Shown piece after piece: positions 1 to 64,000 of a DNA stretch of 64,000 nucleotides. This stretch comes from Thalassospira lucentensis. GTDB taxonomy: Bacteria; Pseudomonadota; Alphaproteobacteria; Rhodospirillales; Thalassospiraceae. The stretch spans positions 2,701,001 through 2,765,000 of the forward strand of contig NZ_CP136684.1 in assembly GCF_032921865.1 (NCBI RefSeq), written 5' to 3'. The notes beneath the pieces are model-generated. The model did not search any database, had not been told where the DNA came from, and was given only the letters and a program-made list of their open reading frames with translations. Position 1 is the first letter of the stretch; each line of letters opens with the position of its first letter. The position numbers and the translations under genes were made by a program.

Positions 1-1
1 T

Positions 2-1756
2 GTGACCGAAAAACTGTCGGTCGAACGTGCTCTTCGCCGGGCCGAGGAAAAATATCGCGGTATTTTCGAAAATTCCGCCGAAGGGCTTTATCAAAGCCGC
101 CCGCTTGGCGATATCCTGTCGGCCAATCCGGCCTTTGTGTCGATCCTTGGCTATGACAGTGCCGATGAATTGCTGGTGTCACAAAGCGGGTTTTCGCAAT
201 GTTACCTGAACCCGACCAATCGGTTACGTTTGACGGGTAAACTGTTGCGTGACGGCGCGGTTCAGGGTTTTGAAGCCGAAATGCGCCGCCGGGACGGCAA
301 GATCATCTGGGTTGAGGAAAATGCCCGGCTGGTCCGCGATGACAAGGGTGTTCCGGTTCTGATCGAAGGATCGATCACGGATATCACGGATCGAAAACGC
401 AGCGAAGCCCGCATCCAGTTCCTGGCTCATCATGACGGATTGACCGGACTTCCCAACCGAACCCTGTTTCAGGAACGTCTTGCTGCCGCGGTCAAGCGCG
501 GCAAGCATGAAAAGCGCAGTTTTGTGCTGATGCTGTTTGATCTGGATAACTTCAAGGACATCAATGATACGCTAGGGCATCCCATCGGCGACCTACTCTT
601 GCAGGGGGTAGGGGAGCGCATGCGGGTGTGCCTGCGTAATGAAGATGTTGTCGCACGCCTTGGCGGGGATGAATTTGCCGTTCTGATCCATGATCCGGGC
701 ACGGTCGAGGAAGTGACCCTTGTTGCGCAGCGACTGATTGAACGGGTGTCTGAACGCTTCATGCTGGACGGGAACGAGGTGCAGGCATCGACATCGGTCG
801 GGATTTGCATGTTCCCGCAGGACGGGCGCGATGAAAAGGACCTTTTCCGCAATGTCGATCTGGCGCTGTATTGCTCCAAGGCCGAAGGGCGCAACCGGTA
901 TCATTTCTTCGAGCCGCGTTTGCAGGTCGAAGTGCAGGAACGCAAGGCGCTGGAACGTGACCTTAGCCACGCGATTGAAAATGACGAGCTGGAGCTGTTC
1001 TATCAGCCGATCATTGATATCGCGAACCACAAGATCATCGGGATGGAGGCGTTGGTGCGCTGGTTCCATCCATCACGCGGGCAGGTGAGCCCGGTCGATT
1101 TCATTCCCGTGGCCGAACGCATGGGAATCATTGCCGATGTCGGGCGCTGGGTGCTCAATCAGGCCTGCAAACAGACCCGGCAATGGGTCGATGCCGGTTA
1201 TGGCGAACTGACGATTTCGGTCAATCTTTCGCCGCTGGAGCTGGCACGGCACGAGGATCTGATTGAAAGTGTCGGCGATGTTCTGGAACGGTCACGTCTG
1301 AACCCGACCCAGTTGCAGTTTGAAGTCACCGAAAGTGCGGTGATGGATAACCCGCGCGAAGCGGCGATCACACTTGGCATTCTGCGCAATCAGGGGATCC
1401 GGATTGCGATTGATGATTTCGGGACCGGTTATTCATCGCTGGCCTATCTGAAACGGTTCCCGGTCGACAAGATCAAGATCGACCGGTCGTTTATCATTGA
1501 TCTGGACAGTCGCGATGGCAATGCGGCAATCGTGCGCGCGGTGGTCTTCCTGGCGCGGTCATTTGGCATGGCGGTCAATGTCGAGGGGATCGAGACGGAA
1601 ATGCAACTTGAACGCATCGTTTCCGAAGGGGTCGACGAGGTGCAGGGCTTCTATTTCAGCAAGCCAATCCCGGCCAGCGATTTTGAAGTGCTGTTGAAAT
1701 CGAACGTGACCACGCCGTTCGATGTGTCCTTTGGCGGGAACTCGCGGCCGCACTGA
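2..1756 (+). CDS. PAS-GGDEF-EAL c-di-GMP turnover protein (5' partial)
   Basis: This predicted signalling protein both makes and degrades cyclic di-GMP. In the visible 584 residues a PAS domain (about 17-134) is followed by GGDEF (about 137-300) and EAL (about 315-570). The GGDEF motif is intact at 221-225 and is preceded five residues earlier by RNED, a match to the RxxD product-inhibition site. The EAL domain keeps EALVRW, DDFGTGYSS and the NVEGIET glutamate, so both activities look possible. The frame opens with GTG at position 2 inside what reads as a coiled linker, so the real start and perhaps a sensory or membrane domain lie left of the window. No membrane segment is visible. Confidence 0.93.
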   Translation: MTEKLSVERALRRAEEKYRGIFENSAEGLYQSRPLGDILSANPAFVSILGYDSADELLVSQSGFSQCYLNPTNRLRLTGKLLRDGAVQGFEAEMRRRDGKIIWVEENARLVRDDKGVPVLIEGSITDITDRKRSEARIQFLAHHDGLTGLPNRTLFQERLAAAVKRGKHEKRSFVLMLFDLDNFKDINDTLGHPIGDLLLQGVGERMRVCLRNEDVVARLGGDEFAVLIHDPGTVEEVTLVAQRLIERVSERFMLDGNEVQASTSVGICMFPQDGRDEKDLFRNVDLALYCSKAEGRNRYHFFEPRLQVEVQERKALERDLSHAIENDELELFYQPIIDIANHKIIGMEALVRWFHPSRGQVSPVDFIPVAERMGIIADVGRWVLNQACKQTRQWVDAGYGELTISVNLSPLELARHEDLIESVGDVLERSRLNPTQLQFEVTESAVMDNPREAAITLGILRNQGIRIAIDDFGTGYSSLAYLKRFPVDKIKIDRSFIIDLDSRDGNAAIVRAVVFLARSFGMAVNVEGIETEMQLERIVSEGVDEVQGFYFSKPIPASDFEVLLKSNVTTPFDVSFGGNSRPH

Positions 1757-1803
1757 TCATGCAGGCGACCGCATTCCCGGTTTTCAACAGGTTTCGTCCG
1801 TTA

Positions 1804-2448
1804 TCACGCGGCGCGGTGATCCCAGAAATCACCGGCCTTCTGGCGCACGCGATCCCGGTCGATCACGACCGTTAAAGGGCGTGACCGGCTTTTGCGCAGG
1901 ACACCCTGACGACGTAGATCGGCAATCATGCGGCTTGCGGTTTCGGTGGTTGTGGCGATGATGCTGCCCAGCTTGTCGCGTGTCGGTAGAGGGCAGTGAT
2001 CATCCTTGGCACTCCAGAGCAGGAACCGGCAAATCCGGCGCATCGCCGACCCGGTCCCCAGATTGACCTTCCAGTTATAGCCATCGACAACCTCGCGTGC
2101 GAGCAGGCGCAGGATTGCCTGTTGCAGTTCGGGGTTGTTTGTCTGGGCCATGCGAACACGCGCAACCGGAATGCGCATAAGCACCGTCGGTGTCAGGGTT
2201 TCGCTGATCAGTGCCAGACCCGGTTCGACAACGGTCTCAAGTCCGATGAGGTCGCAGGGGCGAAACACGCGGCAGACCTGACGTTCGCCATCTTCGGCAT
2301 AGTGACATTGCATCACAAGGCCCGACAGGATGCGATAAATATATTCGCTGTCCCCTTCGTGATGTCCGATGGCTGTATTGGCCCCCATATCAAGGGCCGG
2401 GTTTTCAGCAAGTTTCTCAAGATGTTTCAAGGCGTCTTCGTTGTTCAT
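1804..2448 (-). CDS. Crp/Fnr-family transcriptional regulator
   Basis: The 214-residue product has an N-terminal cyclic-nucleotide-binding-like beta domain and a C-terminal Crp-type helix-turn-helix, seen in the stretch containing RDKLGSIIATTTETASRMI. The ATG at 2448 was chosen because GGGAG lies just upstream; the frame runs 36 codons further with no better site. The FNR-type N-terminal cysteine cluster is absent, so an oxygen-sensing 4Fe-4S centre is unlikely. The gene lies 108 bases downstream of the PepSY membrane protein on the same strand. The ligand is unknown. Confidence 0.85.
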   Translation of the reverse strand: MNNEDALKHLEKLAENPALDMGANTAIGHHEGDSEYIYRILSGLVMQCHYAEDGERQVCRVFRPCDLIGLETVVEPGLALISETLTPTVLMRIPVARVRMAQTNNPELQQAILRLLAREVVDGYNWKVNLGTGSAMRRICRFLLWSAKDDHCPLPTRDKLGSIIATTTETASRMIADLRRQGVLRKSRSRPLTVVIDRDRVRQKAGDFWDHRAA

Positions 2449-2556
2449 GGGGGAACTCCCGATGGCACAAGGGAGATACGCGGCATCTTGCGGGGTGCCG
2501 CGTATCGACACCAGATCTTTTGTCCGGCCGGGTGGCCGGTTTGCTTTGTCTAACAA

Positions 2557-3942
2557 TCAGGCCGCGCGTAATGCGCGGGCGGGCCGGGCAACAAACAACC
2601 AGTCCAGCAACCAGATCACCAGCATGGATGCACCGACAACCGGGTAAATGATGCCGCCAATCGCAAGGATTGCCGTGACACCGACCAGACTTTTTGTCCT
2701 TCGGGGCAAGGGTGGTACGCCAAGCGATCCGGCAGGGCGGCGTTTCCACCACATAACCCCGCCCGAAACGGCCATAAAGACAATTGCGGCACAGACAATC
2801 ATCAGGAAAATCTGGTTGATCACCCCGTATTCCTGACCAAGATGGACATTGATCGACCATTCCATGATCCGGCCAAAGATGCCGTAATCCTGATATCCCA
2901 TATTGATCAGTGGTCGACCTGAATACTGGTCCAGATGAATGACACGCTGTTGGGACAGGTCATCGGGATAGATTGATGCACTGTAAACACCGGTTTCGCC
3001 ACCTGGCAGTGAAATCGCATAGCCCGGCGCAATGCCAAGTTCCTCGAACTTTGTCACGGCTGCATCAATGCCGATGGGCGTTGGTTTGACACCCCCGGCA
3101 TTTGCGATGCCGTCAACCGACATCGGGATCGGGGCGTTTTCGGTGGTCCAACCGGTTTCGCCAAATGCGTCAATCATCGGCACGGTCGAAAGCGGTACTT
3201 CGACGCGCACACCCGATGGGTAGCCGCTGGGTGTGCCGTTGGCGAATTCGTTGGCATATTTGCCCCAGAACACCGACCAGAACATGCCGGTTGCGGCCAG
3301 AAACACGATAAAGAAGCCAACAAAAATACCGGTTACCGCATGGGCATCGCGCCACCAGCGTCGACGCGCAGGCGTATCGCGCACGGTCAGTACGCCGCCC
3401 GTCTGATCGCCGCGCGGCCACCAAAGGTATGTGCCGGTCGCGACCAGCAGGATGCTCCAGCCCGCGGCAATTTCGATCAGGTAATTTGCAATGGTGCCGA
3501 ATTCGGCCAGGCTGTGGATGCGGCGCACCAGCCACATGATTGTGCCGCGATCAGGCATCGACCCCTGAACCAGTCCTGTATAGGGATCGACATAAACCGA
3601 CCGACGATCACCGCCCGATGTGGCAATAACGATTTCGGTGCTGCGGTCCGGCGAGGCCGGCGTGATGATTTTGACCGGTTTGTCACCAACGAAATAGCGC
3701 ACGGCGTCGACCTGCGTGCTGATCTGAAGCGGCGGTACATCCAGAACATTGACGAATTTCAGATCGGAATAAACCCAGTCATCGATTTCGTCACGGAAAA
3801 GATAGGCCGCACCAGTAACGGCCAGCAGAATCATAAAAGGCAGGACAAAAAGTCCGGCATAGAAATGCCAGCGCCAGACAGCGCGATAGAGGTTGCTTGT
3901 CCCTTTGGGCGCATTTTTGGCATGTGCCGATGTATTTGGCAT
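2557..3942 (-). CDS. PepSY-associated TM helix membrane protein
   Basis: This 461-residue membrane protein belongs to the PepSY-associated TM helix family, often found near iron or copper acquisition genes and proposed to act in ferric-siderophore reduction or periplasmic metal handling. Membrane segments are visible near residues 22-46, 145-170, 190-220, 375-398 and 425-450, with two large periplasmic parts that contain the PepSY-like repeats. GTG (3945) and ATG (3942) are adjacent; ATG was preferred for its spacing from GGGGA. It follows the DUF2946 gene on the same strand. No TonB receptor is adjacent, so the metal substrate is not set by context. Confidence 0.85.
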   Translation of the reverse strand: MPNTSAHAKNAPKGTSNLYRAVWRWHFYAGLFVLPFMILLAVTGAAYLFRDEIDDWVYSDLKFVNVLDVPPLQISTQVDAVRYFVGDKPVKIITPASPDRSTEIVIATSGGDRRSVYVDPYTGLVQGSMPDRGTIMWLVRRIHSLAEFGTIANYLIEIAAGWSILLVATGTYLWWPRGDQTGGVLTVRDTPARRRWWRDAHAVTGIFVGFFIVFLAATGMFWSVFWGKYANEFANGTPSGYPSGVRVEVPLSTVPMIDAFGETGWTTENAPIPMSVDGIANAGGVKPTPIGIDAAVTKFEELGIAPGYAISLPGGETGVYSASIYPDDLSQQRVIHLDQYSGRPLINMGYQDYGIFGRIMEWSINVHLGQEYGVINQIFLMIVCAAIVFMAVSGGVMWWKRRPAGSLGVPPLPRRTKSLVGVTAILAIGGIIYPVVGASMLVIWLLDWLFVARPARALRAA

Positions 3943-4095
3943 CACGATATCCCCAATTCGGTCGCGGGTCTGTTGGAATACAGGCGCATAGGCCGGCCAA
4001 TCCCTACCCGGAACTTAAACAATCTGAAATTGGCCGTGCTGGGTGGTCCGGCGCCAAGAAGGGCAACAGACATCATCCATCAGGCCGGGAGACAG

Positions 4096-4551
4096 TCAGA
4101 CGGGAAAGGGCGGGGCACGCGGTGATGCCGCAATCGGGCAGAAGTCATGCAGGCGTGCCGTGATATGAAGGGCGGTGACCGTATTGGACATCCGCACGCG
4201 ATGGATCAGGGGCAATTCCGGTTCGACGGGCAGGCCGACCGCATGATTGCCAAGGCCGCAAATTGCGCACTGGAAACCTTCATAGGCACTGGAATGGGGG
4301 GATGATCCGCCTTCTTCTGTAGCACCGGCAGGGACGGATATCGTCTTGATGCCATTGGCTGTACAGATGATCAGCGGAATAAAGTTCTGATCGGCGTTGC
4401 TTGCGGCAACGGCCGGTGTATTGGCAAGCGCGACCGGCGCATGCATAAAGCCGAACATCAGGGCATTCGCCAGCAAAAAGCACGCGACAGCAACCGACAG
4501 GCTGCGTCTGAGTGCCGAATATGTCTGGCAGGTTTTGATCACGGCTTTCAA
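4096..4551 (-). CDS. DUF2946 family protein
   Basis: The 151-residue protein has one N-terminal hydrophobic segment (signal or anchor, about residues 17-45) followed by two cysteine-bearing motifs, IICTANG and CAICGLGNH, matching the DUF2946 pattern. Members typically sit beside TonB receptors or PepSY proteins in metal loci and have no proven activity. The start is TTG at 4551, with GTG at 4542 as an alternative; no in-frame ATG precedes the hydrophobic segment. It heads a same-strand series with the PepSY protein and the Crp/Fnr regulator. Confidence 0.7.
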   Translation of the reverse strand: MKAVIKTCQTYSALRRSLSVAVACFLLANALMFGFMHAPVALANTPAVAASNADQNFIPLIICTANGIKTISVPAGATEEGGSSPHSSAYEGFQCAICGLGNHAVGLPVEPELPLIHRVRMSNTVTALHITARLHDFCPIAASPRAPPFPV

Positions 4552-4870
4552 TCCATTCCGGAAAGATACACGCCTTCAATAATCCCTTGAAGACGGGGTG
4601 TCAAAACTTGTTGGTGTGAACCACTTATCACCGATTTTTTATAATCGTTCCTGTAATAATTGAAATCCGTTGGTTTGCCTTGGATACGGGGAAAGGTCGT
4701 CTTGATCTAACGTTCGGAAAGCCCAGGAAATTCCGTCTCCGGTTTACACGGCTTGATCGCCATCATGGCTATCGCGTCCCTCATGATGCTGTTGGCAAAT
4801 AGTTTTCGGCGAAAACCCCGTTTCGGATTAGGCTGTTCATCCTGCTTTGGCCATTCGGGGAGAAGCCGAT
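4552..4870. other. Divergent intergenic region without a gene
   Basis: This 319-base gap separates the minus-strand DUF2946 gene from the plus-strand metal ATPase and must hold both promoters. No tRNA, riboswitch or convincing palindrome was recognised. Its 3' end carries the GGGGAG ribosome-binding site of the ATPase. Confidence 0.5.
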
Positions 4871-6799
4871 ATGCAAGCCGATCAGCCCGGCGGTATGCGA
4901 TTGCACACAAAGCCTTTGTGGTCGGCTGAGCGTGTCAACCGCGCGGTGCTGGCGTTAACCGTGACCGGGATTGTTGCGCATTTTGCCCTGATGCCGATAG
5001 GAATGGCACCGGTTTTCGGGGTTGCGGCAACGGATTGGCCGCTATTTATTCTTTTGGCCTTGGGCGGCGGGGTTTTGCTTTTTGAAATTGCCCAGAAGGT
5101 GCTGCAACGCGATTTCGGGGCGGATTTTCTGGCCGTCATTGCTTTTGTCACCGGTGTTATTCTGGGCGAATATCTGGCGGCGTCGCTAATTATCCTGATG
5201 CTAAGCGGTGGTCAGGTTCTGGAAGCCTTTGCCATGCGAAAGGCGTCATCGGCGCTGAACGCGCTGGCGGATCGCATGCCGACAATCGCGCATCGCAAAG
5301 ACGGTGAAAACATCACCGATATCGGGCTTGATGATATTGCCATCGGCGACCTGATTGCCATTTTTCCCCATGATACCGCCCCGGTGGACGGGGTTGTTGT
5401 GGACGGTCATGGCAGCATGGATGAAAGCTATCTGACCGGGGAACCTTATGTTGTCAACAAGGCACCCGGGGCATCGGTGCTTTCGGGGGCGATCAATGGT
5501 GATGCTGTGCTGGTGGTCCGGGCCGAACGGCGTGCACGTGAGTCGCGCTATGCCCAGATCATGCAGGTGATGCAGGAAGCCGAACAAAAACGCCCGAAAA
5601 TCCGGCGGCTGGGCGACCAGATCGGTGCATGGTTCGCGCCCTTCGCGCTGCTGGTGGCGTTTGCTGCCTGGTATCTAAGCGGCGATGCCGTGCGGTTTCT
5701 GGCGGTTCTTGTCGTGGCAACACCCTGTCCGCTTTTAATTGCCATTCCGATCACGATCATGAGCGCGATTTCCATGGCCGCAAGGCGCGGGATCGTGATC
5801 CGCGATCCGACGGTTCTGGAACGGTTGCCAACCTGCAGAACCGCAATCTTCGATAAGACGGGCACCCTGACTTACGGGCGTCCGGAACTGGTCGAAATCC
5901 TGCCGGCTGCGGGGAACTCGGCCAGCGATGTTCTGCGGCTTGCTGCCAGTCTGGAACGGTATTCGAAACATCCATTGGCGATGGCGGTTCTGGCGGCGGC
6001 GGATGCGCGAAAGCTTGCACTGGGTGATGTGGTACGGGTTTCGGAAAAACCGGGCCAGGGTTTGACCGGTGTAGTTGATGGCCATGAAATTGCGGTGACC
6101 CATCGTAAAAAGCTGATTGCAGGCGATCCGACGATGGCCGATATCCTGCCGCCCAGTGTCAGCGGGCTGGAGTGTGCGATTATGATAGACGGGGCTTATG
6201 GTGCGACCTTTCGTTTTCGCGATAGTCCGCGTTCGGACGGCAAACATTTTGTCGGTCATCTGGCGCCGATCCACCATTTCAAAAAGATCATGCTTTTATC
6301 GGGGGACCGCGAAAGCGAGGTCAGCCACCTTTCGCAATTGCTGGGTATTCAAGAAAGCCTTGCATCGCAAAGCCCGGAACAAAAGGTTGCCATCGTGCGC
6401 CGCGAGGCGGCAAGTGCACCGACGCTTTTCATGGGGGATGGCATTAATGATGCCCCGGCATTGGCGGCGGCAACCGTTGGCATCGCTTTTGGCAAGCACA
6501 GTTCAGTTACCGCCGAGGCCGCAGGTGCCGTGATCCCCGAAAGTTCGCTGCAAACCGTCGATGAACTGTTTCATATCAGTACCGCCATGCGCCGTATTTT
6601 ATTGCAAAGCGTGATTGGCGGTATGGTGTTATCGATCATTGCCATGGGCTTTGCCGCCTTTGGCCTCATCAGCCCGGTGACAGGGGCAATTCTGCAGGAA
6701 GGTATTGATGTTATTGCGATCCTCAATGCTTTGCGCCTTGCACTTGTGCGTAACATCAATGCAGATTTGGTAGGGGATGAGGGCGAGTACAGGCTATAG
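4871..6799 (+). CDS. P1B-type metal-transporting ATPase, TPC motif variant
   Basis: This 642-residue cation pump has the P-type ATPase order: early membrane helices, actuator loop with TGEP (189-192), core TM motif TPCPL (284-288), phosphorylation motif DKTGT (D328), KHPLA nucleotide-binding motif, GDGINDAP hinge motif and a final membrane pair ending in NALR, typical of heavy-metal pumps. There is no N-terminal HMA domain or CxxC. The membrane metal motif is TPC instead of CPC (Cu, Zn/Cd), CPH or SPC, so the metal cannot be named. ATG 4871 is chosen because GGGGAG lies eight bases upstream. An HdeD-like gene follows 36 bases later, probably in the same transcript. Confidence 0.92.
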   Translation: MQADQPGGMRLHTKPLWSAERVNRAVLALTVTGIVAHFALMPIGMAPVFGVAATDWPLFILLALGGGVLLFEIAQKVLQRDFGADFLAVIAFVTGVILGEYLAASLIILMLSGGQVLEAFAMRKASSALNALADRMPTIAHRKDGENITDIGLDDIAIGDLIAIFPHDTAPVDGVVVDGHGSMDESYLTGEPYVVNKAPGASVLSGAINGDAVLVVRAERRARESRYAQIMQVMQEAEQKRPKIRRLGDQIGAWFAPFALLVAFAAWYLSGDAVRFLAVLVVATPCPLLIAIPITIMSAISMAARRGIVIRDPTVLERLPTCRTAIFDKTGTLTYGRPELVEILPAAGNSASDVLRLAASLERYSKHPLAMAVLAAADARKLALGDVVRVSEKPGQGLTGVVDGHEIAVTHRKKLIAGDPTMADILPPSVSGLECAIMIDGAYGATFRFRDSPRSDGKHFVGHLAPIHHFKKIMLLSGDRESEVSHLSQLLGIQESLASQSPEQKVAIVRREAASAPTLFMGDGINDAPALAAATVGIAFGKHSSVTAEAAGAVIPESSLQTVDELFHISTAMRRILLQSVIGGMVLSIIAMGFAAFGLISPVTGAILQEGIDVIAILNALRLALVRNINADLVGDEGEYRL

Positions 6800-6835
6800 T
6801 TGCAACTGGCGTCTTTGAAGCAAAGGAACAGGGTA

Positions 6836-7405
6836 ATGACACTTATCGTGAATGACGGCACGCCGGAAATGCGCGGACTTCTGGAAAAGGGGCGCAAACG
6901 GTTGCGCATCGTCGGACTGGTTTTGCTGGTGCTCGGTATCCTTGCCGTTGCCTTTCCGTTTGCGACCACAATTGCCTTTAAAACCGTGATCGGCTGGTTG
7001 TTTATCATTGGGGCTGTCGGGCACTTTTACGGTGCATGGAATGCCGATACCCCGACACGACGCTGGATCGACATCGTTCAGGGTGTTTTGTTCGGGCTTG
7101 TTGGCGGGTGGCTTGCGTTCTTCCCGCTGACCGGGATTGTGACCCTGACGGTTTTGCTGGCGATCGCCTTTATCCTGCAGGGGGTTCTCGAGCTCGTCAT
7201 GGCGTTTCGGCTCAGCCAGTTTCCCGGTTGGAAATGGATGCTGTTCTCTGGCGGGATTGCCGTACTTGCCGGTATCCTGATATTCGCCGAGCTGCCAAGT
7301 TCGGCCACATGGGCCATAGGGCTTTTGCTGGGTATCAATCTGCTGTCATCAGGTTTCAGTTACCTGATGGTGTCGATGGCGATGGGCAAGGTTTCCGTCC
7401 GCTAG
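6836..7405 (+). CDS. HdeD/DUF308 family membrane protein
   Basis: The 189-residue protein has about six hydrophobic segments after a short charged N-terminus, the layout of the HdeD/DUF308 family, whose founding member is linked to acid resistance in E. coli. ATG 6836 follows an AAAGGAA ribosome-binding site; an upstream in-frame TTG lacks one. It lies just downstream of the metal ATPase, suggesting a shared envelope or metal-stress transcript. The biochemical role is unknown. Confidence 0.85.
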   Translation: MTLIVNDGTPEMRGLLEKGRKRLRIVGLVLLVLGILAVAFPFATTIAFKTVIGWLFIIGAVGHFYGAWNADTPTRRWIDIVQGVLFGLVGGWLAFFPLTGIVTLTVLLAIAFILQGVLELVMAFRLSQFPGWKWMLFSGGIAVLAGILIFAELPSSATWAIGLLLGINLLSSGFSYLMVSMAMGKVSVR

Positions 7406-7415
7406 CCACTGCCGG

Positions 7416-8435
7416 TCATGGATCATGCGGAAAGGCGCCGGGCGCGATCAGTTCAAGGTCAAGTTCCTTCATCACGACCTCAATCGGGGTGATGATGGTT
7501 GTGCCCGGATCGCGTGCGGTACTTTCCGATCCTGCAAACAGCAACCCGACGCAGACATTGTCATCGTCATAAACCAGCGAACCGGAATCACCACCGCGTG
7601 AAAAATCGCCCTGACCCAGCGGTTGGGAAATGATCACCTGATCGACGAAAACCGCGTTTCCGGCTTCGCCGTAATTGACCTGAACGGTGGCATAAAGACC
7701 CTGTATAGATCCCTTGGTATGGCCGGTGGTGCGCCCGGTTTTATGAACTGCCGTGCCAAGGTCGCCATCGCCAAGATTGCGGGTTTTTCCCGGTGTTTCC
7801 GGCCCGATATTCTGCGTGTGCCAGCGGACATATTCGGTCGCGGGTTCAAGCGGTGCGGCAATCGCCGCATCCATACGGTTTTCGGCATTGTCGCGAAAAT
7901 CGATCGGTACAAACCGGGCCAGACCGGCAATAACATCATTCGAATCATGGCCACCATCGGCGATGCCTGGTTGCAGGATGGCATCGCCCGGCCGCGCATC
8001 GTTCGAATTGGCCAGAACATGATTGTTCGACAGGATGACGACCGTGCCGCTAAGCCGGTCACGCATCAATCCGCCCAGGGTTCCGGCGGTGATATCTGCA
8101 TGGCCGATGCTGATGCCGCTGGTGGCCGGACGTTCGCGCGCGGTTAACGGACGGCGCGAGAAGCTTGCTTCCTGCACATCGGTAATGAAATCGACCGTGC
8201 CACCGCTACTGGCGGGGTGCTGTACCAGATTGGGGATGCGGTGCGACAGTGCAAGCTGGCTTGCCGCGATTTTCCGGTTCACGAAAATGACGATGGCAAG
8301 CTCGCCGGTATCAGTGCCCTTGACGGTTTTCCGACCCAGCGAATAACCGTTTATCTCGCCGCGTTCCAGCAGCGGATCGAACTGGTTGGTTTGACGGATG
8401 AAGTCCCGATATTGCGCAAAATTGGCCCGTGTCAT
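7416..8435 (-). CDS. Trypsin-like serine protease, putative
   Basis: The 339-residue protein carries a chymotrypsin-fold triad: His139 in LSNNHVLA, Asp189 in RMDAAIA and Ser284 in GGDSGSLV. It also has the KTGRTTGHTKG segment common in bacterial trypsin-like proteins of this type. Residues 1-100 precede the catalytic domain and resemble a propeptide. No signal peptide is visible, so it may be cytosolic or exported by another route. It ends only 10 bases from the convergent HdeD gene. A small protein encoded just upstream on the same strand resembles the N-terminal part of such proteases. The substrate is unknown. Confidence 0.82.
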   Translation of the reverse strand: MTRANFAQYRDFIRQTNQFDPLLERGEINGYSLGRKTVKGTDTGELAIVIFVNRKIAASQLALSHRIPNLVQHPASSGGTVDFITDVQEASFSRRPLTARERPATSGISIGHADITAGTLGGLMRDRLSGTVVILSNNHVLANSNDARPGDAILQPGIADGGHDSNDVIAGLARFVPIDFRDNAENRMDAAIAAPLEPATEYVRWHTQNIGPETPGKTRNLGDGDLGTAVHKTGRTTGHTKGSIQGLYATVQVNYGEAGNAVFVDQVIISQPLGQGDFSRGGDSGSLVYDDDNVCVGLLFAGSESTARDPGTTIITPIEVVMKELDLELIAPGAFPHDP

Positions 8436-8529
8436 GGTTGGAATTCCCTACTGCTGTTATCACGGCTTGCCCCGGATTATTCCGGCTTTCATCGCCGGTT
8501 TTATTCAGCATGGCAGGGGTTTATGGCAC

Positions 8530-8751
8530 TCAAAAGGCTGTAAAACCCTTGCCTGGAATCAACTCTACGTCGTAGCCGTCAACATCATGGGGAACGCCGT
8601 CTGGCCAGCCGGGACAGGATACATAAACATGAATGCATTGGCGGTCGGGATGGATGCGCGACACACCGGCCGCCACGCCAACCACACCCGAGGCCGCCAT
8701 AACCTCGGCCCGGCAATGTTCTATCGCTTCCTTCAGGGGTGGACGGGACAT
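8530..8751 (-). CDS. Small conserved hypothetical, protease prodomain-like
   Basis: This 73-residue protein has an AAAGGA ribosome-binding site nine bases before its ATG. It begins with a short helix (KEAIEHCRAEVM), continues with VVGVAAGVSRI and a beta-like stretch IHVYV, and ends in VELIPGKGFTAF. That alternation of short Gly/Val strands resembles the segment before the catalytic domain in bacterial trypsin-like proteases, and the neighbouring downstream gene is one. Whether it serves as an inhibitor, chaperone or unrelated protein cannot be told. The family is not firmly recognised. Confidence 0.6.
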   Translation of the reverse strand: MSRPPLKEAIEHCRAEVMAASGVVGVAAGVSRIHPDRQCIHVYVSCPGWPDGVPHDVDGYDVELIPGKGFTAF

Positions 8752-8838
8752 CGGTTTATCCTTTTATGTGTCGGTCCATTTCGCCCTTCGGATATGGGGT
8801 GAAAGGTCGCGTTGGTCAAACGCGCTTTGTCCATGGCC

Positions 8839-9756
8839 TTAAAATGCCCGAAGGCCTGTGGTCGGCAGCAGGACGGAATAAAGCGATCCGGTCGCGGTGA
8901 TGAACAGGCGATTGTTTTTCGGGCCGCCGAAACAGACATTCGAGACCCGTTCAGGCACAAGAACCTTGCCGATCAGATCACCGGTATCGGTTAGGCAATG
9001 CACACCATCGGTGGCGCTGCACCAAAGCCGTCCGGTATTGTCCAACCGGAAGCCGTCAAACAGCCCGTTGCTGCATTGGGCAAAAACGTCACCTCCTGCA
9101 AGGCTGTTGTCATCGCGGACATCGAAAACCCTTATGTGGCGTTCGCCGCTTTCGAAATGGGTGGCACCGGTATCGGCGATGTAAAGTTTGCTTTCATCGG
9201 GGGAGAATGCCAATCCGTTGGGGCGTTTGAAATCATCGGCAACGCGGGTGATTTTGCCTGTCACGCGGTCAATCCGGTAAACGTGGCAACCATCCATTTC
9301 CGGGGCGGCGCGAAAGCCCTCATAATCGGAATCAATGCCATATGCTGGATCGGTAAACCAGATCGAGCCATCAGATTTGACGACAAGGTCATTGGGACTG
9401 TTGAACCGTTTGCCCTCATAACGGTCGGCCAGAACGGTCAAGCGACCGTCATGTTCGGTACGTGTAATGCACCGCCCGCCATGTTCGCAACTGAGCAGCC
9501 GACCCTGCCGGTCGACGGTATTACCATTTACATAGCGATCACGCCCGCCCATCAGAATGCCGGTCTGACCTGTAGTCTCGTCAAACCGCATCAGACGGTC
9601 ATTCGGTATATCGGAAAAAACCAGCGATTTAAGCGCAGGGAAATAGGCCGGGCCTTCGGTCCAGCGGCCACCTGACCAGAGTTTTTCGATCACCGCACTG
9701 GTTTTCACCAGCGTTTTAAATCGCGGGTCAAGGATTTCAAAATCCGTTTCGGCCAT
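8839..9756 (-). CDS. SMP-30/gluconolactonase-family hydrolase
   Basis: The 305-residue protein is a six-bladed propeller of the SMP-30/gluconolactonase/LRE family, which hydrolyses sugar lactones using a divalent metal. The sequence keeps the usual ligand motifs: the EGP glutamate in RWTEGPAYF, the SPNDLVV asparagine, and the aspartate in LAFSPDESKLYIADT. The start has a strong AGGAAGG site. It diverges from an HxlR regulator across 102 bases containing two palindromes, so it is the probable target of that regulator. No signal peptide is present. The lactone is unknown. Confidence 0.88.
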   Translation of the reverse strand: MAETDFEILDPRFKTLVKTSAVIEKLWSGGRWTEGPAYFPALKSLVFSDIPNDRLMRFDETTGQTGILMGGRDRYVNGNTVDRQGRLLSCEHGGRCITRTEHDGRLTVLADRYEGKRFNSPNDLVVKSDGSIWFTDPAYGIDSDYEGFRAAPEMDGCHVYRIDRVTGKITRVADDFKRPNGLAFSPDESKLYIADTGATHFESGERHIRVFDVRDDNSLAGGDVFAQCSNGLFDGFRLDNTGRLWCSATDGVHCLTDTGDLIGKVLVPERVSNVCFGGPKNNRLFITATGSLYSVLLPTTGLRAF

Positions 9757-9782
9757 ATCGGTTTCCTTCCTGTAGGGCGAGT

Positions 9783-9799
9783 GCTACAATATTCATAGC
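9783..9799. promoter_or_regulatory. Operator-like palindrome, site 1 (HxlR candidate)
   Basis: GCTACAATATTCATAGC is an inverted repeat (GCTA / TAGC) in the divergent region between the SMP-30 hydrolase and the HxlR regulator. A second site of equal length starts exactly 40 bases further on. Confidence 0.65.
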
Positions 9800-9822
9800 A
9801 ATAAAAGGCCAATTCGGCAAAT

Positions 9823-9839
9823 GCTACCATTTGTGTAGC
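9823..9839. promoter_or_regulatory. Operator-like palindrome, site 2 (HxlR candidate)
   Basis: GCTACCATTTGTGTAGC is an inverted repeat (GCTAC / GTAGC) that shares the outer GCTAC...TAGC arms with site 1. It lies about 20 bases before the HxlR start codon, so binding here could repress the regulator itself. Confidence 0.65.
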
Positions 9840-9858
9840 GCGTAAGAGGGACCGAAGG

Positions 9859-10209
9859 ATGAAAATACCTGCCCCCGGAAAACCCGTTCGCGGTTCGCAA
9901 AGTGGCGCGCCGATCATGGCACTATTCGATCTTTTGGGGCGGCGTTGGGCGATGGGAATTGTCTGGACCCTGTCCGAACAGGGTCCCTGTACCTTCCGCG
10001 AACTTCAGGAAAAATGTGATAACCTGTCGCCCACAACGCTCAATACCCGGATCGCCGAGCTGCGCGCTGCCTGTCTTGTTGATCACGATGCCACGGGATA
10101 TCGCGTTACGCCGCGCGGACGGGAACTTTATGAAATGCTGGTGCCTTTGGGATTGTGGGCGAAAGAGTGGGGGAAAGACTTGCAAGGTGTCCCAGGTACT
10201 CAATCCTGA
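9859..10209 (+). CDS. HxlR-family transcriptional regulator
   Basis: The 116-residue winged-helix protein matches the HxlR family: ALFDLLGRRWAMGIVWTL at the N-terminus, FRELQEKCDNLSPTTLNTRI as recognition region, and a wing ending YRVTPRGRELYEML. Several cysteines are present, including one in the recognition region, which could allow thiol sensing as in some family members, though this is unproven. It diverges from the SMP-30 hydrolase with two palindromes between them. Its last 10 bases overlap the end of the convergent helicase gene. Confidence 0.88.
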   Translation: MKIPAPGKPVRGSQSGAPIMALFDLLGRRWAMGIVWTLSEQGPCTFRELQEKCDNLSPTTLNTRIAELRAACLVDHDATGYRVTPRGRELYEMLVPLGLWAKEWGKDLQGVPGTQS

Positions 10210-12968
10210 CCGGGGCGCAAAAATGTGCGCGTCTGTTCAATCGCTTCGCGCATGCCGACCCGCTGGACATTGACGTCTTCGGGGAATGCGCCCAGCAATC
10301 GCGATGGCATCCGATTATCAAGCAGCACAAATACCCCACGGTCTTCCGCGCGGCGAACAAGGCGGCCAAAGGCTTGCTTCATCCGCAGACGGGTCAGCAT
10401 GTCGTCGTACCGCGCACCATGAAATGCGGCCTTGCGTGCCCGGTGCAGGATATCGGGGCGGGGCCATGGCACGCGATCAAAGACGATAAGGCGAAGGCTA
10501 TCCCCCGGAACATCGACCCCGTCGCGTACCGCATCGGTACCCAATAGACAGGCATCACGTTCAACCCGGAAAATATCGATCAGGGTGGATACATCCATGC
10601 CGTCAATATGCTGCGCCAGAAGTTGCAACCCGGCATCATCTAGCGGCCCGGTCAGGCGTTCGTAAACCGCCCGCAAACGGTTGATCGCGGTAAACAGGCC
10701 AAGTGCACCGCCACCGGACGCGAGAAACAGTTCGCGATAGGCCGCTGCCACATGGTCGGGGTTATCGCGCCCAAGGTCATTGATGATGAAAACCTTGGTC
10801 TGTTTGGCGTAGTCATAAGGGCTCTTCATCGCCGCCCGGATCGCAGGCATCGGCATGTGCGACGCCCCGGTGCGGTCTTCGGCAACACCCCAGTCAAACA
10901 TTTCATCGCCCGTGCCATCGCGGAGCGTGGCCGATGTGATCACAAGCCCATGGGCTGAGGGGGCAAGGGCCGCGGTCAGGGGCAGTGTGGGGTCGATATG
11001 ATGGCGGTGCATGCCAACATCGAAATCGCGGCCAAACTGCCGTTCAATGGCAAACCAGTCGACAAATTCTGGTGGGGTGGCATCGACAAGGCTTTCAAGC
11101 ATGCCGCGCCACGCCGCCACCTGCATGATCGCACGCCGTTCAAGGGAACGGATCGCGGCATCAAGACGCTGGCGTTCGGCACTTTCAAGCTCGTCTGCCT
11201 TTTCATCCAGCATATGGGCGATGATCTTGATCAGGGCCTTGGCCGGTTTTTCAAGGGCGGCCAGCGCACGATCAAGATCGGCCGCACTGGCCAGAACCGG
11301 GTCAATGGCCGGTTTGCAATCGGTTTCAATTGAATAACCCCGGTCGCCTTCGGCGGCACGTGCCATGACCTGTGCCCGCACATGGGCAAGGAACAATTCC
11401 GCTGGGCCCTTGGCATGTTCGGCACCGTCATGAATGCGCATCAGCCAGCCCTGTTCTGGCAGGCATTGGGCAGCCTGGATCACAGCATTGACGGCATCGC
11501 GGAGTTCGTCCCGATCCATGATCAGGGTTTCAAGCCGTTGCTTAAGACCACGGGCACGCGACTGGCCCTTGTTTTCCGCCCCCAATAGCCAGCGACGTAG
11601 CTCCGCGCCTTCCTGGCCGGTCAGGTGGGCGGAAAAGGCTTTGTCGGCGGCGTCAAAAAGGTGATGCCCCTCGTCAAAGACATAACGTGTCGGCATCGAT
11701 GCATCGTCAAGCCCGCCAAGCGCAGCCTGAACCATCACCAGTGCATGGTTGGCGACCACGATTTCGGCCGACCTTGCACGTCGGACGGTTTTTTCAACAA
11801 AGCAGCGCGAATAATGCGGGCAGGCGGCATAAATACATTCGCCACGCTGATCGGCCAGTGCACCGGTAAAACGGTTGCCGATCAGTTCCGTCAGCCATGC
11901 CGGGAAATCACCGCCGACCATATCGCCATCACGCGTTTGCGATGCCCAGCGCGCCATCAGCCCCAGCGGGATCGCCTGATGGGGTTGTTGCGCCAAGGGT
12001 CTCTGGGCTTCTTCGAAATTCAGAAGGCACAGGTAATTTTCGCGACCCTTTCGGACAACCGCCTTCAGGCGTTTGTCCTTGGGATCGTCATAAAGACGGT
12101 TTAGTTCCTGATCGATCTGACGTTGCAGGTTGCGGGTATAGGTTGAAATCCACACCGCCCCGTCATTCTTCTGCGCCCAGATCGATGCCGGGGCAACATA
12201 GCCCAGCGTCTTGCCCGTCCCGGTCCCTGCCTCGGCCAGAACAATATTGGGCGTGCCTTCGGCGGTTCGGGGCGCGAAGGCCGAACAGACGGCGGATGCA
12301 TAATCAGCCTGTTGCGGGCGTTCCTCCGCCCCTTCGCCCAGAAGCTTTTTCAGCCGTTCGCGGGCATCCTTGGGATCGACCGGAATATTGCCGGGCGGCG
12401 GCGGTGGGGCATGTTCGGCCCATTCGCCCATTTTCTTCCAGACTTTAAGGCCTTCATAGACGGCAAATTTATGCGGCCCGTCGCCATCGGCACCAAGGGC
12501 GGCCAGAACCGGCACCCCCCACATCCAGTGTCCGCGCGCCATTGGCCATGCGATGGAAAGGGCACGTGCACGTTTTTCACGCGGCAGGGTGGCAAGTTCC
12601 TGCAACAATCGTTTCATCGCCTCGGCCAAGGCTTCGGCCTGTCCGATCAGATCATCAGACGCCCGCTGCCCGGTCGCCATGGCAAGCCCGCGTGGGGTAG
12701 GGACGCAAAACTGCGCCGGGCGGACAAAGGCAAACAGTTCCAAAAGGTCATGGGCCGGAAACGGATCGGATTTCATCCGCCGTGCCGATGCCGGGGTATG
12801 CACAAGGATTGGACGTTGGGATCGCGCGCGTTTGGCGGCCGCGCCATGCGGCAGTTCCTCGACCTCGCCATCGGGTGACAGGAAAACAGCGTGCCGCAAT
12901 CCGACGACCATGACAGGTGCGTCGGGCGGCATGAATTTCGGCGTGGGATCAGAACGATCATCGAACAT
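10200..12968 (-). CDS. DinG/Rad3-like ATP-dependent DNA helicase
   Basis: The 922-residue superfamily 2 helicase has Walker A AEAGTGTGKT (247-254) and a DEGH Walker B box. Four cysteines lie between them, one in ENYLCLLN and three in GECIYAACPHYSRC, as expected for the 4Fe-4S cluster of the DinG/XPD group. An N-terminal extension of about 215 residues precedes the helicase core and is longer than in E. coli DinG; similar proteins are common in Alphaproteobacteria. The C-terminal helicase motifs end in MKQAFGRLVRR. A role in R-loop or damaged-DNA processing is inferred from the family. Confidence 0.92.
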   Translation of the reverse strand: MFDDRSDPTPKFMPPDAPVMVVGLRHAVFLSPDGEVEELPHGAAAKRARSQRPILVHTPASARRMKSDPFPAHDLLELFAFVRPAQFCVPTPRGLAMATGQRASDDLIGQAEALAEAMKRLLQELATLPREKRARALSIAWPMARGHWMWGVPVLAALGADGDGPHKFAVYEGLKVWKKMGEWAEHAPPPPPGNIPVDPKDARERLKKLLGEGAEERPQQADYASAVCSAFAPRTAEGTPNIVLAEAGTGTGKTLGYVAPASIWAQKNDGAVWISTYTRNLQRQIDQELNRLYDDPKDKRLKAVVRKGRENYLCLLNFEEAQRPLAQQPHQAIPLGLMARWASQTRDGDMVGGDFPAWLTELIGNRFTGALADQRGECIYAACPHYSRCFVEKTVRRARSAEIVVANHALVMVQAALGGLDDASMPTRYVFDEGHHLFDAADKAFSAHLTGQEGAELRRWLLGAENKGQSRARGLKQRLETLIMDRDELRDAVNAVIQAAQCLPEQGWLMRIHDGAEHAKGPAELFLAHVRAQVMARAAEGDRGYSIETDCKPAIDPVLASAADLDRALAALEKPAKALIKIIAHMLDEKADELESAERQRLDAAIRSLERRAIMQVAAWRGMLESLVDATPPEFVDWFAIERQFGRDFDVGMHRHHIDPTLPLTAALAPSAHGLVITSATLRDGTGDEMFDWGVAEDRTGASHMPMPAIRAAMKSPYDYAKQTKVFIINDLGRDNPDHVAAAYRELFLASGGGALGLFTAINRLRAVYERLTGPLDDAGLQLLAQHIDGMDVSTLIDIFRVERDACLLGTDAVRDGVDVPGDSLRLIVFDRVPWPRPDILHRARKAAFHGARYDDMLTRLRMKQAFGRLVRRAEDRGVFVLLDNRMPSRLLGAFPEDVNVQRVGMREAIEQTRTFLRPGQD

Positions 12969-13069
12969 TTGGGGGACTATAATCAGGTCCGGCCACTGGT
13001 GCCACCGGGGAAATTAACCTATCTTCGGATTTTCGCGTTTTCATTCCCAAAGATGGTGCGGGCGTTTCA

Positions 13070-13915
13070 ATGGGCAAGGCAAAATCAGAGAACCAGTGTT
13101 TCTGGCGCGATGCCGGTCTGCCGTTTGTCGAGCTGCGCCGGGTCGATGACGGGCGGGCTGTTTGTTATGAACGCCACAGCCACGACACGTTTTCAATCGG
13201 CATCGTCAAGGGCGGGCGCAGTACCTATTGGAACCGGGGGAAGACCCATGAAACCGGCAAGGGATCGGTTGTTGTTCTCAATCCCGAGGATGTTCATGGC
13301 TGTAACCCGGTGCCGGGTGGTGGATGGTGCTATGATATGTTGTTTGTTGATCCGGCGTGGCTTCTGGATTTGCAAGTCGAAATCGATGCCGATGCAGCCG
13401 GGCGGTTTGCGATGTTTTCCGACACCATCAGCCATAATCCGGTGCTGTATTCCGGTTTGCAAAACCTTGCCGATACATTGATCAATCCTGATTGTGATCG
13501 GTTGGTCAAGGAAAGCACGATGGTCTCATTCTTTGCCGATCTGCATGTGGCGCTTGACCGGCGCGGTATATTGCGCAGGGATGCCGGTGCAATGGATAAA
13601 AGCAAAATGGATCGGGTGGCGGACTATATCCGGACCTATTTCGCCGAAGACGTCAATCTGGATGACCTTGCCGCTGTGATCGGGGTTTCGCGATCCTATC
13701 TGGTGCGCGCGTTCAAAAAGGCACATGGCATGACGCCCTATGCCTATCTGATCAATTGCCGGGTGCAGAAGGCGCGCCATGCGCTTAAGCGTGGGGAGCG
13801 GATTGTTGACGTAGCCCTTGATTGCGGCTTTGCCGATCAGGCGCATTTTCAACGTGTTTTCAAACGCCTGATGGCGACCACTCCTCGCCATTATGCGATG
13901 GCGCATGTTGCCTGA
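13070..13915 (+). CDS. AraC-family transcriptional regulator
   Basis: The 281-residue protein has an N-terminal cupin-like ligand domain (about residues 10-150, with HSHDTFSIG and PEDVHGCNP) and a C-terminal double helix-turn-helix (about 180-278, ending AHFQRVFKRLMATTPRHY). It faces a LysE exporter with a five-base gap between stop codons. AraC proteins of this architecture paired with LysE transporters are common, so it may sense an amino acid and control export. The gene diverges from the helicase across 101 bases. Confidence 0.88.
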   Translation: MGKAKSENQCFWRDAGLPFVELRRVDDGRAVCYERHSHDTFSIGIVKGGRSTYWNRGKTHETGKGSVVVLNPEDVHGCNPVPGGGWCYDMLFVDPAWLLDLQVEIDADAAGRFAMFSDTISHNPVLYSGLQNLADTLINPDCDRLVKESTMVSFFADLHVALDRRGILRRDAGAMDKSKMDRVADYIRTYFAEDVNLDDLAAVIGVSRSYLVRAFKKAHGMTPYAYLINCRVQKARHALKRGERIVDVALDCGFADQAHFQRVFKRLMATTPRHYAMAHVA

Positions 13916-13920
13916 TGCCA

Positions 13921-14523
13921 TCAGTTGACGATCAGATAAGCCGCACTTGCGATCAATAGGGCGGCCATGATCCGGTTAAACAGCCGGATATGGGCGGCAT
14001 CATTTAAAAATCGTCCCAGAAACGCCCCAGCATAAGCCCAGCATGTGACCGAGGCAAAGCATACCGCGAAATAAAGCACAGTGAATTCCCATACCAGTGC
14101 CGGTGCGCCATTGGCAGCGTAGGCCCCCATACCGGCAACCGCCGCCAGCCATGCCTTCGGATTGACCCATTGTAGTAAGGCACCGGTCATCATGGATGGG
14201 CCTTTTCCCGCGCGGGTTTTACCAAGTTCACCCGACGCGGAGGCAAGTTTGAAGGCCATGAACAGCAAAAAGGCGACCCCGGCCCATTGGATGATTGTCG
14301 TCAGGTTTGGGAAAATCACCAGCAATTCATGCAGGCCCAACCCGATCAAAAGCAGCAACAGGCAAAAGCCGCTGGTGGCCCCGAATACAAGCCGCAGGCT
14401 GGGACGGAAACCGTAATGCACGCCGGAACTCAAAATCAGGATATTGACAGGTCCGGGTGTGATGGAGGCAGCAAGTGCGAAGGCAGCCATTGAAAGATAA
14501 AGGCTTGGGGCGGCGGCAAGCAT
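13921..14523 (-). CDS. LysE-family amino-acid exporter
   Basis: The 200-residue inner-membrane protein shows six hydrophobic segments and the family signature ASITPGPVNILILSSG near the N-terminus, so it is a LysE/RhtB-type exporter. The ATG has AGAGGAAC upstream. Substrate specificity (basic, branched or hydroxy amino acid) cannot be read from the sequence. The convergent AraC gene ends five bases away and is its likely regulator. Confidence 0.9.
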   Translation of the reverse strand: MLAAAPSLYLSMAAFALAASITPGPVNILILSSGVHYGFRPSLRLVFGATSGFCLLLLLIGLGLHELLVIFPNLTTIIQWAGVAFLLFMAFKLASASGELGKTRAGKGPSMMTGALLQWVNPKAWLAAVAGMGAYAANGAPALVWEFTVLYFAVCFASVTCWAYAGAFLGRFLNDAAHIRLFNRIMAALLIASAAYLIVN

Positions 14524-14621
14524 GGGGTGACGTTCCTCTGGTGTTTTTGATTGATCCCAGAATGCGCCGCGGGCTTGCCGGTTTATTGAACGATATTGCC
14601 CTGCCTGTTGTAATCTTCCTT

Positions 14622-14658
14622 AAAAAAAGCGGCATCCGGGAGTTGGCCCGAACGCCGC
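14622..14658 (-). terminator. Rho-independent terminator of the 120-residue membrane protein gene
   Basis: On the minus strand a 12-base-pair hairpin with two mismatches (arms 14647-14658 and 14629-14640) is followed by seven T residues (14622-14628). It lies 43 bases after the stop of the gene that ends at 14701. Confidence 0.85.
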
Positions 14659-14700
14659 CTTGGACGGATCAATTACCTCGGGGGAGGTGATCCGCTTGGT

Positions 14701-15063
14701 TTATGTCAGCTTCATCAGCTGTTCCGCACAGGCGTCGGCGATTTCCTTGGTCGGGGCATCGTTACCGGGCATGGTGGCCCAGCCGCCTTCAACAACGAAG
14801 TCATCACGCTTGTAAGAGCTTTCCTCTTTAAGGGCGGCAAGCTGCATGGTCTGGTTGTTTGGTGTCTGGGCTTTGAACTGTGCCACACAGATCGGTGCAA
14901 GAGCGGTGATGACCGCATCCTTGCTTTGATTGTTAGCCATTTCGGTTGCAGTACTACCCGAAACGACCCAGCTTGCGCTAAAGCCGATAATTGTGATGGC
15001 AACCGCACCGATGACACCGCCCCAGATTGCGGGTTTTACCCAGACTGGAATTTCCATGTTCAT
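14701..15063 (-). CDS. Conserved single-TM periplasmic hypothetical
   Basis: The 120-residue protein has one membrane segment at about 11-35 (WGGVIGAVAITIIGFSASWVV) followed by a soluble periplasmic part with two cysteines, one in LAPICVAQF and one in DACAEQL, that may pair. GGGAG precedes the ATG, and a strong terminator follows. Homologues look to be conserved hypotheticals in Alphaproteobacteria; I assign no function. It is transcribed alone. Confidence 0.75.
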   Translation of the reverse strand: MNMEIPVWVKPAIWGGVIGAVAITIIGFSASWVVSGSTATEMANNQSKDAVITALAPICVAQFKAQTPNNQTMQLAALKEESSYKRDDFVVEGGWATMPGNDAPTKEIADACAEQLMKLT

Positions 15064-15242
15064 AATATACTCCCATTGATTTTGTGAAATTTATAAACAA
15101 TTGCTCGTTTTTATTTCGCAAAACTAAATCACGTGGGGTTAATATTAGCAAATGAACTATATTTTTATATAATTGATGTGGCTGTTGTGTTTTTTAAAAT
15201 TTGCGCGTTTCGATTTTTATTGTGGATTTATTTTGGTGAATA

Positions 15243-15692
15243 TTATGTGTGTCCAAGCAGGCTAACGATCCAACCCGCCCCACCGGCAATCATCGCATAG
15301 CGTGCGGCTTTGCCAATCGTCACCAGCACGATAAAGGGCACAAAGCGCACCCGCATGATACCGGCAAACAGTGTCAGCGGATCGCCAATGATTGGCAGCC
15401 ATGCAAGCAGGAGCGACCAAAGCCCGTATTTGCCAAACCAGTGTGACGCGCGATCAAGCGCACCGGGTGATACCGGGAACCAGCGGCGATCCCTGAAATG
15501 ATCGATATAAAGCCCGAGTCCCCAATTGACGCATGATCCCATGACATTGCCAAGCGTTGCCACCACGACCAAAAGCCAGACGGCATAATCGCCCGATGCG
15601 ACAAGGGCCGCCAGCGCTGCCTCGGACGTACCGGGCAGGATGGTAGCGGAGGTAAAGGCCGAGAGCAGCAACGCAAAAAGCAAGGTCTGCAT
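15243..15692 (-). CDS. YqaA-family DedA-like membrane protein
   Basis: The 149-residue protein has four to five hydrophobic segments and the features of the YqaA branch of the DedA/VTT superfamily, including the early acidic SEAAL site, NVMGSCVNWGLG and the central LPIIGDPLTLFAG. DedA-family proteins are linked to phospholipid scrambling and proton-dependent homeostasis; YqaA itself is poorly characterised. The gene lies 25 bases downstream of the monooxygenase-like gene on the same strand and is probably cotranscribed with it. Confidence 0.85.
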   Translation of the reverse strand: MQTLLFALLLSAFTSATILPGTSEAALAALVASGDYAVWLLVVVATLGNVMGSCVNWGLGLYIDHFRDRRWFPVSPGALDRASHWFGKYGLWSLLLAWLPIIGDPLTLFAGIMRVRFVPFIVLVTIGKAARYAMIAGGAGWIVSLLGHT

Positions 15693-15717
15693 TCCGTCGG
15701 GGATTGGAGGAGAATGG

Positions 15718-16014
15718 TCAGGATTTGATGGTGAATTTCTGAATATTTACCGGCTCGGCAAGAACTTCTTCGCCGCCCTCGGCAAATGCGCGCAGATAAG
15801 GTGTGTCGAAATGCAGCGCCAGATCTTCGTCAGAACGCCAGTTTTCATACGCCATCCAGGTCGCCGGATCGTCGTTGGACTGGTGGATATCGTAGCTGAT
15901 GCAGCCTTCTTCGGCGCGTGATGGTTCGACGAGTGCCAGAAGACGTTTGCCAAGTTCGGCTTCCTTGCCCGGCTTGGCGCGTGCGATGGCAATAACGGTA
16001 AGTTGTTGGGACAT
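15718..16014 (-). CDS. ABM-domain (YgiN-like) monooxygenase family protein
   Basis: This 98-residue protein matches the antibiotic biosynthesis monooxygenase (ABM) fold, a dimeric ferredoxin-like barrel: VIAIARAKPGKEAELGKRL, EEGCISYDIHQSNDDP, and FDTPYLRAFAE. Such small cofactor-free proteins include quinol monooxygenases related to YgiN. The position between YqaA and the ohr locus fits a general stress role, but no substrate can be given. Confidence 0.85.
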   Translation of the reverse strand: MSQQLTVIAIARAKPGKEAELGKRLLALVEPSRAEEGCISYDIHQSNDDPATWMAYENWRSDEDLALHFDTPYLRAFAEGGEEVLAEPVNIQKFTIKS

Positions 16015-16103
16015 GGATGTTTCCTGTCTGATTTATATGGCAGTTTGATTGGTCAGGATCATCGGGGCAGGGGCCGGATCGGGCAACAGTTAAATTACCG
16101 GTA

Positions 16104-16138
16104 AAATAAAAGCCCGGTGCGGGGAGAGCACCGGGCTT
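16104..16138 (-). terminator. Rho-independent terminator of ohr
   Basis: A perfect ten-base-pair hairpin (AGCCCGGTGC and its complement, 16111-16137) with a seven-base loop is followed on the minus strand by TTTTATTTT. It separates ohr from the monooxygenase gene. Confidence 0.88.
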
Positions 16139-16193
16139 GGCTTCGGCAGTTGCGGATCGGGGGAGGTCCCTGCCGAAGAGGGGAGGTTTTCGA

Positions 16194-16619
16194 TCAGACG
16201 ATGTGCGAGGTTACGTCGACATTGCCGCGGACCGAGTTGGAGTAAGGGCAGATTTTGTGAGCTTCTTCGACCAGCTTTTCCGCGTCGGCCTTATCAAGGC
16301 CCGGCAGCGAAACATGCAGGTCAACTGCAAGGCCAAAACCACCAGCCGCACGCGGGCCGATGCCGACAACAGCCTTGACCGAAACATCAGACGGAACTTT
16401 CGGGCCGCCCTGGGAGGATACGAATTTCATCGCGCCGATGAAGCAGGCTGAGTAACCCATTGCGAAAAGCTGTTCGGGGTTGTTGCCTTCGCCACCTGCA
16501 CCGCCAAGTTCTTTTGGCGTGGTCAGTTTGACATCGAGGCTGCCGTCTTCTGTTTTCGCACGGCCGTCACGGCCACCGGTTGCACTTGCTGTTGCGCGAT
16601 ATTTGACATCTACAGACAT
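16194..16619 (-). CDS. ohr: Ohr organic hydroperoxide reductase
   Basis: The 141-residue OsmC/Ohr-family protein reduces organic and lipid hydroperoxides with lipoyl-dependent thiols. Both catalytic cysteines are visible: C59 in YSACFIGA and C124 in HKICPYSNS. The assisting arginine of the GRDGRA segment and the glutamate of NNPEQ are also present. AAAGGAAG precedes the chosen ATG. It is the second gene after the divergent OhrR-controlled promoter, behind a secreted esterase, and ends in a strong terminator. Confidence 0.95.
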   Translation of the reverse strand: MSVDVKYRATASATGGRDGRAKTEDGSLDVKLTTPKELGGAGGEGNNPEQLFAMGYSACFIGAMKFVSSQGGPKVPSDVSVKAVVGIGPRAAGGFGLAVDLHVSLPGLDKADAEKLVEEAHKICPYSNSVRGNVDVTSHIV

Positions 16620-16723
16620 GGTTTTCTTCCTTTGTTTGAACGTGATGGTTCGAAGGTTTCGATAAACCGGCTGATCAGGGCGTTGGTTCGGTTGTGCCCC
16701 AAGTGATATGTCGCCGGGTGGGT

Positions 16724-16743
16724 GGGGGCGCAACCGCGCCCCC
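16724..16743. other. GC-rich hairpin between esterase and ohr
   Basis: GGGGGCGC and GCGCCCCC flank an AACC loop without a T-run. It could attenuate transcription or mark an mRNA processing point between the two genes, but no direct evidence supports either. Confidence 0.4.
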
Positions 16744-16767
16744 GAAAGAAGTTGCAGAAAGTTCGGA

Positions 16768-17799
16768 TCATTCGCCGTAGAAGGCGTTCTTCAGAAACTG
16801 GCTGGCCTGGGCGGTTGCGGCCTTGGCAGCCGGGGTATCGGCAACGGCATTGAGCATGACGAAATCATGGATCGTACCGTTATAGCGAACCGCGGTGACA
16901 TCCACCCCGGCCTGGCTGAGCTTGCGGGCATATGCTTCGCCCTCGTCACGCAGCACGTCGTTTTCATCGGTGATGATCAGTGCGGGTGCCTGTCCGGCCA
17001 GCAAATCCTGCGGGGCGTGGATCGGCGTTACTTTCGGATCGGTGCGGTCCGTACCTTCGGGCAGGTACTGGTTCCAGAACCATTCCATTGCCGCCTTGGT
17101 CAACCACGGGCCATTGGCAAATTCGGTATAGGATCCGTTTTCAAAATTCGCATCGGTCACCGGGTAGAACAGTACCTGAGCGATGATTTCCGGTCCTTTG
17201 CGCTGTTCAGCCAGCAGGGAAACAACCGCGGTCATGTTCCCGCCGACACTGTCCCCGGCAATCGCCAGACGGGTCGGGTCGACGTTAAGCTGTTCGCTGT
17301 GATCGGCGACATATTTGGTGACGGCATAATCCTGTTCGATTGCGATCGGATATTTGGCTTCGGGTGAACGTTCATAATCAACAAAGACGACGGCGGCATT
17401 TGCCTGTACGGCGATTTCGCGGATCAGGCGATCATGGGTTTCCTTATCGCCCAGCACCCAGCCACCACCGTGGAAGTATACGACAACCGGCAGGCGGTCG
17501 GTGTTGCCTTCGGGGCGGACGATCCGGACCCGGGTTTCACCCGTCGGGCCAACCGGGAAGACGGTATCGGTGACGTCGGCGGCGCGTTTCGCAATCGGGC
17601 CTGCCTGTGCGCCGGCCAGAACGTTGCGTGCATCAGCCGGGCTGAGCGTGTAGATCGGTTCGCCACCCGAAGCGTTCAGGACATTGATGAAGTTCTGAGT
17701 GTTGTTTTCGAGAACCGGATCGGCCAAAGCGGTCGTGGCGGTCAGGGTGGTTGCCAGAGCAATCGCAGCGGAGGCAACAGTCGTTTTGAATGTATTCAT
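16768..17799 (-). CDS. Secreted HSL-family alpha/beta hydrolase (esterase)
   Basis: The 343-residue protein starts with a signal peptide (cleavage probably after TTALA, about residue 26). It carries the hormone-sensitive-lipase oxyanion motif HGGGW (110-114) and the nucleophile elbow GDSVGG (Ser184), then an Asp in DENDVLRDEG and a His in TIHDFVML. This makes it a periplasmic carboxylesterase. AAGGAAC precedes the ATG. It is the first gene behind the divergent OhrR-type operators and is followed by ohr, so it is probably induced by organic peroxides. Confidence 0.9.
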   Translation of the reverse strand: MNTFKTTVASAAIALATTLTATTALADPVLENNTQNFINVLNASGGEPIYTLSPADARNVLAGAQAGPIAKRAADVTDTVFPVGPTGETRVRIVRPEGNTDRLPVVVYFHGGGWVLGDKETHDRLIREIAVQANAAVVFVDYERSPEAKYPIAIEQDYAVTKYVADHSEQLNVDPTRLAIAGDSVGGNMTAVVSLLAEQRKGPEIIAQVLFYPVTDANFENGSYTEFANGPWLTKAAMEWFWNQYLPEGTDRTDPKVTPIHAPQDLLAGQAPALIITDENDVLRDEGEAYARKLSQAGVDVTAVRYNGTIHDFVMLNAVADTPAAKAATAQASQFLKNAFYGE

Positions 17800-17865
17800 G
17801 ATCTTGTTCCTTTTAGCTGTCTGTTTAGAGCCGCTGTGCGGCGTTTTCCGTTTCGATGATTTTGT

Positions 17866-17896
17866 TATATCGCACGATTTAATCGTGTGCGATATA
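17866..17896. promoter_or_regulatory. OhrR-type operator, complete palindrome
   Basis: A 31-base near-perfect palindrome begins TATATCGCACGATTT and ends AATCGTGTGCGATATA. It lies in the divergent region between ohrR and the esterase/ohr genes, about 67 bases before the esterase ATG. MarR-type regulators bind such AT-rich palindromes, so OhrR is the obvious candidate. Confidence 0.75.
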
Positions 17897-17938
17897 AATT
17901 TGAGAATGCGAGCCATGCAATTAAATCGCTTGTAATTT

Positions 17939-17954
17939 AGTCGTGTGCGATATA
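17939..17954. promoter_or_regulatory. Second OhrR-type half-site
   Basis: AGTCGTGTGCGATATA repeats the right arm of the 17866-17896 palindrome with one mismatch in 16 and the same orientation, 58 bases away. The opposite arm is poorly conserved. It lies about 100 bases before the ohrR ATG. Confidence 0.6.
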
Positions 17955-18055
17955 TTAATGTGGGTTTGATCTCAAAACGGCCCTTACGTTAAGCCGCAAA
18001 GCAGACAATCGGAGCGCCATCCGACAGCCTGGGCCGGACAAAGGAGGACGCCACC

Positions 18056-18511
18056 ATGGACGATCATGATAGCAACGCGCTCAGGCTTGAAAACTTCCTG
18101 TGCTTTTCGGTCTATGCCGCCAGCCACGCCTTCAACCGTATCTATAAGCCGCTGCTTGACGCGCTTGAGCTTACCTATCCGCAATATCTGGTGATGGTGA
18201 CCCTGTGGGAGCAGGATGACCAGCCGGTGCGCAGCATCGGTGAAAAGCTGTTTCTGGAATCCAGTACGCTGACACCGTTGTTAAAACGTCTTGAGGCGGC
18301 GGGGCTTGTCAAACGGACCCGCGATCCGAAGGATGAACGTTCGGTGCGCATCACCCTGACCGCGGCGGGCAAGGCACTGCGCCAAAAAGCGCTTGATGTG
18401 CCACGCTGCATTGGCGAAGCGGCTGAACTTGATCTTTCAACTGTCAAACGCCTGATCGATGATCTGGGCCAGCTACGCGATACGCTTGAAGCAAACGCAT
18501 CGCGGAAATAG
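18056..18511 (+). CDS. ohrR: OhrR organic-peroxide-sensing MarR-family repressor
   Basis: The 151-residue winged-helix protein carries the OhrR signature around the reactive cysteine, LENFLCFSVYAAS (C16), followed by LTYPQYLVMVTLWE. A second cysteine at C118 (VPRCIGEA) places it with the two-cysteine OhrR type, in which oxidation forms an intersubunit disulphide. The recognition helix region is SSTLTPLLKRLE and the wing contains DPKDERSVRI. GGAGG precedes the ATG. It diverges from the secreted esterase and ohr, with operator-like repeats between them. Confidence 0.95.
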   Translation: MDDHDSNALRLENFLCFSVYAASHAFNRIYKPLLDALELTYPQYLVMVTLWEQDDQPVRSIGEKLFLESSTLTPLLKRLEAAGLVKRTRDPKDERSVRITLTAAGKALRQKALDVPRCIGEAAELDLSTVKRLIDDLGQLRDTLEANASRK

Positions 18512-18541
18512 TGGAAGCAATCGGCGTGTTGTGCGCTGACC

Positions 18542-18883
18542 CTAGCGTTTGCGTTTGTCGTGATGATAGGTCAGTGCCCAACCCAGCACTGTTTTAACCG
18601 GTCCTTCGGGCAGGGGGCGATCCAGCGGCAAGATGATTGCCCGGTTGCCCTCGCATTGCAAAATACCTTCAAAATGACTACGCACCCGGTCAATCAAGTC
18701 CGTCTGGCAATTGACATAGATGGCGATCTGACCCGCGGTCTTTGATTTCCAGTCGGCGCGAATGGTGGTGCCCGACCGGGACGGCGTCAACCATGCGGGT
18801 TCGCCCCATTTCAGGGTTTCGGTGATCTTGCCGATTGCGGGATCAGTCGCCGCCAGTTCGAAAATCCATCCCCGGACCTCCAT
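18542..18883 (-). CDS. DUF1801 family protein, start uncertain
   Basis: The visible product (113 residues from ATG 18883) has the DUF1801 core ETLKWGEPAWLTPSRSGTTIR and the C-terminal VLGWALTYHHDKRKR. The family is related to the YdhG fold and has no assigned reaction. The frame stays open upstream with family-like residues (FATYPRKASAALMEVR) but without ATG, GTG or TTG before an in-frame TAG; the nearest choices are TTG 18886, ATG 18883 or an upstream CTG. The true protein may therefore be about 20 residues longer or the start may have decayed. Confidence 0.75.
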   Translation of the reverse strand: MEVRGWIFELAATDPAIGKITETLKWGEPAWLTPSRSGTTIRADWKSKTAGQIAIYVNCQTDLIDRVRSHFEGILQCEGNRAIILPLDRPLPEGPVKTVLGWALTYHHDKRKR

Positions 18884-19122
18884 CAACGCCGCGCTTGCTT
18901 TGCGGGGATAGGTGGCGAATTTGGCAGCTAATTCTACAGCCAGTCCGGGCGGGGGCCTTTTGGTGTTGATGGCAGCGGTTTGGGGCTATTGGTTCATGTT
19001 TCCGACCGGAATATCTGGCTTTCTATCCCGTCAATATAGTCCGGATAAAGAAAGGGCGCGACATCCAACCGGACATCGCGCCAAGTTTGCTGTTTTAACA
19101 GCAGGGAGGCAAAGACAGACGT

Positions 19123-21168
19123 TCAGGCAACCAGTTTCCGAACATGCTGGCGCATTTTTGCCAGATGATTGGTATCAAGCGGCAATTGCAGGATGCTGCA
19201 ATCGCCTTCCTGGCGTGCAAGGCGGGCGCGAAGCGCATCGGGGACGTCCTGTAGACGCAGATCGACGATTTCGCCCGGTGTCACGGCAAGGGCCGGGCGT
19301 ACCACCAGATGGGCACAGGAAATTTCCGTCGCACTCCCCTGCCAGTTACCATGATCCCCATCGGTCCGGGCGGCAACCGAAATTGCATGGCTTTCATAAG
19401 TGTCGTCATCGACATCATTGCTTTGCATGGCGCTCAGGAAGATCTCGACCTCGCGACTGAGCAGGGCGGCCTCGGCAGCGGTGGTGTTGGCCGCGTTATT
19501 AACTTCCTCGGCATCGGTTTTGACGTCTTCGACGCGACCGCGAATGCCGGTGATGTTGCTGGCAACGCGACGTGCGCTTTCGGAAACGAAATCGACACTG
19601 CGCGAGATTTCCTGCGTGGTGGCGTTCTGTTCCTCGATCGCGCCGACAATGGCCGATACATACTGGTCGATGCTGTCGACGATTTCGGAGACATTTGAAA
19701 TTGCCTCGGCCGAGCTGTTGGAAACCTGCTGAATGCGGGCGACGCGATCCGAAATTTCCTCGGTCGCCTTTGCCGTCTGGTTGGCCAGCGATTTGACTTC
19801 GCCTGCGACCACGGCAAAACCTTTGCCGGCATCACCGGCACGGGCGGCTTCGATGGTGGCGTTCAGCGCCAGAAGGTTGGTCTGCTCGGCGATCTGGGTG
19901 ATCAACTGCACCACCTGACCGATTTCATCGGCAACGGTCTGCAAGCTGCGCATTTCATTTTTCGAGGTTTCCGAATAGGTGACGGCGTTGCGGGCAACAT
20001 CGGAAAACTGAGTAATTTGCGATGAAATTTCGCCGATGGCGGCCACCATTTCCTCGGTCGCGGCACTCAATGCCTGCGCGTTGCCAGATGATTCTTCGGC
20101 CTCGGTCGCCACAGATGTTGCGAGATTGTTGGTATCGCCCGAGTTGGCATTTACAGTGTTGGCGCGCTCGACCATTTCTTCGGAACTGCCAAGAATACGG
20201 GCAAAGACCGCACCGATCGAGGACCCAAAAACACTGACCAGATGGTTGCGTTCGGCCTGACGTTGCCTTTGTTTTTCCTCGATCCGCTTGTGGGCTTCTT
20301 CAAGCTCACGGGCACGGATCATGTTTTTCTGGAAAACCTTCATTGCAACGGAAATCTCGGCAACCTCATCCTCAAACCGGCTGTTGGGGACGGGCGTGTC
20401 GAGCTTGCCATCGGCAAGTTCGCTAAGTGCGAAGGTCAGCCGCTTCATCGGGATCGAAATGCTGCGGCCCAGAAGAACCGCCATCAGGATGCCGAGCAAT
20501 GTCGCCAGACTGGACAGAATGGCAATCATCATCTTGCCGTTGCGTTCGTCTGCAAGGGCCATATTCATAGAGGTTTGGGTAAAACTGGAAATCCGATTGA
20601 GCAGGTTTTCAATCTCGGTATTGAGGTTTTCCTGTTCCGCTTCGGTGCGGATCACGGCCTCGATCAGGCTGGCGCTGTTGATGTCACCTTTAGCGACGCT
20701 GTCAAAGATGCTTTCGACATGATCTTCATACACGCGATGTTCCGTTTCGATCCGGTCAAGCGCGCCGGAAACAAGATCAAATTCCAGCCTTGTGTCTTCA
20801 GACAGCGAGGTTTTCAGAAATTCATCGACCATGGCGCGAGCGGCGGCAATTTCGACATCGGTCTGGGCTGCGATTTCCTCGAAATGGTGACGAACCGTGT
20901 CAAAAGTTTCGGTTTCCGCATGGGCGTTGACATTGCCGATGCGTAGGGCGCGTTCCATCAGGATGGCCTGTTCGAGCTGGTGTTGGGTAATTTTCTCCAG
21001 AAGCGCATTTAGCGGCAGGTCGCGATCAGCAACTTCTTCCAGTTCGTGGCCTATTTTCGTCATGGTATAGACGCCAAATCCGCCCACCAAGACGGTCGAC
21101 AGGATCAAAAAGCCGACGAGGCTGAACAGGCGGTGCGAAATCCGTAATTTCCGAATAGCGGAGATCAT
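19123..21168 (-). CDS. Methyl-accepting chemotaxis protein with C-terminal PilZ-like tail
   Basis: This 681-residue receptor has TM1 near residues 10-33, a helical periplasmic sensor domain, TM2 near 215-235, HAMP, and a long cytoplasmic signalling hairpin with the conserved tip [20 protein letters not shown]. After the signalling domain the last 80 or so residues ([40 protein letters not shown], in parts) look like a degenerate PilZ-type domain, which could link chemotaxis to c-di-GMP. ATG 21168 is preferred to 21186 because AAGGG stands at the right distance. It is a paralogue of the receptor at 21865-23676. Confidence 0.9.
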
Positions 21169-21350
21169 GAGATTTACCCTTCCCATACTGGCTTCCGGTG
21201 CAGACCGGTAAAGCCGAAGTGAATTGACTAAGCGGAAGTATAGTTATTTCCGTTAGCCGCCATATCCTCATATGGGGAGGTAAATGCGATGCGTGTTGTT
21301 TTTTCACTGATAATTAAATCACGGGTTGCTTTCGTGCGAGAGGGCCGCTG

Positions 21351-21740
21351 CTAGATGCTTTGGAACAGAAGCCAGATCGCGGCACAACCCAGCACGACAT
21401 GCTGGATCACCATCGCGGGTGCAATCAGGGCAAGGGTTCCGGTCAGTGTTCCCCATGCGTGAAGAAGGCGGGCAATCACGAAGGCCGCCGCAATCAGCCA
21501 GATGATGCCCGATGTTGCCAGAACAGCCTCGAGTGCCAGGACGACCAGAATGCAGAACGGGGCGTTTTCGGCAAAGTTGCCATGAGCCCGGATCCGGCGC
21601 AGCAGAACCTTGTCCCCGCCATCGCCAAGCGAGAGTTTAAGATCGCGCCGCCGCAGGGAAACATTCAGGCTGAGCACAATCAACATCAGGGCAAAGATGC
21701 CGGTCAGGCAGACGGTGACGGGGATCGGCAGCATGGGCAT
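21351..21740 (-). CDS. MAPEG-family membrane protein
   Basis: The 129-residue protein has four hydrophobic segments and the MAPEG signature RRIRAHGNFAENAPF in the first cytosolic loop. Eukaryotic members handle glutathione and eicosanoids; bacterial ones are mostly uncharacterised. AAAGGACC precedes the ATG. It lies between two paralogous chemoreceptors in the same orientation but has no evident link to chemotaxis. Confidence 0.9.
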   Translation of the reverse strand: MPMLPIPVTVCLTGIFALMLIVLSLNVSLRRRDLKLSLGDGGDKVLLRRIRAHGNFAENAPFCILVVLALEAVLATSGIIWLIAAAFVIARLLHAWGTLTGTLALIAPAMVIQHVVLGCAAIWLLFQSI

Positions 21741-21807
21741 GGTCCTTTATCGCGTTATGATAAAACAGCTTTGCCCGATTGGCGGTCGGATGCAAGGGCT
21801 GCATGAA

Positions 21808-21833
21808 AACAGGCCGGATATTTCCGGCCTGTT
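21808..21833 (-). terminator. Hairpin terminator after the second chemoreceptor
   Basis: AACAGGCCGG and its perfect complement flank a six-base loop. On the minus strand the stem is followed by TTTTC, and it lies 31 bases after the stop of the receptor that ends at 21865. Confidence 0.7.
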
Positions 21834-21864
21834 TAGGATGCGGGCTGGACGACTGTGTTCGGGA

Positions 21865-23676
21865 TTATTCGGCAGCGCGCAGCATTACCGGTTTGTCGGC
21901 TGCATATCGGATGCCCGTGTCCGGTTCGTCATTCTGGGCACGTTTCATGGCGGTGATGAACTCGCCGATTTTACCGTTCAGAAAATCGGCCTGATGGGCG
22001 GTGTGATCGGCATTGTCATGCACCGTAACCGCGCTGCTGCCGACGTTCGTCACGCTGGACTGAATGGTGGTGACATTTTCCGAAACCCGCTTGGCACTTT
22101 CGGACACGAAATCGACATTTCGCGCGATTTCCCGCGTTGTGGCATTTTGTTCCTCGACCGCACCAACGATGGCGGTGACATAGTTATCGATGCTGCCGAT
22201 GACCGTGCCAATATTGTTGATGGCTTCTGTGGAATTGCGCGATACGCTTTGAATACGTTCGATCTTGCGGGTGATTTCATCGGTGGCCTTGGCCGTCTGA
22301 TTGGCAAGGCTTTTGACTTCGCCTGCAACCACGGCAAAGCCCTTGCCCGCATCACCAGCACGGGCTGCTTCGATGGTGGCGTTAAGCGCCAGAAGGTTGG
22401 TTTGATCTGCGATCTTGGTAATCAACTGAACGACCTGGCCGACTTCATCTGCGACTTCCTGCAAGTTTCGCATTTCCGCCTGTGAGGTGGCAGAATGTTC
22501 AACTGCATTTTTTGCAATGCCCGAAAATTGCGTGATCTGGGATGATATTTCGTCGATGGCGGCGACCATTTCCTCGGTCGCGGCACTTAGTGACTGGGCA
22601 CTTGCAGATGATTCTTCGGCTTCGGTGGCGACCGCGCCGGCAAGTGATCCCGCCTGTCCGCTTTGGGTTTGCATCATTTCGGCACGTGCCAGAACATCCT
22701 TGGCACTTTTGACGATATCGGCAAATGTTTCGACAAGGGTTTCGCAGAATTCCTTTACCAGACGGTCGGTTTCAGCGCGGCGTTTCTCATCACGTTCCCG
22801 CCGGGCGACCTGTTCGGCTTCAAGCGTGCGGGCCTTCATCATGTCGGCCTGAAAGACCCGCATTGCATCAGCCATGTCACCGACTTCGTCGCGGAATTTG
22901 GAAGCCGGAACCGGCGTATCAAGCTTGCCCTTTGCCAGATCGGCAAGCGCATTTGTCAGGCGACGCAAGGGCAGGGTGATGGAGCGGCCCAGAAGCCAGG
23001 CCAGTGCAATGCCCGACAGCAAGACAATACCGGACAAAGCGGTAATCAGTGTCTTGCCCATCCGTTCATCTGCAAGGGCGGTGTTCATGGAGGCAGTGGT
23101 ATAGGCCGCGACTTCGGCGACAAGATCTTCAATCGCGGCATCAAGATCGTTTTGCAACCCTTCGGTGGCGATCACGGCATCAGCAACGTCCGACGGGCTT
23201 GCGCCATTATCGAGTGCTTTGAAGATATCGTTTACCTGTGTTTCGTAAGTGCGGTGATCGGTTTCGATACGGGCAAGGGCGGCTTCGACACCGGAAAATT
23301 CTGTTCGGGCTTCTTCGCTGATTGTATCTGCCAGATAGCTGTTGACCATCTGATGGGCCGTTGCGAGCTCGCTATCGGTCTGTTTTGCCAGTTCTTCAAA
23401 ATGATGGCGGAGGTCGGCCTCGGTTTCGGTGGCGGCATGGGCATCGACATTGCGATAGCGCAGCGTTTTTTCCATCAGAATGGCTTGTTCGAGCTGATGT
23501 TGCGTGATTTTTTCAAGCATCAGGGTCAGGGGTAGATCGCGGGCGGCAACCTGTTCAAGTTCGTTGCCTATCACCGTCATCTTGTAAATCCCGACCGATC
23601 CGATCAGGCAACTGAATGCCAGAAGTATGGTCGCCAGTCCGGCCAGGCGATGAGTGATGCGAAAATTTCTGAACAT
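21865..23676 (-). CDS. Methyl-accepting chemotaxis protein
   Basis: The 603-residue receptor has TM1 near 10-30, a helical sensor domain, TM2 near 190-215, HAMP, and a signalling domain with the tip [20 protein letters not shown]. Its periplasmic start ([25 protein letters not shown] in parts) is very close to that of the 19123-21168 receptor, so the two arose by duplication. It lacks the PilZ-like tail. The ligand is unknown. Confidence 0.92.
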
Positions 23677-24200
23677 GATGAGGCGACCCTTGAAGCCATA
23701 ACTATTCGGGGATTATTACAACGTGAACACACTCATGCAGTTTAGTAGCATGTGCTAATTCTATTTTTGATTACAAGAGTATGTCCGGGAGAAATACAAG
23801 CTGAAAAAGTCTGATTATTGACATGAGACAAAGTCGCAAAACCAACGCTTTGTCTTCATGGACAGATTAGAATTTTTTCAGATGTCATTTCGCCGGTTTC
23901 GGGAGAGATACGGCGTGGCGGAGCGCCGAACAAGGAGCGGAATGGATAAAAAGCATTCCGAATTCTGCGCCGATTTCTGGAACCGGAAGGGTACGAACAC
24001 GTTTTGTCCCGGGTAAGAGCTTTGCCGACAATCAGGATGGCAATATATTGCCATGATTGTCTGTCATTTCCGGCAATTCCTTCGAATGTTCAGTCTGTTG
24101 TATAACAAAGAGGGCAAAATTGCATAATTACGACACGAGCATCCCGCATGCTGCTGGTCAGGAGCCCGAACATCGTTTCGGGACGGACGGTATCCGTCCG
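23677..24200. other. Long intergenic region, one possible micro-ORF
   Basis: No established gene is visible in these 524 bases, which separate a minus-strand chemoreceptor from a plus-strand hydroxylase. A hairpin (GGAATG / CATTCC, 23939-23959) overlaps a 24-codon frame at 23942-24016 that has AAGGAG four bases before its ATG. A seven-base-pair palindrome (CGGACGG TAT CCGTCCG, 24184-24200) stands directly before the chosen hydroxylase start. Confidence 0.4.
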
Positions 24201-24956
24201 ATGGATCGTCCCAGTCGCATCACCCGGTTTTTCATGGGGATTGTTTCCCGCGCAGAACGGTTGAACCGGAAATATGCAAAGTTCGGCAATCCGGCAGTTT
24301 ATGACAATGCAACCTTTCCCTGGGCTGCGGAAATCGAAAAAGAATGGCCTGCCATCCGCGAGGAGCTTGACCAAATTCTGCGGCGCAAGGACGAGTTGCC
24401 GTCGTTCCATGACATTTCGACAGATGTCAAAGAAATCTCCAGCGATGCGGATTGGAAAACCTTCTTCCTGTTGGGGTTTGGTTTGAAGTCCGCGCAAAAC
24501 ATCCGGGCTTGCCCCGAAACCTGGCGGATCATGAACAAGATCCCCGGTCTGACGACGGTAATGTTTTCAATATTCGAACCGGGAAAACACCTGCCGCCGC
24601 ATCGCGGCCCCTATAACGGTGTGTTGCGGATGCATCTTGGCCTGATCGTTCCGGACCAACCAGATAAGCTTGGCATTCGGGTGGGCAACCGGACATGCCA
24701 CTGGGAAGAGGGCAAAGTGCTGATTTTTGATGATTCCTATGAACATGAAGCATGGAACCATACGGATCAGACGCGGGTTGTGCTGTTTGTCGATTTCGTC
24801 AAGCCGATGAAATTTCCCGCCCGGCTGGTGAACTGGTGCCTGATGAACCTTGCGATTTTCACGCCTTTCATCAAGGAAGGGCTTGATAACCACAACAAGT
24901 GGGAAAAGAAGTTCTATGCCGAAGCCGAAAAAATGCGTAACCAGACAGATAACTGA
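24201..24956 (+). CDS. Aspartyl/asparaginyl beta-hydroxylase family (LpxO-like) dioxygenase
   Basis: The product is a 2-oxoglutarate/Fe(II) dioxygenase of the aspartyl/asparaginyl beta-hydroxylase family. The order FPWAAEIEKEW, then IPGLTTVMFSIFEPG, PPHRGPYNGVLRMHLGL, WEEGKVLIFDDSYEHEAWN and RVVLFVDFVKP parallels LpxO, which hydroxylates the lipid A acyl chain. The metal-binding histidines (PPHRG, YEHEA) and an oxoglutarate-binding arginine are present. The start is uncertain: ATG 24201 (251 residues) was chosen, but the frame is open back to a TTG at 24057. Lipid A modification is an inference. Confidence 0.82.
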   Translation: MDRPSRITRFFMGIVSRAERLNRKYAKFGNPAVYDNATFPWAAEIEKEWPAIREELDQILRRKDELPSFHDISTDVKEISSDADWKTFFLLGFGLKSAQNIRACPETWRIMNKIPGLTTVMFSIFEPGKHLPPHRGPYNGVLRMHLGLIVPDQPDKLGIRVGNRTCHWEEGKVLIFDDSYEHEAWNHTDQTRVVLFVDFVKPMKFPARLVNWCLMNLAIFTPFIKEGLDNHNKWEKKFYAEAEKMRNQTDN

Positions 24957-24983
24957 TCGTAAAGCTTGCCTTGTTGTCTTGAC

Positions 24984-25877
24984 CTAGCGGGCAAGCTGCT
25001 GCCGGAGCCACTGCCGGAATGTCCTGAAAGCCGGGCTGTTTTTGCTGTTTGCCCAGCACAGATAATAGTGGCGCGTATTCTGTTCGGAGCATGTGTCATC
25101 GCCAAGCAATTGTATCAGACGCCCGCTGGTCAGATATGGGGCGGCATATACATGCGGGAGCCACGCGGCGCCATGCCCGTCTAGTGCCGCGACGAGTGTC
25201 AGCGCGCTGGGCAGTCGGGTGATCCTTTTATGCGCCAGATGGGCAACGCCATGATCATCGAACCAATGCGACATTTCGATGTCCCTGTCCTCGTCAAGTA
25301 TCCATGGCAGCCCGACCAGATCCCGGGGCGTTTGAACAGAAACAGATTCAAGAAGCGAGGGGGCCGCGACGACGACATCCCTGCTTTCAAGAAGCCGTTC
25401 GCTGTTAAGTCCGGGCCAGTTGCCATCACCATGCCGGACCGCGGCATCGAAATCACCGTGTTCAAGATCATGCATGGCCGCATCGGCATTGATACGCAGG
25501 TCGATTTCCGGGTGACGTTTTAGAAACTCGCCAAGGCGCGGCAGAAGCCAGTATTGGGCGAAATGCGGTGTCACCGTGATGTTGAGGATATTTTCATCGC
25601 GCCGATATTGTTCGATGTCTCCGGCAATTGCCCTGAAATTCCGAAGCAGATTTTCGGCCAGATCGGCTGCTTCGGGCAGCATGACCAAGCGGTTGCCTGA
25701 CCGCGTAAACAGTTTACGTTGCAATCGGTCTTCAAGACCGCGCAGATGCTGGCTGACGGCACCATGAGTCACGCTCAGCATTTCCGCAGCCGCCCCGACA
25801 GAGCCGGTTTCGTGAACTGCGGCGAAAGCCCGAAGGGAATTCAGCGGCAGCCACGCAATATCGTTTGACTTTATCAT
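24984..25877 (-). CDS. LysR-family transcriptional regulator (GcvA-like)
   Basis: The 297-residue protein has the N-terminal helix-turn-helix of the LysR family (SLRAFAAVHETGSVGAAAEMLSVTHGAVSQ, read in parts) and a C-terminal substrate-binding domain of about 200 residues. It resembles the GcvA branch (WLPLNSLRAF start, RHGDGNWPGL). It lies convergent to the hydroxylase with a 27-base gap. No divergent target gene is adjacent, so the regulon is unknown. Confidence 0.9.
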   Translation of the reverse strand: MIKSNDIAWLPLNSLRAFAAVHETGSVGAAAEMLSVTHGAVSQHLRGLEDRLQRKLFTRSGNRLVMLPEAADLAENLLRNFRAIAGDIEQYRRDENILNITVTPHFAQYWLLPRLGEFLKRHPEIDLRINADAAMHDLEHGDFDAAVRHGDGNWPGLNSERLLESRDVVVAAPSLLESVSVQTPRDLVGLPWILDEDRDIEMSHWFDDHGVAHLAHKRITRLPSALTLVAALDGHGAAWLPHVYAAPYLTSGRLIQLLGDDTCSEQNTRHYYLCWANSKNSPAFRTFRQWLRQQLAR

Positions 25878-26333
25878 GATAGAAAAACTAACAGAGGCGC
25901 AGCTTTTCTGGCAAGCATGGATACTTCTGAAATGTTAGATTTATGGCATCGAAAGGCGAAGGAGAAGACAAGATGTCATGCAAATTTTCTAACAATCGTA
26001 TCAAGGATGTCTCTCGCCATCCGGTTTCTGCCTTTGGCGCGGATCAGGAATCCCTTCACCAAATTCGCGAACAGGCAAGAATTGAGCGGGTAAAAGTTGT
26101 TCGCCAAGGTTTTGCGATGTTGAGGCGAGCCATATTCAGGCACCTTAACCCGGTAGATCACAGTCGCGGCAGCGAGGAAGCCCGTGAAATTTCTGAGAGG
26201 CGATGTGCAGGCATTTGAAGCCCGCGGTGGTGACTTCAGTCGAAGTCTTGTGCCTCTAAAACCGAGACATTCCGAAACGACTGAAATCACGTAGCGGTTT
26301 TCGGAGCAAGGGTCCACTATTCGGACCGACGCT
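25878..26333. other. Unexplained 456-base intergenic block
   Basis: No gene is recognised between the LysR start and the end of the next chemoreceptor. A 91-codon plus-strand frame (25943-26218) and a long minus-strand frame both run through it, but neither resembles a known family or has a convincing ribosome-binding site. A GGTCC / GGACC hairpin (26307-26323) near the receptor end may be a weak terminator. The block could be a decayed gene. Confidence 0.4.
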
Positions 26334-28409
26334 TTAGATATGGCGCAACCGGTCAAGGAAGTTTTTGACCTGGGTGTCGAGGTTGCGGGCCTGTGCGGCA
26401 AGTTCGGTTGCCCCGGCCTGAACATTGGATGCGGCATCTCCGGTTTGTTGGGACGTGTTGCGCACAATCCCGATAGAGGATGATACCTCGTTCGTGCCCG
26501 CTGCCGCCTGTTGCACATTGCCCGAAATTTCGGCGGTTGCGGCACCCTGCTGTTCGACTGCGGCCGCGATGGCACTGGTGATTTCATTGATATTGGAAAT
26601 CGTTTCAGTGATTTTTTCAATCGCGCCCACGGTATTGTGGGTTTCAGACTGGATCGATCCGATTTGCTGGGCGATATCCTCGGTCGCTTTGGCGGTCTGG
26701 TTGGCAAGGTTTTTGACCTCGCTTGCGACGACGGCAAAACCTTTGCCGGCTTCGCCCGCACGCGCGGCCTCGATGGTCGCGTTCAGCGCCAGAAGGTTGG
26801 TCTGGGACGCGATATCATTGATCAGGCTCACAACCTGACCGATGCGATCAGCGGCCTCGGCCAAGCCGGTAACCATGGCGTTTGCACGCGATGCTTCATC
26901 AACCGCATTGTTGGCAATTTCCGATGATCGTGCGACCTGCGAACTGATTTCCTGAATGGAAGCGGAAAGTTCCTCGCTCGCCGAGGCGACGGTCTGGACA
27001 TTGGCACTGGCCTCGTCGGCGGCAGCGGCAACCACGGTTGCCTGCTCGGAACTTTCATCGGCCGCACGGCGCATCTGGCGTGATACCTTTTCCATGTCGC
27101 CCGCGCTATCGGTAACTTTTACAACGATGGAGCCGACCGATTTTTCGAACTCGTCAGCCATCTGAAGGCGGGTGCGGTTTCGTTCCTCGCTGGCGCGGTG
27201 TTCGGCTTCGCGTTTATCACGTTCGGCCTGCTGCATGCCTGCCGATGCCTCCTTGAAAGCTTCCAGCGCCTTGGCAATTGCACCGATCTCGTCGGAACGG
27301 TCATGATAGGGGACCGTGACATTGAAATTGCCCTTTTCCAGATCGGCAATCACACCCGCAACACGGGTCATCGGACGGGCAACCATGGCGTTGGTCGATA
27401 GCAGGATCACCGCAATCACCACAATCAGCAGAACCACACCACCGATCAGCGTTGCATTGCGCAGGCTGTCAGCCGGGGCAAAAACGGTTTCGAGCGGCAC
27501 GTTGACAACCACACCCCACTGATTGGGATATCCCTCGATGGCGACCGGCACGATCAGGTGCATGAACTCGCCGTCATCAATCTGGCGCGACTGGCCCGAT
27601 TTCATCGCATCGAGGATAGCGGCATCGGTAGTTTTGGCAGCATCCAGTTTGGTTCCCCGAATATCGGGATTTTCATGTGCAACCCATGTGCCCTGGGCCG
27701 AGACAAGATTGACGGTACCCGTACCAAAGGGGGCGAGTTGGGCAAACCGTTCGGAAAGTGCATTCAATTCAAGATCGACGCCCATCACGCCAAGGAATTT
27801 TCCGCCGCTGTCCTGCACCGGATAGACAAATGATGTCAGAACCACATCGCGGCCCTGAATGTCATAGGTGATGGCATCGGTCAGGTAGGGCTTATTGGTG
27901 CGTTTGGGTTCGGTGTAATATTCATTGACCTCTGGATTATCGAGCCCGGTCAGGTGGTAGGGGGTGATGCCGCCACCGAAGTTATAATAATAGGTGACGT
28001 ATTTTCCGGTGCCGTCGCCAAACGGTTCGCCTTCGCCCTTGTAATCGGCATCCTTGCCATCAAGGGCATCGGGTTCGAAGCCCGACCAAGCCCCGGCAAG
28101 TGACGGGTTGTCGATCAGCGTGCGATTGAGGATTTCGTTATAGGCCTTGCGGTCTGCGCCGCCCTGCTCACGGAGTGCGCGAAATGCACCGGCAAGGTTT
28201 TTGGCAACCAGCATCCCGCCATTGAGCACGCGGCTGGCCTGCTCGGCGTGGAACTGTCCAACGGCACGGGCTTCGCCCACCGTAAGTTCTTCGGTTGTTT
28301 TGCTGGTTTGAGCCGTTTGCAGGAAGATGCCGACGATCAGGCAGAAGGCGATGGCAAGTGCGCTTACGCAGGTCAGCTTGGCGCCTAGAGACAGGTTGGA
28401 AAATCGCAT
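26334..28409 (-). CDS. Cache-domain methyl-accepting chemotaxis protein
   Basis: This 691-residue receptor has TM1 near 10-30 and a large double-Cache sensor domain (about 40-310) with [43 protein letters not shown] and GVMGVDLEL, the usual small-ligand-binding pattern. TM2 lies near 325-345, then HAMP and the signalling domain with [20 protein letters not shown]. Cache receptors of this type commonly bind amino acids or carboxylates. GAGGGG precedes the ATG. Confidence 0.93.
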
Positions 28410-28579
28410 TTAAAGGTCCCCTCAGATAAACCTATACCTCTGAAGTAATCCTGGTGGTCCGTCCCTGTGCTGCCTTATTCAAGGACTTGGCAGCTTTTGA
28501 TAAGGAATGGTACCACGCAACCTATACTTTCGGTAAGTGGGAATTATCTGATTTGATGGCTTTTAAATGCGCGATTGTT

Positions 28580-31027
28580 TTATGAAATTTTCGCGTTGTG
28601 GTGTGTAACTGCGAAAAGTTGTTCGGCGGGTACAGGTTTGCTGAACAGGAAGCCCTGCAATTCGGAGCAACCCTGGGCGCGAAGGAAGTCCCGCTGTGCG
28701 GCGGTTTCGACCCCTTCGGCGGTAACTTTAAGCCCAAGGGTGCGTGCCATGGCGATCATGGCCTCGGCCAGGGCGGCATCATCGGTATTTTGTGGAATAC
28801 CGTTAATAAAGGCGCGGTCAATTTTGATGCGTTCAATTGGCAGGCTTTTGATGGATCGCAGGCAGGAATAGCCGGTGCCAAAATCGTCGATCGCGACCGA
28901 AACACCGACTGCACGCAATTCATGGAGCGTATCAATCATGATGTCTTCGTCCTGAATCATGCTTTCGGTGACTTCGATTTCCAGCCATTTCGGATCAAGT
29001 CCGGTATTGGTCAGAACACTGTGTACGGCTTTGGCAAAGCCCGGCGAGCGCATCTGACGAACCGAAACATTGATCGCGATGCGGATCGGATTTTGACCTT
29101 CATTCTGCCAGCGGCTTGCCTGTGCACAGGCTTCTTCGACAACCCATTGGCCGATTTCGACAATCAGGCCGCTTTGTTCGGCGACCGGGATAATTTCGGC
29201 CGGACCCAGCAGGCCGTTTTCCGGATGGTTCCATCGGATCAGAGCTTCAGCCCCGGTCATTTCACCAGTATGGGCATCTACCTGCGGCTGGTAGTAAAGG
29301 CTCAATTCACCCTTTTCAAGGCCGCGTCTGAGTTCGAGGCTGCGGGTCATATAATGCGTGGCACTTTCGGTCATTTCCGATTTGTAAAACGCATAGGTAC
29401 GGCGCCCCTGATCCTTGGCGGCATACATGGCGGTATCCGCCAGCCGGATAAGGTCCTGCGGCGAATGGGCATTTTCGGGATAAAGGGCAATGCCGATACT
29501 GGCGGACAATGTCAGTTCGTGACCGACGATGTAGAACGGCTTTTGCAACTCGTGAATGATCTGGCTGGCAAGGTTGCCCGCGGCAGCCTGGCTATGCATG
29601 TTCTCGCGCACGATCAGGAATTCGTCCCCGCCAAGGCGTGCGATCGTATCGGTGCGATCAGTCAGTGCCTTGATGCGGGTTGAAACAATCAGCAGGACCT
29701 GGTCCCCGGCGGCATGGCCCAGCGTGTCGTTGATGTTCTTGAAATCATCGAGATCAAGGAACAGGCAGGCGACAACCGCCCCGGTCCGCTCACAGCGTTC
29801 AATCGCACGGTTCAGGCGGTCAGTTGCCAGCAACCGGTTGGGAAGGCCGGTAAGCCCGTCATATTGGGCCAGATAATGCAGCTCCTGCTCTGCCTGCCGG
29901 ATAGCAGTACGGTCGGAAATCATGGCGACGAAATGGGTCAGAACCCCGTCATCATCCTCGACCGCGATGATCTGCATCACGATTGAAATCGGGTTGCCCG
30001 ACATATCGCGCGTATCAATCTCGCGGTGCCAATGGCGACGTGTGCGCAGCGTATGGAACAGTTCCTGATAGAAGGCAGGCGGAAACTGTTCGGGCACGAT
30101 CATATAGGGAGGGGTGCCGGTCACAGTCAGGGGATCGGCACCGGTGATCTGGCAGTAGGCACGATTGGCACTGGTGATGTTCAGGTCCGGATCAAGGATC
30201 AGGATACCATCCTGGGTCGTTTCGAAAACCGTCATTGCCTGACGGAGTTTGTCATTGGTGATGCGCTGATCGGTAATGTCCTGCATCACACCGATGATGC
30301 GCTGGGTGCCCTTGCGGTCATTGATATAGGATTTACCGCGGGCCCGGAACCAGCATTGATGGCTGTTATCGTGGGATTGGCCGCGAAATACGATGTCGTA
30401 AAATTCGCCATTCAGGACGGCGTACTCAAATGCCTTGCGGACCATGTCCCGGTCTTCGGATGAGACACGTTCAAGGAAACCATCCCAGCTTTCGGTGATG
30501 GTTTCGGCATCATGTGTCTCGCCGGGGATGAATTTTCCAAGACCGGTGCTGTGCATTTTGCGGGTGGAAACATCAACTTCCCAGCAGCTCATCTGGGCAG
30601 CATGCATGGCAAGTGATAGCCGTTCCTGACTTTCGCGAAGGGCCAGTTCGACTTCGCGGCGTTCAAGAGCCATTTGGATGGTTGCGTGCAGTTCGCGTTC
30701 AGAAAACGGTTTTAGCAAAAAGCCGTAGGGACGGGTTTTTCGCGCACGTTCCAGTGTGGTGTCTTCTGAATAGGCGGACAGATATATGATCGGGATCATC
30801 AGATGTTCAGGAATACCCGCCGCGGTTTCGATGCCGTCGAGATCACCGTCAATGCGGATATCCATCAGGATGATGTCGGGTGCATCGGTTTCAATCGCCT
30901 TAAGGGCATTGATCCCGGCACTATGGACCGATGTCCTGTCATAGCCCAGCCGCGCAAGCTGTTGGCGCAGATGCAGTGCGACGATCCGTTCGTCTTCAAC
31001 AATCATGACATGGATCGGTTTGCGCAT
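28580..31027 (-). CDS. REC-PAS-PAS-GGDEF-EAL response regulator
   Basis: This 815-residue output protein begins with a receiver domain (phospho-acceptor D56 in ILMDIRI, lysine in GFLLKPF), then two PAS domains, GGDEF and EAL. GGDEF is intact in ARLGGDEFLIV; the preceding inhibition site reads DRTD and so lacks the RxxD arginine. EAL keeps AEALIRW, DDFGTGYS and AEGVET. ATG 31027 is preferred to the upstream TTG. The upstream kinase stops eight bases before this ATG, so the two form an operon in which the kinase probably phosphorylates this receiver. Confidence 0.93.
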   Translation of the reverse strand: MRKPIHVMIVEDERIVALHLRQQLARLGYDRTSVHSAGINALKAIETDAPDIILMDIRIDGDLDGIETAAGIPEHLMIPIIYLSAYSEDTTLERARKTRPYGFLLKPFSERELHATIQMALERREVELALRESQERLSLAMHAAQMSCWEVDVSTRKMHSTGLGKFIPGETHDAETITESWDGFLERVSSEDRDMVRKAFEYAVLNGEFYDIVFRGQSHDNSHQCWFRARGKSYINDRKGTQRIIGVMQDITDQRITNDKLRQAMTVFETTQDGILILDPDLNITSANRAYCQITGADPLTVTGTPPYMIVPEQFPPAFYQELFHTLRTRRHWHREIDTRDMSGNPISIVMQIIAVEDDDGVLTHFVAMISDRTAIRQAEQELHYLAQYDGLTGLPNRLLATDRLNRAIERCERTGAVVACLFLDLDDFKNINDTLGHAAGDQVLLIVSTRIKALTDRTDTIARLGGDEFLIVRENMHSQAAAGNLASQIIHELQKPFYIVGHELTLSASIGIALYPENAHSPQDLIRLADTAMYAAKDQGRRTYAFYKSEMTESATHYMTRSLELRRGLEKGELSLYYQPQVDAHTGEMTGAEALIRWNHPENGLLGPAEIIPVAEQSGLIVEIGQWVVEEACAQASRWQNEGQNPIRIAINVSVRQMRSPGFAKAVHSVLTNTGLDPKWLEIEVTESMIQDEDIMIDTLHELRAVGVSVAIDDFGTGYSCLRSIKSLPIERIKIDRAFINGIPQNTDDAALAEAMIAMARTLGLKVTAEGVETAAQRDFLRAQGCSELQGFLFSKPVPAEQLFAVTHHNAKIS

Positions 31028-31035
31028 GGCGATCC

Positions 31036-32064
31036 TCAATCCTGTATCGTGAATCGAATGGTGATGCGGGTCGGTTTGCCGGACCGGATATCCAGCGTTC
31101 CGCCCAGTTGATCGGTTAGCAGTTCAACCAGTTGCAAGCCAAGCCCGTCGCTGCTGTCGACACAAAATCCGTCGGGAAAACCGACGCCGTCGTCCGTCAG
31201 GCTCAGTTCGATCAGGTTGGAATCAAGTTCCTGCGCCACCAAGCTGATATTGCCGGGGCTGTTCCCCGGAAAGGCGTGTTTGAGCGCATTGGTAATCAGT
31301 TCGTTGGCAATCAGGCCACAAGGCACGGCCTTGCCAATCGGTAGCGACACTGATCCCAGATCGCGTTCGAAATTGATGCGGTCGGGATCGGTATTGAAGG
31401 TCACCAGCAGCGAATTGATCAGTGCATCGCAGAAATAGTTGAAATCCACGCGCGAGACATCCTCGCTTTGATACAGGGTCTGGTGAATCTGGGCCATTGA
31501 CCGGACACGGTTGCAGCTATCGCGCAGGATTTCGCGTGCCAGATCATCCTTGACGTTTGCGGTCTGCATATCAAGCAGGCTATGGACGATTTGCAGGTTG
31601 TTTTTGACCCGGTGATGAACTTCCGAAAGCAGAATTTCCTTTTCCTGCAGGGATTTTTCAAGCCGTTCCTGACGGCTTTTGCGATCAGAAATATCGACAA
31701 TCGCAGCCAGGACCTGCACGCGGTCACCTTCGGCAATCGGGTTAAGGCCGATTTCGACGGGAAACTCGCTGCCATCCTTGCGCAACGCATAAAGATCACG
31801 CCCTGGCCCCATCGGGCGTGGGCCGGGGGAGGCGATGAAGCTGTTACGAAGGCCTGCGTGATGATGTCTGAACCTGTCAGGAACAAGCACATCGACCGGC
31901 TGGCCCAGCAACTCGTCGCGGGTATAGCCGAATACCTTTTCTGTTTCGGCGTTGACCATTTCAATACGGCCTGTGGCATCGACCAATATCATCGCGTTCG
32001 GCGCATATTCGACAACGCGCCGGAAACGATGGTCTTCCTCGAATGCAACATGCTGTGCGGTCAT
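31036..32064 (-). CDS. PAS-HisKA_2 sensor histidine kinase
   Basis: The kinase has a PAS domain (YAPNAMILVDATGRIEMVNAE, read in parts), a short coiled link, and a HisKA_2 dimerisation region with the phospho-acceptor motif LLSEVHHRVKNNLQI. An HATPase domain with GLIANELITNALKHAF and DDGVGFP follows. There is no membrane segment, so it should sense inside the cell. ATG 32064 (342 residues) follows GGAAG; the frame also has a TTG at 32127. It is cotranscribed with the REC-PAS-PAS-GGDEF-EAL gene. Confidence 0.9.
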   Translation of the reverse strand: MTAQHVAFEEDHRFRRVVEYAPNAMILVDATGRIEMVNAETEKVFGYTRDELLGQPVDVLVPDRFRHHHAGLRNSFIASPGPRPMGPGRDLYALRKDGSEFPVEIGLNPIAEGDRVQVLAAIVDISDRKSRQERLEKSLQEKEILLSEVHHRVKNNLQIVHSLLDMQTANVKDDLAREILRDSCNRVRSMAQIHQTLYQSEDVSRVDFNYFCDALINSLLVTFNTDPDRINFERDLGSVSLPIGKAVPCGLIANELITNALKHAFPGNSPGNISLVAQELDSNLIELSLTDDGVGFPDGFCVDSSDGLGLQLVELLTDQLGGTLDIRSGKPTRITIRFTIQD

Positions 32065-32573
32065 CGTACTTCCCGAGCCATCGGTGTGCGACGCCGACAA
32101 ATCCTGAGTGCCTGAAGTGTCAGCCAATCACTAATTCTCCCGTGCGTGGCGATAAGTTGCCTGAATTGGTGGTTTGTCCACCTGATCGTCGCCAGTTTGA
32201 ATGACCCACTCCCGGATCTGTTATTGTTTTGTGGCTGCACGGATAGTTCTTCAACTTTGTCCATATCTGCGTTCGACAAGTGTTTTTCAACCACTCGTCG
32301 GTGTAGGTTTATATCTTTTCACATTTTTGGCGTATGTTGCTGATCTGATAAGCGAATTTTGCGCATCTCATCGCCAGTACTCTCTGCCAGAGTAGGAATG
32401 AGCGAGGCGCTTTACCTGTGAAATTGCGCGCTGCAGCCCGGTCATGCCCGATCCGGGCTTGATCTTGCGGGCCTGCGGGGATAGCTTCGCGCACGCGCGA
32501 AATCCGGGTGATTTCATGCGTGGCCGAATTTCCAGATAATTCAACGATACAACTGACAAACAAGGTTTCAAAA
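32065..32573. other. Divergent intergenic region before lysK
   Basis: These 509 bases lie between the kinase start and lysK and hold both promoters. No RNA gene, T-box, riboswitch or firm palindrome was recognised. The short frames present on both strands lack family resemblance. Confidence 0.5.
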
Positions 32574-34166
32574 ATGACAGCCGATCTTCGTGATGCCGCA
32601 CTAAACAGCAACGTCTGGGCTTTTCAGGAAGCCCGCAAGCTGGTTGAGCGGTATAAACAGAAGAAGCCTGAAAAGGGCTATGTGCTGTTTGAAACCGGTT
32701 ATGGGCCGTCGGGCCTGCCGCATATCGGGACCTTTGGCGAAGTTGCGCGCACGACCTATGTGCGTCGCGCGTTCGAAACCATGTCCGATATCCCGACCAA
32801 GCTTTTCTGCTTCTCGGATGATATGGATGGCCTTCGCAAGGTGCCCGATAATATCCCGAACAAGGACATGGTCGCGCAGCATCTTGGCAAGGCGCTGACC
32901 AGCGTGCCGGACCCGTTCGGTACGCATGAGAGCTTTGCGCATCATAACAATGCGCGTCTTTGCGATTTCCTTGACAGCTTTGGCTTTGATTACGAATTCA
33001 AATCTTCGACCGAATGCTACCGTTCGGGCATGTTCGATGCGGCCCTTCTGCGTCTTCTGGAACGGTATGATGCAATCCAGAAAATCATGCTGCCGACCCT
33101 TGGTGAAGAACGCCGCGCGACATACAGCCCGTTCATGCCGGTCGAAGAGGGTACCAACAAGGTCCTGATGGCCAAGGTGACCAAGCTTAACGTTGAAGCC
33201 GGGACCATCGTTTATGAACATCCCGAAACCGGCAAGCTGATCGAAACCCCGGTCACGGGCGGGCATTGCAAATTGCAGTGGAAGCCGGACTGGGCGATGC
33301 GGTGGTATGCGCTTGGCGTTGATTACGAAATGGCGGGCAAGGACCTTATTCCGTCGGTCGAGCTTGGCAACAAGATCGTCAAGGCGCTTGGCGGTACCCC
33401 GCCGGAAGGCTTCAATTACGAGCTGTTCCTTGACGAGAACGCGCAGAAAATCTCGAAATCCAAGGGCAACGGCATTTCGATGGAAGACTGGCTGAAATAT
33501 GCGCCGGAAGACAGTCTTTCGCTGTTCATGTTCCAGAAGCCGAAAACCGCAAAGCGCCTGTATTTCGATGTTATCCCGAAAACGGTTGATGAATATCTGA
33601 CCTTTGCCGACAAGCTGAAAACCGAAACCGACCCGGAAAAGCTTTTGCAGAACCCGGCATGGCACATCCATGAAGGCAAGGCACCGGAACGTGATATTCC
33701 GTTGTCATTCGGTATTCTTCTGAATCTGGTTTCGGTCTGCAATACCAGCGACCCGGAACTGCTTTGGGCGTTCATTTCGCGTTATGCCAAGGGCGCAACG
33801 CCGGAAAACGCGCCGTATCTCGACAAGCTGGTCGGCTATGCGATCAACTATTACAACGACTTCGTCAAACCGACGAAAAAATACCGTGCCGCGACGGATG
33901 CCGAAAAGGCAGCCCTGACCGAGCTTCGCGATATGCTCAAAACCCTTGATGCCGACACCGATGGTGGTGACATCCAGACGCAGGTGTTCGAGGTGGGTAA
34001 AAACCACAATTATGAAAACCTGCGTGACTGGTTCAAGGCGCTTTATGAAATCCTGCTGGGGCAGGAACAGGGGCCGCGTATGGGCTCGTTCATTGCGCTT
34101 TACGGTATTGATGAAAGCATCCAGCTGATCGACCGTGCGATTGCCGGTGAAGAACTGGGCGCGTAA
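32574..34166 (+). CDS. lysK: Class I lysyl-tRNA synthetase
   Basis: The 530-residue enzyme charges tRNA-Lys. It is the class I type, with the Rossmann-fold signatures PHIG (49-52, HIGH-like) in [14 protein letters not shown] and KISKS (292-296, KMSKS-like). Class I LysRS replaces the usual class II enzyme in archaea, spirochaetes and Alphaproteobacteria, which supports the lineage guess. The ATG has AAGG upstream; longer frames to 32508 lack a site. A strong terminator follows. Confidence 0.96.
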
Positions 34167-34198
34167 ACGTTCGGGTTTAAAGACTGCCGTGAAATACC

Positions 34199-34229
34199 AA
34201 GCGACCCGTCATCTGGCGGGTCGCTTTTT
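34199..34229 (+). terminator. Rho-independent terminator of lysK
   Basis: AAGCGACCCG and CGGGTCGCTT form a perfect ten-base-pair stem around an eight-base loop, and the second arm runs into a T-run. It begins 33 bases after the lysK stop. Confidence 0.9.
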
Positions 34230-34316
34230 GTTTGATCCGGTTTCATTTCGTTCAATAAGTTTGATGGCATATCCCGGATGGTGATGCTTTTGCATCTGAC
34301 CAAGGCGGAGTTGACG

Positions 34317-35273
34317 ATGGGTTTCTGGCAAAAGGCGATGATTTCGGTGGCATGCAGCCCCGCACTAAGACGTATGGGCGAGGCAGTTGGGCGGAAAACC
34401 GGGCTGGCGGCGCAATTTGTGAGTGGTTCCGATGGAGCCGATCATGTGGCACGAGCACGAGAACTGGACGGGCAGGGTATCCGGATTTCCAGCTTTTATC
34501 TGGGTGAATATGTCACAGACCCGGCACAGGTCACGCGCACGGTTACCCAGCTTGCCGATCTGGTCCCGAAGTTGGACGAGGTTGGGCTTGATGTCCATGT
34601 TTCGGTTGACCCGTCGCAGCTTGGTTATATGCAGGACCCGGCGATGTTGCGGAACAATGCGCAAAAACTGGCCGGGATGATTGGTGAAATCGCGGCCGGG
34701 CAAAATGACGAACGTTGCCGTCGCCTTATGATCGACATGGAAGATTTCGACATGATCGATGATACGTTGGCGTTGCATGATCAATTGCGTGATTTGGGTC
34801 TTCCGGTTGCCCAGACCTTGCAGGCGCGGCTGTTTCGGACCGAAGGCGACCTGATGCGGAAGATTGATCAGGGCGCGATGGTGCGTCTGGTCAAGGGGGC
34901 GATGGCCCCGCCTGCCAGTGTGGCTTTTACCCGACGTTCCGATATTGATGCCAATTACCTGAAGCTGGCAGATATGATGTTGTCCGACCGGGCGCGTGAG
35001 ACAGAATTTTCCCCGGTTTTCGGCTCTCATCATCGCGAGCTTCTGGAAAAGATTGCCAGCCTTGCCGACGCACGTGGCTGGCCGCGCGATACATTTGAAT
35101 TTGAAATGCTTTACGGTGTCAATCAGCCGTTGCAACGTGATCTTGTTTCGCGTGGTTACCGCTTGCGGCTTTATGCCCCGTTCGGGGAAGACTGGTGGGC
35201 CTATGCCTGGCGGCGTGTCGGAGAAAATCCGCGGAACCTTGGCCTGCTATTACGATCCGGGTTTAATCGTTAA
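34317..35273 (+). CDS. Proline dehydrogenase family protein
   Basis: The 318-residue protein matches stand-alone FAD-dependent proline dehydrogenases, which oxidise proline to pyrroline-5-carboxylate. Visible family segments are DVHVSVDPSQLG, LMIDMEDFDMIDDT, VAQTLQARLFRTEGD, VRLVKGAMAPP, FEFEMLYGVNQPLQRDL and RLYAPFGEDWWAYAWRRVGENP. The dehydrogenase half of PutA is not fused. ATG 34317 follows GGAG; an earlier ATG at 34278 lacks a site. It is transcribed alone after the lysK terminator. Confidence 0.9.
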   Translation: MGFWQKAMISVACSPALRRMGEAVGRKTGLAAQFVSGSDGADHVARARELDGQGIRISSFYLGEYVTDPAQVTRTVTQLADLVPKLDEVGLDVHVSVDPSQLGYMQDPAMLRNNAQKLAGMIGEIAAGQNDERCRRLMIDMEDFDMIDDTLALHDQLRDLGLPVAQTLQARLFRTEGDLMRKIDQGAMVRLVKGAMAPPASVAFTRRSDIDANYLKLADMMLSDRARETEFSPVFGSHHRELLEKIASLADARGWPRDTFEFEMLYGVNQPLQRDLVSRGYRLRLYAPFGEDWWAYAWRRVGENPRNLGLLLRSGFNR

Positions 35274-35415
35274 ACATGCCGGTCTGCCATCGGGTTGCCA
35301 GAATGATAGAATTGAATTTCAAACGAAATCAGGAATTTCCATTCACCGGCTTCATCGGTAGAATGCCGGTAAATGATAGTCAATATCAACGGGCAAACAT
35401 CGAAAGGATGACCGC

Positions 35416-36003
35416 ATGAATATGGTCAAGATCATGATGGCGGGTGCAATGGCGATGCTGCTGTCGGCTTGCGCGACAGGCCCGCGCGTCTATACCGATG
35501 CCGATCCGGCGGCCGATTTTTCGCGTTACCGGACCTTTGCCTTTTATGAGTCAGCCGGAAAGTCGGACGAAAAATACGCCACCCTGCATGGTCAGCGGAT
35601 CGAGGACGCTGTCAGCGCCGCGTTAGAGGCGCGGGGATACAGTGTTGATATCAATACCCCCGATATCCTGATCAACTATCATCTCAAGACCGAGGAAAAA
35701 ACGCGGACATCGCCGCCGGTCTATTATGGGGGATATTACGGCTATCGCAGCGGGATGTATGTCGGCTGGCCGGGCTATGTCGAACCGGGATATGTTGACA
35801 ATTATACCGAAGGAACGATCACCGTCGATATGGTGGATCGCCGGACAGACCAGATGATCTGGGAAGGCACGGCTATCGGGCGCATCGATAGCGAGTTTCG
35901 CAATAATCCCGATCTGGGCGTGCGCAACGCCGTCGCCGCGATCTTTGGCAAATACCCCTATGTCGCTGGCAGCAGTGTACCGGTGATGCCTGCTGCACAG
36001 TAA
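35416..36003 (+). CDS. DUF4136 lipoprotein
   Basis: The 195-residue protein starts with a lipoprotein signal peptide ending in the lipobox LSAC (Cys about residue 19). It continues as a DUF4136 domain: DFSRYRTFAFY, GYSVDINTPDILINYHL, and DMVDRRTDQMIWEGTA. A Tyr/Gly-rich loop (PPVYYGGYYGYRSGMY) is inserted in the middle. It is probably outer-membrane anchored. The function is unknown. Confidence 0.88.
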   Translation: MNMVKIMMAGAMAMLLSACATGPRVYTDADPAADFSRYRTFAFYESAGKSDEKYATLHGQRIEDAVSAALEARGYSVDINTPDILINYHLKTEEKTRTSPPVYYGGYYGYRSGMYVGWPGYVEPGYVDNYTEGTITVDMVDRRTDQMIWEGTAIGRIDSEFRNNPDLGVRNAVAAIFGKYPYVAGSSVPVMPAAQ

Positions 36004-36030
36004 TTACGGGATATTTTCCAAGTAAAACTA

Positions 36031-36061
36031 AAAAAGCGGGCTGATCATAAGATCAGCCCGT
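36031..36061. terminator. Bidirectional terminator
   Basis: CGGGCTGATC and its perfect complement flank an ATAA loop (36037-36060). It serves the plus-strand lipoprotein gene and, with the run of T on the minus strand, the aminotransferase gene ending at 36085. Confidence 0.88.
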
Positions 36062-36084
36062 TCTGCATTGTATAGACCGTTCGA

Positions 36085-36960
36085 TTAGCTGTTTTCCGCA
36101 AACGCCCAGTAAAGTTCCTGTGCGCGTTTGGTCATCGGGCCGGGCTGGAGGTTACGAGCATCAAGCTTGACGCAGGGTGCGACCTTGTAATAGTTGCCGG
36201 TGCCAAAGATTTCGTCGGCATTTTCAAGTTCGCTGTAGGTCACGGTTTTTTCTGTGATGTCTACGCCGTCTTCGCGCAGAAGCCTGATCACGCGTTGGCG
36301 GGTCAGGCCGTTCAGGAATGTGCCGTTGATCACGGGGGTAAAGACCTTGCCATCCTTGGCGTAGAATAGGTTGGCATAGGAAAATTCCGCGACATTGCCG
36401 ATCGGATCGAGCATTACGCCGGTATCGAAACCGTCCTTTGTGGCCTCGGAAACCGCGCGGCCGACATTGGGATAAAGGCAGGATGCCTTGGCCTCGGTCG
36501 GAGCACTTTCGGGCGAGGGGCGGCGGAAACTTGATTTGCGGGCGGTAAAGCCGGTTTTGATCGCGTCCGGCAGGTCGGATACCGAAATGCAAAGCACGAA
36601 CTGTGCGCTTTCGGGGGTCGGTGCAAGGAAACCTTCGCCGCCATAGACAATCGGTTTGATATAAAGGGCGAGCGACGGATCGAATTTCTGAACGCCTTCG
36701 CGGACAAGGGCGACGATTTCATCAGTGGTGATTTTCGGGGCAAGACCCATCAGTTCAGCCGAGCGCAGCACACGGGCGCAATGGGGCACAAGATCGGGCA
36801 TCTTGCCATTAATGCGGCGCGCACCGTCAAAGACCGTGGAGGCCATCCACATGCCATGGGTCTGCGGACCGATAATCATCGGATTGCCTGCGTGCCATTC
36901 GCCTTTGTACCAGGTCCATGTCGTGACGGCTTTGGTGTCTGCGGTGGTGGCGTGACCCAT
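36085..36960 (-). CDS. Class IV aminotransferase, branched-chain type
   Basis: The 291-residue PLP enzyme of fold type IV most resembles branched-chain amino-acid aminotransferase (IlvE). Recognisable parts are TVFDGARRINGKMP, YIKPIVYGGEG, the PLP lysine K158 in TEAKASCLYPN, GNVAEFSYANLF and TFLNGLTRQRVI. ATG 36960 is fixed by AGGAG eight bases upstream. A D-amino-acid or 4-amino-4-deoxychorismate activity cannot be excluded from sequence alone. It is divergent from the LacI gene. Confidence 0.88.
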   Translation of the reverse strand: MGHATTADTKAVTTWTWYKGEWHAGNPMIIGPQTHGMWMASTVFDGARRINGKMPDLVPHCARVLRSAELMGLAPKITTDEIVALVREGVQKFDPSLALYIKPIVYGGEGFLAPTPESAQFVLCISVSDLPDAIKTGFTARKSSFRRPSPESAPTEAKASCLYPNVGRAVSEATKDGFDTGVMLDPIGNVAEFSYANLFYAKDGKVFTPVINGTFLNGLTRQRVIRLLREDGVDITEKTVTYSELENADEIFGTGNYYKVAPCVKLDARNLQPGPMTKRAQELYWAFAENS

Positions 36961-37138
36961 TCTTCTTGCTCCTGATCGAATTTCGGGTGGCATTTGCATG
37001 TCGCGGGCGATGCAAGGCATCCAGAATAGGGTCTTTGCGTGATCGTGGTCAAAGAAAACTGACAGGAGAAATGCCTGTTTGAGGCCGTTTTTAAGGAAGT
37101 TGCGATAAATGACAGTTCTGTGAAATATCTCGCATCAT

Positions 37139-37150
37139 GCACACGTGTGC
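37139..37150. promoter_or_regulatory. LacI operator, site 1
   Basis: GCACACGTGTGC is a perfect 12-base palindrome about 105 bases before the LacI start and between it and the divergent aminotransferase. The same core occurs twice more at this locus. Confidence 0.8.
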
Positions 37151-37254
37151 GTTGGCGGATCAGAGGGGCTGTGCTATGTGTTTTGCCTTAACGGGGCCCG
37201 TGAAATCAGGGTGTAAAAGCATTTTGGCCCGGTATGACGAGGGAAATGTCGGGG

Positions 37255-38319
37255 ATGAGCGAGGCAAAACACAATCGCGCAAACGCAGACGGGGCGGAAC
37301 CCGGCCGTGATATGCAGCATATTGTGACCTCGGCCGATGTTGCGCGCGAGGCCGGTGTTTCAAGATCCACCGTTTCGCGCTGTCTGTCGGGCGACCGGCG
37401 GATATCGGATGCGACCCGCAAGCGCGTGCAGGAAACCGCCAACCGGCTTGGCTATCATGTCAATAAAATCGCCCGGTCGATGAATACGCGCAAAAGCGAT
37501 CTGATCGGATTGGTGACATCGGGGCTTTCCGATCCGTTCCGCGTTGAGTTCCTGGATAAACTGATCCTTGCCATTCAGCAGTCCGGTTATCGTCCTCTGG
37601 TGATTGATGTGTCCGACCCGGCCCAGATGGGCACATCGATGATGCATCTGTTGCAATATCAGGTGGCCGGTGTGGTTGTGACATCCGGAAGCCCGCCGCC
37701 CGAGGTGGGCGTGCATTTCCTGAAACGAAATGTGCCGGTCGTTTTGGTCAATCGCGCGGGGCGACTTGAGGGCGCGGATGTTATCAATTGCGATAATGTG
37801 CGCGGTGGTGAAATGGCCGCTGACCTGCTGCTTGAAACCGGGAAAACCCGGTTCGGGTTCCTCAATGTCAAGGGTGGTACATTTAGCGGCAATGTTCGCG
37901 GGGAAACCTTTGTGTCGCGCATCGCGCCGCGCTTGGCGAATGGGGATATCAGCTTTACCCCGCTGGTCTGCGACAGTGCCGATTATGACGGCGGCTTTAA
38001 CGCCGCGTTTAAATTCCTGGCAACACCCGAAACCGCGCCGAACGCAATTTTCTGTGCCAAGGACCATATCGCGTTGGGTCTTCTGGACGCGGCCCGGTTT
38101 GAACTGGGCCTGCGCATCCCCGAAGATATTGCCGTGGTCGGGTTTGATGATATCGCCGCAGCCCGGCAGGGGGCCTATCAATTGACCACTGTGTGCCAAA
38201 GTGCCACGAAGCTCGCCGAAATGACGGTGGATCGGTTGCGCCAGCGCATCCGGGGCGATGCCCTGACCGATCAACGGCTGATCCTGCCAGTTGAAATGAC
38301 ACGCCGCCGGACGGCCTGA
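37255..38319 (+). CDS. LacI-family repressor of the adjacent ABC importer
   Basis: The 354-residue protein has a LacI helix-turn-helix (TSADVAREAGVSRSTVSRCL) and hinge region, then a periplasmic-binding-protein-like ligand domain with the C-terminal signature PEDIAVVGFDDI. The start is uncertain among ATGs at 37234, 37246 and 37255; 37255 was taken for its distance from AGGGA. Three identical palindromic cores, one before this gene and two before the importer, point to autoregulation and control of uptake. The inducer is probably the imported sugar or sugar phosphate. Confidence 0.88.
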   Translation: MSEAKHNRANADGAEPGRDMQHIVTSADVAREAGVSRSTVSRCLSGDRRISDATRKRVQETANRLGYHVNKIARSMNTRKSDLIGLVTSGLSDPFRVEFLDKLILAIQQSGYRPLVIDVSDPAQMGTSMMHLLQYQVAGVVVTSGSPPPEVGVHFLKRNVPVVLVNRAGRLEGADVINCDNVRGGEMAADLLLETGKTRFGFLNVKGGTFSGNVRGETFVSRIAPRLANGDISFTPLVCDSADYDGGFNAAFKFLATPETAPNAIFCAKDHIALGLLDAARFELGLRIPEDIAVVGFDDIAAARQGAYQLTTVCQSATKLAEMTVDRLRQRIRGDALTDQRLILPVEMTRRRTA

Positions 38320-38404
38320 GCCGATCTTTATCGTCGCTTTCCGGCCAGTTTTTCCTCCATTTTTATCCAAAACGGCTGACTCGCGGTGTTTCTGCGGATC
38401 ATGC

Positions 38405-38416
38405 GCACACGTGTGC
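38405..38416. promoter_or_regulatory. LacI operator, site 2
   Basis: The core GCACACGTGTGC recurs 86 bases after the LacI stop and about 210 bases before site 3, a spacing that would allow DNA looping between two bound repressors. Confidence 0.75.
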
Positions 38417-38612
38417 CATTGATTTCGGGCTGGAACCATTGTGTTGGGCTGCGTATGGATTTGTGTGGGGTATTTTCCGGTTCGATAAAATAATTAATTA
38501 AATCAGTTCATTAATGGGTTTTAGGGAGCGCTTTTTCTCCTTAAATGGAATTTTTCTGTCATTTTTTGGAATTTATGATTAAATCATTCCAGCACGTGAT
38601 TTGCGCAATGGT

Positions 38613-38630
38613 AATGCACACGTGTGCATT
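38613..38630. promoter_or_regulatory. LacI operator, site 3
   Basis: AATGCACACGTGTGCATT is a perfect 18-base palindrome 31 bases before the ATG of the solute-binding protein. Its position just upstream of the ribosome-binding site suits direct repression. Confidence 0.85.
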
Positions 38631-38660
38631 CAACGAAATGCAAACCGGGAGGAAACCCAA

Positions 38661-39698
38661 ATGACGATCAGAAATTCTCTTTTTGCGACGGTCGCGATTT
38701 CAGGCCTGATGGCGGTTGCGACCACCGGTTCGGCCAATGCGGCGGGTCGGCTTAATGTCATCTGCTCGGCCGATAATGAATGGTGCGAGATGATGGAAAC
38801 CGCGTTCGAACTGGAACATGACATCGATGTATCGATGGTTCGCAAAAGTTCGGGCGAGGCTTATGCACAGGTGCGCGCCGAGGCTGCCAATCCGAAGCTT
38901 GATATCTGGTGGGGCGGGACGGGCGACCCGCATCTTCAGGCCGCTGCCGAAGGCCTGACCGAAGTTTATGAATCCCCGCAACTGGGCGATTTGAACGATT
39001 GGGCAGTGCGTCAGGCCAAGAATGCCGATTATCGCACGGTTGGCGTTTATGCCGGGGCGCTTGGCATAGGGTATAACAACGATCTTCTGGCAAAAAAGGG
39101 CCTGCCGGCACCGAAATGCTGGGAAGATCTGAAAAACCCGGCTTATAAAGGTGAAATTCAGGTCGCCAACCCGAATTCTTCGGGGACGTCCTATACCGCT
39201 CTTGCGACACTGGTGCAGCTGTTTGGTGAGGAAAAGGCGTTTGATCTGCTGAAGGAAATCCACAAGAACGTCAACCAGTACACCAAATCGGGTTCCGCCC
39301 CGATCAAGGCGGCTGCGGTTGGGGAAACCACAATCGGTATTACCTTCATGCATGACATGGTCGCCCAGATCAAACAGGGGGCGAACCTGACGGTGGTGTC
39401 GCCGTGCGAGGGGACCGGTTATGAAGTGGGCTCCATGAGCATCATCAAAGGTGCACGTAACCTTGAAAATGCGAAAATCTGGGCCGAATTCGCATTGTCA
39501 CCGAAAACCCAGTCGATTGCCGAAGACGCGCACAGCTATCAGGTGCCGTCCAACAAAGAGTCCAAAATTCCCGATGGCGCGCCGCGCCTGACCGAATTGA
39601 AGCTGATTGACTATGACTTCGCGAAATACGGGGATGCGGAAACCCGCCGTCATCTTCTGTCGCGTTGGGACGAAGAAGTCAAAACCGCGCCGCAATAA
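38661..39698 (+). CDS. ABC importer periplasmic substrate-binding protein (AfuA/FbpA type)
   Basis: The 345-residue protein has a signal peptide (cleavage near ANA, about residue 27). The mature protein is of the family-1 extracellular binding fold: RLNVICSADNEWC, WWGGTGDPHLQAA, YAGALGIGYNN, GEIQVANPNSSGTSYTAL. Relatives include AfuA (sugar phosphates) and FbpA (ferric iron). The family's conserved tyrosine iron ligands are not evident, and a phosphatase gene closes the operon, so a sugar phosphate or polyol phosphate is the better guess. GGAGG precedes the ATG. Confidence 0.88.
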   Translation: MTIRNSLFATVAISGLMAVATTGSANAAGRLNVICSADNEWCEMMETAFELEHDIDVSMVRKSSGEAYAQVRAEAANPKLDIWWGGTGDPHLQAAAEGLTEVYESPQLGDLNDWAVRQAKNADYRTVGVYAGALGIGYNNDLLAKKGLPAPKCWEDLKNPAYKGEIQVANPNSSGTSYTALATLVQLFGEEKAFDLLKEIHKNVNQYTKSGSAPIKAAAVGETTIGITFMHDMVAQIKQGANLTVVSPCEGTGYEVGSMSIIKGARNLENAKIWAEFALSPKTQSIAEDAHSYQVPSNKESKIPDGAPRLTELKLIDYDFAKYGDAETRRHLLSRWDEEVKTAPQ

Positions 39699-39788
39699 GC
39701 GTGATCTGCCTTAACGGTTCTGTCCGTCCGGTGTGACCATCGGGCGGACAGGGCCAGACTTCCCAATTCGGCGTGCAGGAGAGTTTCG

Positions 39789-42014
39789 GTGAACCGGATG
39801 CTTTGGTTCTGGCTGGTGATCGGCTGGATCGGTTTTGCAATTTTACCCTGGTATCAGCAGGAATACGGGTTCTGGACCCTGGAATGGCTGTATGATGGCT
39901 ATCCGATGTATGGCGATTATTCGCCTGCGATCCTGCAAGCGACCTTCCATCAAAAATTCTGGCTGTTGCCGGTTGCGGCATTTCTGCTGGCACCACTCGC
40001 ACTGGTGCGCGCCGGGCGCGATCATCCGCATTATGCCCGTATCCTGATTTCATGCGGGCTGGGTGGCTTGATCTATCTGGTCGGGCAGGGCTTTTTGGTC
40101 GGCATTTCAGGCTGGGGATTTGGCTGGCTTGATGCGATATTCGGCCCGCTTGATGTCCGGCAATATGGCCTTGGCTATGGCGCGATGTTTACCGCGGCCT
40201 GCCTGCTTGTAATGCTTTGCACCGGTCTTGCCGCGGCGGGGGCGATGCGGGGCGATGTGTTTGTCACATCCGCCATCGGGACGGTTATTGCGCTTGTCGG
40301 GTTGTTTGTATTCTTTCCTGTTGCGCGCATTTTCATCGGATCGTTTGTCGATATTGATGGCAACCTTTCGGGTGTCGCGTTTATCCGCAATTTCTTTGAC
40401 GACAGCATCTGGGGGCTTGGCTGCCTTGCCGGGGGTGTTTGCGGGGTTGCGTGGAATACGGCGTTTCTGGCGGTTCTGACCGCTGTTTCGACCACTTTGC
40501 TGGGGCTTTCATTTGCGCTTGTCGTGACGCGGACGGGGTTCCGGCTCAAAAAGCCGCTTCGGGTTTTGACGGTACTGCCGATCATTACCCCGCCATTCGT
40601 GATCGGCCTGGCATTGATCCTTCTTTTTGGCAGATCGGGGGCTGTTACGCAGTTCTTTGCTGATCTGCTCGGGGTGGAGGCAGAGCGCTGGCTTTATGGC
40701 CTCCCTGGAATCTGGCTGGCACAGACCCTGTCCTTCACCCCGATTTCTTTTCTGGTGCTGATCGGTGTGGTTGAAGGTGTCAGCCCGTCGATGGAAGAAG
40801 CATCGCAGACCCTGCGGGCCGGGCGGTGGCAGACATTCGTTAATGTGTCGCTGCCACTGATGCGCCCCGGTTTGGCCAATGCCTTTTTGCTGGCTTTCAT
40901 TGAAAGCATGGCCGATTTCGGCAACCCGATGGTCCTGGGCGGTAATTACGAAGTGCTGTCGACCGAGATATTCTTTGCCATTGTCGGCGCACAGAACGAT
41001 GCCGGGCGTGCAGCCGTTCTGGCGATGATCCTGCTGTTCTTCACACTTTCGGCCTTTGCAGCACAGCGTTTCTGGCTGGGCAAAAAATCCTATGCCACGG
41101 TGTCGGGCAAGGCCGATAACGGGGCGCATGTCGGGCTTAATCCCGGTATGCGTCTGGCGTGCTATTTCACAGCCATTCCGTGGGCGATCTTTACGGTCGT
41201 GCTGTATGGCATGATTTTCTATGGCAGTTTTGTCAAACGCTGGGGCTTTGATAACAGCCTGACGTTCGATAATTACAGCGATGCGTTCGGTGTCGGCTGG
41301 AGCGAGCATGGCATCGTCTGGGCCGGGGCGGCATGGGACAGTTTCTGGACCACGTTAAACATCTCGGCGATTGCAGCACCTTTGACCGCAGCGGTCGGTC
41401 TGACGACGGCCTATCTGCTGGTGCGTCAGAACTTCCGGGGCAAAAGTGCCTTTGAATTCGGCACGATGTTAAGTTTTGCCATTCCCGGTACGGTGATTGG
41501 TGTCAGTTATATTCTGGCGTTTAACGTGCCGCCGTTCGAATTGACCGGAACGGGCGTGATCCTTGTGATCTGCTTTATCTTCCGCAATATGCCGGTCGGG
41601 GTGCGCGGCGGGATTGCCGCCATGAGCCAGCTTGACAAAAGCCTTGATGAGGCATCCCTGACACTTGGTGCCAACAGCTTTACCACGTTCCGGCGTGTGA
41701 TCCTGCCGCTTCTGCGCCCGGCGATTGTTGCGGCACTGGTTTACAGCTTTGTACGCGCGATCACGTCGGTCAGTGCGGTGATCTTCCTGGTTAGTGCGGA
41801 CCACAATATGGCGACATCCTATATCATCGGGCTTGTGGAAAACGGGCGATACGGCGTTGCGATTGCCTATTGCAGTGTCCTGATCCTTGTCATGCTGACC
41901 GCGATCCTTGTTGTGAACGGCCTGATCGGGCAACGGCGTTTGCGCCGCGAGGACCGGGTTGAAGCAACACCGGACAAGTCAGCGACAGGAAATCTGAGAG
42001 AGAAGCATTCATGA
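39789..42014 (+). CDS. Fused two-domain ABC importer permease (AfuB/FbpB type)
   Basis: The 741-residue protein contains about 14 membrane segments and two permease domains in one chain. Each has an EAA loop for contact with the ATPase: EEASQTLRAGRWQTF and DEASLTLGANSFTTF, both followed by LPL-RP. The first 200 residues form extra membrane helices. The start is GTG, supported by AGGAG seven bases upstream. Fused permeases are typical of AfuB and FbpB. It overlaps the ATPase gene by four bases. Confidence 0.92.
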   Translation: MNRMLWFWLVIGWIGFAILPWYQQEYGFWTLEWLYDGYPMYGDYSPAILQATFHQKFWLLPVAAFLLAPLALVRAGRDHPHYARILISCGLGGLIYLVGQGFLVGISGWGFGWLDAIFGPLDVRQYGLGYGAMFTAACLLVMLCTGLAAAGAMRGDVFVTSAIGTVIALVGLFVFFPVARIFIGSFVDIDGNLSGVAFIRNFFDDSIWGLGCLAGGVCGVAWNTAFLAVLTAVSTTLLGLSFALVVTRTGFRLKKPLRVLTVLPIITPPFVIGLALILLFGRSGAVTQFFADLLGVEAERWLYGLPGIWLAQTLSFTPISFLVLIGVVEGVSPSMEEASQTLRAGRWQTFVNVSLPLMRPGLANAFLLAFIESMADFGNPMVLGGNYEVLSTEIFFAIVGAQNDAGRAAVLAMILLFFTLSAFAAQRFWLGKKSYATVSGKADNGAHVGLNPGMRLACYFTAIPWAIFTVVLYGMIFYGSFVKRWGFDNSLTFDNYSDAFGVGWSEHGIVWAGAAWDSFWTTLNISAIAAPLTAAVGLTTAYLLVRQNFRGKSAFEFGTMLSFAIPGTVIGVSYILAFNVPPFELTGTGVILVICFIFRNMPVGVRGGIAAMSQLDKSLDEASLTLGANSFTTFRRVILPLLRPAIVAALVYSFVRAITSVSAVIFLVSADHNMATSYIIGLVENGRYGVAIAYCSVLILVMLTAILVVNGLIGQRRLRREDRVEATPDKSATGNLREKHS

Positions 42015-43111
42015 AACTGAAAACGCGTGCGGGTTCGGTCGTATTCGACAATGTCACCAAGACCTATGGTCACGGGGCGGTTACCGCGATCGACAATGTA
42101 TCTTTCACCATCAATCCGGGCGAGCTTGTGACCCTTCTGGGGCCAAGCGGCTGTGGCAAGACCACGACCCTTCGGATGATTGCCGGGCTTGAACATGCGA
42201 CCACGGGCAAAATCCTGATTGGGGGCAAGGACGTTACACAGCTTCCGGCGACGGACCGTGATGTCAGTATGGTGTTTCAGTCCTATGCCCTGTTTCCGCA
42301 TATGACGGTGGCGGAAAATGTTGCCTATGGGCTGAGTGCTACCGGCGTTGCCAAGGCCGAAGCCAGGGAAAAGGCCGAGGAAGGTCTGAACCTTGTGGGC
42401 TTGGGCGGATATGGCAGTCGCCTGCCATCCGAGCTTTCGGGCGGGCAGCAGCAAAGGGTTGCGGTGGCGCGTGCGCTGGTGCTGGAACCCGAAGTACTGT
42501 TGCTGGACGAGCCGTTATCAAACCTTGATGCCAAGCTTCGTCGGCATGTGCGGACCGAAATCCGCGATTTGCAGCAGAAACTTGGCCTGACCGCGGTTTA
42601 TGTGACCCATGATCAGGAAGAAGCATTGGCCGTGTCGGACCGGATCATTGTGATGAACCGGGCGGTGATCGCGCAGCAGGGCACGCCACGCGAATTATAT
42701 GAACAGCCGCAATCGGAATTTATCGCCGACTTTATCGGGGATGCCAATCTGGTCGATGGTGAGATCGTCAATATTGATGGCAATCATGCCCGTGTCGATA
42801 TCGGCGGGGCGCAATGCAATTTGCGCCATCGCGGGCAGGCAAAGGGACCGGTCCGGGTTGCCGTGCGGCCCGATGCGGTGCAACTGACCGGATTGGCGGC
42901 GATTGCGGGTGATGCGCATGTCATTGAAACGTCGCTAAAAGGTCACATTACGCATGCAGCCTATCTTGGTAGTCAGATGCAGTATTCCGTGGCAACCCCG
43001 ATTGGCGAGCTGTTTGTGATCGATCACCGGATCGATACACCGATCATCGCGGGCGAAGAGGTTGCCATCGGCTTTTCTGAACGCGGCATGGCCGTGGTTT
43101 CGGCAGAATAA
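42011..43111 (+). CDS. ABC importer ATP-binding protein (AfuC/FbpC/PotA type)
   Basis: The 366-residue ATPase has Walker A GPSGCGKTT, signature LSGGQQQR, Walker B VLLLDEPLS, the THDQEEA switch and a C-terminal TOBE-like regulatory domain. The start ATG overlaps the permease stop (ATGA), so translation is coupled. It energises the fused permease in uptake of the substrate bound by the protein encoded at 38661-39698. Confidence 0.94.
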   Translation: MKLKTRAGSVVFDNVTKTYGHGAVTAIDNVSFTINPGELVTLLGPSGCGKTTTLRMIAGLEHATTGKILIGGKDVTQLPATDRDVSMVFQSYALFPHMTVAENVAYGLSATGVAKAEAREKAEEGLNLVGLGGYGSRLPSELSGGQQQRVAVARALVLEPEVLLLDEPLSNLDAKLRRHVRTEIRDLQQKLGLTAVYVTHDQEEALAVSDRIIVMNRAVIAQQGTPRELYEQPQSEFIADFIGDANLVDGEIVNIDGNHARVDIGGAQCNLRHRGQAKGPVRVAVRPDAVQLTGLAAIAGDAHVIETSLKGHITHAAYLGSQMQYSVATPIGELFVIDHRIDTPIIAGEEVAIGFSERGMAVVSAE

Positions 43112-43147
43112 TCGATCAACAACAAAACTGTTTCAGGCAGGGACAAA

Positions 43148-43966
43148 GTGGAAAAAGCATTCTCGGGAATTGATATCGAGGCACGGTTTGAACATGCGCG
43201 CGACGTGATCCGCGAGGCGGGTAAACGCGCCATGGAGTATTATGAAGGCGACGCCGCCGATCTTGCGATTGAAACCAAAACCAACGCACTTGATATGGTC
43301 AGCATCGCGGATAAAAACGTCGAGGCGATCATTCGCGACCGGATCGGTGATGCCTTTCCCGAGGATGGTTTCCTTGGTGAGGAAATGGGCATCGAGAAGG
43401 GGGACAATGACTGCCTTTGGGTGATTGACCCGATTGATGGCACGGCGTGTTTTGTCAATCAGATGCCGACATGGTGCATTTCGGTGGCCCTTATGATCGG
43501 CAAGGAAGCCGTCATTGGCCTGATTTATCATCCGTGCAATGACGAGCTTTTCAGTGCGGTGATCGGCGACGGGGCGCGTGTGAATGGCGAGCCGGTGAAG
43601 GCCAGCAATGCCAAACGGGTCAGCGATGGCGTGATGGGGATCGGCATGTCGCATCGCCTGCCCAGTAGCTCGATCGTGCCGGTGATCGGCCAATTGCTGG
43701 ACGAGGAAGGCATGTTTATCCGCAACGGATCATGCGCGTTGATGATGGCCTATGCCAGTGCCGGGCGTCTGATCGGCTATTATGAACCGCATATCAATCC
43801 GTGGGATTGCATGGCGGGGATTGTCCTGATGCGTGAGGCGGGTGGCTGGTGCAATGACTTCCTTGATCTGCCCAACGTGCTTGAAGATGGTGGGCCGATA
43901 TTGGCCGCCGGGCCCAATGTTGCCAAACATCTGGCGGATATGATCGGGATTTCGTATCGGGGCTGA
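43148..43966 (+). CDS. Inositol monophosphatase family protein
   Basis: The 272-residue enzyme has the metal and phosphate motifs of the inositol monophosphatase family: EEMG, DPIDGTACF and NPWDCMAG. The family hydrolyses inositol phosphate, fructose-1,6-bisphosphate, histidinol phosphate or PAP. The start is GTG with AGGGA upstream, 36 bases behind the importer ATPase. As last gene of the LacI-regulated operon it probably removes phosphate from the imported compound. Confidence 0.9.
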   Translation: MEKAFSGIDIEARFEHARDVIREAGKRAMEYYEGDAADLAIETKTNALDMVSIADKNVEAIIRDRIGDAFPEDGFLGEEMGIEKGDNDCLWVIDPIDGTACFVNQMPTWCISVALMIGKEAVIGLIYHPCNDELFSAVIGDGARVNGEPVKASNAKRVSDGVMGIGMSHRLPSSSIVPVIGQLLDEEGMFIRNGSCALMMAYASAGRLIGYYEPHINPWDCMAGIVLMREAGGWCNDFLDLPNVLEDGGPILAAGPNVAKHLADMIGISYRG

Positions 43967-44013
43967 TTACACCTGATGAAGCAATATTGAATGCATGCTG
44001 ACCGGTATCGGGT

Positions 44014-47000
44014 TTAGTCCCCGGTGCCGGTCAGTTGCTGTTTGCGTTCAGACAGCATGCGGTAATCAAGGCGTGCGAGTTCATGGTTGATGGCCTTGAT
44101 ATCCAGCGGCTTGGTGCAATGGGCATCCATGCCGGCCTCGCGAAATTCGGCCAGATTGTCGTTTGACGTGTCGGCGGTCAGGGCCAGAACCGGGATGGTT
44201 GCCTTGACGGGGTCAGCAAATTTGCGGATCTGGCGGGTGGCTTCTATCCCGTCCATGACCGGCATATGCACATCCATCAGAACCGCGTCGAAATCCTGTT
44301 CCTGCAACAGGTTGAGGGCTTCCTGCCCGTTGGTGGCAACACTGATTTCATGACCCTGCTGTTCAAGCAGTTTCTGGGCGAGAATGCGGTTGATCTGGAT
44401 ATCTTCGACCAGCAGCAATTTGCGCCCCAATACGCGCGGCTTGTCGGGATCGGCAAGGCCGAGCTGACTGTCGTCTTCGGCGTCGCTGCCGAGTTTTGGC
44501 GCGTCCGTCAGCGGCAGGTTGAGGTCAAACCAGAAGGTGCTGCCCGTACCCTCGGTGCTTTTGACATCAATCGTGCCGCCCATCGCAAGGATCATTTTCT
44601 GACAGATGGCCAGACCAAGACCGGTGCCGCCAAAGCGGCGCGTTGTCGATGTGTCGACCTGAGTGAAGGCCTCGAAGATCGAGCGTAATTTGTCGGCGGG
44701 GATGCCGATCCCCTCGTCGCGCACAGCAATGCGGAATGCCATGCAACCGTTGGCAATTTCCTGCGGTGTTGCGATGACATGGATATCGCCAGACCGGCTG
44801 AACTTGATCGCGTTGGAAACAAAATTGGTCAGCACCTGCTTGATGCGGACCGGGTCGCCGATTACCCAGCGCGGCATATCAGCCGGGATTTCAAGATGCA
44901 GGCGGTTATCCTGATTGCGCGCCGGGACCATCATCATGGAAACGACTTCCTCGCATATCGCGTGGATGTCGGTCGGGACTTCTTCAAGGACAAGTTTGCC
45001 CGCCTCGATCTTTGACAGATCAAGAACATCCCCGATCAGCGACAGAACATGCCGCCCGGCACCGTTAATCGTGGACAGGTAATTGCGCACGGTTTCGGAC
45101 GGTTCGTGTTTGTCGATCCCGTCGCGGGCGAGTTGGGCGTAGCCCAGGATCGAGGTCATTGGCGATCTGAATTCGTGGCTCATATGGGCGATGAATTCGG
45201 ATTTTGCACGGTCGGCCTGCTGCGCCTGATTCATCGCGTTTTCGGCTTCCTGCCGGGCATTTTCAAGTTCCAGGGTGCGCTGATAGACCAGATCGACAAT
45301 CCGCCTTTCCGTTCGGGTCAGCGAGCGCAGATAAACCATCAAAAGGATGCTGATGGTCGCACCGAACACAAAGATCGCCCAGGGCTGCCAGTATAAAAGC
45401 CCGTTCAGGCGTGCCCCGGGTCCGTGCAGGACAATCGTCCAGTCACGGAAACCGAAAGTAAAGGTCGATACTTTGGGGTTGTAGCCTGCCGTGATTTCGT
45501 CTGCGATGTGGCTCATCGCGTAGTCGGGCCTGCGGTTGGAATAGATCAGTTGATGGCCTGCCGGTGCATCCAGATCGGCCAGATGGATTTCAAAATCCGA
45601 TGGCAGGCGCGCAATGCGTGCCGCGCGCGTGATCATGTTTGTCAGGCGCAGCACACCCACGGCAAGACCAAGCGGTGCCGCGCCGGGATTGCGCCGGTTC
45701 GGGACATTCAGAAAGGCAAGGGCTGTGACCTCGGACGAGGCGGACTGAACCAGTTTGACCGGCTCGGTCAGGGTAATGTTGCCGGTACGGATGGCGGTTT
45801 GCAGGGCGCGATTGCGGATTTCCTCGCTGGAAAGGTCAAAGCCGATCACGTTTTCATTGCCGGATCGCGGAAAGATATAGAAAACCGGGAAATAGGCATC
45901 GCGTTCCGGCGCCGGTTGCATTTGGCCATCGACCAGACTGCGGATTTCAAAATTTTCAACCCCGCGCAGCGATGCGTTTTCCTCGATCAGGGCGCGGGCG
46001 CGGCCTTCGATATAGGGTACCCATTCCAGCGCCCCGACACCCGCGCGCCGTTCCACCCACGGGCCGATCATGGCGTTGAACGTGTGGAATGACACGTCAC
46101 CATGCACGTCAAACAGGGTGCGAACCGCAATCAGGCTGTCGGTGGCACGGCCGAGTTCCTCGCGAAGGGATGCCTCGAACGCGCGGCGATATTGTTCGGT
46201 CTGGGCATCGGTGGCCTCGTTGATCTGACCGAACGTGTACCACGCCGCCAGCCCGGATATTGAAAAGCCCAGCAGACCGACAATCAGCGCAAGATTGCGG
46301 CGCAGCCGGTGAATATCGTTTGAAATCCTGCCGTCGCGGGTGCGCGAGGTGACGATGTTGATTTTTTCGATCCCCGCCCCCAGCAACAGGGTGCCGATGG
46401 TGACCACGATGACATAGCTGTAAAGGTTTGCCAGCCCGACATTCATATTGATGTTGAGAAACGTGCTTTCGCCCATTGCGGCAAAAACCACGATATCAAT
46501 CACGACAAGGGCATTGACCAGTGCCGCGCCAAGCAGCCCGAACCGGATGGCCCCCCACAGGACAAAGGGCAGGGAGACAAAGATGAACAGATATTCTGGC
46601 TTGGCGATCAGCGGCGTGGTTTGCACGGCAGACGAAACAATGATCGTTGCAACGCAGACAAAGGCAAGTTCGGCATAATAGGCCAAGCCGTTTGCGCGCC
46701 ATTTCTGATGGATCAGGCGCAGGACTAGCGGCCCGATCACCAGAGCCCCCACCAGATCGCCAAGCCACCAGCCGTGCCAGATGGTGGTGAACTGATCGAA
46801 ATTTCCGATTACCGTCAGGCTGAGGCTGAGCGTGCCACAAAGGGCGGCAAGTGCCGGGCCGCCGATCCCGCCGATGGCAATCAGGCCAAATATGCCGCGC
46901 GCGGACAGAAGGGGTGTCTTGCTGCAAAATCTGACGATCAGAAGCGATGAAAGGGTTGCGGCCAGAGTATTGCCGGTTGCGATCAGAAGGGCCGTTTCCG

Positions 47001-47223
47001 GCGGTGCGGATGTTGTCAGATTGACAAGAAGTGCGCCCAGAAATACCGCCGGAAAATATCGCCACCCCCACGCAACCAGAGCGCCCAACGCAATCCCGGA
47101 TGGGGCCCAGATCAGGGTGACGCTGCTGCCGTAAAAGGGAAACTGCAACCCGGCATAACCGAAAACGAAATAGGTTAGCGTGATCGCCGCAAAGCGGATG
47201 ATATGAACAGGGCCCAGACGCAA
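44014..47223 (-). CDS. MASE1-CHASE hybrid sensor histidine kinase
   Basis: The 1069-residue protein has a MASE1 membrane sensor (about 1-290, eight or so segments), a further TM, an extracytoplasmic CHASE domain (about 335-560) and another TM near 615-635. Then come HisKA with HMSHEFRSPMTSILGY, HATPase (GIGIPADKL, FGGTGLGLAICQKM) and a C-terminal receiver (LVEDIQINR, LMDVHMPVMDG). The TTG start is supported by GGAAGG. A hairpin CTGACCGG/CCGGTCAG (43998-44034) overlaps its 3' end. No partner output gene is adjacent. Confidence 0.92.
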   Translation of the reverse strand: MRLGPVHIIRFAAITLTYFVFGYAGLQFPFYGSSVTLIWAPSGIALGALVAWGWRYFPAVFLGALLVNLTTSAPPETALLIATGNTLAATLSSLLIVRFCSKTPLLSARGIFGLIAIGGIGGPALAALCGTLSLSLTVIGNFDQFTTIWHGWWLGDLVGALVIGPLVLRLIHQKWRANGLAYYAELAFVCVATIIVSSAVQTTPLIAKPEYLFIFVSLPFVLWGAIRFGLLGAALVNALVVIDIVVFAAMGESTFLNINMNVGLANLYSYVIVVTIGTLLLGAGIEKINIVTSRTRDGRISNDIHRLRRNLALIVGLLGFSISGLAAWYTFGQINEATDAQTEQYRRAFEASLREELGRATDSLIAVRTLFDVHGDVSFHTFNAMIGPWVERRAGVGALEWVPYIEGRARALIEENASLRGVENFEIRSLVDGQMQPAPERDAYFPVFYIFPRSGNENVIGFDLSSEEIRNRALQTAIRTGNITLTEPVKLVQSASSEVTALAFLNVPNRRNPGAAPLGLAVGVLRLTNMITRAARIARLPSDFEIHLADLDAPAGHQLIYSNRRPDYAMSHIADEITAGYNPKVSTFTFGFRDWTIVLHGPGARLNGLLYWQPWAIFVFGATISILLMVYLRSLTRTERRIVDLVYQRTLELENARQEAENAMNQAQQADRAKSEFIAHMSHEFRSPMTSILGYAQLARDGIDKHEPSETVRNYLSTINGAGRHVLSLIGDVLDLSKIEAGKLVLEEVPTDIHAICEEVVSMMMVPARNQDNRLHLEIPADMPRWVIGDPVRIKQVLTNFVSNAIKFSRSGDIHVIATPQEIANGCMAFRIAVRDEGIGIPADKLRSIFEAFTQVDTSTTRRFGGTGLGLAICQKMILAMGGTIDVKSTEGTGSTFWFDLNLPLTDAPKLGSDAEDDSQLGLADPDKPRVLGRKLLLVEDIQINRILAQKLLEQQGHEISVATNGQEALNLLQEQDFDAVLMDVHMPVMDGIEATRQIRKFADPVKATIPVLALTADTSNDNLAEFREAGMDAHCTKPLDIKAINHELARLDYRMLSERKQQLTGTGD

Positions 47224-47376
47224 ATTCGATCCTTCCCGGGGTTGGGGCGCTATTGCTTCAGATGGGAAATCATACGCAAAAAGGAATATCCCAACCGCAT
47301 TGTTTCAGATCGATTATCACGCAAATTCCCCGATGCACCATCCCCATTTGAGGAGATTGCAAAGGGCGGGGGGCTT

Positions 47377-47997
47377 TTACTGGCTGACCCAAAGGACGCG
47401 CGCGATCCAGTCAATGTCGCGGGCCTCGACATAGCGGTCTTCATAAGCCGGGTTGAGGGATTTCAGTTCCACCCCCATCGCCCCGCGTCGGACCAGTTCC
47501 TTGGCCATGACTTCGCCCGATGTGGTTTTCAGAACCACGCGATCCTGCGGGCGGATATTTGATGCCGGGGAGACGACAATCAGATCGCCATCGCGAAAGA
47601 CCGGGGCCATGGAATCGCCTGCAATCCGAAGGCCATAGGCGGTCGGATCATGCAGGGCGGGAAAGGTGATGTCTTCCCATGCGCCGCCGACCGGATAACC
47701 GGCATCATCAAAAAAGCCGCGATTTCCGGCCTGGGCAAAGCCGATGACCGGCACGCGCCCGGCCCCGTTGCCATCGACAAGCTGGGCGAATTCCTGAAAG
47801 GTGACATTGGCCACCGAAAGCACCTTTGAAATGCTTTCGGTCGAGGGCCAGCGGGGCTTTCCCTGATTTGTCGTGCGTTTGGACCGGTTGAATGTGGTCG
47901 GGTCAAGCTGCGCCAAGCGGGCCAGTCCGGAGGGGGACAGCCCGTTATCTTCGGCGATCTTGTCAAGCGCGCCCCATATCTGTTCTTGCCGGATCAT
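47377..47997 (-). CDS. S24-family (LexA/CI-like) repressor
   Basis: The 206-residue protein has an N-terminal helix-turn-helix (GLSPSGLARLAQLDPTTFNRS) and a C-terminal S24 domain with the Ser129/Lys166 dyad (AGDSMAP, VMAKEL). The Ala90-Gly91 pair in GFAQAGNRGF stands where LexA and CI cleave themselves, so loss of repression after DNA damage is possible. Palindromes in front of its gene and again near the phage genes suggest control of the neighbouring phage region. Similar proteins also exist as ordinary chromosomal genes, so ownership by the phage is not certain. Confidence 0.85.
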   Translation of the reverse strand: MIRQEQIWGALDKIAEDNGLSPSGLARLAQLDPTTFNRSKRTTNQGKPRWPSTESISKVLSVANVTFQEFAQLVDGNGAGRVPVIGFAQAGNRGFFDDAGYPVGGAWEDITFPALHDPTAYGLRIAGDSMAPVFRDGDLIVVSPASNIRPQDRVVLKTTSGEVMAKELVRRGAMGVELKSLNPAYEDRYVEARDIDWIARVLWVSQ

Positions 47998-48029
47998 GCG
48001 TCATCCTAGCAGGATGAAAGGGCGACCGA

Positions 48030-48047
48030 AAAGGAACAAATTCCTTT
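48030..48047. promoter_or_regulatory. S24 repressor operator candidate, site 1
   Basis: AAAGGAACAAATTCCTTT is a seven-base-arm perfect inverted repeat 33 bases before the S24 repressor ATG. A related 18-base site is at 48859-48876. A further small inverted repeat, TCATCC/GGATGA (48001-48017), overlaps the ribosome-binding site of the same gene. Confidence 0.6.
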
Positions 48048-48139
48048 CATGCACGAAAGTCGAAGCAAAATCGCGAAGCACCTGAAAAGGGTATCGACCC
48101 CGGCAATGGATGCCGGGGTTTTGTGTTTCGCAGAGGGGC

Positions 48140-48334
48140 TTAAGCCGTGGCGTCATGCACCGGAACGTCTTTCGATGCTTTCAGCAGATCGATGCTGTGG
48201 ATGCAGTCGGCTTTGGCTTTGTAGCCCTCGCTGCTCATCGCGATTTTAAGGCCGTTGCGCGCGATATAGGTCCAGCGCCATTCGCCTTTTTTGTCCTTGT
48301 AAAGCTCGTAACGCGGGGACGGGGGATTTGCCAT
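48140..48334 (-). CDS. DUF1508 (YegP-like) small protein
   Basis: The 64-residue protein matches DUF1508: YELYKDKKGEWRWTYIARNGLKIAMSSEGY is read as a short beta-rich unit with the typical W-RW and NG-KIA features, here in one copy. AGGAG precedes the ATG six bases upstream. Its role is unknown; it lies between the S24 repressor and the phage-like genes. Confidence 0.82.
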   Translation of the reverse strand: MANPPSPRYELYKDKKGEWRWTYIARNGLKIAMSSEGYKAKADCIHSIDLLKASKDVPVHDATA

Positions 48335-48482
48335 GGGAGACTCCTGACTGTCAGTGGATCGGCATGCAGTGGACCGCATGGCCGGTGATGTAAAATTGCC
48401 CGGTCGGGCATCCCCGGTCAGGCATCCATGAAGACAGTTCAGAAGCGGTTTTGTGATGAAACGGGGCAGGAAGGGCGCGGGA

Positions 48483-48770
48483 TTAGCGCAGAAGTGCAAT
48501 CCCGTCATCATGGCCCGCCAGCAGGATCACATCCTTTTTCGACGGGGCCTTGCATTTCGTGGCCGGGCGGAGTGCGAGCAGGGAGGCGGCAATTTTCTGC
48601 GCGCCGGGGGAGAGGAAAAACGCGTCATCCGGCCCGAGTTCGCGCGAGCAAAAAAGGGCGGCATCGCGCGGTTTTTTGGCGGAAATGAACAGTTTTTCAA
48701 ACGCATCGACAAAATCGGTCGATATTCCCATTGCTTCCTGTTCCGTCATTTTGATGCTGGCCCAGCTCAT
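48483..48770 (-). CDS. Hypothetical protein at left edge of phage region
   Basis: This 95-residue protein is not recognised. It is mixed alpha/beta in appearance, without signal peptide or membrane segment, and begins MSWASIKMTEQEAMGI. GAGAG lies six bases before the ATG. It is read leftwards from the region that also carries operator site 2 of the S24 repressor. Confidence 0.6.
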   Translation of the reverse strand: MSWASIKMTEQEAMGISTDFVDAFEKLFISAKKPRDAALFCSRELGPDDAFFLSPGAQKIAASLLALRPATKCKAPSKKDVILLAGHDDGIALLR

Positions 48771-48858
48771 GGGAGTCTCTCGTCTGGTTGCGGATATCTG
48801 TAAGGCCATTATTCATCCGGTGACCGCCAAGTCGAGCATTTTTGCGGTTGTTCGTGCA

Positions 48859-48876
48859 ATAGGAAATTAATCCTTT
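48859..48876. promoter_or_regulatory. S24 repressor operator candidate, site 2
   Basis: ATAGGAAATTAATCCTTT matches site 1 (48030-48047) at 13 of 18 positions, including both AGGA and TCCT arms with the same six-base spacing. It lies in the divergent control region of the phage genes. Confidence 0.5.
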
Positions 48877-49029
48877 ACAATGAGAACAAAAAGGGATTAT
48901 AGCTTGTGGATCAACACCGGAAGTGCATCCGGAAATAGCTTTGATGCGGTCGGAATGGCGGAAAACGGCATGTAAGCCGGGTTTTGCACGTATCACGTTG
49001 GCAATCTTTACATATCCGGCAATTGGCGG

Positions 49030-49055
49030 TTTTGCGCAGTCGATGATGCGCAAAA
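49030..49055. promoter_or_regulatory. Inverted repeat before the first rightward phage gene
   Basis: TTTTGCGCA and its perfect complement TGCGCAAAA stand eight bases apart, 63 bases before the ATG at 49119. It may be an operator or an RNA hairpin; it lacks a T-run after the stem and so is not a clear terminator. Confidence 0.5.
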
Positions 49056-49118
49056 GGGGAGATTTGCACGCTTTTTCGGGGTGTTGATGCGAGACAGGCA
49101 GTTCAGCAGGAGGGCGAA

Positions 49119-49559
49119 ATGAGTGAACAGAGACTTTTTCCCAAGCCGATAGCGGACCGCGTGACGACCCCGTTTTCCAGTGCCATGCAGGCGTGGTTCT
49201 GGTTTGTGCGGTGCCAGGCGTCACGGATCGAAGGGGCGCGTGTGGTGGCGGATGCCAGCGATGTTGTGCGCCCGTGCGACCCGGATGATATCTATAACGC
49301 GGTCATGCGGTTACGGCGTGAAAATGTGCTGGGTGACCGGCATTTGCAGGTGATCGAATATTACGGGCTGATGGAACGTACGCCCGATCCGCGCGATGGG
49401 CGTGAAAAGCGGAAATATGACCTTTGGTGCGATGCGATGGCGGCCTTGCAGGATGTGCTGATTGCGCGCGATATCGTCCTGCCGGGGGCCGAGGATGCCT
49501 TTCACCATCCCGAGAAAATGATCAAAATGACGGGGGAATTGCCGCCATGCAGACTTTGA
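49119..49559 (+). CDS. Phage-region hypothetical protein
   Basis: The 146-residue protein is not assigned to a named family. It begins with a Trp/Phe-rich stretch (SSAMQAWFWFVRCQASRIEG), then RPCDPDDIYNAVMRLRRENVL and HLQVIEYYGLMERTPDPR. The middle looks helical and could bind nucleic acid, but no firm helix-turn-helix is seen. AGGAGGG precedes the ATG. It overlaps the next gene by 13 bases and the pair ends at a strong terminator. Confidence 0.75.
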   Translation: MSEQRLFPKPIADRVTTPFSSAMQAWFWFVRCQASRIEGARVVADASDVVRPCDPDDIYNAVMRLRRENVLGDRHLQVIEYYGLMERTPDPRDGREKRKYDLWCDAMAALQDVLIARDIVLPGAEDAFHHPEKMIKMTGELPPCRL

Positions 49560-50053
49560 CCCGTGAGGCGATCACACCTGCTTTGGCAGCAGTGAAACAG
49601 CCCGTATATCCGGGTGCAAATCCGCCAACCGAACCCGTCATGCGCGATGTGCTTGTCGTGTTTGCCGATGCACCGGAAAAGCGGGTTTTGCGGTGGCTGA
49701 AACCCGGTTTCCGGCATTGTTTCGTGCTGATGTCGGGCGGACGTGCCGGGGAGTGGATCTGCCTTGATCCGCAAAGCCACAGGATCGCGTGTGATGTCTG
49801 GCACTATTCGGTTCTGTTTGACCCCGAAGCCCATTACCGCGCGCGCGGATTTGATTGCATCTGGGTCAGTTATCCGGCGGAAGTGCCAAGGCGGGTGCGG
49901 TTGGGCGCGTTTACCTGTGTCGAGTTCGTCAAACGGTTGCTGGGCATTTCCGGGTTCTGGATCATGACGCCCTATCAACTTTTTTGCGCGATTAAACGCG
50001 CGGAAACAAAGGCTTATCGTGGGAGAGTGTTTTTTTCTGAAAAATGTTCTTGA
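49547..50053 (+). CDS. Permuted papain-like (NlpC/P60-type) protein, putative
   Basis: The 168-residue protein has a histidine in LKPGFRHCFVL (H57) and, about 70 residues later, a cysteine in FTCVEFVKRLLGI (C124), followed by TPYQLF. The His-before-Cys order and the CVEFVK helix match circularly permuted NlpC/P60-like proteins of the YiiX type. Such enzymes cut amide bonds in peptidoglycan or lipids. The assignment comes from motif order alone. It lies just before the phage structural genes. Confidence 0.6.
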   Translation: MQTLTREAITPALAAVKQPVYPGANPPTEPVMRDVLVVFADAPEKRVLRWLKPGFRHCFVLMSGGRAGEWICLDPQSHRIACDVWHYSVLFDPEAHYRARGFDCIWVSYPAEVPRRVRLGAFTCVEFVKRLLGISGFWIMTPYQLFCAIKRAETKAYRGRVFFSEKCS

Positions 50054-50100
50054 TTTGTTCTTTTTCTTGTGCCATAAGGGAGAAGTCAACACCACAATTG

Positions 50101-50140
50101 CGCCCGCATCGCTTCATCGCGTTGCGGGCGTTTTTGTTTT
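50101..50140 (+). terminator. Rho-independent terminator before the structural genes
   Basis: CGCCCGCA and TGCGGGCG close a hairpin over a 14-base loop, followed by TTTTTGTTTT. It separates the two leading genes from the portal module. Confidence 0.85.
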
Positions 50141-50141
50141 C

Positions 50142-50163
50142 AGCTCCGTTTCGGGGCTTTTTT
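50142..50163 (+). terminator. Second, adjacent terminator
   Basis: AGCTCCG and CGGGGCT pair with one G-T wobble over a TTT loop, followed by six T. It follows the previous terminator directly, making a tandem stop for transcription. Confidence 0.65.
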
Positions 50164-50242
50164 GCTTTTGGGCCCCGGTTTGGGGCATTTGGTTTTTCAG
50201 GTCCCGTCTATGGGATGAGGCAGAGGGAGGCAAAGGGGCATC

Positions 50243-50485
50243 ATGGGCAGTCTGTTTTCGACACCAAAACCATCCGCGCCACCACCAATTGCCACCAGTC
50301 CGTCCGCAAACCCGGCGTCCGTCGATGATGGGGAAAGTGCGGCAGAAGCGGCAAGACGGGCGAGGTCCGAGGCGCTGGAGCGGCGACGCTATGGCCGGGC
50401 CGGTCTGATCGGCACGGGATTTCGCGGGTTGCTTTCGGACCGGATCGACCGTGCGGCGGGCGGCAAAAATCTTTTGGGGGATTAG
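50243..50485 (+). CDS. Small phage protein before the portal
   Basis: The 80-residue protein has a Pro/Ser/Ala-rich N-terminal half and a basic C-terminal half (RRARSEALERRRYGRAGLIG). It starts after AAAGGGG and ends three bases before the portal ATG. Short basic proteins in this place are common in podovirus-like structural clusters, but no function is known. Confidence 0.7.
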   Translation: MGSLFSTPKPSAPPPIATSPSANPASVDDGESAAEAARRARSEALERRRYGRAGLIGTGFRGLLSDRIDRAAGGKNLLGD

Positions 50486-50488
50486 GCG

Positions 50489-52375
50489 ATGACAGAACGG
50501 CAGAACCGCAAAGCGCGCCCGGTCCGCCCGGCGCGGAAGACGGGTGTGGCGGCAAAGCGTCCGACGTCTGATCGGGCCGCCACCGATGGGCCAACGGGCA
50601 ACGGTGCGGAGACGCGGCGTGGTGATGGTCTGGTTGGAACAGGTCGGGTTGGAGCTGGCCGGACGGGAACCGACAAGGCTGAAGCCAGGCCGGGGGATGT
50701 CCGCCTGTCGAGGGCAGACCAGACTGCGGCGAAATTTGGCCGGATGGCGAAAGAGCCGGTCGGCCGCCTTGGAGCAGGTGCGGGGACAGGCAGCAATGCC
50801 GGGACCGGAACCAAAACCGGCACGATTGCGATTGCCGATTTGCGGGCCCGGTTTCGGGCGGCGATGGGGCAGAAGCGCGGTTGGATGCGCCACTGGCAGG
50901 AATGTTATGAATTCGCCCTGCCGCAACGCAACGGGGCAAGCGAGCAACCGGGAGCATCCGGTGGTGCATCTGGTGGGGAAAAGAAATTTGATCGGGTGTT
51001 TGATGCCACGGCCCCGGATGCGGTCGAGCAGCTTGCGGCCAGCCTGATGGCGGAAATCACCCCGCCGGGTGGTGGCTGGTTCACGTTTGAGCCGGGCGGC
51101 AATGTGGCGGATGCGGATCGGGACATTCTGACCGCGCGGCTTGCAAGGGCCGCGAGCATTTTGCAGGGGCATTTTGACCGGTCCAATTTCGCAGTCGAGA
51201 TGCATCAGGCGTTTCTTGATCTGGTGACGGCGGGGACGGCGTGCCTTCGGCTTGAGGCGGATGATTTCCTAAGCCCGTCAGCCTTCCGGTTTACGGCGGT
51301 GCCGCTTCGAGACGTGGCGTTCGAGGAACGCCATGATGGCAGAATGGATGCGGTGTTTCGCAAGCTGTCGCTGACCCGGGACGAGATTGCAAGGCAATGG
51401 CCGGAGGCGCGGTTGCCCGATGGGGATCAGGGTGCGGATCGGGATGAGGGGCAGAGCCCGAAACGTTATGCGGTGGTCGAGGCGGTTTTGCCCGATCCGG
51501 GGGCGTTTGGCGGTTATCAGCTTTGCGTATTCTTTGAGGATGGTGGGCAGGTTTCTGGTGGTCTGGCCGGCGAAGATGGGGTGATCCATCGGGACCGGTT
51601 TGATGTGTCGCCCTATATCGCGTTTCGCTGGATGAAGGCACCGGGCGAGGTTTATGGCAGGTCGCCGGTGATGAAGGCGCTGCCCGATATCAAGACCGCG
51701 AACAAGGTGGTGGAGCTGGTGCTTAAAAACGCATCCATCGCGGTGACGGGCATCTGGCAGGCCGATGATGACGGGGTTTTGAACCCGGCGGCGATCCGGC
51801 TGGTGCCCGGAAGCATCATCCCGAAGGCGGTTGGATCGGCGGGTTTGACGCCGCTTGATGCGCCGGGGCGGTTTGATGTTTCCGATCTGGTGCTGTCCGA
51901 CTTGCGCGATCGTATCCGACGGTGCCTTCTGGCTGATCGGCTGGGGCAAAGTGACCAGCCCGGCATGACCGCGACCGAGGTTCTCGAACGGGCATCGGAA
52001 AATGCCCGGTTGCTGGGGGCGACTTATGGACGGTTGCAGGCGGAACTGCTTTATCCGCTGATCAGGCGGGCGATCCATATTCTGGTGCGGCGTGGGGAGT
52101 TGCCCGACATGCCGCTTGACGGTGATGTCGTGCAGTTGCGCCATAGCGCGCCGCTGGCGCAGTTGCCCAAACGGGTACAGGCCGGGCAGGCGATGGATTG
52201 GTTATCAAGGATTGCGACGCTGGGGCCGGAGGCGCTGGGCGAGGTCGATATGCCCCACATGGTCCGCTGGCTTGCCGATCAGTTTGGCGTGCCGGACCAT
52301 TTGCTCAGGCCGATGATGCCGGTTTTGCCGGTTGAGGCATCACTTGAGGCGGGCGTTATGGAGGATGCGGTATGA
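50489..52375 (+). CDS. Portal (head-to-tail connector) protein
   Basis: The 628-residue protein matches podovirus head-to-tail connectors (T7 gp8 type): RAAMGQKRGWMRHWQECYEFALPQ, LMAEITPPGGGWFTFEPG, FLDLVTAGTACLRLE, WMKAPGEVYGRSPVMKALPDIK, read in parts, and VLERASENARLLGATYGRLQAELL. Twelve copies form the portal ring through which DNA enters the capsid. The first 110 or so residues are an unusual Gly/Thr/Arg-rich low-complexity extension before the recognisable domain. It overlaps the next gene by four bases. Confidence 0.92.
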   Translation: MTERQNRKARPVRPARKTGVAAKRPTSDRAATDGPTGNGAETRRGDGLVGTGRVGAGRTGTDKAEARPGDVRLSRADQTAAKFGRMAKEPVGRLGAGAGTGSNAGTGTKTGTIAIADLRARFRAAMGQKRGWMRHWQECYEFALPQRNGASEQPGASGGASGGEKKFDRVFDATAPDAVEQLAASLMAEITPPGGGWFTFEPGGNVADADRDILTARLARAASILQGHFDRSNFAVEMHQAFLDLVTAGTACLRLEADDFLSPSAFRFTAVPLRDVAFEERHDGRMDAVFRKLSLTRDEIARQWPEARLPDGDQGADRDEGQSPKRYAVVEAVLPDPGAFGGYQLCVFFEDGGQVSGGLAGEDGVIHRDRFDVSPYIAFRWMKAPGEVYGRSPVMKALPDIKTANKVVELVLKNASIAVTGIWQADDDGVLNPAAIRLVPGSIIPKAVGSAGLTPLDAPGRFDVSDLVLSDLRDRIRRCLLADRLGQSDQPGMTATEVLERASENARLLGATYGRLQAELLYPLIRRAIHILVRRGELPDMPLDGDVVQLRHSAPLAQLPKRVQAGQAMDWLSRIATLGPEALGEVDMPHMVRWLADQFGVPDHLLRPMMPVLPVEASLEAGVMEDAV

Positions 52376-52638
52376 GTGGCTGGGACTGGTTTGAGGGCTT
52401 GGCCGCCGCCGACGAAACGGATGAAGCGGATCGGGTGCATTGGCAGCAATGTTTTGGCACGAGTGCGGGGCAGAAGGTTCTGGCGGAGCTTGAACGCAGC
52501 ATCCTTAGAACCGCGCTTGGCCCGCAAAGCCCGGATCGGGCGATCTGGATGCGTGAAGGGCAGCGGGCGCTGGTTTTGCAGATGGCGCGGCTTGCACGGG
52601 GCAGCGTAGATGGAGGCGCGGCGGATAATAAGGGATGA
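52372..52638 (+). CDS. Bbp19-like phage protein
   Basis: The 88-residue helical protein has the layout of the phage Bbp19-like family: FGTSAGQKVLAELERSILR and WMREGQRALVLQMARLA. Its start overlaps the portal stop (ATGA). The family lies next to portals in many alphaproteobacterial phages and has no proven role. A paired-hairpin repeat follows. Confidence 0.7.
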   Translation: MSGWDWFEGLAAADETDEADRVHWQQCFGTSAGQKVLAELERSILRTALGPQSPDRAIWMREGQRALVLQMARLARGSVDGGAADNKG

Positions 52639-52689
52639 CAGGCCTTTGCCTTGGCGGAGATCAATGTTGTTGAGGAGCCTGCGGCACGA

Positions 52690-52774
52690 TGGACTCCCGC
52701 GTTCGCGGGAGTGACGGGGAGGGTGGGGCGTGACTATTCGTTTCAGTCGTCATTCCCGCGAAGGCGGGAATCCA
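52690..52774. repeat. Paired-hairpin intergenic repeat, copy 1
   Basis: Two hairpins (GGACTCCCGC...GCGGGAGT and CATTCCCGC...GCGGGAAT) stand head to head, flanked by TGGA and TCCA with GTGACGG and CGTCATT inside. It lies between the Bbp19-like gene and the scaffold gene. Related copies are at 57199 and 61999. Confidence 0.85.
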
Positions 52775-52870
52775 GACTTGGTGCCGCGTGTACCGTTAAT
52801 CAGGAAAAGCGCAATTTTATGAACAGGAACCGGGCAGCAAAGAAGCTGCGCGGACAGGGGAGAGTGCAGC

Positions 52871-53584
52871 ATGACCATTGATCAGAACCTGACGCGGCCA
52901 GAAGCCGGGGAGAGGGTGGAGGATAATCTGTTGCGTCCGACCGATGTGGCGGGCGGGGTAACTGAGGTGTTGGAAGATTTGGCCGAGGGCGGGGTTTTGG
53001 ATGCCGGGGCCTTGCCGGAAGGTGAGGTTGAGGCCGATGAAGCCATCGCGGCCCTTGATCCGGCCAGCATTCCCGAAACGCCCGACGGATACGAGATTGC
53101 AGTTGATGACGTGCTGGGCGCGGTTGATCCGGCGGTGAATGCGCGTTTGCATGAAGCGGGATTTACCGGTGCGCAGGCGCAGCTTGTTTATGATCTGGCG
53201 GCCGAGGTGATCGGGCCGTTAATCGGCGAGGTCGAGGTTGCAGGCAAACGTGCCACGGATCGCGCGGCACTGGCGGCCGAGTTTGGCGGGGTGGAGAACT
53301 GGAAACGGTTGGCCCCCCGGATTGAGAAATGGGGGCGTGAGAACCTGCCCGACGCGGCGTTTGAGGTTCTGTGCCAAACGGCAGACGGGGTGCGCAGTAT
53401 TCATCGGTTGATGAGCGGCGGGGCGGAGCCGGGACTGAGCGGCGGACGGCCAAGCGATGCGACAGGTGATTTACGTGCTGATATCCGGGCCAAAATGAAT
53501 GATCCGCGATACTGGCGCGACCGTGATCCGGCGATGGTGGCCGAGGTGCAGGCAGGTTTTGACCGCCTGCATGGCATTTCCTAG
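52871..53584 (+). CDS. Capsid assembly scaffolding protein
   Basis: The 237-residue protein has a strongly acidic N-terminal part (about 1-80), a helical middle (RAALAAEFGGVENWKRLAPRI, read in parts) and a C-terminal basic helix with PRYWRDRDPAMVAEVQAGFDRL. This composition and place between portal and capsid match the T7-like scaffold (gp9). GGGGAG precedes the ATG. Its TAG stop is shared, in the palindrome CTAG, with the stop of the antisense gene that follows. Confidence 0.82.
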   Translation: MTIDQNLTRPEAGERVEDNLLRPTDVAGGVTEVLEDLAEGGVLDAGALPEGEVEADEAIAALDPASIPETPDGYEIAVDDVLGAVDPAVNARLHEAGFTGAQAQLVYDLAAEVIGPLIGEVEVAGKRATDRAALAAEFGGVENWKRLAPRIEKWGRENLPDAAFEVLCQTADGVRSIHRLMSGGAEPGLSGGRPSDATGDLRADIRAKMNDPRYWRDRDPAMVAEVQAGFDRLHGIS

Positions 53585-54381
53585 TTCACCTGATAGCGGC
53601 CATCGGTTTTCTGGACTTCGGGGGGGATGCGGGTGCGCTCGAACGCTGCGTAAACGTCATAAAGGCCCGGCGCCGGGACGCTGGCAAAGGCGTCTTCGGT
53701 AAGGGTCACGGCATCATCCATGTTCTGGCGTTTTTCAAAGACGTGAACGGGCACCTGTGCCTGACCGGCGCGAAGGGCCGTATCGATCAGCATATAGACC
53801 GGCTCGATATCGCCGTTTTCAAGGGCGATGCCGCCCGTGCCCTCGCAATTGCCGCGAAGGGCGGGTTGGCCGGTTTGGGCCTGTTCTGCCATTTCTTCGG
53901 GGCTGCCCGATGTGAGCGGGGTCAGGGCGATTTCAAGGTGATACGGGCTGTTGGGGGAAAGGTCGTCGCGCGTGACATGGTAAACGCCAAGATCGGCAGC
54001 ATTGCCGATGGTGGCACTATCGGCACCGGTGGAGTTTCCATCGCCGTCACTGGCGTGGGTAATGGCATCGGCATCACAGAAATTATAGCGGGTAAACAGG
54101 CGGTAACGGTTGTTTGCCTTGAGCCAGACTTCGATATCGCGGTCGGCATTGAAGATGCGCACGAAAACAGGTGCGCCAATTGCCAGATCGGCGTTGGATA
54201 GTTCGGCTTCGAGATCGGGCAGAACCCGGTTGCGGATATTTTCCGCGCCAAACCCGGCAAGGGCCGAAACCCGGCTGGTGAAATCGTTGAAATAGCCGGG
54301 AACAGGGGTATAGGGCAGCAGGGTATAACCCGCTGCCCCAATCCCGATCAGGGCGATGGTGGCAAACAGTTTTGCGCGCAA
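53581..54381 (-). CDS. YafK-like L,D-transpeptidase homologue, catalytically degenerate
   Basis: The 266-residue product has a signal or anchor segment (LFATIALIGIGAAGYTLLP) and then the pattern of YafK-type L,D-transpeptidases: GAPVFVRIFNADRDIEVWL, YRLFTRYNFC, LGVYHV-(N/D)-LSPNSPYHLEIAL and QVPVHVFEKR. Where the family has HG-C-S-GCYAM, this protein reads LRGNCEGTGGIAL, so the catalytic His is Arg176 and the catalytic Cys is Gly184. It is likely a pseudoenzyme in the periplasm. TTG 54381 with TGGAG six bases upstream is the best start; the frame also runs to 54483. It is antisense to the surrounding phage genes. Confidence 0.72.
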   Translation of the reverse strand: MRAKLFATIALIGIGAAGYTLLPYTPVPGYFNDFTSRVSALAGFGAENIRNRVLPDLEAELSNADLAIGAPVFVRIFNADRDIEVWLKANNRYRLFTRYNFCDADAITHASDGDGNSTGADSATIGNAADLGVYHVTRDDLSPNSPYHLEIALTPLTSGSPEEMAEQAQTGQPALRGNCEGTGGIALENGDIEPVYMLIDTALRAGQAQVPVHVFEKRQNMDDAVTLTEDAFASVPAPGLYDVYAAFERTRIPPEVQKTDGRYQVN

Positions 54382-54613
54382 CGCAAACTCCAGATCATCA
54401 ATTTTGCAACAGGTCCGGCCAAACCGGACAGGTGTTCGAAACCGGCCGAGCAGGCGGGGTTCCGAACGACAACACCAAACCACTCAACCATGACCGCAAG
54501 ATGACCGGTTCGGGGTGCAAATAAGGCGGAATTGCCTGATTTGCCGCGCTGTCGGGCTGTTTCATCGCCACTGTGGTCGGAAAATTGTTTTAGGGCAGAA
54601 GGATACAAAACCA

Positions 54614-55429
54614 ATGAGCGTGACAATCGATAAAAGCTTTGTCGATCATTTCCAGGCCGATGTGCATCAGGCCTATCAGCGGATGGGATCGAAGCTTCGC
54701 AATACCGTCCGGGTCAAAAACAGTGTGAAGGGGGCCAGCACGGTTTTCCAGAAAGTTGGCAAGGGCAAGGCCACCACCAAGGCACGCCATGGCAAGGTGC
54801 CGGTGATGAATGCCGAACATGAGGCGGTGCGCTGTGATTTGCGTGATTATTATGCCGGTGACTGGGTCGATGCGCTGGACGAGCTTAAGACCAATCACGA
54901 TGAAAAGATGGTTCTGGCCAATGCCGGTGCCTATGCGCTGGGTCGCAAGACCGATGATCTGATCATCAATGCACTGGCAAGCGGCGAGGAGCTTATTGAT
55001 CACAATGATACGGGGTTGACCCTTGGCAAGGTGATGGCAGCCTTTGAAGGCATGGGCAACCGCGATGTGCCCGATGACGGGCAGCGTTATGCGATTGTCG
55101 GCTGGAAACAGTGGTCCGAATTGCTGCAGATCCCGGAATTTTCCAATGCCGATTATGTCGGTGATGACGATTTGCCGTGGAAGGGCACGCAGGCCAAACG
55201 CTGGCTTGGCACGCTGTGGATGCCGCATTCGGGGCTTCCGGTGGCGGACGGCATCCGGTCGTGCTTCTGGTATCACAGAACGGCGATTGGCCATGCGATT
55301 GGGGCGGATGTGCAGTCCGACATTACCTGGCATGGCGACCATGCCGCACATTTCGTCAACAATTCCATGAGCCAGGGTGCAGTGCTTGTTGATGATGCCG
55401 GGGTGAGCTGCATCCGGGCCAAAGAGTAA
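54614..55429 (+). CDS. Major capsid protein, probable
   Basis: The 271-residue protein follows the scaffold, as capsid genes do in T7-like clusters. It begins MSVTIDKSFVDHFQADVHQAYQ in parts, has a basic stretch (GKGKATTKARHGKVPV) and a C-terminal half with GMGNRDVPDDGQRYAIVG and WLGTLWMPHSGLP, features of podovirus coat proteins in Alphaproteobacteria. No signal peptide or membrane segment exists. AAGGA stands 11 bases before ATG 54614. It is shorter than T7 gp10A. Confidence 0.85.
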   Translation: MSVTIDKSFVDHFQADVHQAYQRMGSKLRNTVRVKNSVKGASTVFQKVGKGKATTKARHGKVPVMNAEHEAVRCDLRDYYAGDWVDALDELKTNHDEKMVLANAGAYALGRKTDDLIINALASGEELIDHNDTGLTLGKVMAAFEGMGNRDVPDDGQRYAIVGWKQWSELLQIPEFSNADYVGDDDLPWKGTQAKRWLGTLWMPHSGLPVADGIRSCFWYHRTAIGHAIGADVQSDITWHGDHAAHFVNNSMSQGAVLVDDAGVSCIRAKE

Positions 55430-55473
55430 GCCGCGGCTTTTGACGATTTTTCATACAGATAACGGAGACCAAA

Positions 55474-55749
55474 ATGGCAGAAGGTTTTAAAGCCAGAAAC
55501 CTGAGTGTTCTGGCCTATGCCAACGGCTTTACGCTTTGGCATTACATCACCCCGGATTTCGCCGCCGATGTCGATACGGCGGGTTACTTTGCCGATGCCC
55601 GCGACATGCTGCGGGTTGGCGACATCATCATCGCCAATACCAACCGCGATGCCACCATGTCAGGCGGGTTGTTCGTCGTGGCGAGTTCGGGGGCTTTGGG
55701 TGTTGATGTCCGCGATATGACGGCGATTGGCAGTTCGAATACGGACTGA
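55474..55749 (+). CDS. Small phage structural protein after the capsid
   Basis: The 91-residue protein (ARNLSVLAYANGFTLWHY, GDIIIANTNRDATMSGGLFVV) follows the capsid gene after GGAG. Such small beta-rich proteins next to capsid genes may decorate the head or join head and tail; no proof is visible here. A hairpin terminator follows 16 bases after its stop. Confidence 0.72.
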   Translation: MAEGFKARNLSVLAYANGFTLWHYITPDFAADVDTAGYFADARDMLRVGDIIIANTNRDATMSGGLFVVASSGALGVDVRDMTAIGSSNTD

Positions 55750-55764
55750 TCGGGGCCGCCCCGC

Positions 55765-55781
55765 CCGGCTTTGCCGGTTTT
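55765..55781 (+). terminator. Short intrinsic terminator after the capsid unit
   Basis: CCGGC and GCCGG pair over a TTT loop, followed by TTTT. The stem is short but GC-only. Confidence 0.6.
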
Positions 55782-55837
55782 ACCAACAGATTTTTACGTT
55801 TTCCCTCGACCCGTTTCTGCCCCGGCAGGAGCGGTTT

Positions 55838-55865
55838 TTTTATGTCCAACATTTTATGTCCAACA
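55838..55865. repeat. Perfect 14-base tandem duplication before tail-collar gene 1
   Basis: TTTTATGTCCAACA occurs twice without a gap, directly before the AAGGAG site of the next gene. It looks like a recent slippage or duplication event in the leader. Confidence 0.85.
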
Positions 55866-55878
55866 AAGGAGAATGCCC

Positions 55879-56457
55879 ATGCAGGGTTCCAAACCAGTCG
55901 AATGCGAAGTGCTTAACGTTATCCAGGCGGCAGGTATCTGGCCGGACTGCGATGACAAGACGCAGCTTTTGCAGGCGATCAATACGCTGATTTCGGGTGG
56001 TGGCAATGGTGGTGGCGGTGGTGCGACACCGCTTGGCACGGTGCTGCCGTTTGCCGGTGCGACGGCGCCGGAGGGCTTCATGCTGTGCGATGGTACCGAA
56101 CTGCTGGCCAGCGAGCATGCCGATCTGTTTGCCGTGATCGGTACGGTTTATGGCGAAGGCGAAGCACCGGGCAGCTTCAAGCTTCCTGATCTGCGGGGCC
56201 GCACCGCGATTGGTGCCGGTCAGGGTGTTGATCTGACGGATCGGCCGCTTGGCCAAATCGCAGGAGCGGAAACTCATAGGCTGATTATCGCTGAAATGCC
56301 GTCGCACAGTCATGGAAGCACTTTCAATACATCCGGGCCTCACAACGTTGGCTCGAACGGCAACGGACAGTTTGGCTCGACCGGCTCGACCGGGGGCGAT
56401 CAACCGCACAACAACATGCAGCCTTTCGTGGTGTTGAACTACATCATCAAGGTCTGA
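55879..56457 (+). CDS. Phage tail-collar domain protein 1
   Basis: The 192-residue protein has an N-terminal module (VLNVIQAAGIWPDCDDKTQLLQAINTLI, in parts), a glycine-rich linker, and a tail-collar domain with GTVLPFAGATAPEGFMLCDG, FAVIGTVYGEG and FKLPDLRGRTAIGAG. The C-terminus has a histidine pair motif (MPSHSHG) as in receptor-contacting collar tips. ATG 55879 was chosen for its spacing from AAGGAG. It is a paralogue of the next gene. Confidence 0.9.
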   Translation: MQGSKPVECEVLNVIQAAGIWPDCDDKTQLLQAINTLISGGGNGGGGGATPLGTVLPFAGATAPEGFMLCDGTELLASEHADLFAVIGTVYGEGEAPGSFKLPDLRGRTAIGAGQGVDLTDRPLGQIAGAETHRLIIAEMPSHSHGSTFNTSGPHNVGSNGNGQFGSTGSTGGDQPHNNMQPFVVLNYIIKV

Positions 56458-56476
56458 TTTTACCAAGTTCCTTCGA

Positions 56477-56508
56477 CCCGGCAGCATCCCGCTGCCGGGT
56501 TTTCTTTT
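56477..56508 (+). terminator. Rho-independent terminator of tail-collar gene 1
   Basis: CCCGGCAGC and GCTGCCGGG form a perfect nine-base-pair stem over ATCCC, followed by TTTTCTTTT. Confidence 0.9.
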
Positions 56509-56528
56509 ATCCAAAACGGAGAATATCC

Positions 56529-57143
56529 ATGCAGTGTAATACACCGGTTGCCAGCGAAGTTCTGAACGTTGTTCTGGCGGCCAATATCGCGCCGGATCGC
56601 CAGGATGACACCCAGCTTTTGCAGGCGATCAATACCCTGATTGCCAATGGTGGTTCGGGCGGTAGTGGAGGCAATGGCGGCGGTTCCGGTGCCGAAATCG
56701 GCTCTGTCACCGCCTTTGCCATGCCGACCCCGCCGGAAGGCTGGCTGGTCTGTGACGGTTCGGCGGTTTCTCGGACCGACTATGCTGATCTGTTTGCTGC
56801 GATTGGTACCGTCTGGGGCGATGGTGACGAGATCACCACCTTTAACCTGCCGGACCTTCGCGGTGAGTTCATTCGCGGTTTTGATGCCGGTCGGGAGGCG
56901 GATGTCGGACGCGAGTTTGCTTCTTGGCAGGCTGATGAATTTAAACGACACACTCATACTTATACTCGCCGATCTGGTACAGCCGAAGCTGGTAGTTCTG
57001 GACCGGGTAGCCGTACCAATCTGGAAACATTGAACACTTCAGAGACGGGTGGAGATGAAACCCGCCCGCGTAACATCGCCATGACCTATGCGATCAAGGC
57101 GTTTTATCCGGGTGGCGGCTTCGGCCTGATATCTGACGGATGA
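56529..57143 (+). CDS. Phage tail-collar domain protein 2
   Basis: The 204-residue paralogue shares the N-terminal module (QLLQAINTLI) and Gly-rich linker with protein 1, then GSVTAFAMPTPPEGWLVCDG and FNLPDLRGEFIRGFD. The C-terminal third (HTHTYTRRSGTAEAG onward) differs from that of protein 1, so the two may recognise different receptors. It has its own ribosome-binding site (CGGAGAA) and terminator. Confidence 0.9.
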   Translation: MQCNTPVASEVLNVVLAANIAPDRQDDTQLLQAINTLIANGGSGGSGGNGGGSGAEIGSVTAFAMPTPPEGWLVCDGSAVSRTDYADLFAAIGTVWGDGDEITTFNLPDLRGEFIRGFDAGREADVGREFASWQADEFKRHTHTYTRRSGTAEAGSSGPGSRTNLETLNTSETGGDETRPRNIAMTYAIKAFYPGGGFGLISDG

Positions 57144-57150
57144 GTGATGG

Positions 57151-57180
57151 GCGGGGGCCGGGTTTCCGGGCCCCGCTTTT
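57151..57180 (+). terminator. Intrinsic terminator of tail-collar gene 2
   Basis: A GC-only stem (57151-57161 with 57165-57176, allowing one bulge) over TTT is followed by TTTT. Confidence 0.75.
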
Positions 57181-57198
57181 ACCTGCGGCGCGAAGGAC

Positions 57199-57273
57199 TG
57201 GATTCCCGCCTGCGCGGGAATGACGGCAGGGAAAAGCTCCTTTCCCCGTCACTCCCGCGAAAGCGGGAGTCCA
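57199..57273. repeat. Paired-hairpin intergenic repeat, copy 2
   Basis: TGGATTCCCGC and GCGGGAGTCCA bound two head-to-head hairpins with AATGACGG and CGTCACT inside. This copy lies between tail-collar gene 2 and the convergent Sel1-repeat gene and may stop transcription from both sides. Confidence 0.85.
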
Positions 57274-57320
57274 TCGTGCCGCATCCTTATAACCGGCGAT
57301 GAGCCTGCGGTCCGATGGTT

Positions 57321-58874
57321 TTACTGTGCCCCTTTTTCCGCCAGATATCTGGTGACCTGGGCAGCGGCGCGGGTGCGTTGTTCGTAGGTGACGGAGGGGG
57401 CGGCGACTTCGATCCAGGTTTTGGCTTCGACATGATCGCGCGCAGCCGCGATGGAAAGATAGTACCAGGCAAGTTCGAGGTCTTCGGTGGTGTATTCGCC
57501 GTAATAATGCATCCGGCCCATGGCGGCAAAACCGTTGGTATCGTCAAGTTCGACGGCCTTCTGATACCAGACAATTGCGCCTGCCGGGTCTTCGGGGCCA
57601 CCGATGCCGTATTCAAGGAAATGGCCGTAATAGTAAGGGGCATCGGGATCGCCGTTTTCAGCGGCAAGCTTCATCCACTTCCGGGCCAGCACCGGATCGG
57701 GTTCGATGCCCTCGGCCCCGGACTGGTAGATGGCGGAAAGGCTGTATTGGGCGTAGGCGTCGCCGTCGGAGGCGGCCTTTTCATACCATTCGCGTGCGCG
57801 GGGGAGGCTGACATCGACCCCGATACCATGCAGATAGCAATCGGCCAGATTGACCATGGCAGACACATCGCCCAGATCGGCGGCGCGCCGATAGTGATAG
57901 GCGGCTTCGGTGGCGTCGGGTGCGACGCCCGATCCATTGAGATACATGACGCCAATCAGGTTGATCGCGCCGGCATGGTTATGATCCGCCGCCTTGCGGG
58001 CCAGTTCCATCGCGCGGGTGAAATCCTGCGGCACGCCATCGCCATAATAGGCGGCCAGCGCATCGGCAAAGAGTGGTTCGGTATCGGGTGCCGGGGCTGA
58101 AACAGGAGCAGGAGCAGCAGGAGCAGGAGCCGGTTCGATCACGATGGATCTGGAGGATGTAAAGCGTTCGGTTATCGTGCCGTTGGCATCCATGGTCCGG
58201 TTGGTGAAGGGGCAGGGTTCTGATGCCGGGTAGGTCGTAATCGCATCGCCGTCGGCCAGAACCGCGATGGCCGGGGCGTAACCCTGTTTGGCAGCACAAT
58301 TGTACCAGCCTTCGGCTTCTTCGAAGGCATCAAAGAAGAGGAATTGTCCTTCGAGATATTCGGCGAGCGCGAACTGTGCGGCGGGATCGCCATTCATGGC
58401 GCGGGTGCGCAGGGCGTTTTCATCGCTATCGTAGCTGTTTGCGGTGTCGGAAGTGTCTGGTGCGTTTTGCTTCTGGTCGGCGGTGTAACCGGCCCCGGTG
58501 TAATAGCATTCGCCGGTTTCGCTGATATCGAAATTGGCGTTGATGTTTTGCAGCTGATCAATGGCGGGCTGGTCACCCTGCAGGGCAGCGCATTCAAGCA
58601 GGCGGGTGATGGTGAAGTGTTCATCATCGTCAATGTGGCCGTCTTCGGCATAGTCGTAGGACAGTATGGCGCCCAGTATGCGCTGGGCCTCTGCATCGCC
58701 TGCGTAGGACTTGCGCCAGTATTCCCGGATCAGGGGATCGTCATCGGTGTTCTGGGCGATTTCCGCAGGGGTGGTCAGTGTTGGTGTGGCGAAGGACGCC
58801 AAGGCCGGGGCCATTGCAGACAGGCCCAAAGTGCCCGCGAAAACAAGTGATGCGACATACGGGAACCGGGACAT
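57321..58874 (-). CDS. Secreted Sel1-repeat protein
   Basis: The 517-residue protein has a signal peptide (cleavage near ALA, about residue 27), a cysteine-bearing N-terminal half, an Ala/Pro-rich linker (APAPAAPAPVSAPAP), and five to six Sel1 repeats in the C-terminal half (for example EAAYHYRRAADLGDVSAMVNLADCY). Sel1 proteins are scaffolds for protein contacts. GGAG precedes the ATG. It is antisense to the phage genes on both sides, so it reads as an inserted accessory gene rather than a virion component. Confidence 0.88.
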   Translation of the reverse strand: MSRFPYVASLVFAGTLGLSAMAPALASFATPTLTTPAEIAQNTDDDPLIREYWRKSYAGDAEAQRILGAILSYDYAEDGHIDDDEHFTITRLLECAALQGDQPAIDQLQNINANFDISETGECYYTGAGYTADQKQNAPDTSDTANSYDSDENALRTRAMNGDPAAQFALAEYLEGQFLFFDAFEEAEGWYNCAAKQGYAPAIAVLADGDAITTYPASEPCPFTNRTMDANGTITERFTSSRSIVIEPAPAPAAPAPVSAPAPDTEPLFADALAAYYGDGVPQDFTRAMELARKAADHNHAGAINLIGVMYLNGSGVAPDATEAAYHYRRAADLGDVSAMVNLADCYLHGIGVDVSLPRAREWYEKAASDGDAYAQYSLSAIYQSGAEGIEPDPVLARKWMKLAAENGDPDAPYYYGHFLEYGIGGPEDPAGAIVWYQKAVELDDTNGFAAMGRMHYYGEYTTEDLELAWYYLSIAAARDHVEAKTWIEVAAPSVTYEQRTRAAAQVTRYLAEKGAQ

Positions 58875-58975
58875 TGGTGCTCCATTCAAATTGCCCGGCC
58901 CTGTCACGGTCGGTTGAGACGGATTTTGACAATATTTCAACGATATCGGCAACCGGGAATTGAAGGGAAAGCGAT

Positions 58976-59545
58976 ATGGCACTGAGCGACATCGCACTTT
59001 GTGCGCGCGCATTGGTGATGATCGGGGCGGCACCGATTGTTTCGTTCGAGGATGACACCGCCGAGGCCGAGGTGGCGGGGATGCTTTATCCGGCTATCCG
59101 GGACGGGATGCTGGCGGGTTATCCGTGGCGATTTGCGGCACGGGGCGCGTGGCTGGCGCGGATGGAAAGTGAGGATGCGACCGGTTCGGGTGACGGGATG
59201 TTTGTCCTGCCGGGTGATTTTATCCGGCTGCTGTCTCTTGAGACGGATGGCGGGGCGGTGCCGGAGTTTGAGCTGGTGCAGGGGGCGGTGAGGTGCGGGG
59301 CGGATCGGGCGTACTTACGCTATGTCGGGCGGCTGGCGGAGGGGGCGTTTCCCGCGTTTTTTGATCTGGCGCTGATTATGCGCCTTGCGGCGGAGTTTTG
59401 TGTGCCGCTGACCGAAAGTACGTCGCGGGCGGAGTATCTTTTTAAACGCGCCGAAGACCAGTTTCGCAGCGCGCGGCTGGCCGATGCGCAGCAATCAACC
59501 CCGCGGGCGATTGGGGATTTCACCCTGATCGGGGTGCGGGGATAG
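58976..59545 (+). CDS. Tail tubular protein A-like (T7 gp11-type adaptor)
   Basis: The 189-residue protein matches T7 gp11-type tail adaptors: ALVMIGAAPIVSFEDDTAEAEVAGMLYPAIRD in parts, YPWRFAARGAWLAR, and LPGDFIRLLSLE. It would form the ring between portal and tail nozzle. AGGGAAA precedes the ATG. The next gene, the nozzle protein, follows after 31 bases. Confidence 0.88.
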   Translation: MALSDIALCARALVMIGAAPIVSFEDDTAEAEVAGMLYPAIRDGMLAGYPWRFAARGAWLARMESEDATGSGDGMFVLPGDFIRLLSLETDGGAVPEFELVQGAVRCGADRAYLRYVGRLAEGAFPAFFDLALIMRLAAEFCVPLTESTSRAEYLFKRAEDQFRSARLADAQQSTPRAIGDFTLIGVRG

Positions 59546-59576
59546 GAAATTTCGGGTGTGGTGAAGGGGACGGGTT

Positions 59577-61508
59577 ATGGCGCGCAGGGTACTGGAAAAG
59601 ACGACATTTTCGACTGGTGAACTGGCGCCGGAATTGTGGGGGCGGTCGGACCTTAATGCCTATGGCAATGGGGCGGCGCGGTTGCGCAATGTGTTCATTG
59701 AACCGAGCGGCGGGGTGCGCAGACGGCCCGGTATCGCGTTGATTGATGCGGTGTCCGGCCCGGTGCGGTTGATCCCGTTCGAGTTCAATACAGAGCAGAC
59801 CTATCTGATGGTGTTTGGGGATTATCAGGGCACGGTTTATCGCGACGGGGTGGCGATTGTCGGGTTTGAGACGCCGTTCGGGGTGGCGCATCATGCGCTT
59901 CTGAACTGGACGCAAAGTGCCGATACGCTGCTTGTCACCCACCCGGAGGTCGAGCCGATGCGCCTGACGCGCAAAGGATCAGACGACGGGGCGGGGACGT
60001 GGGAGCTGACCAACTGGGCGTGGCGCGAAACGGCGGTGAAGCGGTTTCAGCCATACTATAAATTCGGGGATCTGGCGGTTTCGATCACGCCATCGGGGAC
60101 AGGTGGCGCTGGTGGCACGATCAGCATCACGGCCAGTTCGGCGCTTTTCGAGGCCGGGCATGTCGGGACGCGCTGGCGCATTCAGGGGATCGAGGGGCAG
60201 ATTGCCGGGGTTTCGAGTGCGACGGTGGCGACTATTGCGTTGAAAGAGGCGCTTCCGAATGCCAGCACGACACAGGATTTTGAAGAACAGGTTTTTTCGC
60301 CCGTGCGTGGCTGGCCGCGCAGCGTGACGTTTCATCAGGACCGGATGGTGATTGGCGGATCGCGGGATTTGCCCAATCGGTTGTGGATGTCGAAATCGGG
60401 GGATCTGTTCAATTTCGATCTGGGCGAGGGACTGGATGACGAGGCGATTGAATTTGCCCTGCTGGCCGATCAGGTCAATGCGATTACCGGTATTTTCGCC
60501 GGGCGCCATTTGCAGGTTTTCACCAGCGGATCGGAATGGATGGTGACGGGGGCCCCGTTGACCCCGGCCAATATCCAGGTCACGCGTCAGACCCGGATTG
60601 GCAGCCGGGCGGATCGGACGGTGCCGTTGGTCAATGTCGATGGCGCAACGATCTTTGCCGCGCGCAGCGGCCGGGAATTGCGCGAATTCCTGTTTACCGA
60701 TGTGGAGCAGGCCTATGGGGCGGCGGATTTGGCGCTTTTATCGCGCCATCTGGTGCAAAACCCGGTTGATCAGGCGTTTGATGCGGATCACCGGCTTTTG
60801 CATGTGGTGATGGGCGATGGCAGCCTTGGCACCTTAACACTTTATCGCAGCGAGGCGATTACCGCTTGGTCGGCGCAAAGTGTTGCGGGGGCGGCATTTC
60901 GGGCCGTCGCGGTGGCGGGCGGGCAGGTTTACCTTTGCCTTGAACGTGCTGGGAAATTTTACCTTGGCCGGTTTAATGAGGGTTGCGGGCTTGATCTTTC
61001 GATCACCGCACAAGTGGCGGAGGAGGAAAGCCCGCGCCGCCATTGGGGCGGGTTTGGTGATCTGGAAAATGTCACCCTGGCCGTGTGGGCCGATGGTCGG
61101 CTTTATCGCGACATTACGGTGTCGGGCGGCACGATCAGCCTTTCGGAAAATGTTTCAACGGTCGTGGCCGGATTGCCGTTTACCCATGAAATTGCCGCTT
61201 TGCCACCCGCCGGATCGGATGGCACGCGGGCACATGGGGGCAATGCGCTGCGGCTTGTGTCGGTGACGTTCCGGGTGCAGCAGACCGAACAGTTGCGCGT
61301 TGATACCGGGCGAGGATTGCGCGATGTCGCACTTGGCCGGGGGCGCCAAGAAGATGCGGCTTACAGCGGTGATGTGAGCTTGCGTGCCCTTGGCTGGCGG
61401 CGTGGCAGTGCCGGGCGGGACAATGATGGATTATGGCGGATCGCCGGGGATTTTCCCCGGCCTTTTTTATTGCTGGGGGTCGCCAGCGAATTGGGGGTGA
61501 ATGACTGA
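59577..61508 (+). CDS. Tail tubular protein B-like (T7 gp12-type nozzle)
   Basis: The 643-residue protein matches the podovirus tail nozzle family: FSTGELAPELWGRSDLNAYGNGAARLRNVF (in parts), GGVRRRPG, PFEFNTEQTYLMVFGD, WPRSVTFHQDRMVIGG and FTSGSEWMVTG. It should form the distal tail tube with the gp11-like adaptor. GAAGGGG precedes the ATG. Its last base overlaps the start of the next gene. Confidence 0.92.
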   Translation: MARRVLEKTTFSTGELAPELWGRSDLNAYGNGAARLRNVFIEPSGGVRRRPGIALIDAVSGPVRLIPFEFNTEQTYLMVFGDYQGTVYRDGVAIVGFETPFGVAHHALLNWTQSADTLLVTHPEVEPMRLTRKGSDDGAGTWELTNWAWRETAVKRFQPYYKFGDLAVSITPSGTGGAGGTISITASSALFEAGHVGTRWRIQGIEGQIAGVSSATVATIALKEALPNASTTQDFEEQVFSPVRGWPRSVTFHQDRMVIGGSRDLPNRLWMSKSGDLFNFDLGEGLDDEAIEFALLADQVNAITGIFAGRHLQVFTSGSEWMVTGAPLTPANIQVTRQTRIGSRADRTVPLVNVDGATIFAARSGRELREFLFTDVEQAYGAADLALLSRHLVQNPVDQAFDADHRLLHVVMGDGSLGTLTLYRSEAITAWSAQSVAGAAFRAVAVAGGQVYLCLERAGKFYLGRFNEGCGLDLSITAQVAEEESPRRHWGGFGDLENVTLAVWADGRLYRDITVSGGTISLSENVSTVVAGLPFTHEIAALPPAGSDGTRAHGGNALRLVSVTFRVQQTEQLRVDTGRGLRDVALGRGRQEDAAYSGDVSLRALGWRRGSAGRDNDGLWRIAGDFPRPFLLLGVASELGVND

Positions 61509-61951
61509 TGGGCGCGTTTGCATCCTATGCACCAATGGCACTTTCTACCCTGCAAACCGGGCAGCAGATTTCATCAAGCCGGGCGAACCAGAAAAGCCGC
61601 GCGGCAGAGACGGAGGCCAACCGGAAGGCCGATATTGCCAGCATCAATGCCAGCGAGACGGAACGCGCACGCGAACGAGCCGAGGAATTGCGCATCCGGC
61701 AGGCAAGGCTTCGCGCACGCCAAGGGGCGGCGGGCCTGCAAAGCGGGGCGACGGGATCGGCCAGTGCGGTTCTGGCCGGGTTTGAGAAGCAGGCATTATC
61801 GGACAGTCAGGCCGATGCGGATGCGGCAGCGCGCAGACGGGCCGAGGTTAACCGGCAGGCAAGCTATCGTGAAACATCGCTTTTGCGATCCTCGCAGGAT
61901 GACACGGTGGCACGGTTGAATGCGTGGTTTGCAAGGCGGGATGGGTGGTGA
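61508..61951 (+). CDS. Internal virion protein (T7 gp14-like)
   Basis: The 147-residue helical protein (NQKSRAAETEANRKADIASINASE, then QARLRARQGAAGLQSGATGSASAV) matches short ejection proteins that follow the nozzle gene in T7-like phages. These enter the host envelope during infection. The start overlaps the nozzle stop by one base. The gp15- and gp16-like ejection proteins expected next are absent here. Confidence 0.8.
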   Translation: MGAFASYAPMALSTLQTGQQISSSRANQKSRAAETEANRKADIASINASETERARERAEELRIRQARLRARQGAAGLQSGATGSASAVLAGFEKQALSDSQADADAAARRRAEVNRQASYRETSLLRSSQDDTVARLNAWFARRDGW

Positions 61952-61998
61952 GGGCCTAAGGGGTTGGTGGCTTGTATTGAGTGTGCGGCACTGTTTAC

Positions 61999-62073
61999 TG
62001 GATTCCCGCGTGCGCGGGAATGACGGGGAGTAGAGCGTCACAGCATCGTCACTCCCGCGAAAGCGGGAGTCCA
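61999..62073. repeat. Paired-hairpin intergenic repeat, copy 3
   Basis: This copy is almost the same as copy 2 (TGGATTCCCGC...AATGACGG and CGTCACTCCCGC...GGAGTCCA). It lies between the gp14-like gene and the lipoprotein gene. Confidence 0.85.
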
Positions 62074-62176
62074 TGGGGCATCTGATGATTGCAGAGTATT
62101 CAAACTGTTGCATTTACACCCGGCTTTCTCATGGATAGAAAGTAATTCAAGTTTTACAATTTTTACGGAACTCACT

Positions 62177-62965
62177 GTGAAAAATATCTTATTGTCTGGT
62201 CTTCTTTTCGTCCTCCTCGGTGGATGTGCGACCTACCCTGAACATGCTCCACGTGCGGACGAGCGCAGTCAATTTGCCGCGCGTGAACTTGTTTCGAGTG
62301 GCCGCCGTGTTGATATGGTTGTGGAAACCAGGGAGAAATTGGGGCTTCCCGACGATACGGAATGGTATGAAACGCTGTTTAATCCGGGCATATCGGGCTT
62401 TCCTATTATCGGCCTTTTCTCGTCTGATGGCAGTTTGTCGTACGTTTCAAAATATGCGCTTCCCGAAACTGTTGACGGACAGGCAATCGATAGTCCCGAT
62501 GCGGTTGACAGGGTTCTTTTGAATATGGTGAGCAAAGCGGGCAGACAGGCGGGAGGGCGTGTCATGCTTGAAGGGCAAGATTATCTGGTCTTTGAGAGCA
62601 AACTAGATGAAGGGGTGACCAATTATCTGCTCGTCTATAACAAGGGGAGTGTTTTGGTGGAAACGCCGGACCCGCTGGATGAATACGCTTGGGGCTTTAG
62701 TCCAAAATGGAAATCAGAGAGGCCAACAAGCCTTTATGTCTGTCAGGGTAACGCGTTCGCTCTGACTGAAGAAGGCGACATCAAGTACGGCGAAGATAAG
62801 AAGGGTCGCATTCTACCGATTCTTGATTGTGAGCTTGGGACATCTGTTCTTCATACGCGGTTTCTGGAGGAGCTTACCACCAACCCGTACTTTCTTTATG
62901 CGGATAAATCACCACGCGTAAATCGGTTCTATTTTCAAGAAAAAGTTATGTCACCGTTTTTTTAG
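62177..62965 (+). CDS. Lipoprotein of unknown function inserted in the phage cluster
   Basis: The 262-residue product begins with a short lipoprotein signal (KNILLSGLLFVLLGGC, lipobox LGGC, Cys about residue 17). The rest is unrecognised, with GLPDDTEWYETLFNPGISGFPIIGLFSSDG and a Cys pair in YVCQGN and LDCELG. The best start is GTG 62177. The gene and its leader look AT-richer than the neighbouring virion genes, which suggests separate acquisition. A repeat lies upstream and a terminator downstream. Confidence 0.75.
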   Translation: MKNILLSGLLFVLLGGCATYPEHAPRADERSQFAARELVSSGRRVDMVVETREKLGLPDDTEWYETLFNPGISGFPIIGLFSSDGSLSYVSKYALPETVDGQAIDSPDAVDRVLLNMVSKAGRQAGGRVMLEGQDYLVFESKLDEGVTNYLLVYNKGSVLVETPDPLDEYAWGFSPKWKSERPTSLYVCQGNAFALTEEGDIKYGEDKKGRILPILDCELGTSVLHTRFLEELTTNPYFLYADKSPRVNRFYFQEKVMSPFF

Positions 62966-63013
62966 TGCCTGAAGAAAGGCAATCATAGAAGCAGAACGGT
63001 ACATCGTTGCAAG

Positions 63014-63046
63014 CGGTCGGACATTTCATGTCCGGCCGTTTTTGTT
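63014..63046 (+). terminator. Rho-independent terminator of the lipoprotein gene
   Basis: CGGACAT and ATGTCCG pair perfectly over TTC, extended by flanking G/C pairs, and are followed by TTTTTGTTT. Confidence 0.88.
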
Positions 63047-63064
63047 TGAGCAATGGAGAAGTAT

Positions 63065-64000
63065 ATGGGCGCGGTATTTAAGGTTGATGGCGGGGCGGGT
63101 GTCGGCTTTGCTGGCGACGGCGAGCGCACGGTTTTTCCGTTTCAGTTCGCGGTTTTTGGCAGTGATGATGTGGCGGTGCGCGTTGATGGAAAGCCGGTCA
63201 TGACCGGGTTTCATGTGGCGTTAAATGACGCCGAAGAAGCGCCCGGTGGTGCGGTGATTTTTGAGGTTGCGCCAAAGGTTGGGGCGGAGATTTCGATCCG
63301 GCGGTATTTGCGGTTACGGCGCTTAAGTGCCTATGGCAGCTCGGCATCGCCCCGCGGTGATGCGGTGGATCGGGATCTGGATTATCTGACCGCCGCCCTT
63401 GGCGATATTGATCGGGCGATGGTGGGCAGTTTGCGGCTTGATCCCGCCGATCAGGACAAGGGTGATCTGGCATTGCCGCGGATGGCGCCCGGTCGGGCCC
63501 TGATGTGGAACGATCAGGGCGACGGGCTGGCGAACGGGCCGGATGCAGGCGAGATTGCAGCGGCGGGGCGGCATGGTGCGATGGCGCAGGATGCAGCGAA
63601 CCGGGCCGAGGCCGCCGGAACGCGGGCCGAAACCGCGCTTGCAGGGTTTCAGAAGCAATTGGCGGGGGCAGCGTTTGATCTTGATCTGCGCGCGCAAAAC
63701 GTAACGCTTTGGCAGGATGAACGCCGGATGCCGGTGGTGGATGCGCCGGGCGACCGGATCATGGATATCCGCGAGACCGGGGCGCTGGTGCGGTTATCGA
63801 ATGGCGGGCGGTTGAGCCTTCCGGGGGTGAGTGCCGCGCGCAACGGGGTGCGATACCGGGTGGTCAATGGCGATGGCACGATGGTCGATATCGCGGCGGC
63901 CAGCGGGGATCAGATTGTGCCGCTGGATGGCGGGGGCGTGCGCAGTGTTCATGCCCTGCCGATCCGGGGGGATTGCGTTGATCTGATCTGTGATGGGACG
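63065..64000 (+). CDS. Tail fibre protein, T7 gp17-like N-terminus (3' partial)
   Basis: The frame is open for 312 codons to the right edge. The first 130 or so residues (GERTVFPFQFAVFGSDDVAVRVDG, in parts, then FEVAPKVGAEISIRRYLRLRRLSAYG and DRDLDYLTAALGDID) match the virion-attachment domain of T7-like tail fibres. A coiled region (RAEAAGTRAETALAGFQKQL) follows. GGAG precedes the ATG. The receptor-binding end is outside the window. Confidence 0.88.
   Translation, partial: MGAVFKVDGGAGVGFAGDGERTVFPFQFAVFGSDDVAVRVDGKPVMTGFHVALNDAEEAPGGAVIFEVAPKVGAEISIRRYLRLRRLSAYGSSASPRGDAVDRDLDYLTAALGDIDRAMVGSLRLDPADQDKGDLALPRMAPGRALMWNDQGDGLANGPDAGEIAAAGRHGAMAQDAANRAEAAGTRAETALAGFQKQLAGAAFDLDLRAQNVTLWQDERRMPVVDAPGDRIMDIRETGALVRLSNGGRLSLPGVSAARNGVRYRVVNGDGTMVDIAAASGDQIVPLDGGGVRSVHALPIRGDCVDLICDGT

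Follow-up and report, generated by a model that had tools for sequence, protein, structure and literature searches.

Between the scaffold and capsid genes of a podovirus-derived gene cluster in Thalassospira lucentensis lies, on the opposite strand, a gene for a homologue of the Escherichia coli amidase DpaA (YafK) that has lost the residues of the catalytic site and has been maintained by purifying selection. The cluster was found in a stretch of 64,000 nucleotides (contig NZ_CP136684.1, positions 2,701,001 to 2,765,000), here called the window, and is not an ordinary prophage: it has a fixed place and passes by vertical inheritance in the genus and in its order, the Rhodospirillales. On balance we favour the view that the protein is a non-catalytic DpaA descendant, carried as cargo of an ancient, vertically inherited, podovirus-derived locus resembling a gene-transfer agent (GTA) and kept as an envelope scaffold. 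Features of the window are collected in Table 1.

Table 1. Features of the cluster and its surroundings, with positions numbered from the first letter of the window
Feature	Position	Strand	Remarks
HTH and Peptidase_S24 (LexA/CI-like) repressor	47377-47997	-	Adjoins the cluster in nearly every family examined
First cluster gene, 146 aa; possible small terminase	49119-49559	+	Conserved across families; assignment from position only, no family match
Conserved 209-aa protein	49424-50053	+	No family match; start overlaps the preceding ORF, true start may be later
Head-tail connector/portal (PF12236)	50489-52375	+	Conserved from about residue 100
Small conserved protein after portal	52372-52638	+	
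Scaffold, T7-type capsid assembly protein (PF05396)	52871-53584	+	
DpaA/YafK-like pseudoenzyme, 266 aa	53581-54381	-	Homology, AlphaFold model, selection
Pseudoenzyme regions		-	Predicted membrane anchor, residues ~4-22; linker, 23-65; degenerate YkuD-type domain, 66-266
Degenerate catalytic motif LRGNCEGTGGIA (residues 175-186)	53824-53859	-	R176 = H135, C179 = C138, G184 = C143
Divergent intergenic stretch, pseudoenzyme start to capsid start	54382-54610	.	No convincing sigma-70 promoter
Major capsid protein (PF19821, phrog_3437)	54611-55429	+	Single copy per genus genome
Conserved 91-aa protein after capsid (phrog_18004)	55474-55749	+	
Two tail-collar/fibre-like genes	55771-57143 (55771-56457, 56529-57143)	+	
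Sel1-repeat protein, second antisense cargo gene (phrog_8741 match)	57321-58880	-	Only some genus members
Tail tubular A and B homologues; gene weakly like internal virion proteins	58976-59545, 59577-61508, 61508-61951	+	

The initial annotation had placed an antisense YafK homologue here, and both the gene and its family stand. The coding part (53584-54381, with the stop codon at 53581-53583) ends tail to tail with the scaffold gene. It begins at a TTG codon (54379-54381) with GGAG a few base pairs upstream; the frame is open up to a GTG at 54483, and the starts of all homologues fall on the equivalent TTG, GTG or ATG codon. A scan for promoters and terminators around the gene gave nothing above chance, and the SOS box GTTCN7GTTC occurs three times in the window against 1.95 expected, with none before the gene. 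The protein is presumably expressed. Its N-terminus carries positive charge and a single hydrophobic segment, followed by a nearly invariant 'LP-TPIP' region, a pattern that would anchor it in the inner membrane with its domain in the periplasm, as the initial annotation had supposed of a periplasmic pseudoenzyme.

Homology to DpaA covers the catalytic domain and the C-terminal tail. The protein matches the structure of E. coli DpaA (PDB 8IKR) in phmmer with an e-value of 6e-12, improved to 1.3e-21 with a profile of 12 homologues; hhalign against a profile of catalytic DpaA-like proteins gives a probability of 99.9 (E = 1.1e-33), and the phage protein family phrog_17304 is matched at 1.7e-13. 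Pfam assigns it to no family, YkuD (PF03734) included, even at e-values up to 1. Comparison of an AlphaFold (AF2) model with the PDB using Foldseek again finds 8IKR as the best match (E = 9.4e-14, TM-score 0.75 by target length), so that the model adopts the YafK fold. Its mean pLDDT is 73.7; most of the domain core lies above 85, while the anchor, loop L1 and residues ~220-235 are weak. A chance antisense ORF is ruled out by the homology and by the selection described below.

The substitutions first read from the sequence, Arg for the catalytic His and Gly for the nucleophile, are upheld by alignment of the motif LRGNCEGTGGIAL to MIHGDCVSIGCYAM, where R176 replaces H135 and G184 replaces the nucleophile C143. 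The loss goes further than that account, since the Lys83 loop (GPK, loop L1) and Y131 are gone as well. In DpaA, where C143 is the nucleophile, the K83A variant is inactive, and the Y109A and Y131A variants retain 0.7% and 4% of the activity, respectively (PMC10653827). The loss is also conserved, a point that the initial annotation had proposed to survey: in 12 of 12 cluster-borne homologues the Cys143 position holds Gly, Ser or Ala and the Lys83 loop is replaced by variable sequence. At the His135 position the homologues have R, Y, Q, N or H, His being kept in one clade (G010, G019, G023, G026 and G027) and one of the other four found elsewhere. The Y131 position is Gln (Q172) in the window and Tyr in no homologue, and the Y109 position is Tyr (Y147) in the window sequence only. 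On one reading, the nucleophile was lost first and the His drifted afterwards. The alignment speaks against C179, conceivable as a substitute nucleophile, since it corresponds to the non-catalytic C138 of DpaA. C102 corresponds to C74. Neither Cys varies among members with or without the catalytic residues, and the two are a likely structural pair, perhaps a disulfide. By every residue tested, the protein is predicted to be non-catalytic.

To the right of the window the cluster continues with a tail protein, a large terminase (TerL; phrog_38, 2.9e-84), an endolysin (PF07486, Hydrolase_2) and a holin (PF11351, GTA_holin_3TM). The terminase was found by reading rightward, a Terminase_6N search of the window's genome having given no match. 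The genus genomes checked all have terminase, endolysin and GTA-type holin, and several other families have the first two. No integrase or replication genes were recognised among the ORFs scanned, a subset of those in the cluster and its right part. Two other details may be recorded. The product of 49424-50053 retains His/Cys-containing segments and might be a peptidase; and between the tail and terminase genes (L143, 3307-4403) lie a gene for an Xre/MbcA-type antitoxin and then a 228-aa ORF, probably a toxin-antitoxin pair.

The gap between scaffold and capsid genes is a variable cargo site, and the pseudoenzyme is the Thalassospira version of its cargo. Both neighbours were located in 31 genomes of other families; there the gap measures at most 390 nt in 16 and is filled in 15. 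Pfam peptidoglycan-binding domains, encoded on either strand, occur in six of the filled gaps; elsewhere there are Rce1-like proteases, MCP-like, GST and Sel1 proteins and, since this cargo outside the genus is mixed, the peptidoglycan theme is a mere tendency. In one such gap (L080 12437-15295, genome G037) an antisense pair comprises a 688-aa protein, with PG_binding_1 and a long unmatched C-terminal part, followed by a 259-aa protein; the two could be effector-like.

The recurrence of peptidoglycan-binding cargo at this site, together with the conservation of the endolysin and the GTA-type holin in the same locus, would suit an anti-lysis or timing factor that restrains the cluster's own SleB-type endolysin or its holin until release. 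Endolysin and holin are, however, present in species that lack the pseudoenzyme gene, so that any dependence is not obligatory, and a search for a link between the presence of the pseudoenzyme and the endolysin showed none. We consider such a role unlikely, although it deserves to be kept in mind.

Within the genus the gene is unevenly retained. In 29 genomes it is full-length in 12, truncated in three (G001, G006 and G014), reduced to an anchor-only ORF of about 42 aa in ten and absent from four, G021 being counted here from the lack of a match alone; in three examined genomes without it the gap is 116-147 nt. The anchor-only ORF stands in for the full gene (L114-L119, approximately 8001-8129). 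With 17 of the 29 genomes having a truncated, reduced or missing gene, the pseudoenzyme is evidently dispensable to the locus. All close homologues in named genomes belong to Thalassospira. Among 100 relatives, the sole match outside the genus is an ordinary catalytic protein encoded away from the cluster (G033), and the window's own genome yielded no catalytic DpaA-like protein. Placed on the trees of head genes and of lysK, the gene occurs in the deepest branch of the genus and in the window's clade, and is reduced or lost in a third subclade; the gene and its catalytic loss therefore predate the sampled species.

Could the gene, then, be a decaying relic, caught at different stages of loss and without present function? 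The series from full-length through truncated and 42-aa forms to absence within one subclade has that appearance, as do the pairwise NG86 dN/dS values of the truncated forms, at 0.39-0.60 higher than those of the full-length ones. Against this, the full-length forms have dN/dS of 0.12-0.38 (capsid, 0.02-0.17), indicating a pseudoenzyme under selection, and their frames are intact in 12 genomes of two subclades. The 42-aa form is itself conserved: its changes are mostly silent, with dN of 0.00-0.17 and dS mostly of 0.3-0.8 between more distant pairs. Graded reduction to an anchor that is still selected fits a function residing partly in the membrane segment, and decay alone strikes us as improbable.

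The distribution of constraint along the protein points in the same direction. The two full-length clades are 16-19% identical to each other in the substrate loops L1 and L3 but 64% in the linker, 67% in the helix at 187-215 and 80% in the C-terminal tail, against 51-57% overall, placing the constraint away from the old cleft. The shift argues against DpaA-like binding of stem peptides and would make the linker and tail candidate protein-contact parts. Peptidoglycan binding, put forward in the initial annotation, is disfavoured as far as the old cleft is concerned because the loops lining it are the least conserved and, of the binding residues probed in DpaA, three are lost or unconserved. These patterns favour a membrane-anchored periplasmic scaffold over a binder of peptidoglycan stems.

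The same annotation had the gene carried by a phage, and here the picture has changed. The capsid gene occurs once in every sampled Thalassospira genome, and across the order in 127 of 225 genomes and 43 of 84 genera. All genus genomes examined have the same left flank of the cluster, and to its right they share the host genes from ExoD and DUF952 onward. In other families the cluster stands immediately next to lysK and the S24 repressor, and the order lysK, S24 repressor, portal, scaffold, capsid recurs across many Rhodospirillales families. Trees of head proteins and of LysK have 8 of 16 splits in common, as compared with a mean of 0.17 and a maximum of 2 when labels are shuffled. The nearest annotated phage capsids are those of the Pelagibacter phages Hodr (46%) and HTVC010P (31%), and an unannotated faecal contig reaches 61%. 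By its gene anatomy, which comprises a regulator, head, short tail, terminase, endolysin and GTA-type holin, the cluster looks like a podovirus-type GTA-like locus, and it may have corresponding activity. Spanning 47377-61951 of the window and continuing to about 2776351 (G000:C2), it is probably of more interest than the pseudoenzyme gene. Capsid genes that are fragmentary or interrupted (G127:C37, G045:C13 and G083:C30) point to decay of the locus in certain lineages within the order. In IMG/VR, viral-contig records 16-19 kb in length (L027-L034) appear to be this fixed chromosomal locus cut from genomes and are probably not evidence of free viruses.

These observations bear on the proposal that the pseudoenzyme is a lysogenic-conversion gene of an ordinary prophage, its periplasmic product binding peptidoglycan or host transpeptidases and so blocking superinfection. 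An antisense gene within a head module, with its own start, an envelope product and evidence of selection, is what such a gene might look like, and the further peptidoglycan-related cargo at the site is in keeping with it. The locus nevertheless keeps to a single chromosomal site and has been inherited together with lysK, the scanned ORFs include no recognisable integrase and the substrate loops are unconserved. A search of a phage collection returned only two unannotated records, with catalytic motifs intact and probably of host DNA, and a viral structure library contained no match below E = 1e-3. For a cluster that is fixed and vertically inherited, exclusion of superinfecting phages by a prophage is not the obvious interpretation, and we regard it as quite improbable; the pseudoenzyme probably serves the host, as cargo of what may be a gene-transfer particle, and is not a property that an infecting phage brings along.

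Least credible of all is that the protein remains an enzyme of another kind, using serine chemistry on the YafK scaffold like Legionella Lpg1514, whose reactivity with beta-lactams depends on Ser132, is helped by His166 and does not need Cys174 (PMC13400389): serine chemistry has been reported across YafK homologues (PMC13400389) and the NPxS serine, S145, is invariant in the ten full-length homologues, but its equivalence to Ser132 is deduced from spacing, the window's clade, G024 and G020 no longer have the assisting His, and the serine itself is lost in truncated forms.

We thus return to the non-catalytic envelope scaffold. In this view, a DpaA descendant, which its N-terminus would hold in the inner membrane and whose domain would lie in the periplasm, is genus-level cargo inserted between the scaffold and capsid genes of a podovirus-derived, particle-making locus of Rhodospirillales. 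Catalysis was lost before the sampled Thalassospira species split, and the parts for which the protein has since been retained would be the membrane anchor, the linker and the C-terminal tail. Most likely, it would act in locus-carrying cells as an envelope scaffold that contacts another envelope protein through linker and tail, serving the carrier cell, possibly at lysis or particle entry. As a guess, the partner might be a wall or lysis factor, which is plausible given that other families carry peptidoglycan-binding genes at this site. More broadly, and tentatively, the Rhodospirillales may possess a podovirus-type GTA of their own, independently domesticated at the lysK locus, with the scaffold-capsid gap as a cargo site for envelope genes and the dead DpaA as the envelope factor in Thalassospira, where it could control lysis or shield resident or recipient cells.

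Known DpaA-like proteins are cysteine amidases, and a selected lineage without nucleophile or substrate lysine would show that the scaffold can work without catalysis. The setting carries more weight than the pseudoenzyme, given a capsid gene in 43 of 84 sampled genera of an order in which no RcGTA-like clusters have been found: GTA-Hunter detected none of the head-tail type in 24 Rhodospirillales genomes (PMC6821227). Thalassospira MIT1004 has been checked for RcGTA homologues and, with PHASTER, for prophages only (PMC10304870), and we found no published description of the locus in a partial coverage of the literature. A fixed podovirus-type particle locus that also encodes terminase, endolysin and GTA-type holin would have a strong claim to represent an independent GTA origin, a question directly testable in these easily grown marine bacteria.

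Among known systems, the closest to the pseudoenzyme is E. coli DpaA (YafK, LdtF; 8IKR), a peptidoglycan-Lpp amidase of the same fold, homologous over residues 67-265 including the C-terminal tail. The two proteins have in common the Cys pair and an Ala two residues past the nucleophile position. They differ in the absence from the pseudoenzyme of C143, H135, the K83 loop and Y131, in its apparently uncleaved anchor where DpaA has a signal peptide, and in its location in a phage-derived cluster. Lpg1514, a YafK-family protein with serine-dependent beta-lactam hydrolysis, has the same scaffold, and the full-length forms retain the NPxS serine; it keeps Cys174, His166 and Lys110, however, and the window protein none of the three. 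The sole phage protein family to match the pseudoenzyme, phrog_17304, has no function assigned, and the matching sequences from phage records, unlike the pseudoenzyme, have intact catalytic motifs. As for the cluster, RcGTA and its relatives (Rhodogtaviriformidae) are likewise fixed and vertically inherited, with head, tail, terminase and GTA-type holin and, as far as the ORFs scanned here go, no recognised replication or integration genes, but the podovirus-type head and tail genes described here (PF12236, PF05396, PF19821) are of another lineage. A parallel by description is FpGTA of Faecalibacterium, which a 2026 paper calls the first podovirus-like GTA-like element (PMC12946183); its host is Gram-positive, and its particles and packaged DNA have been shown.
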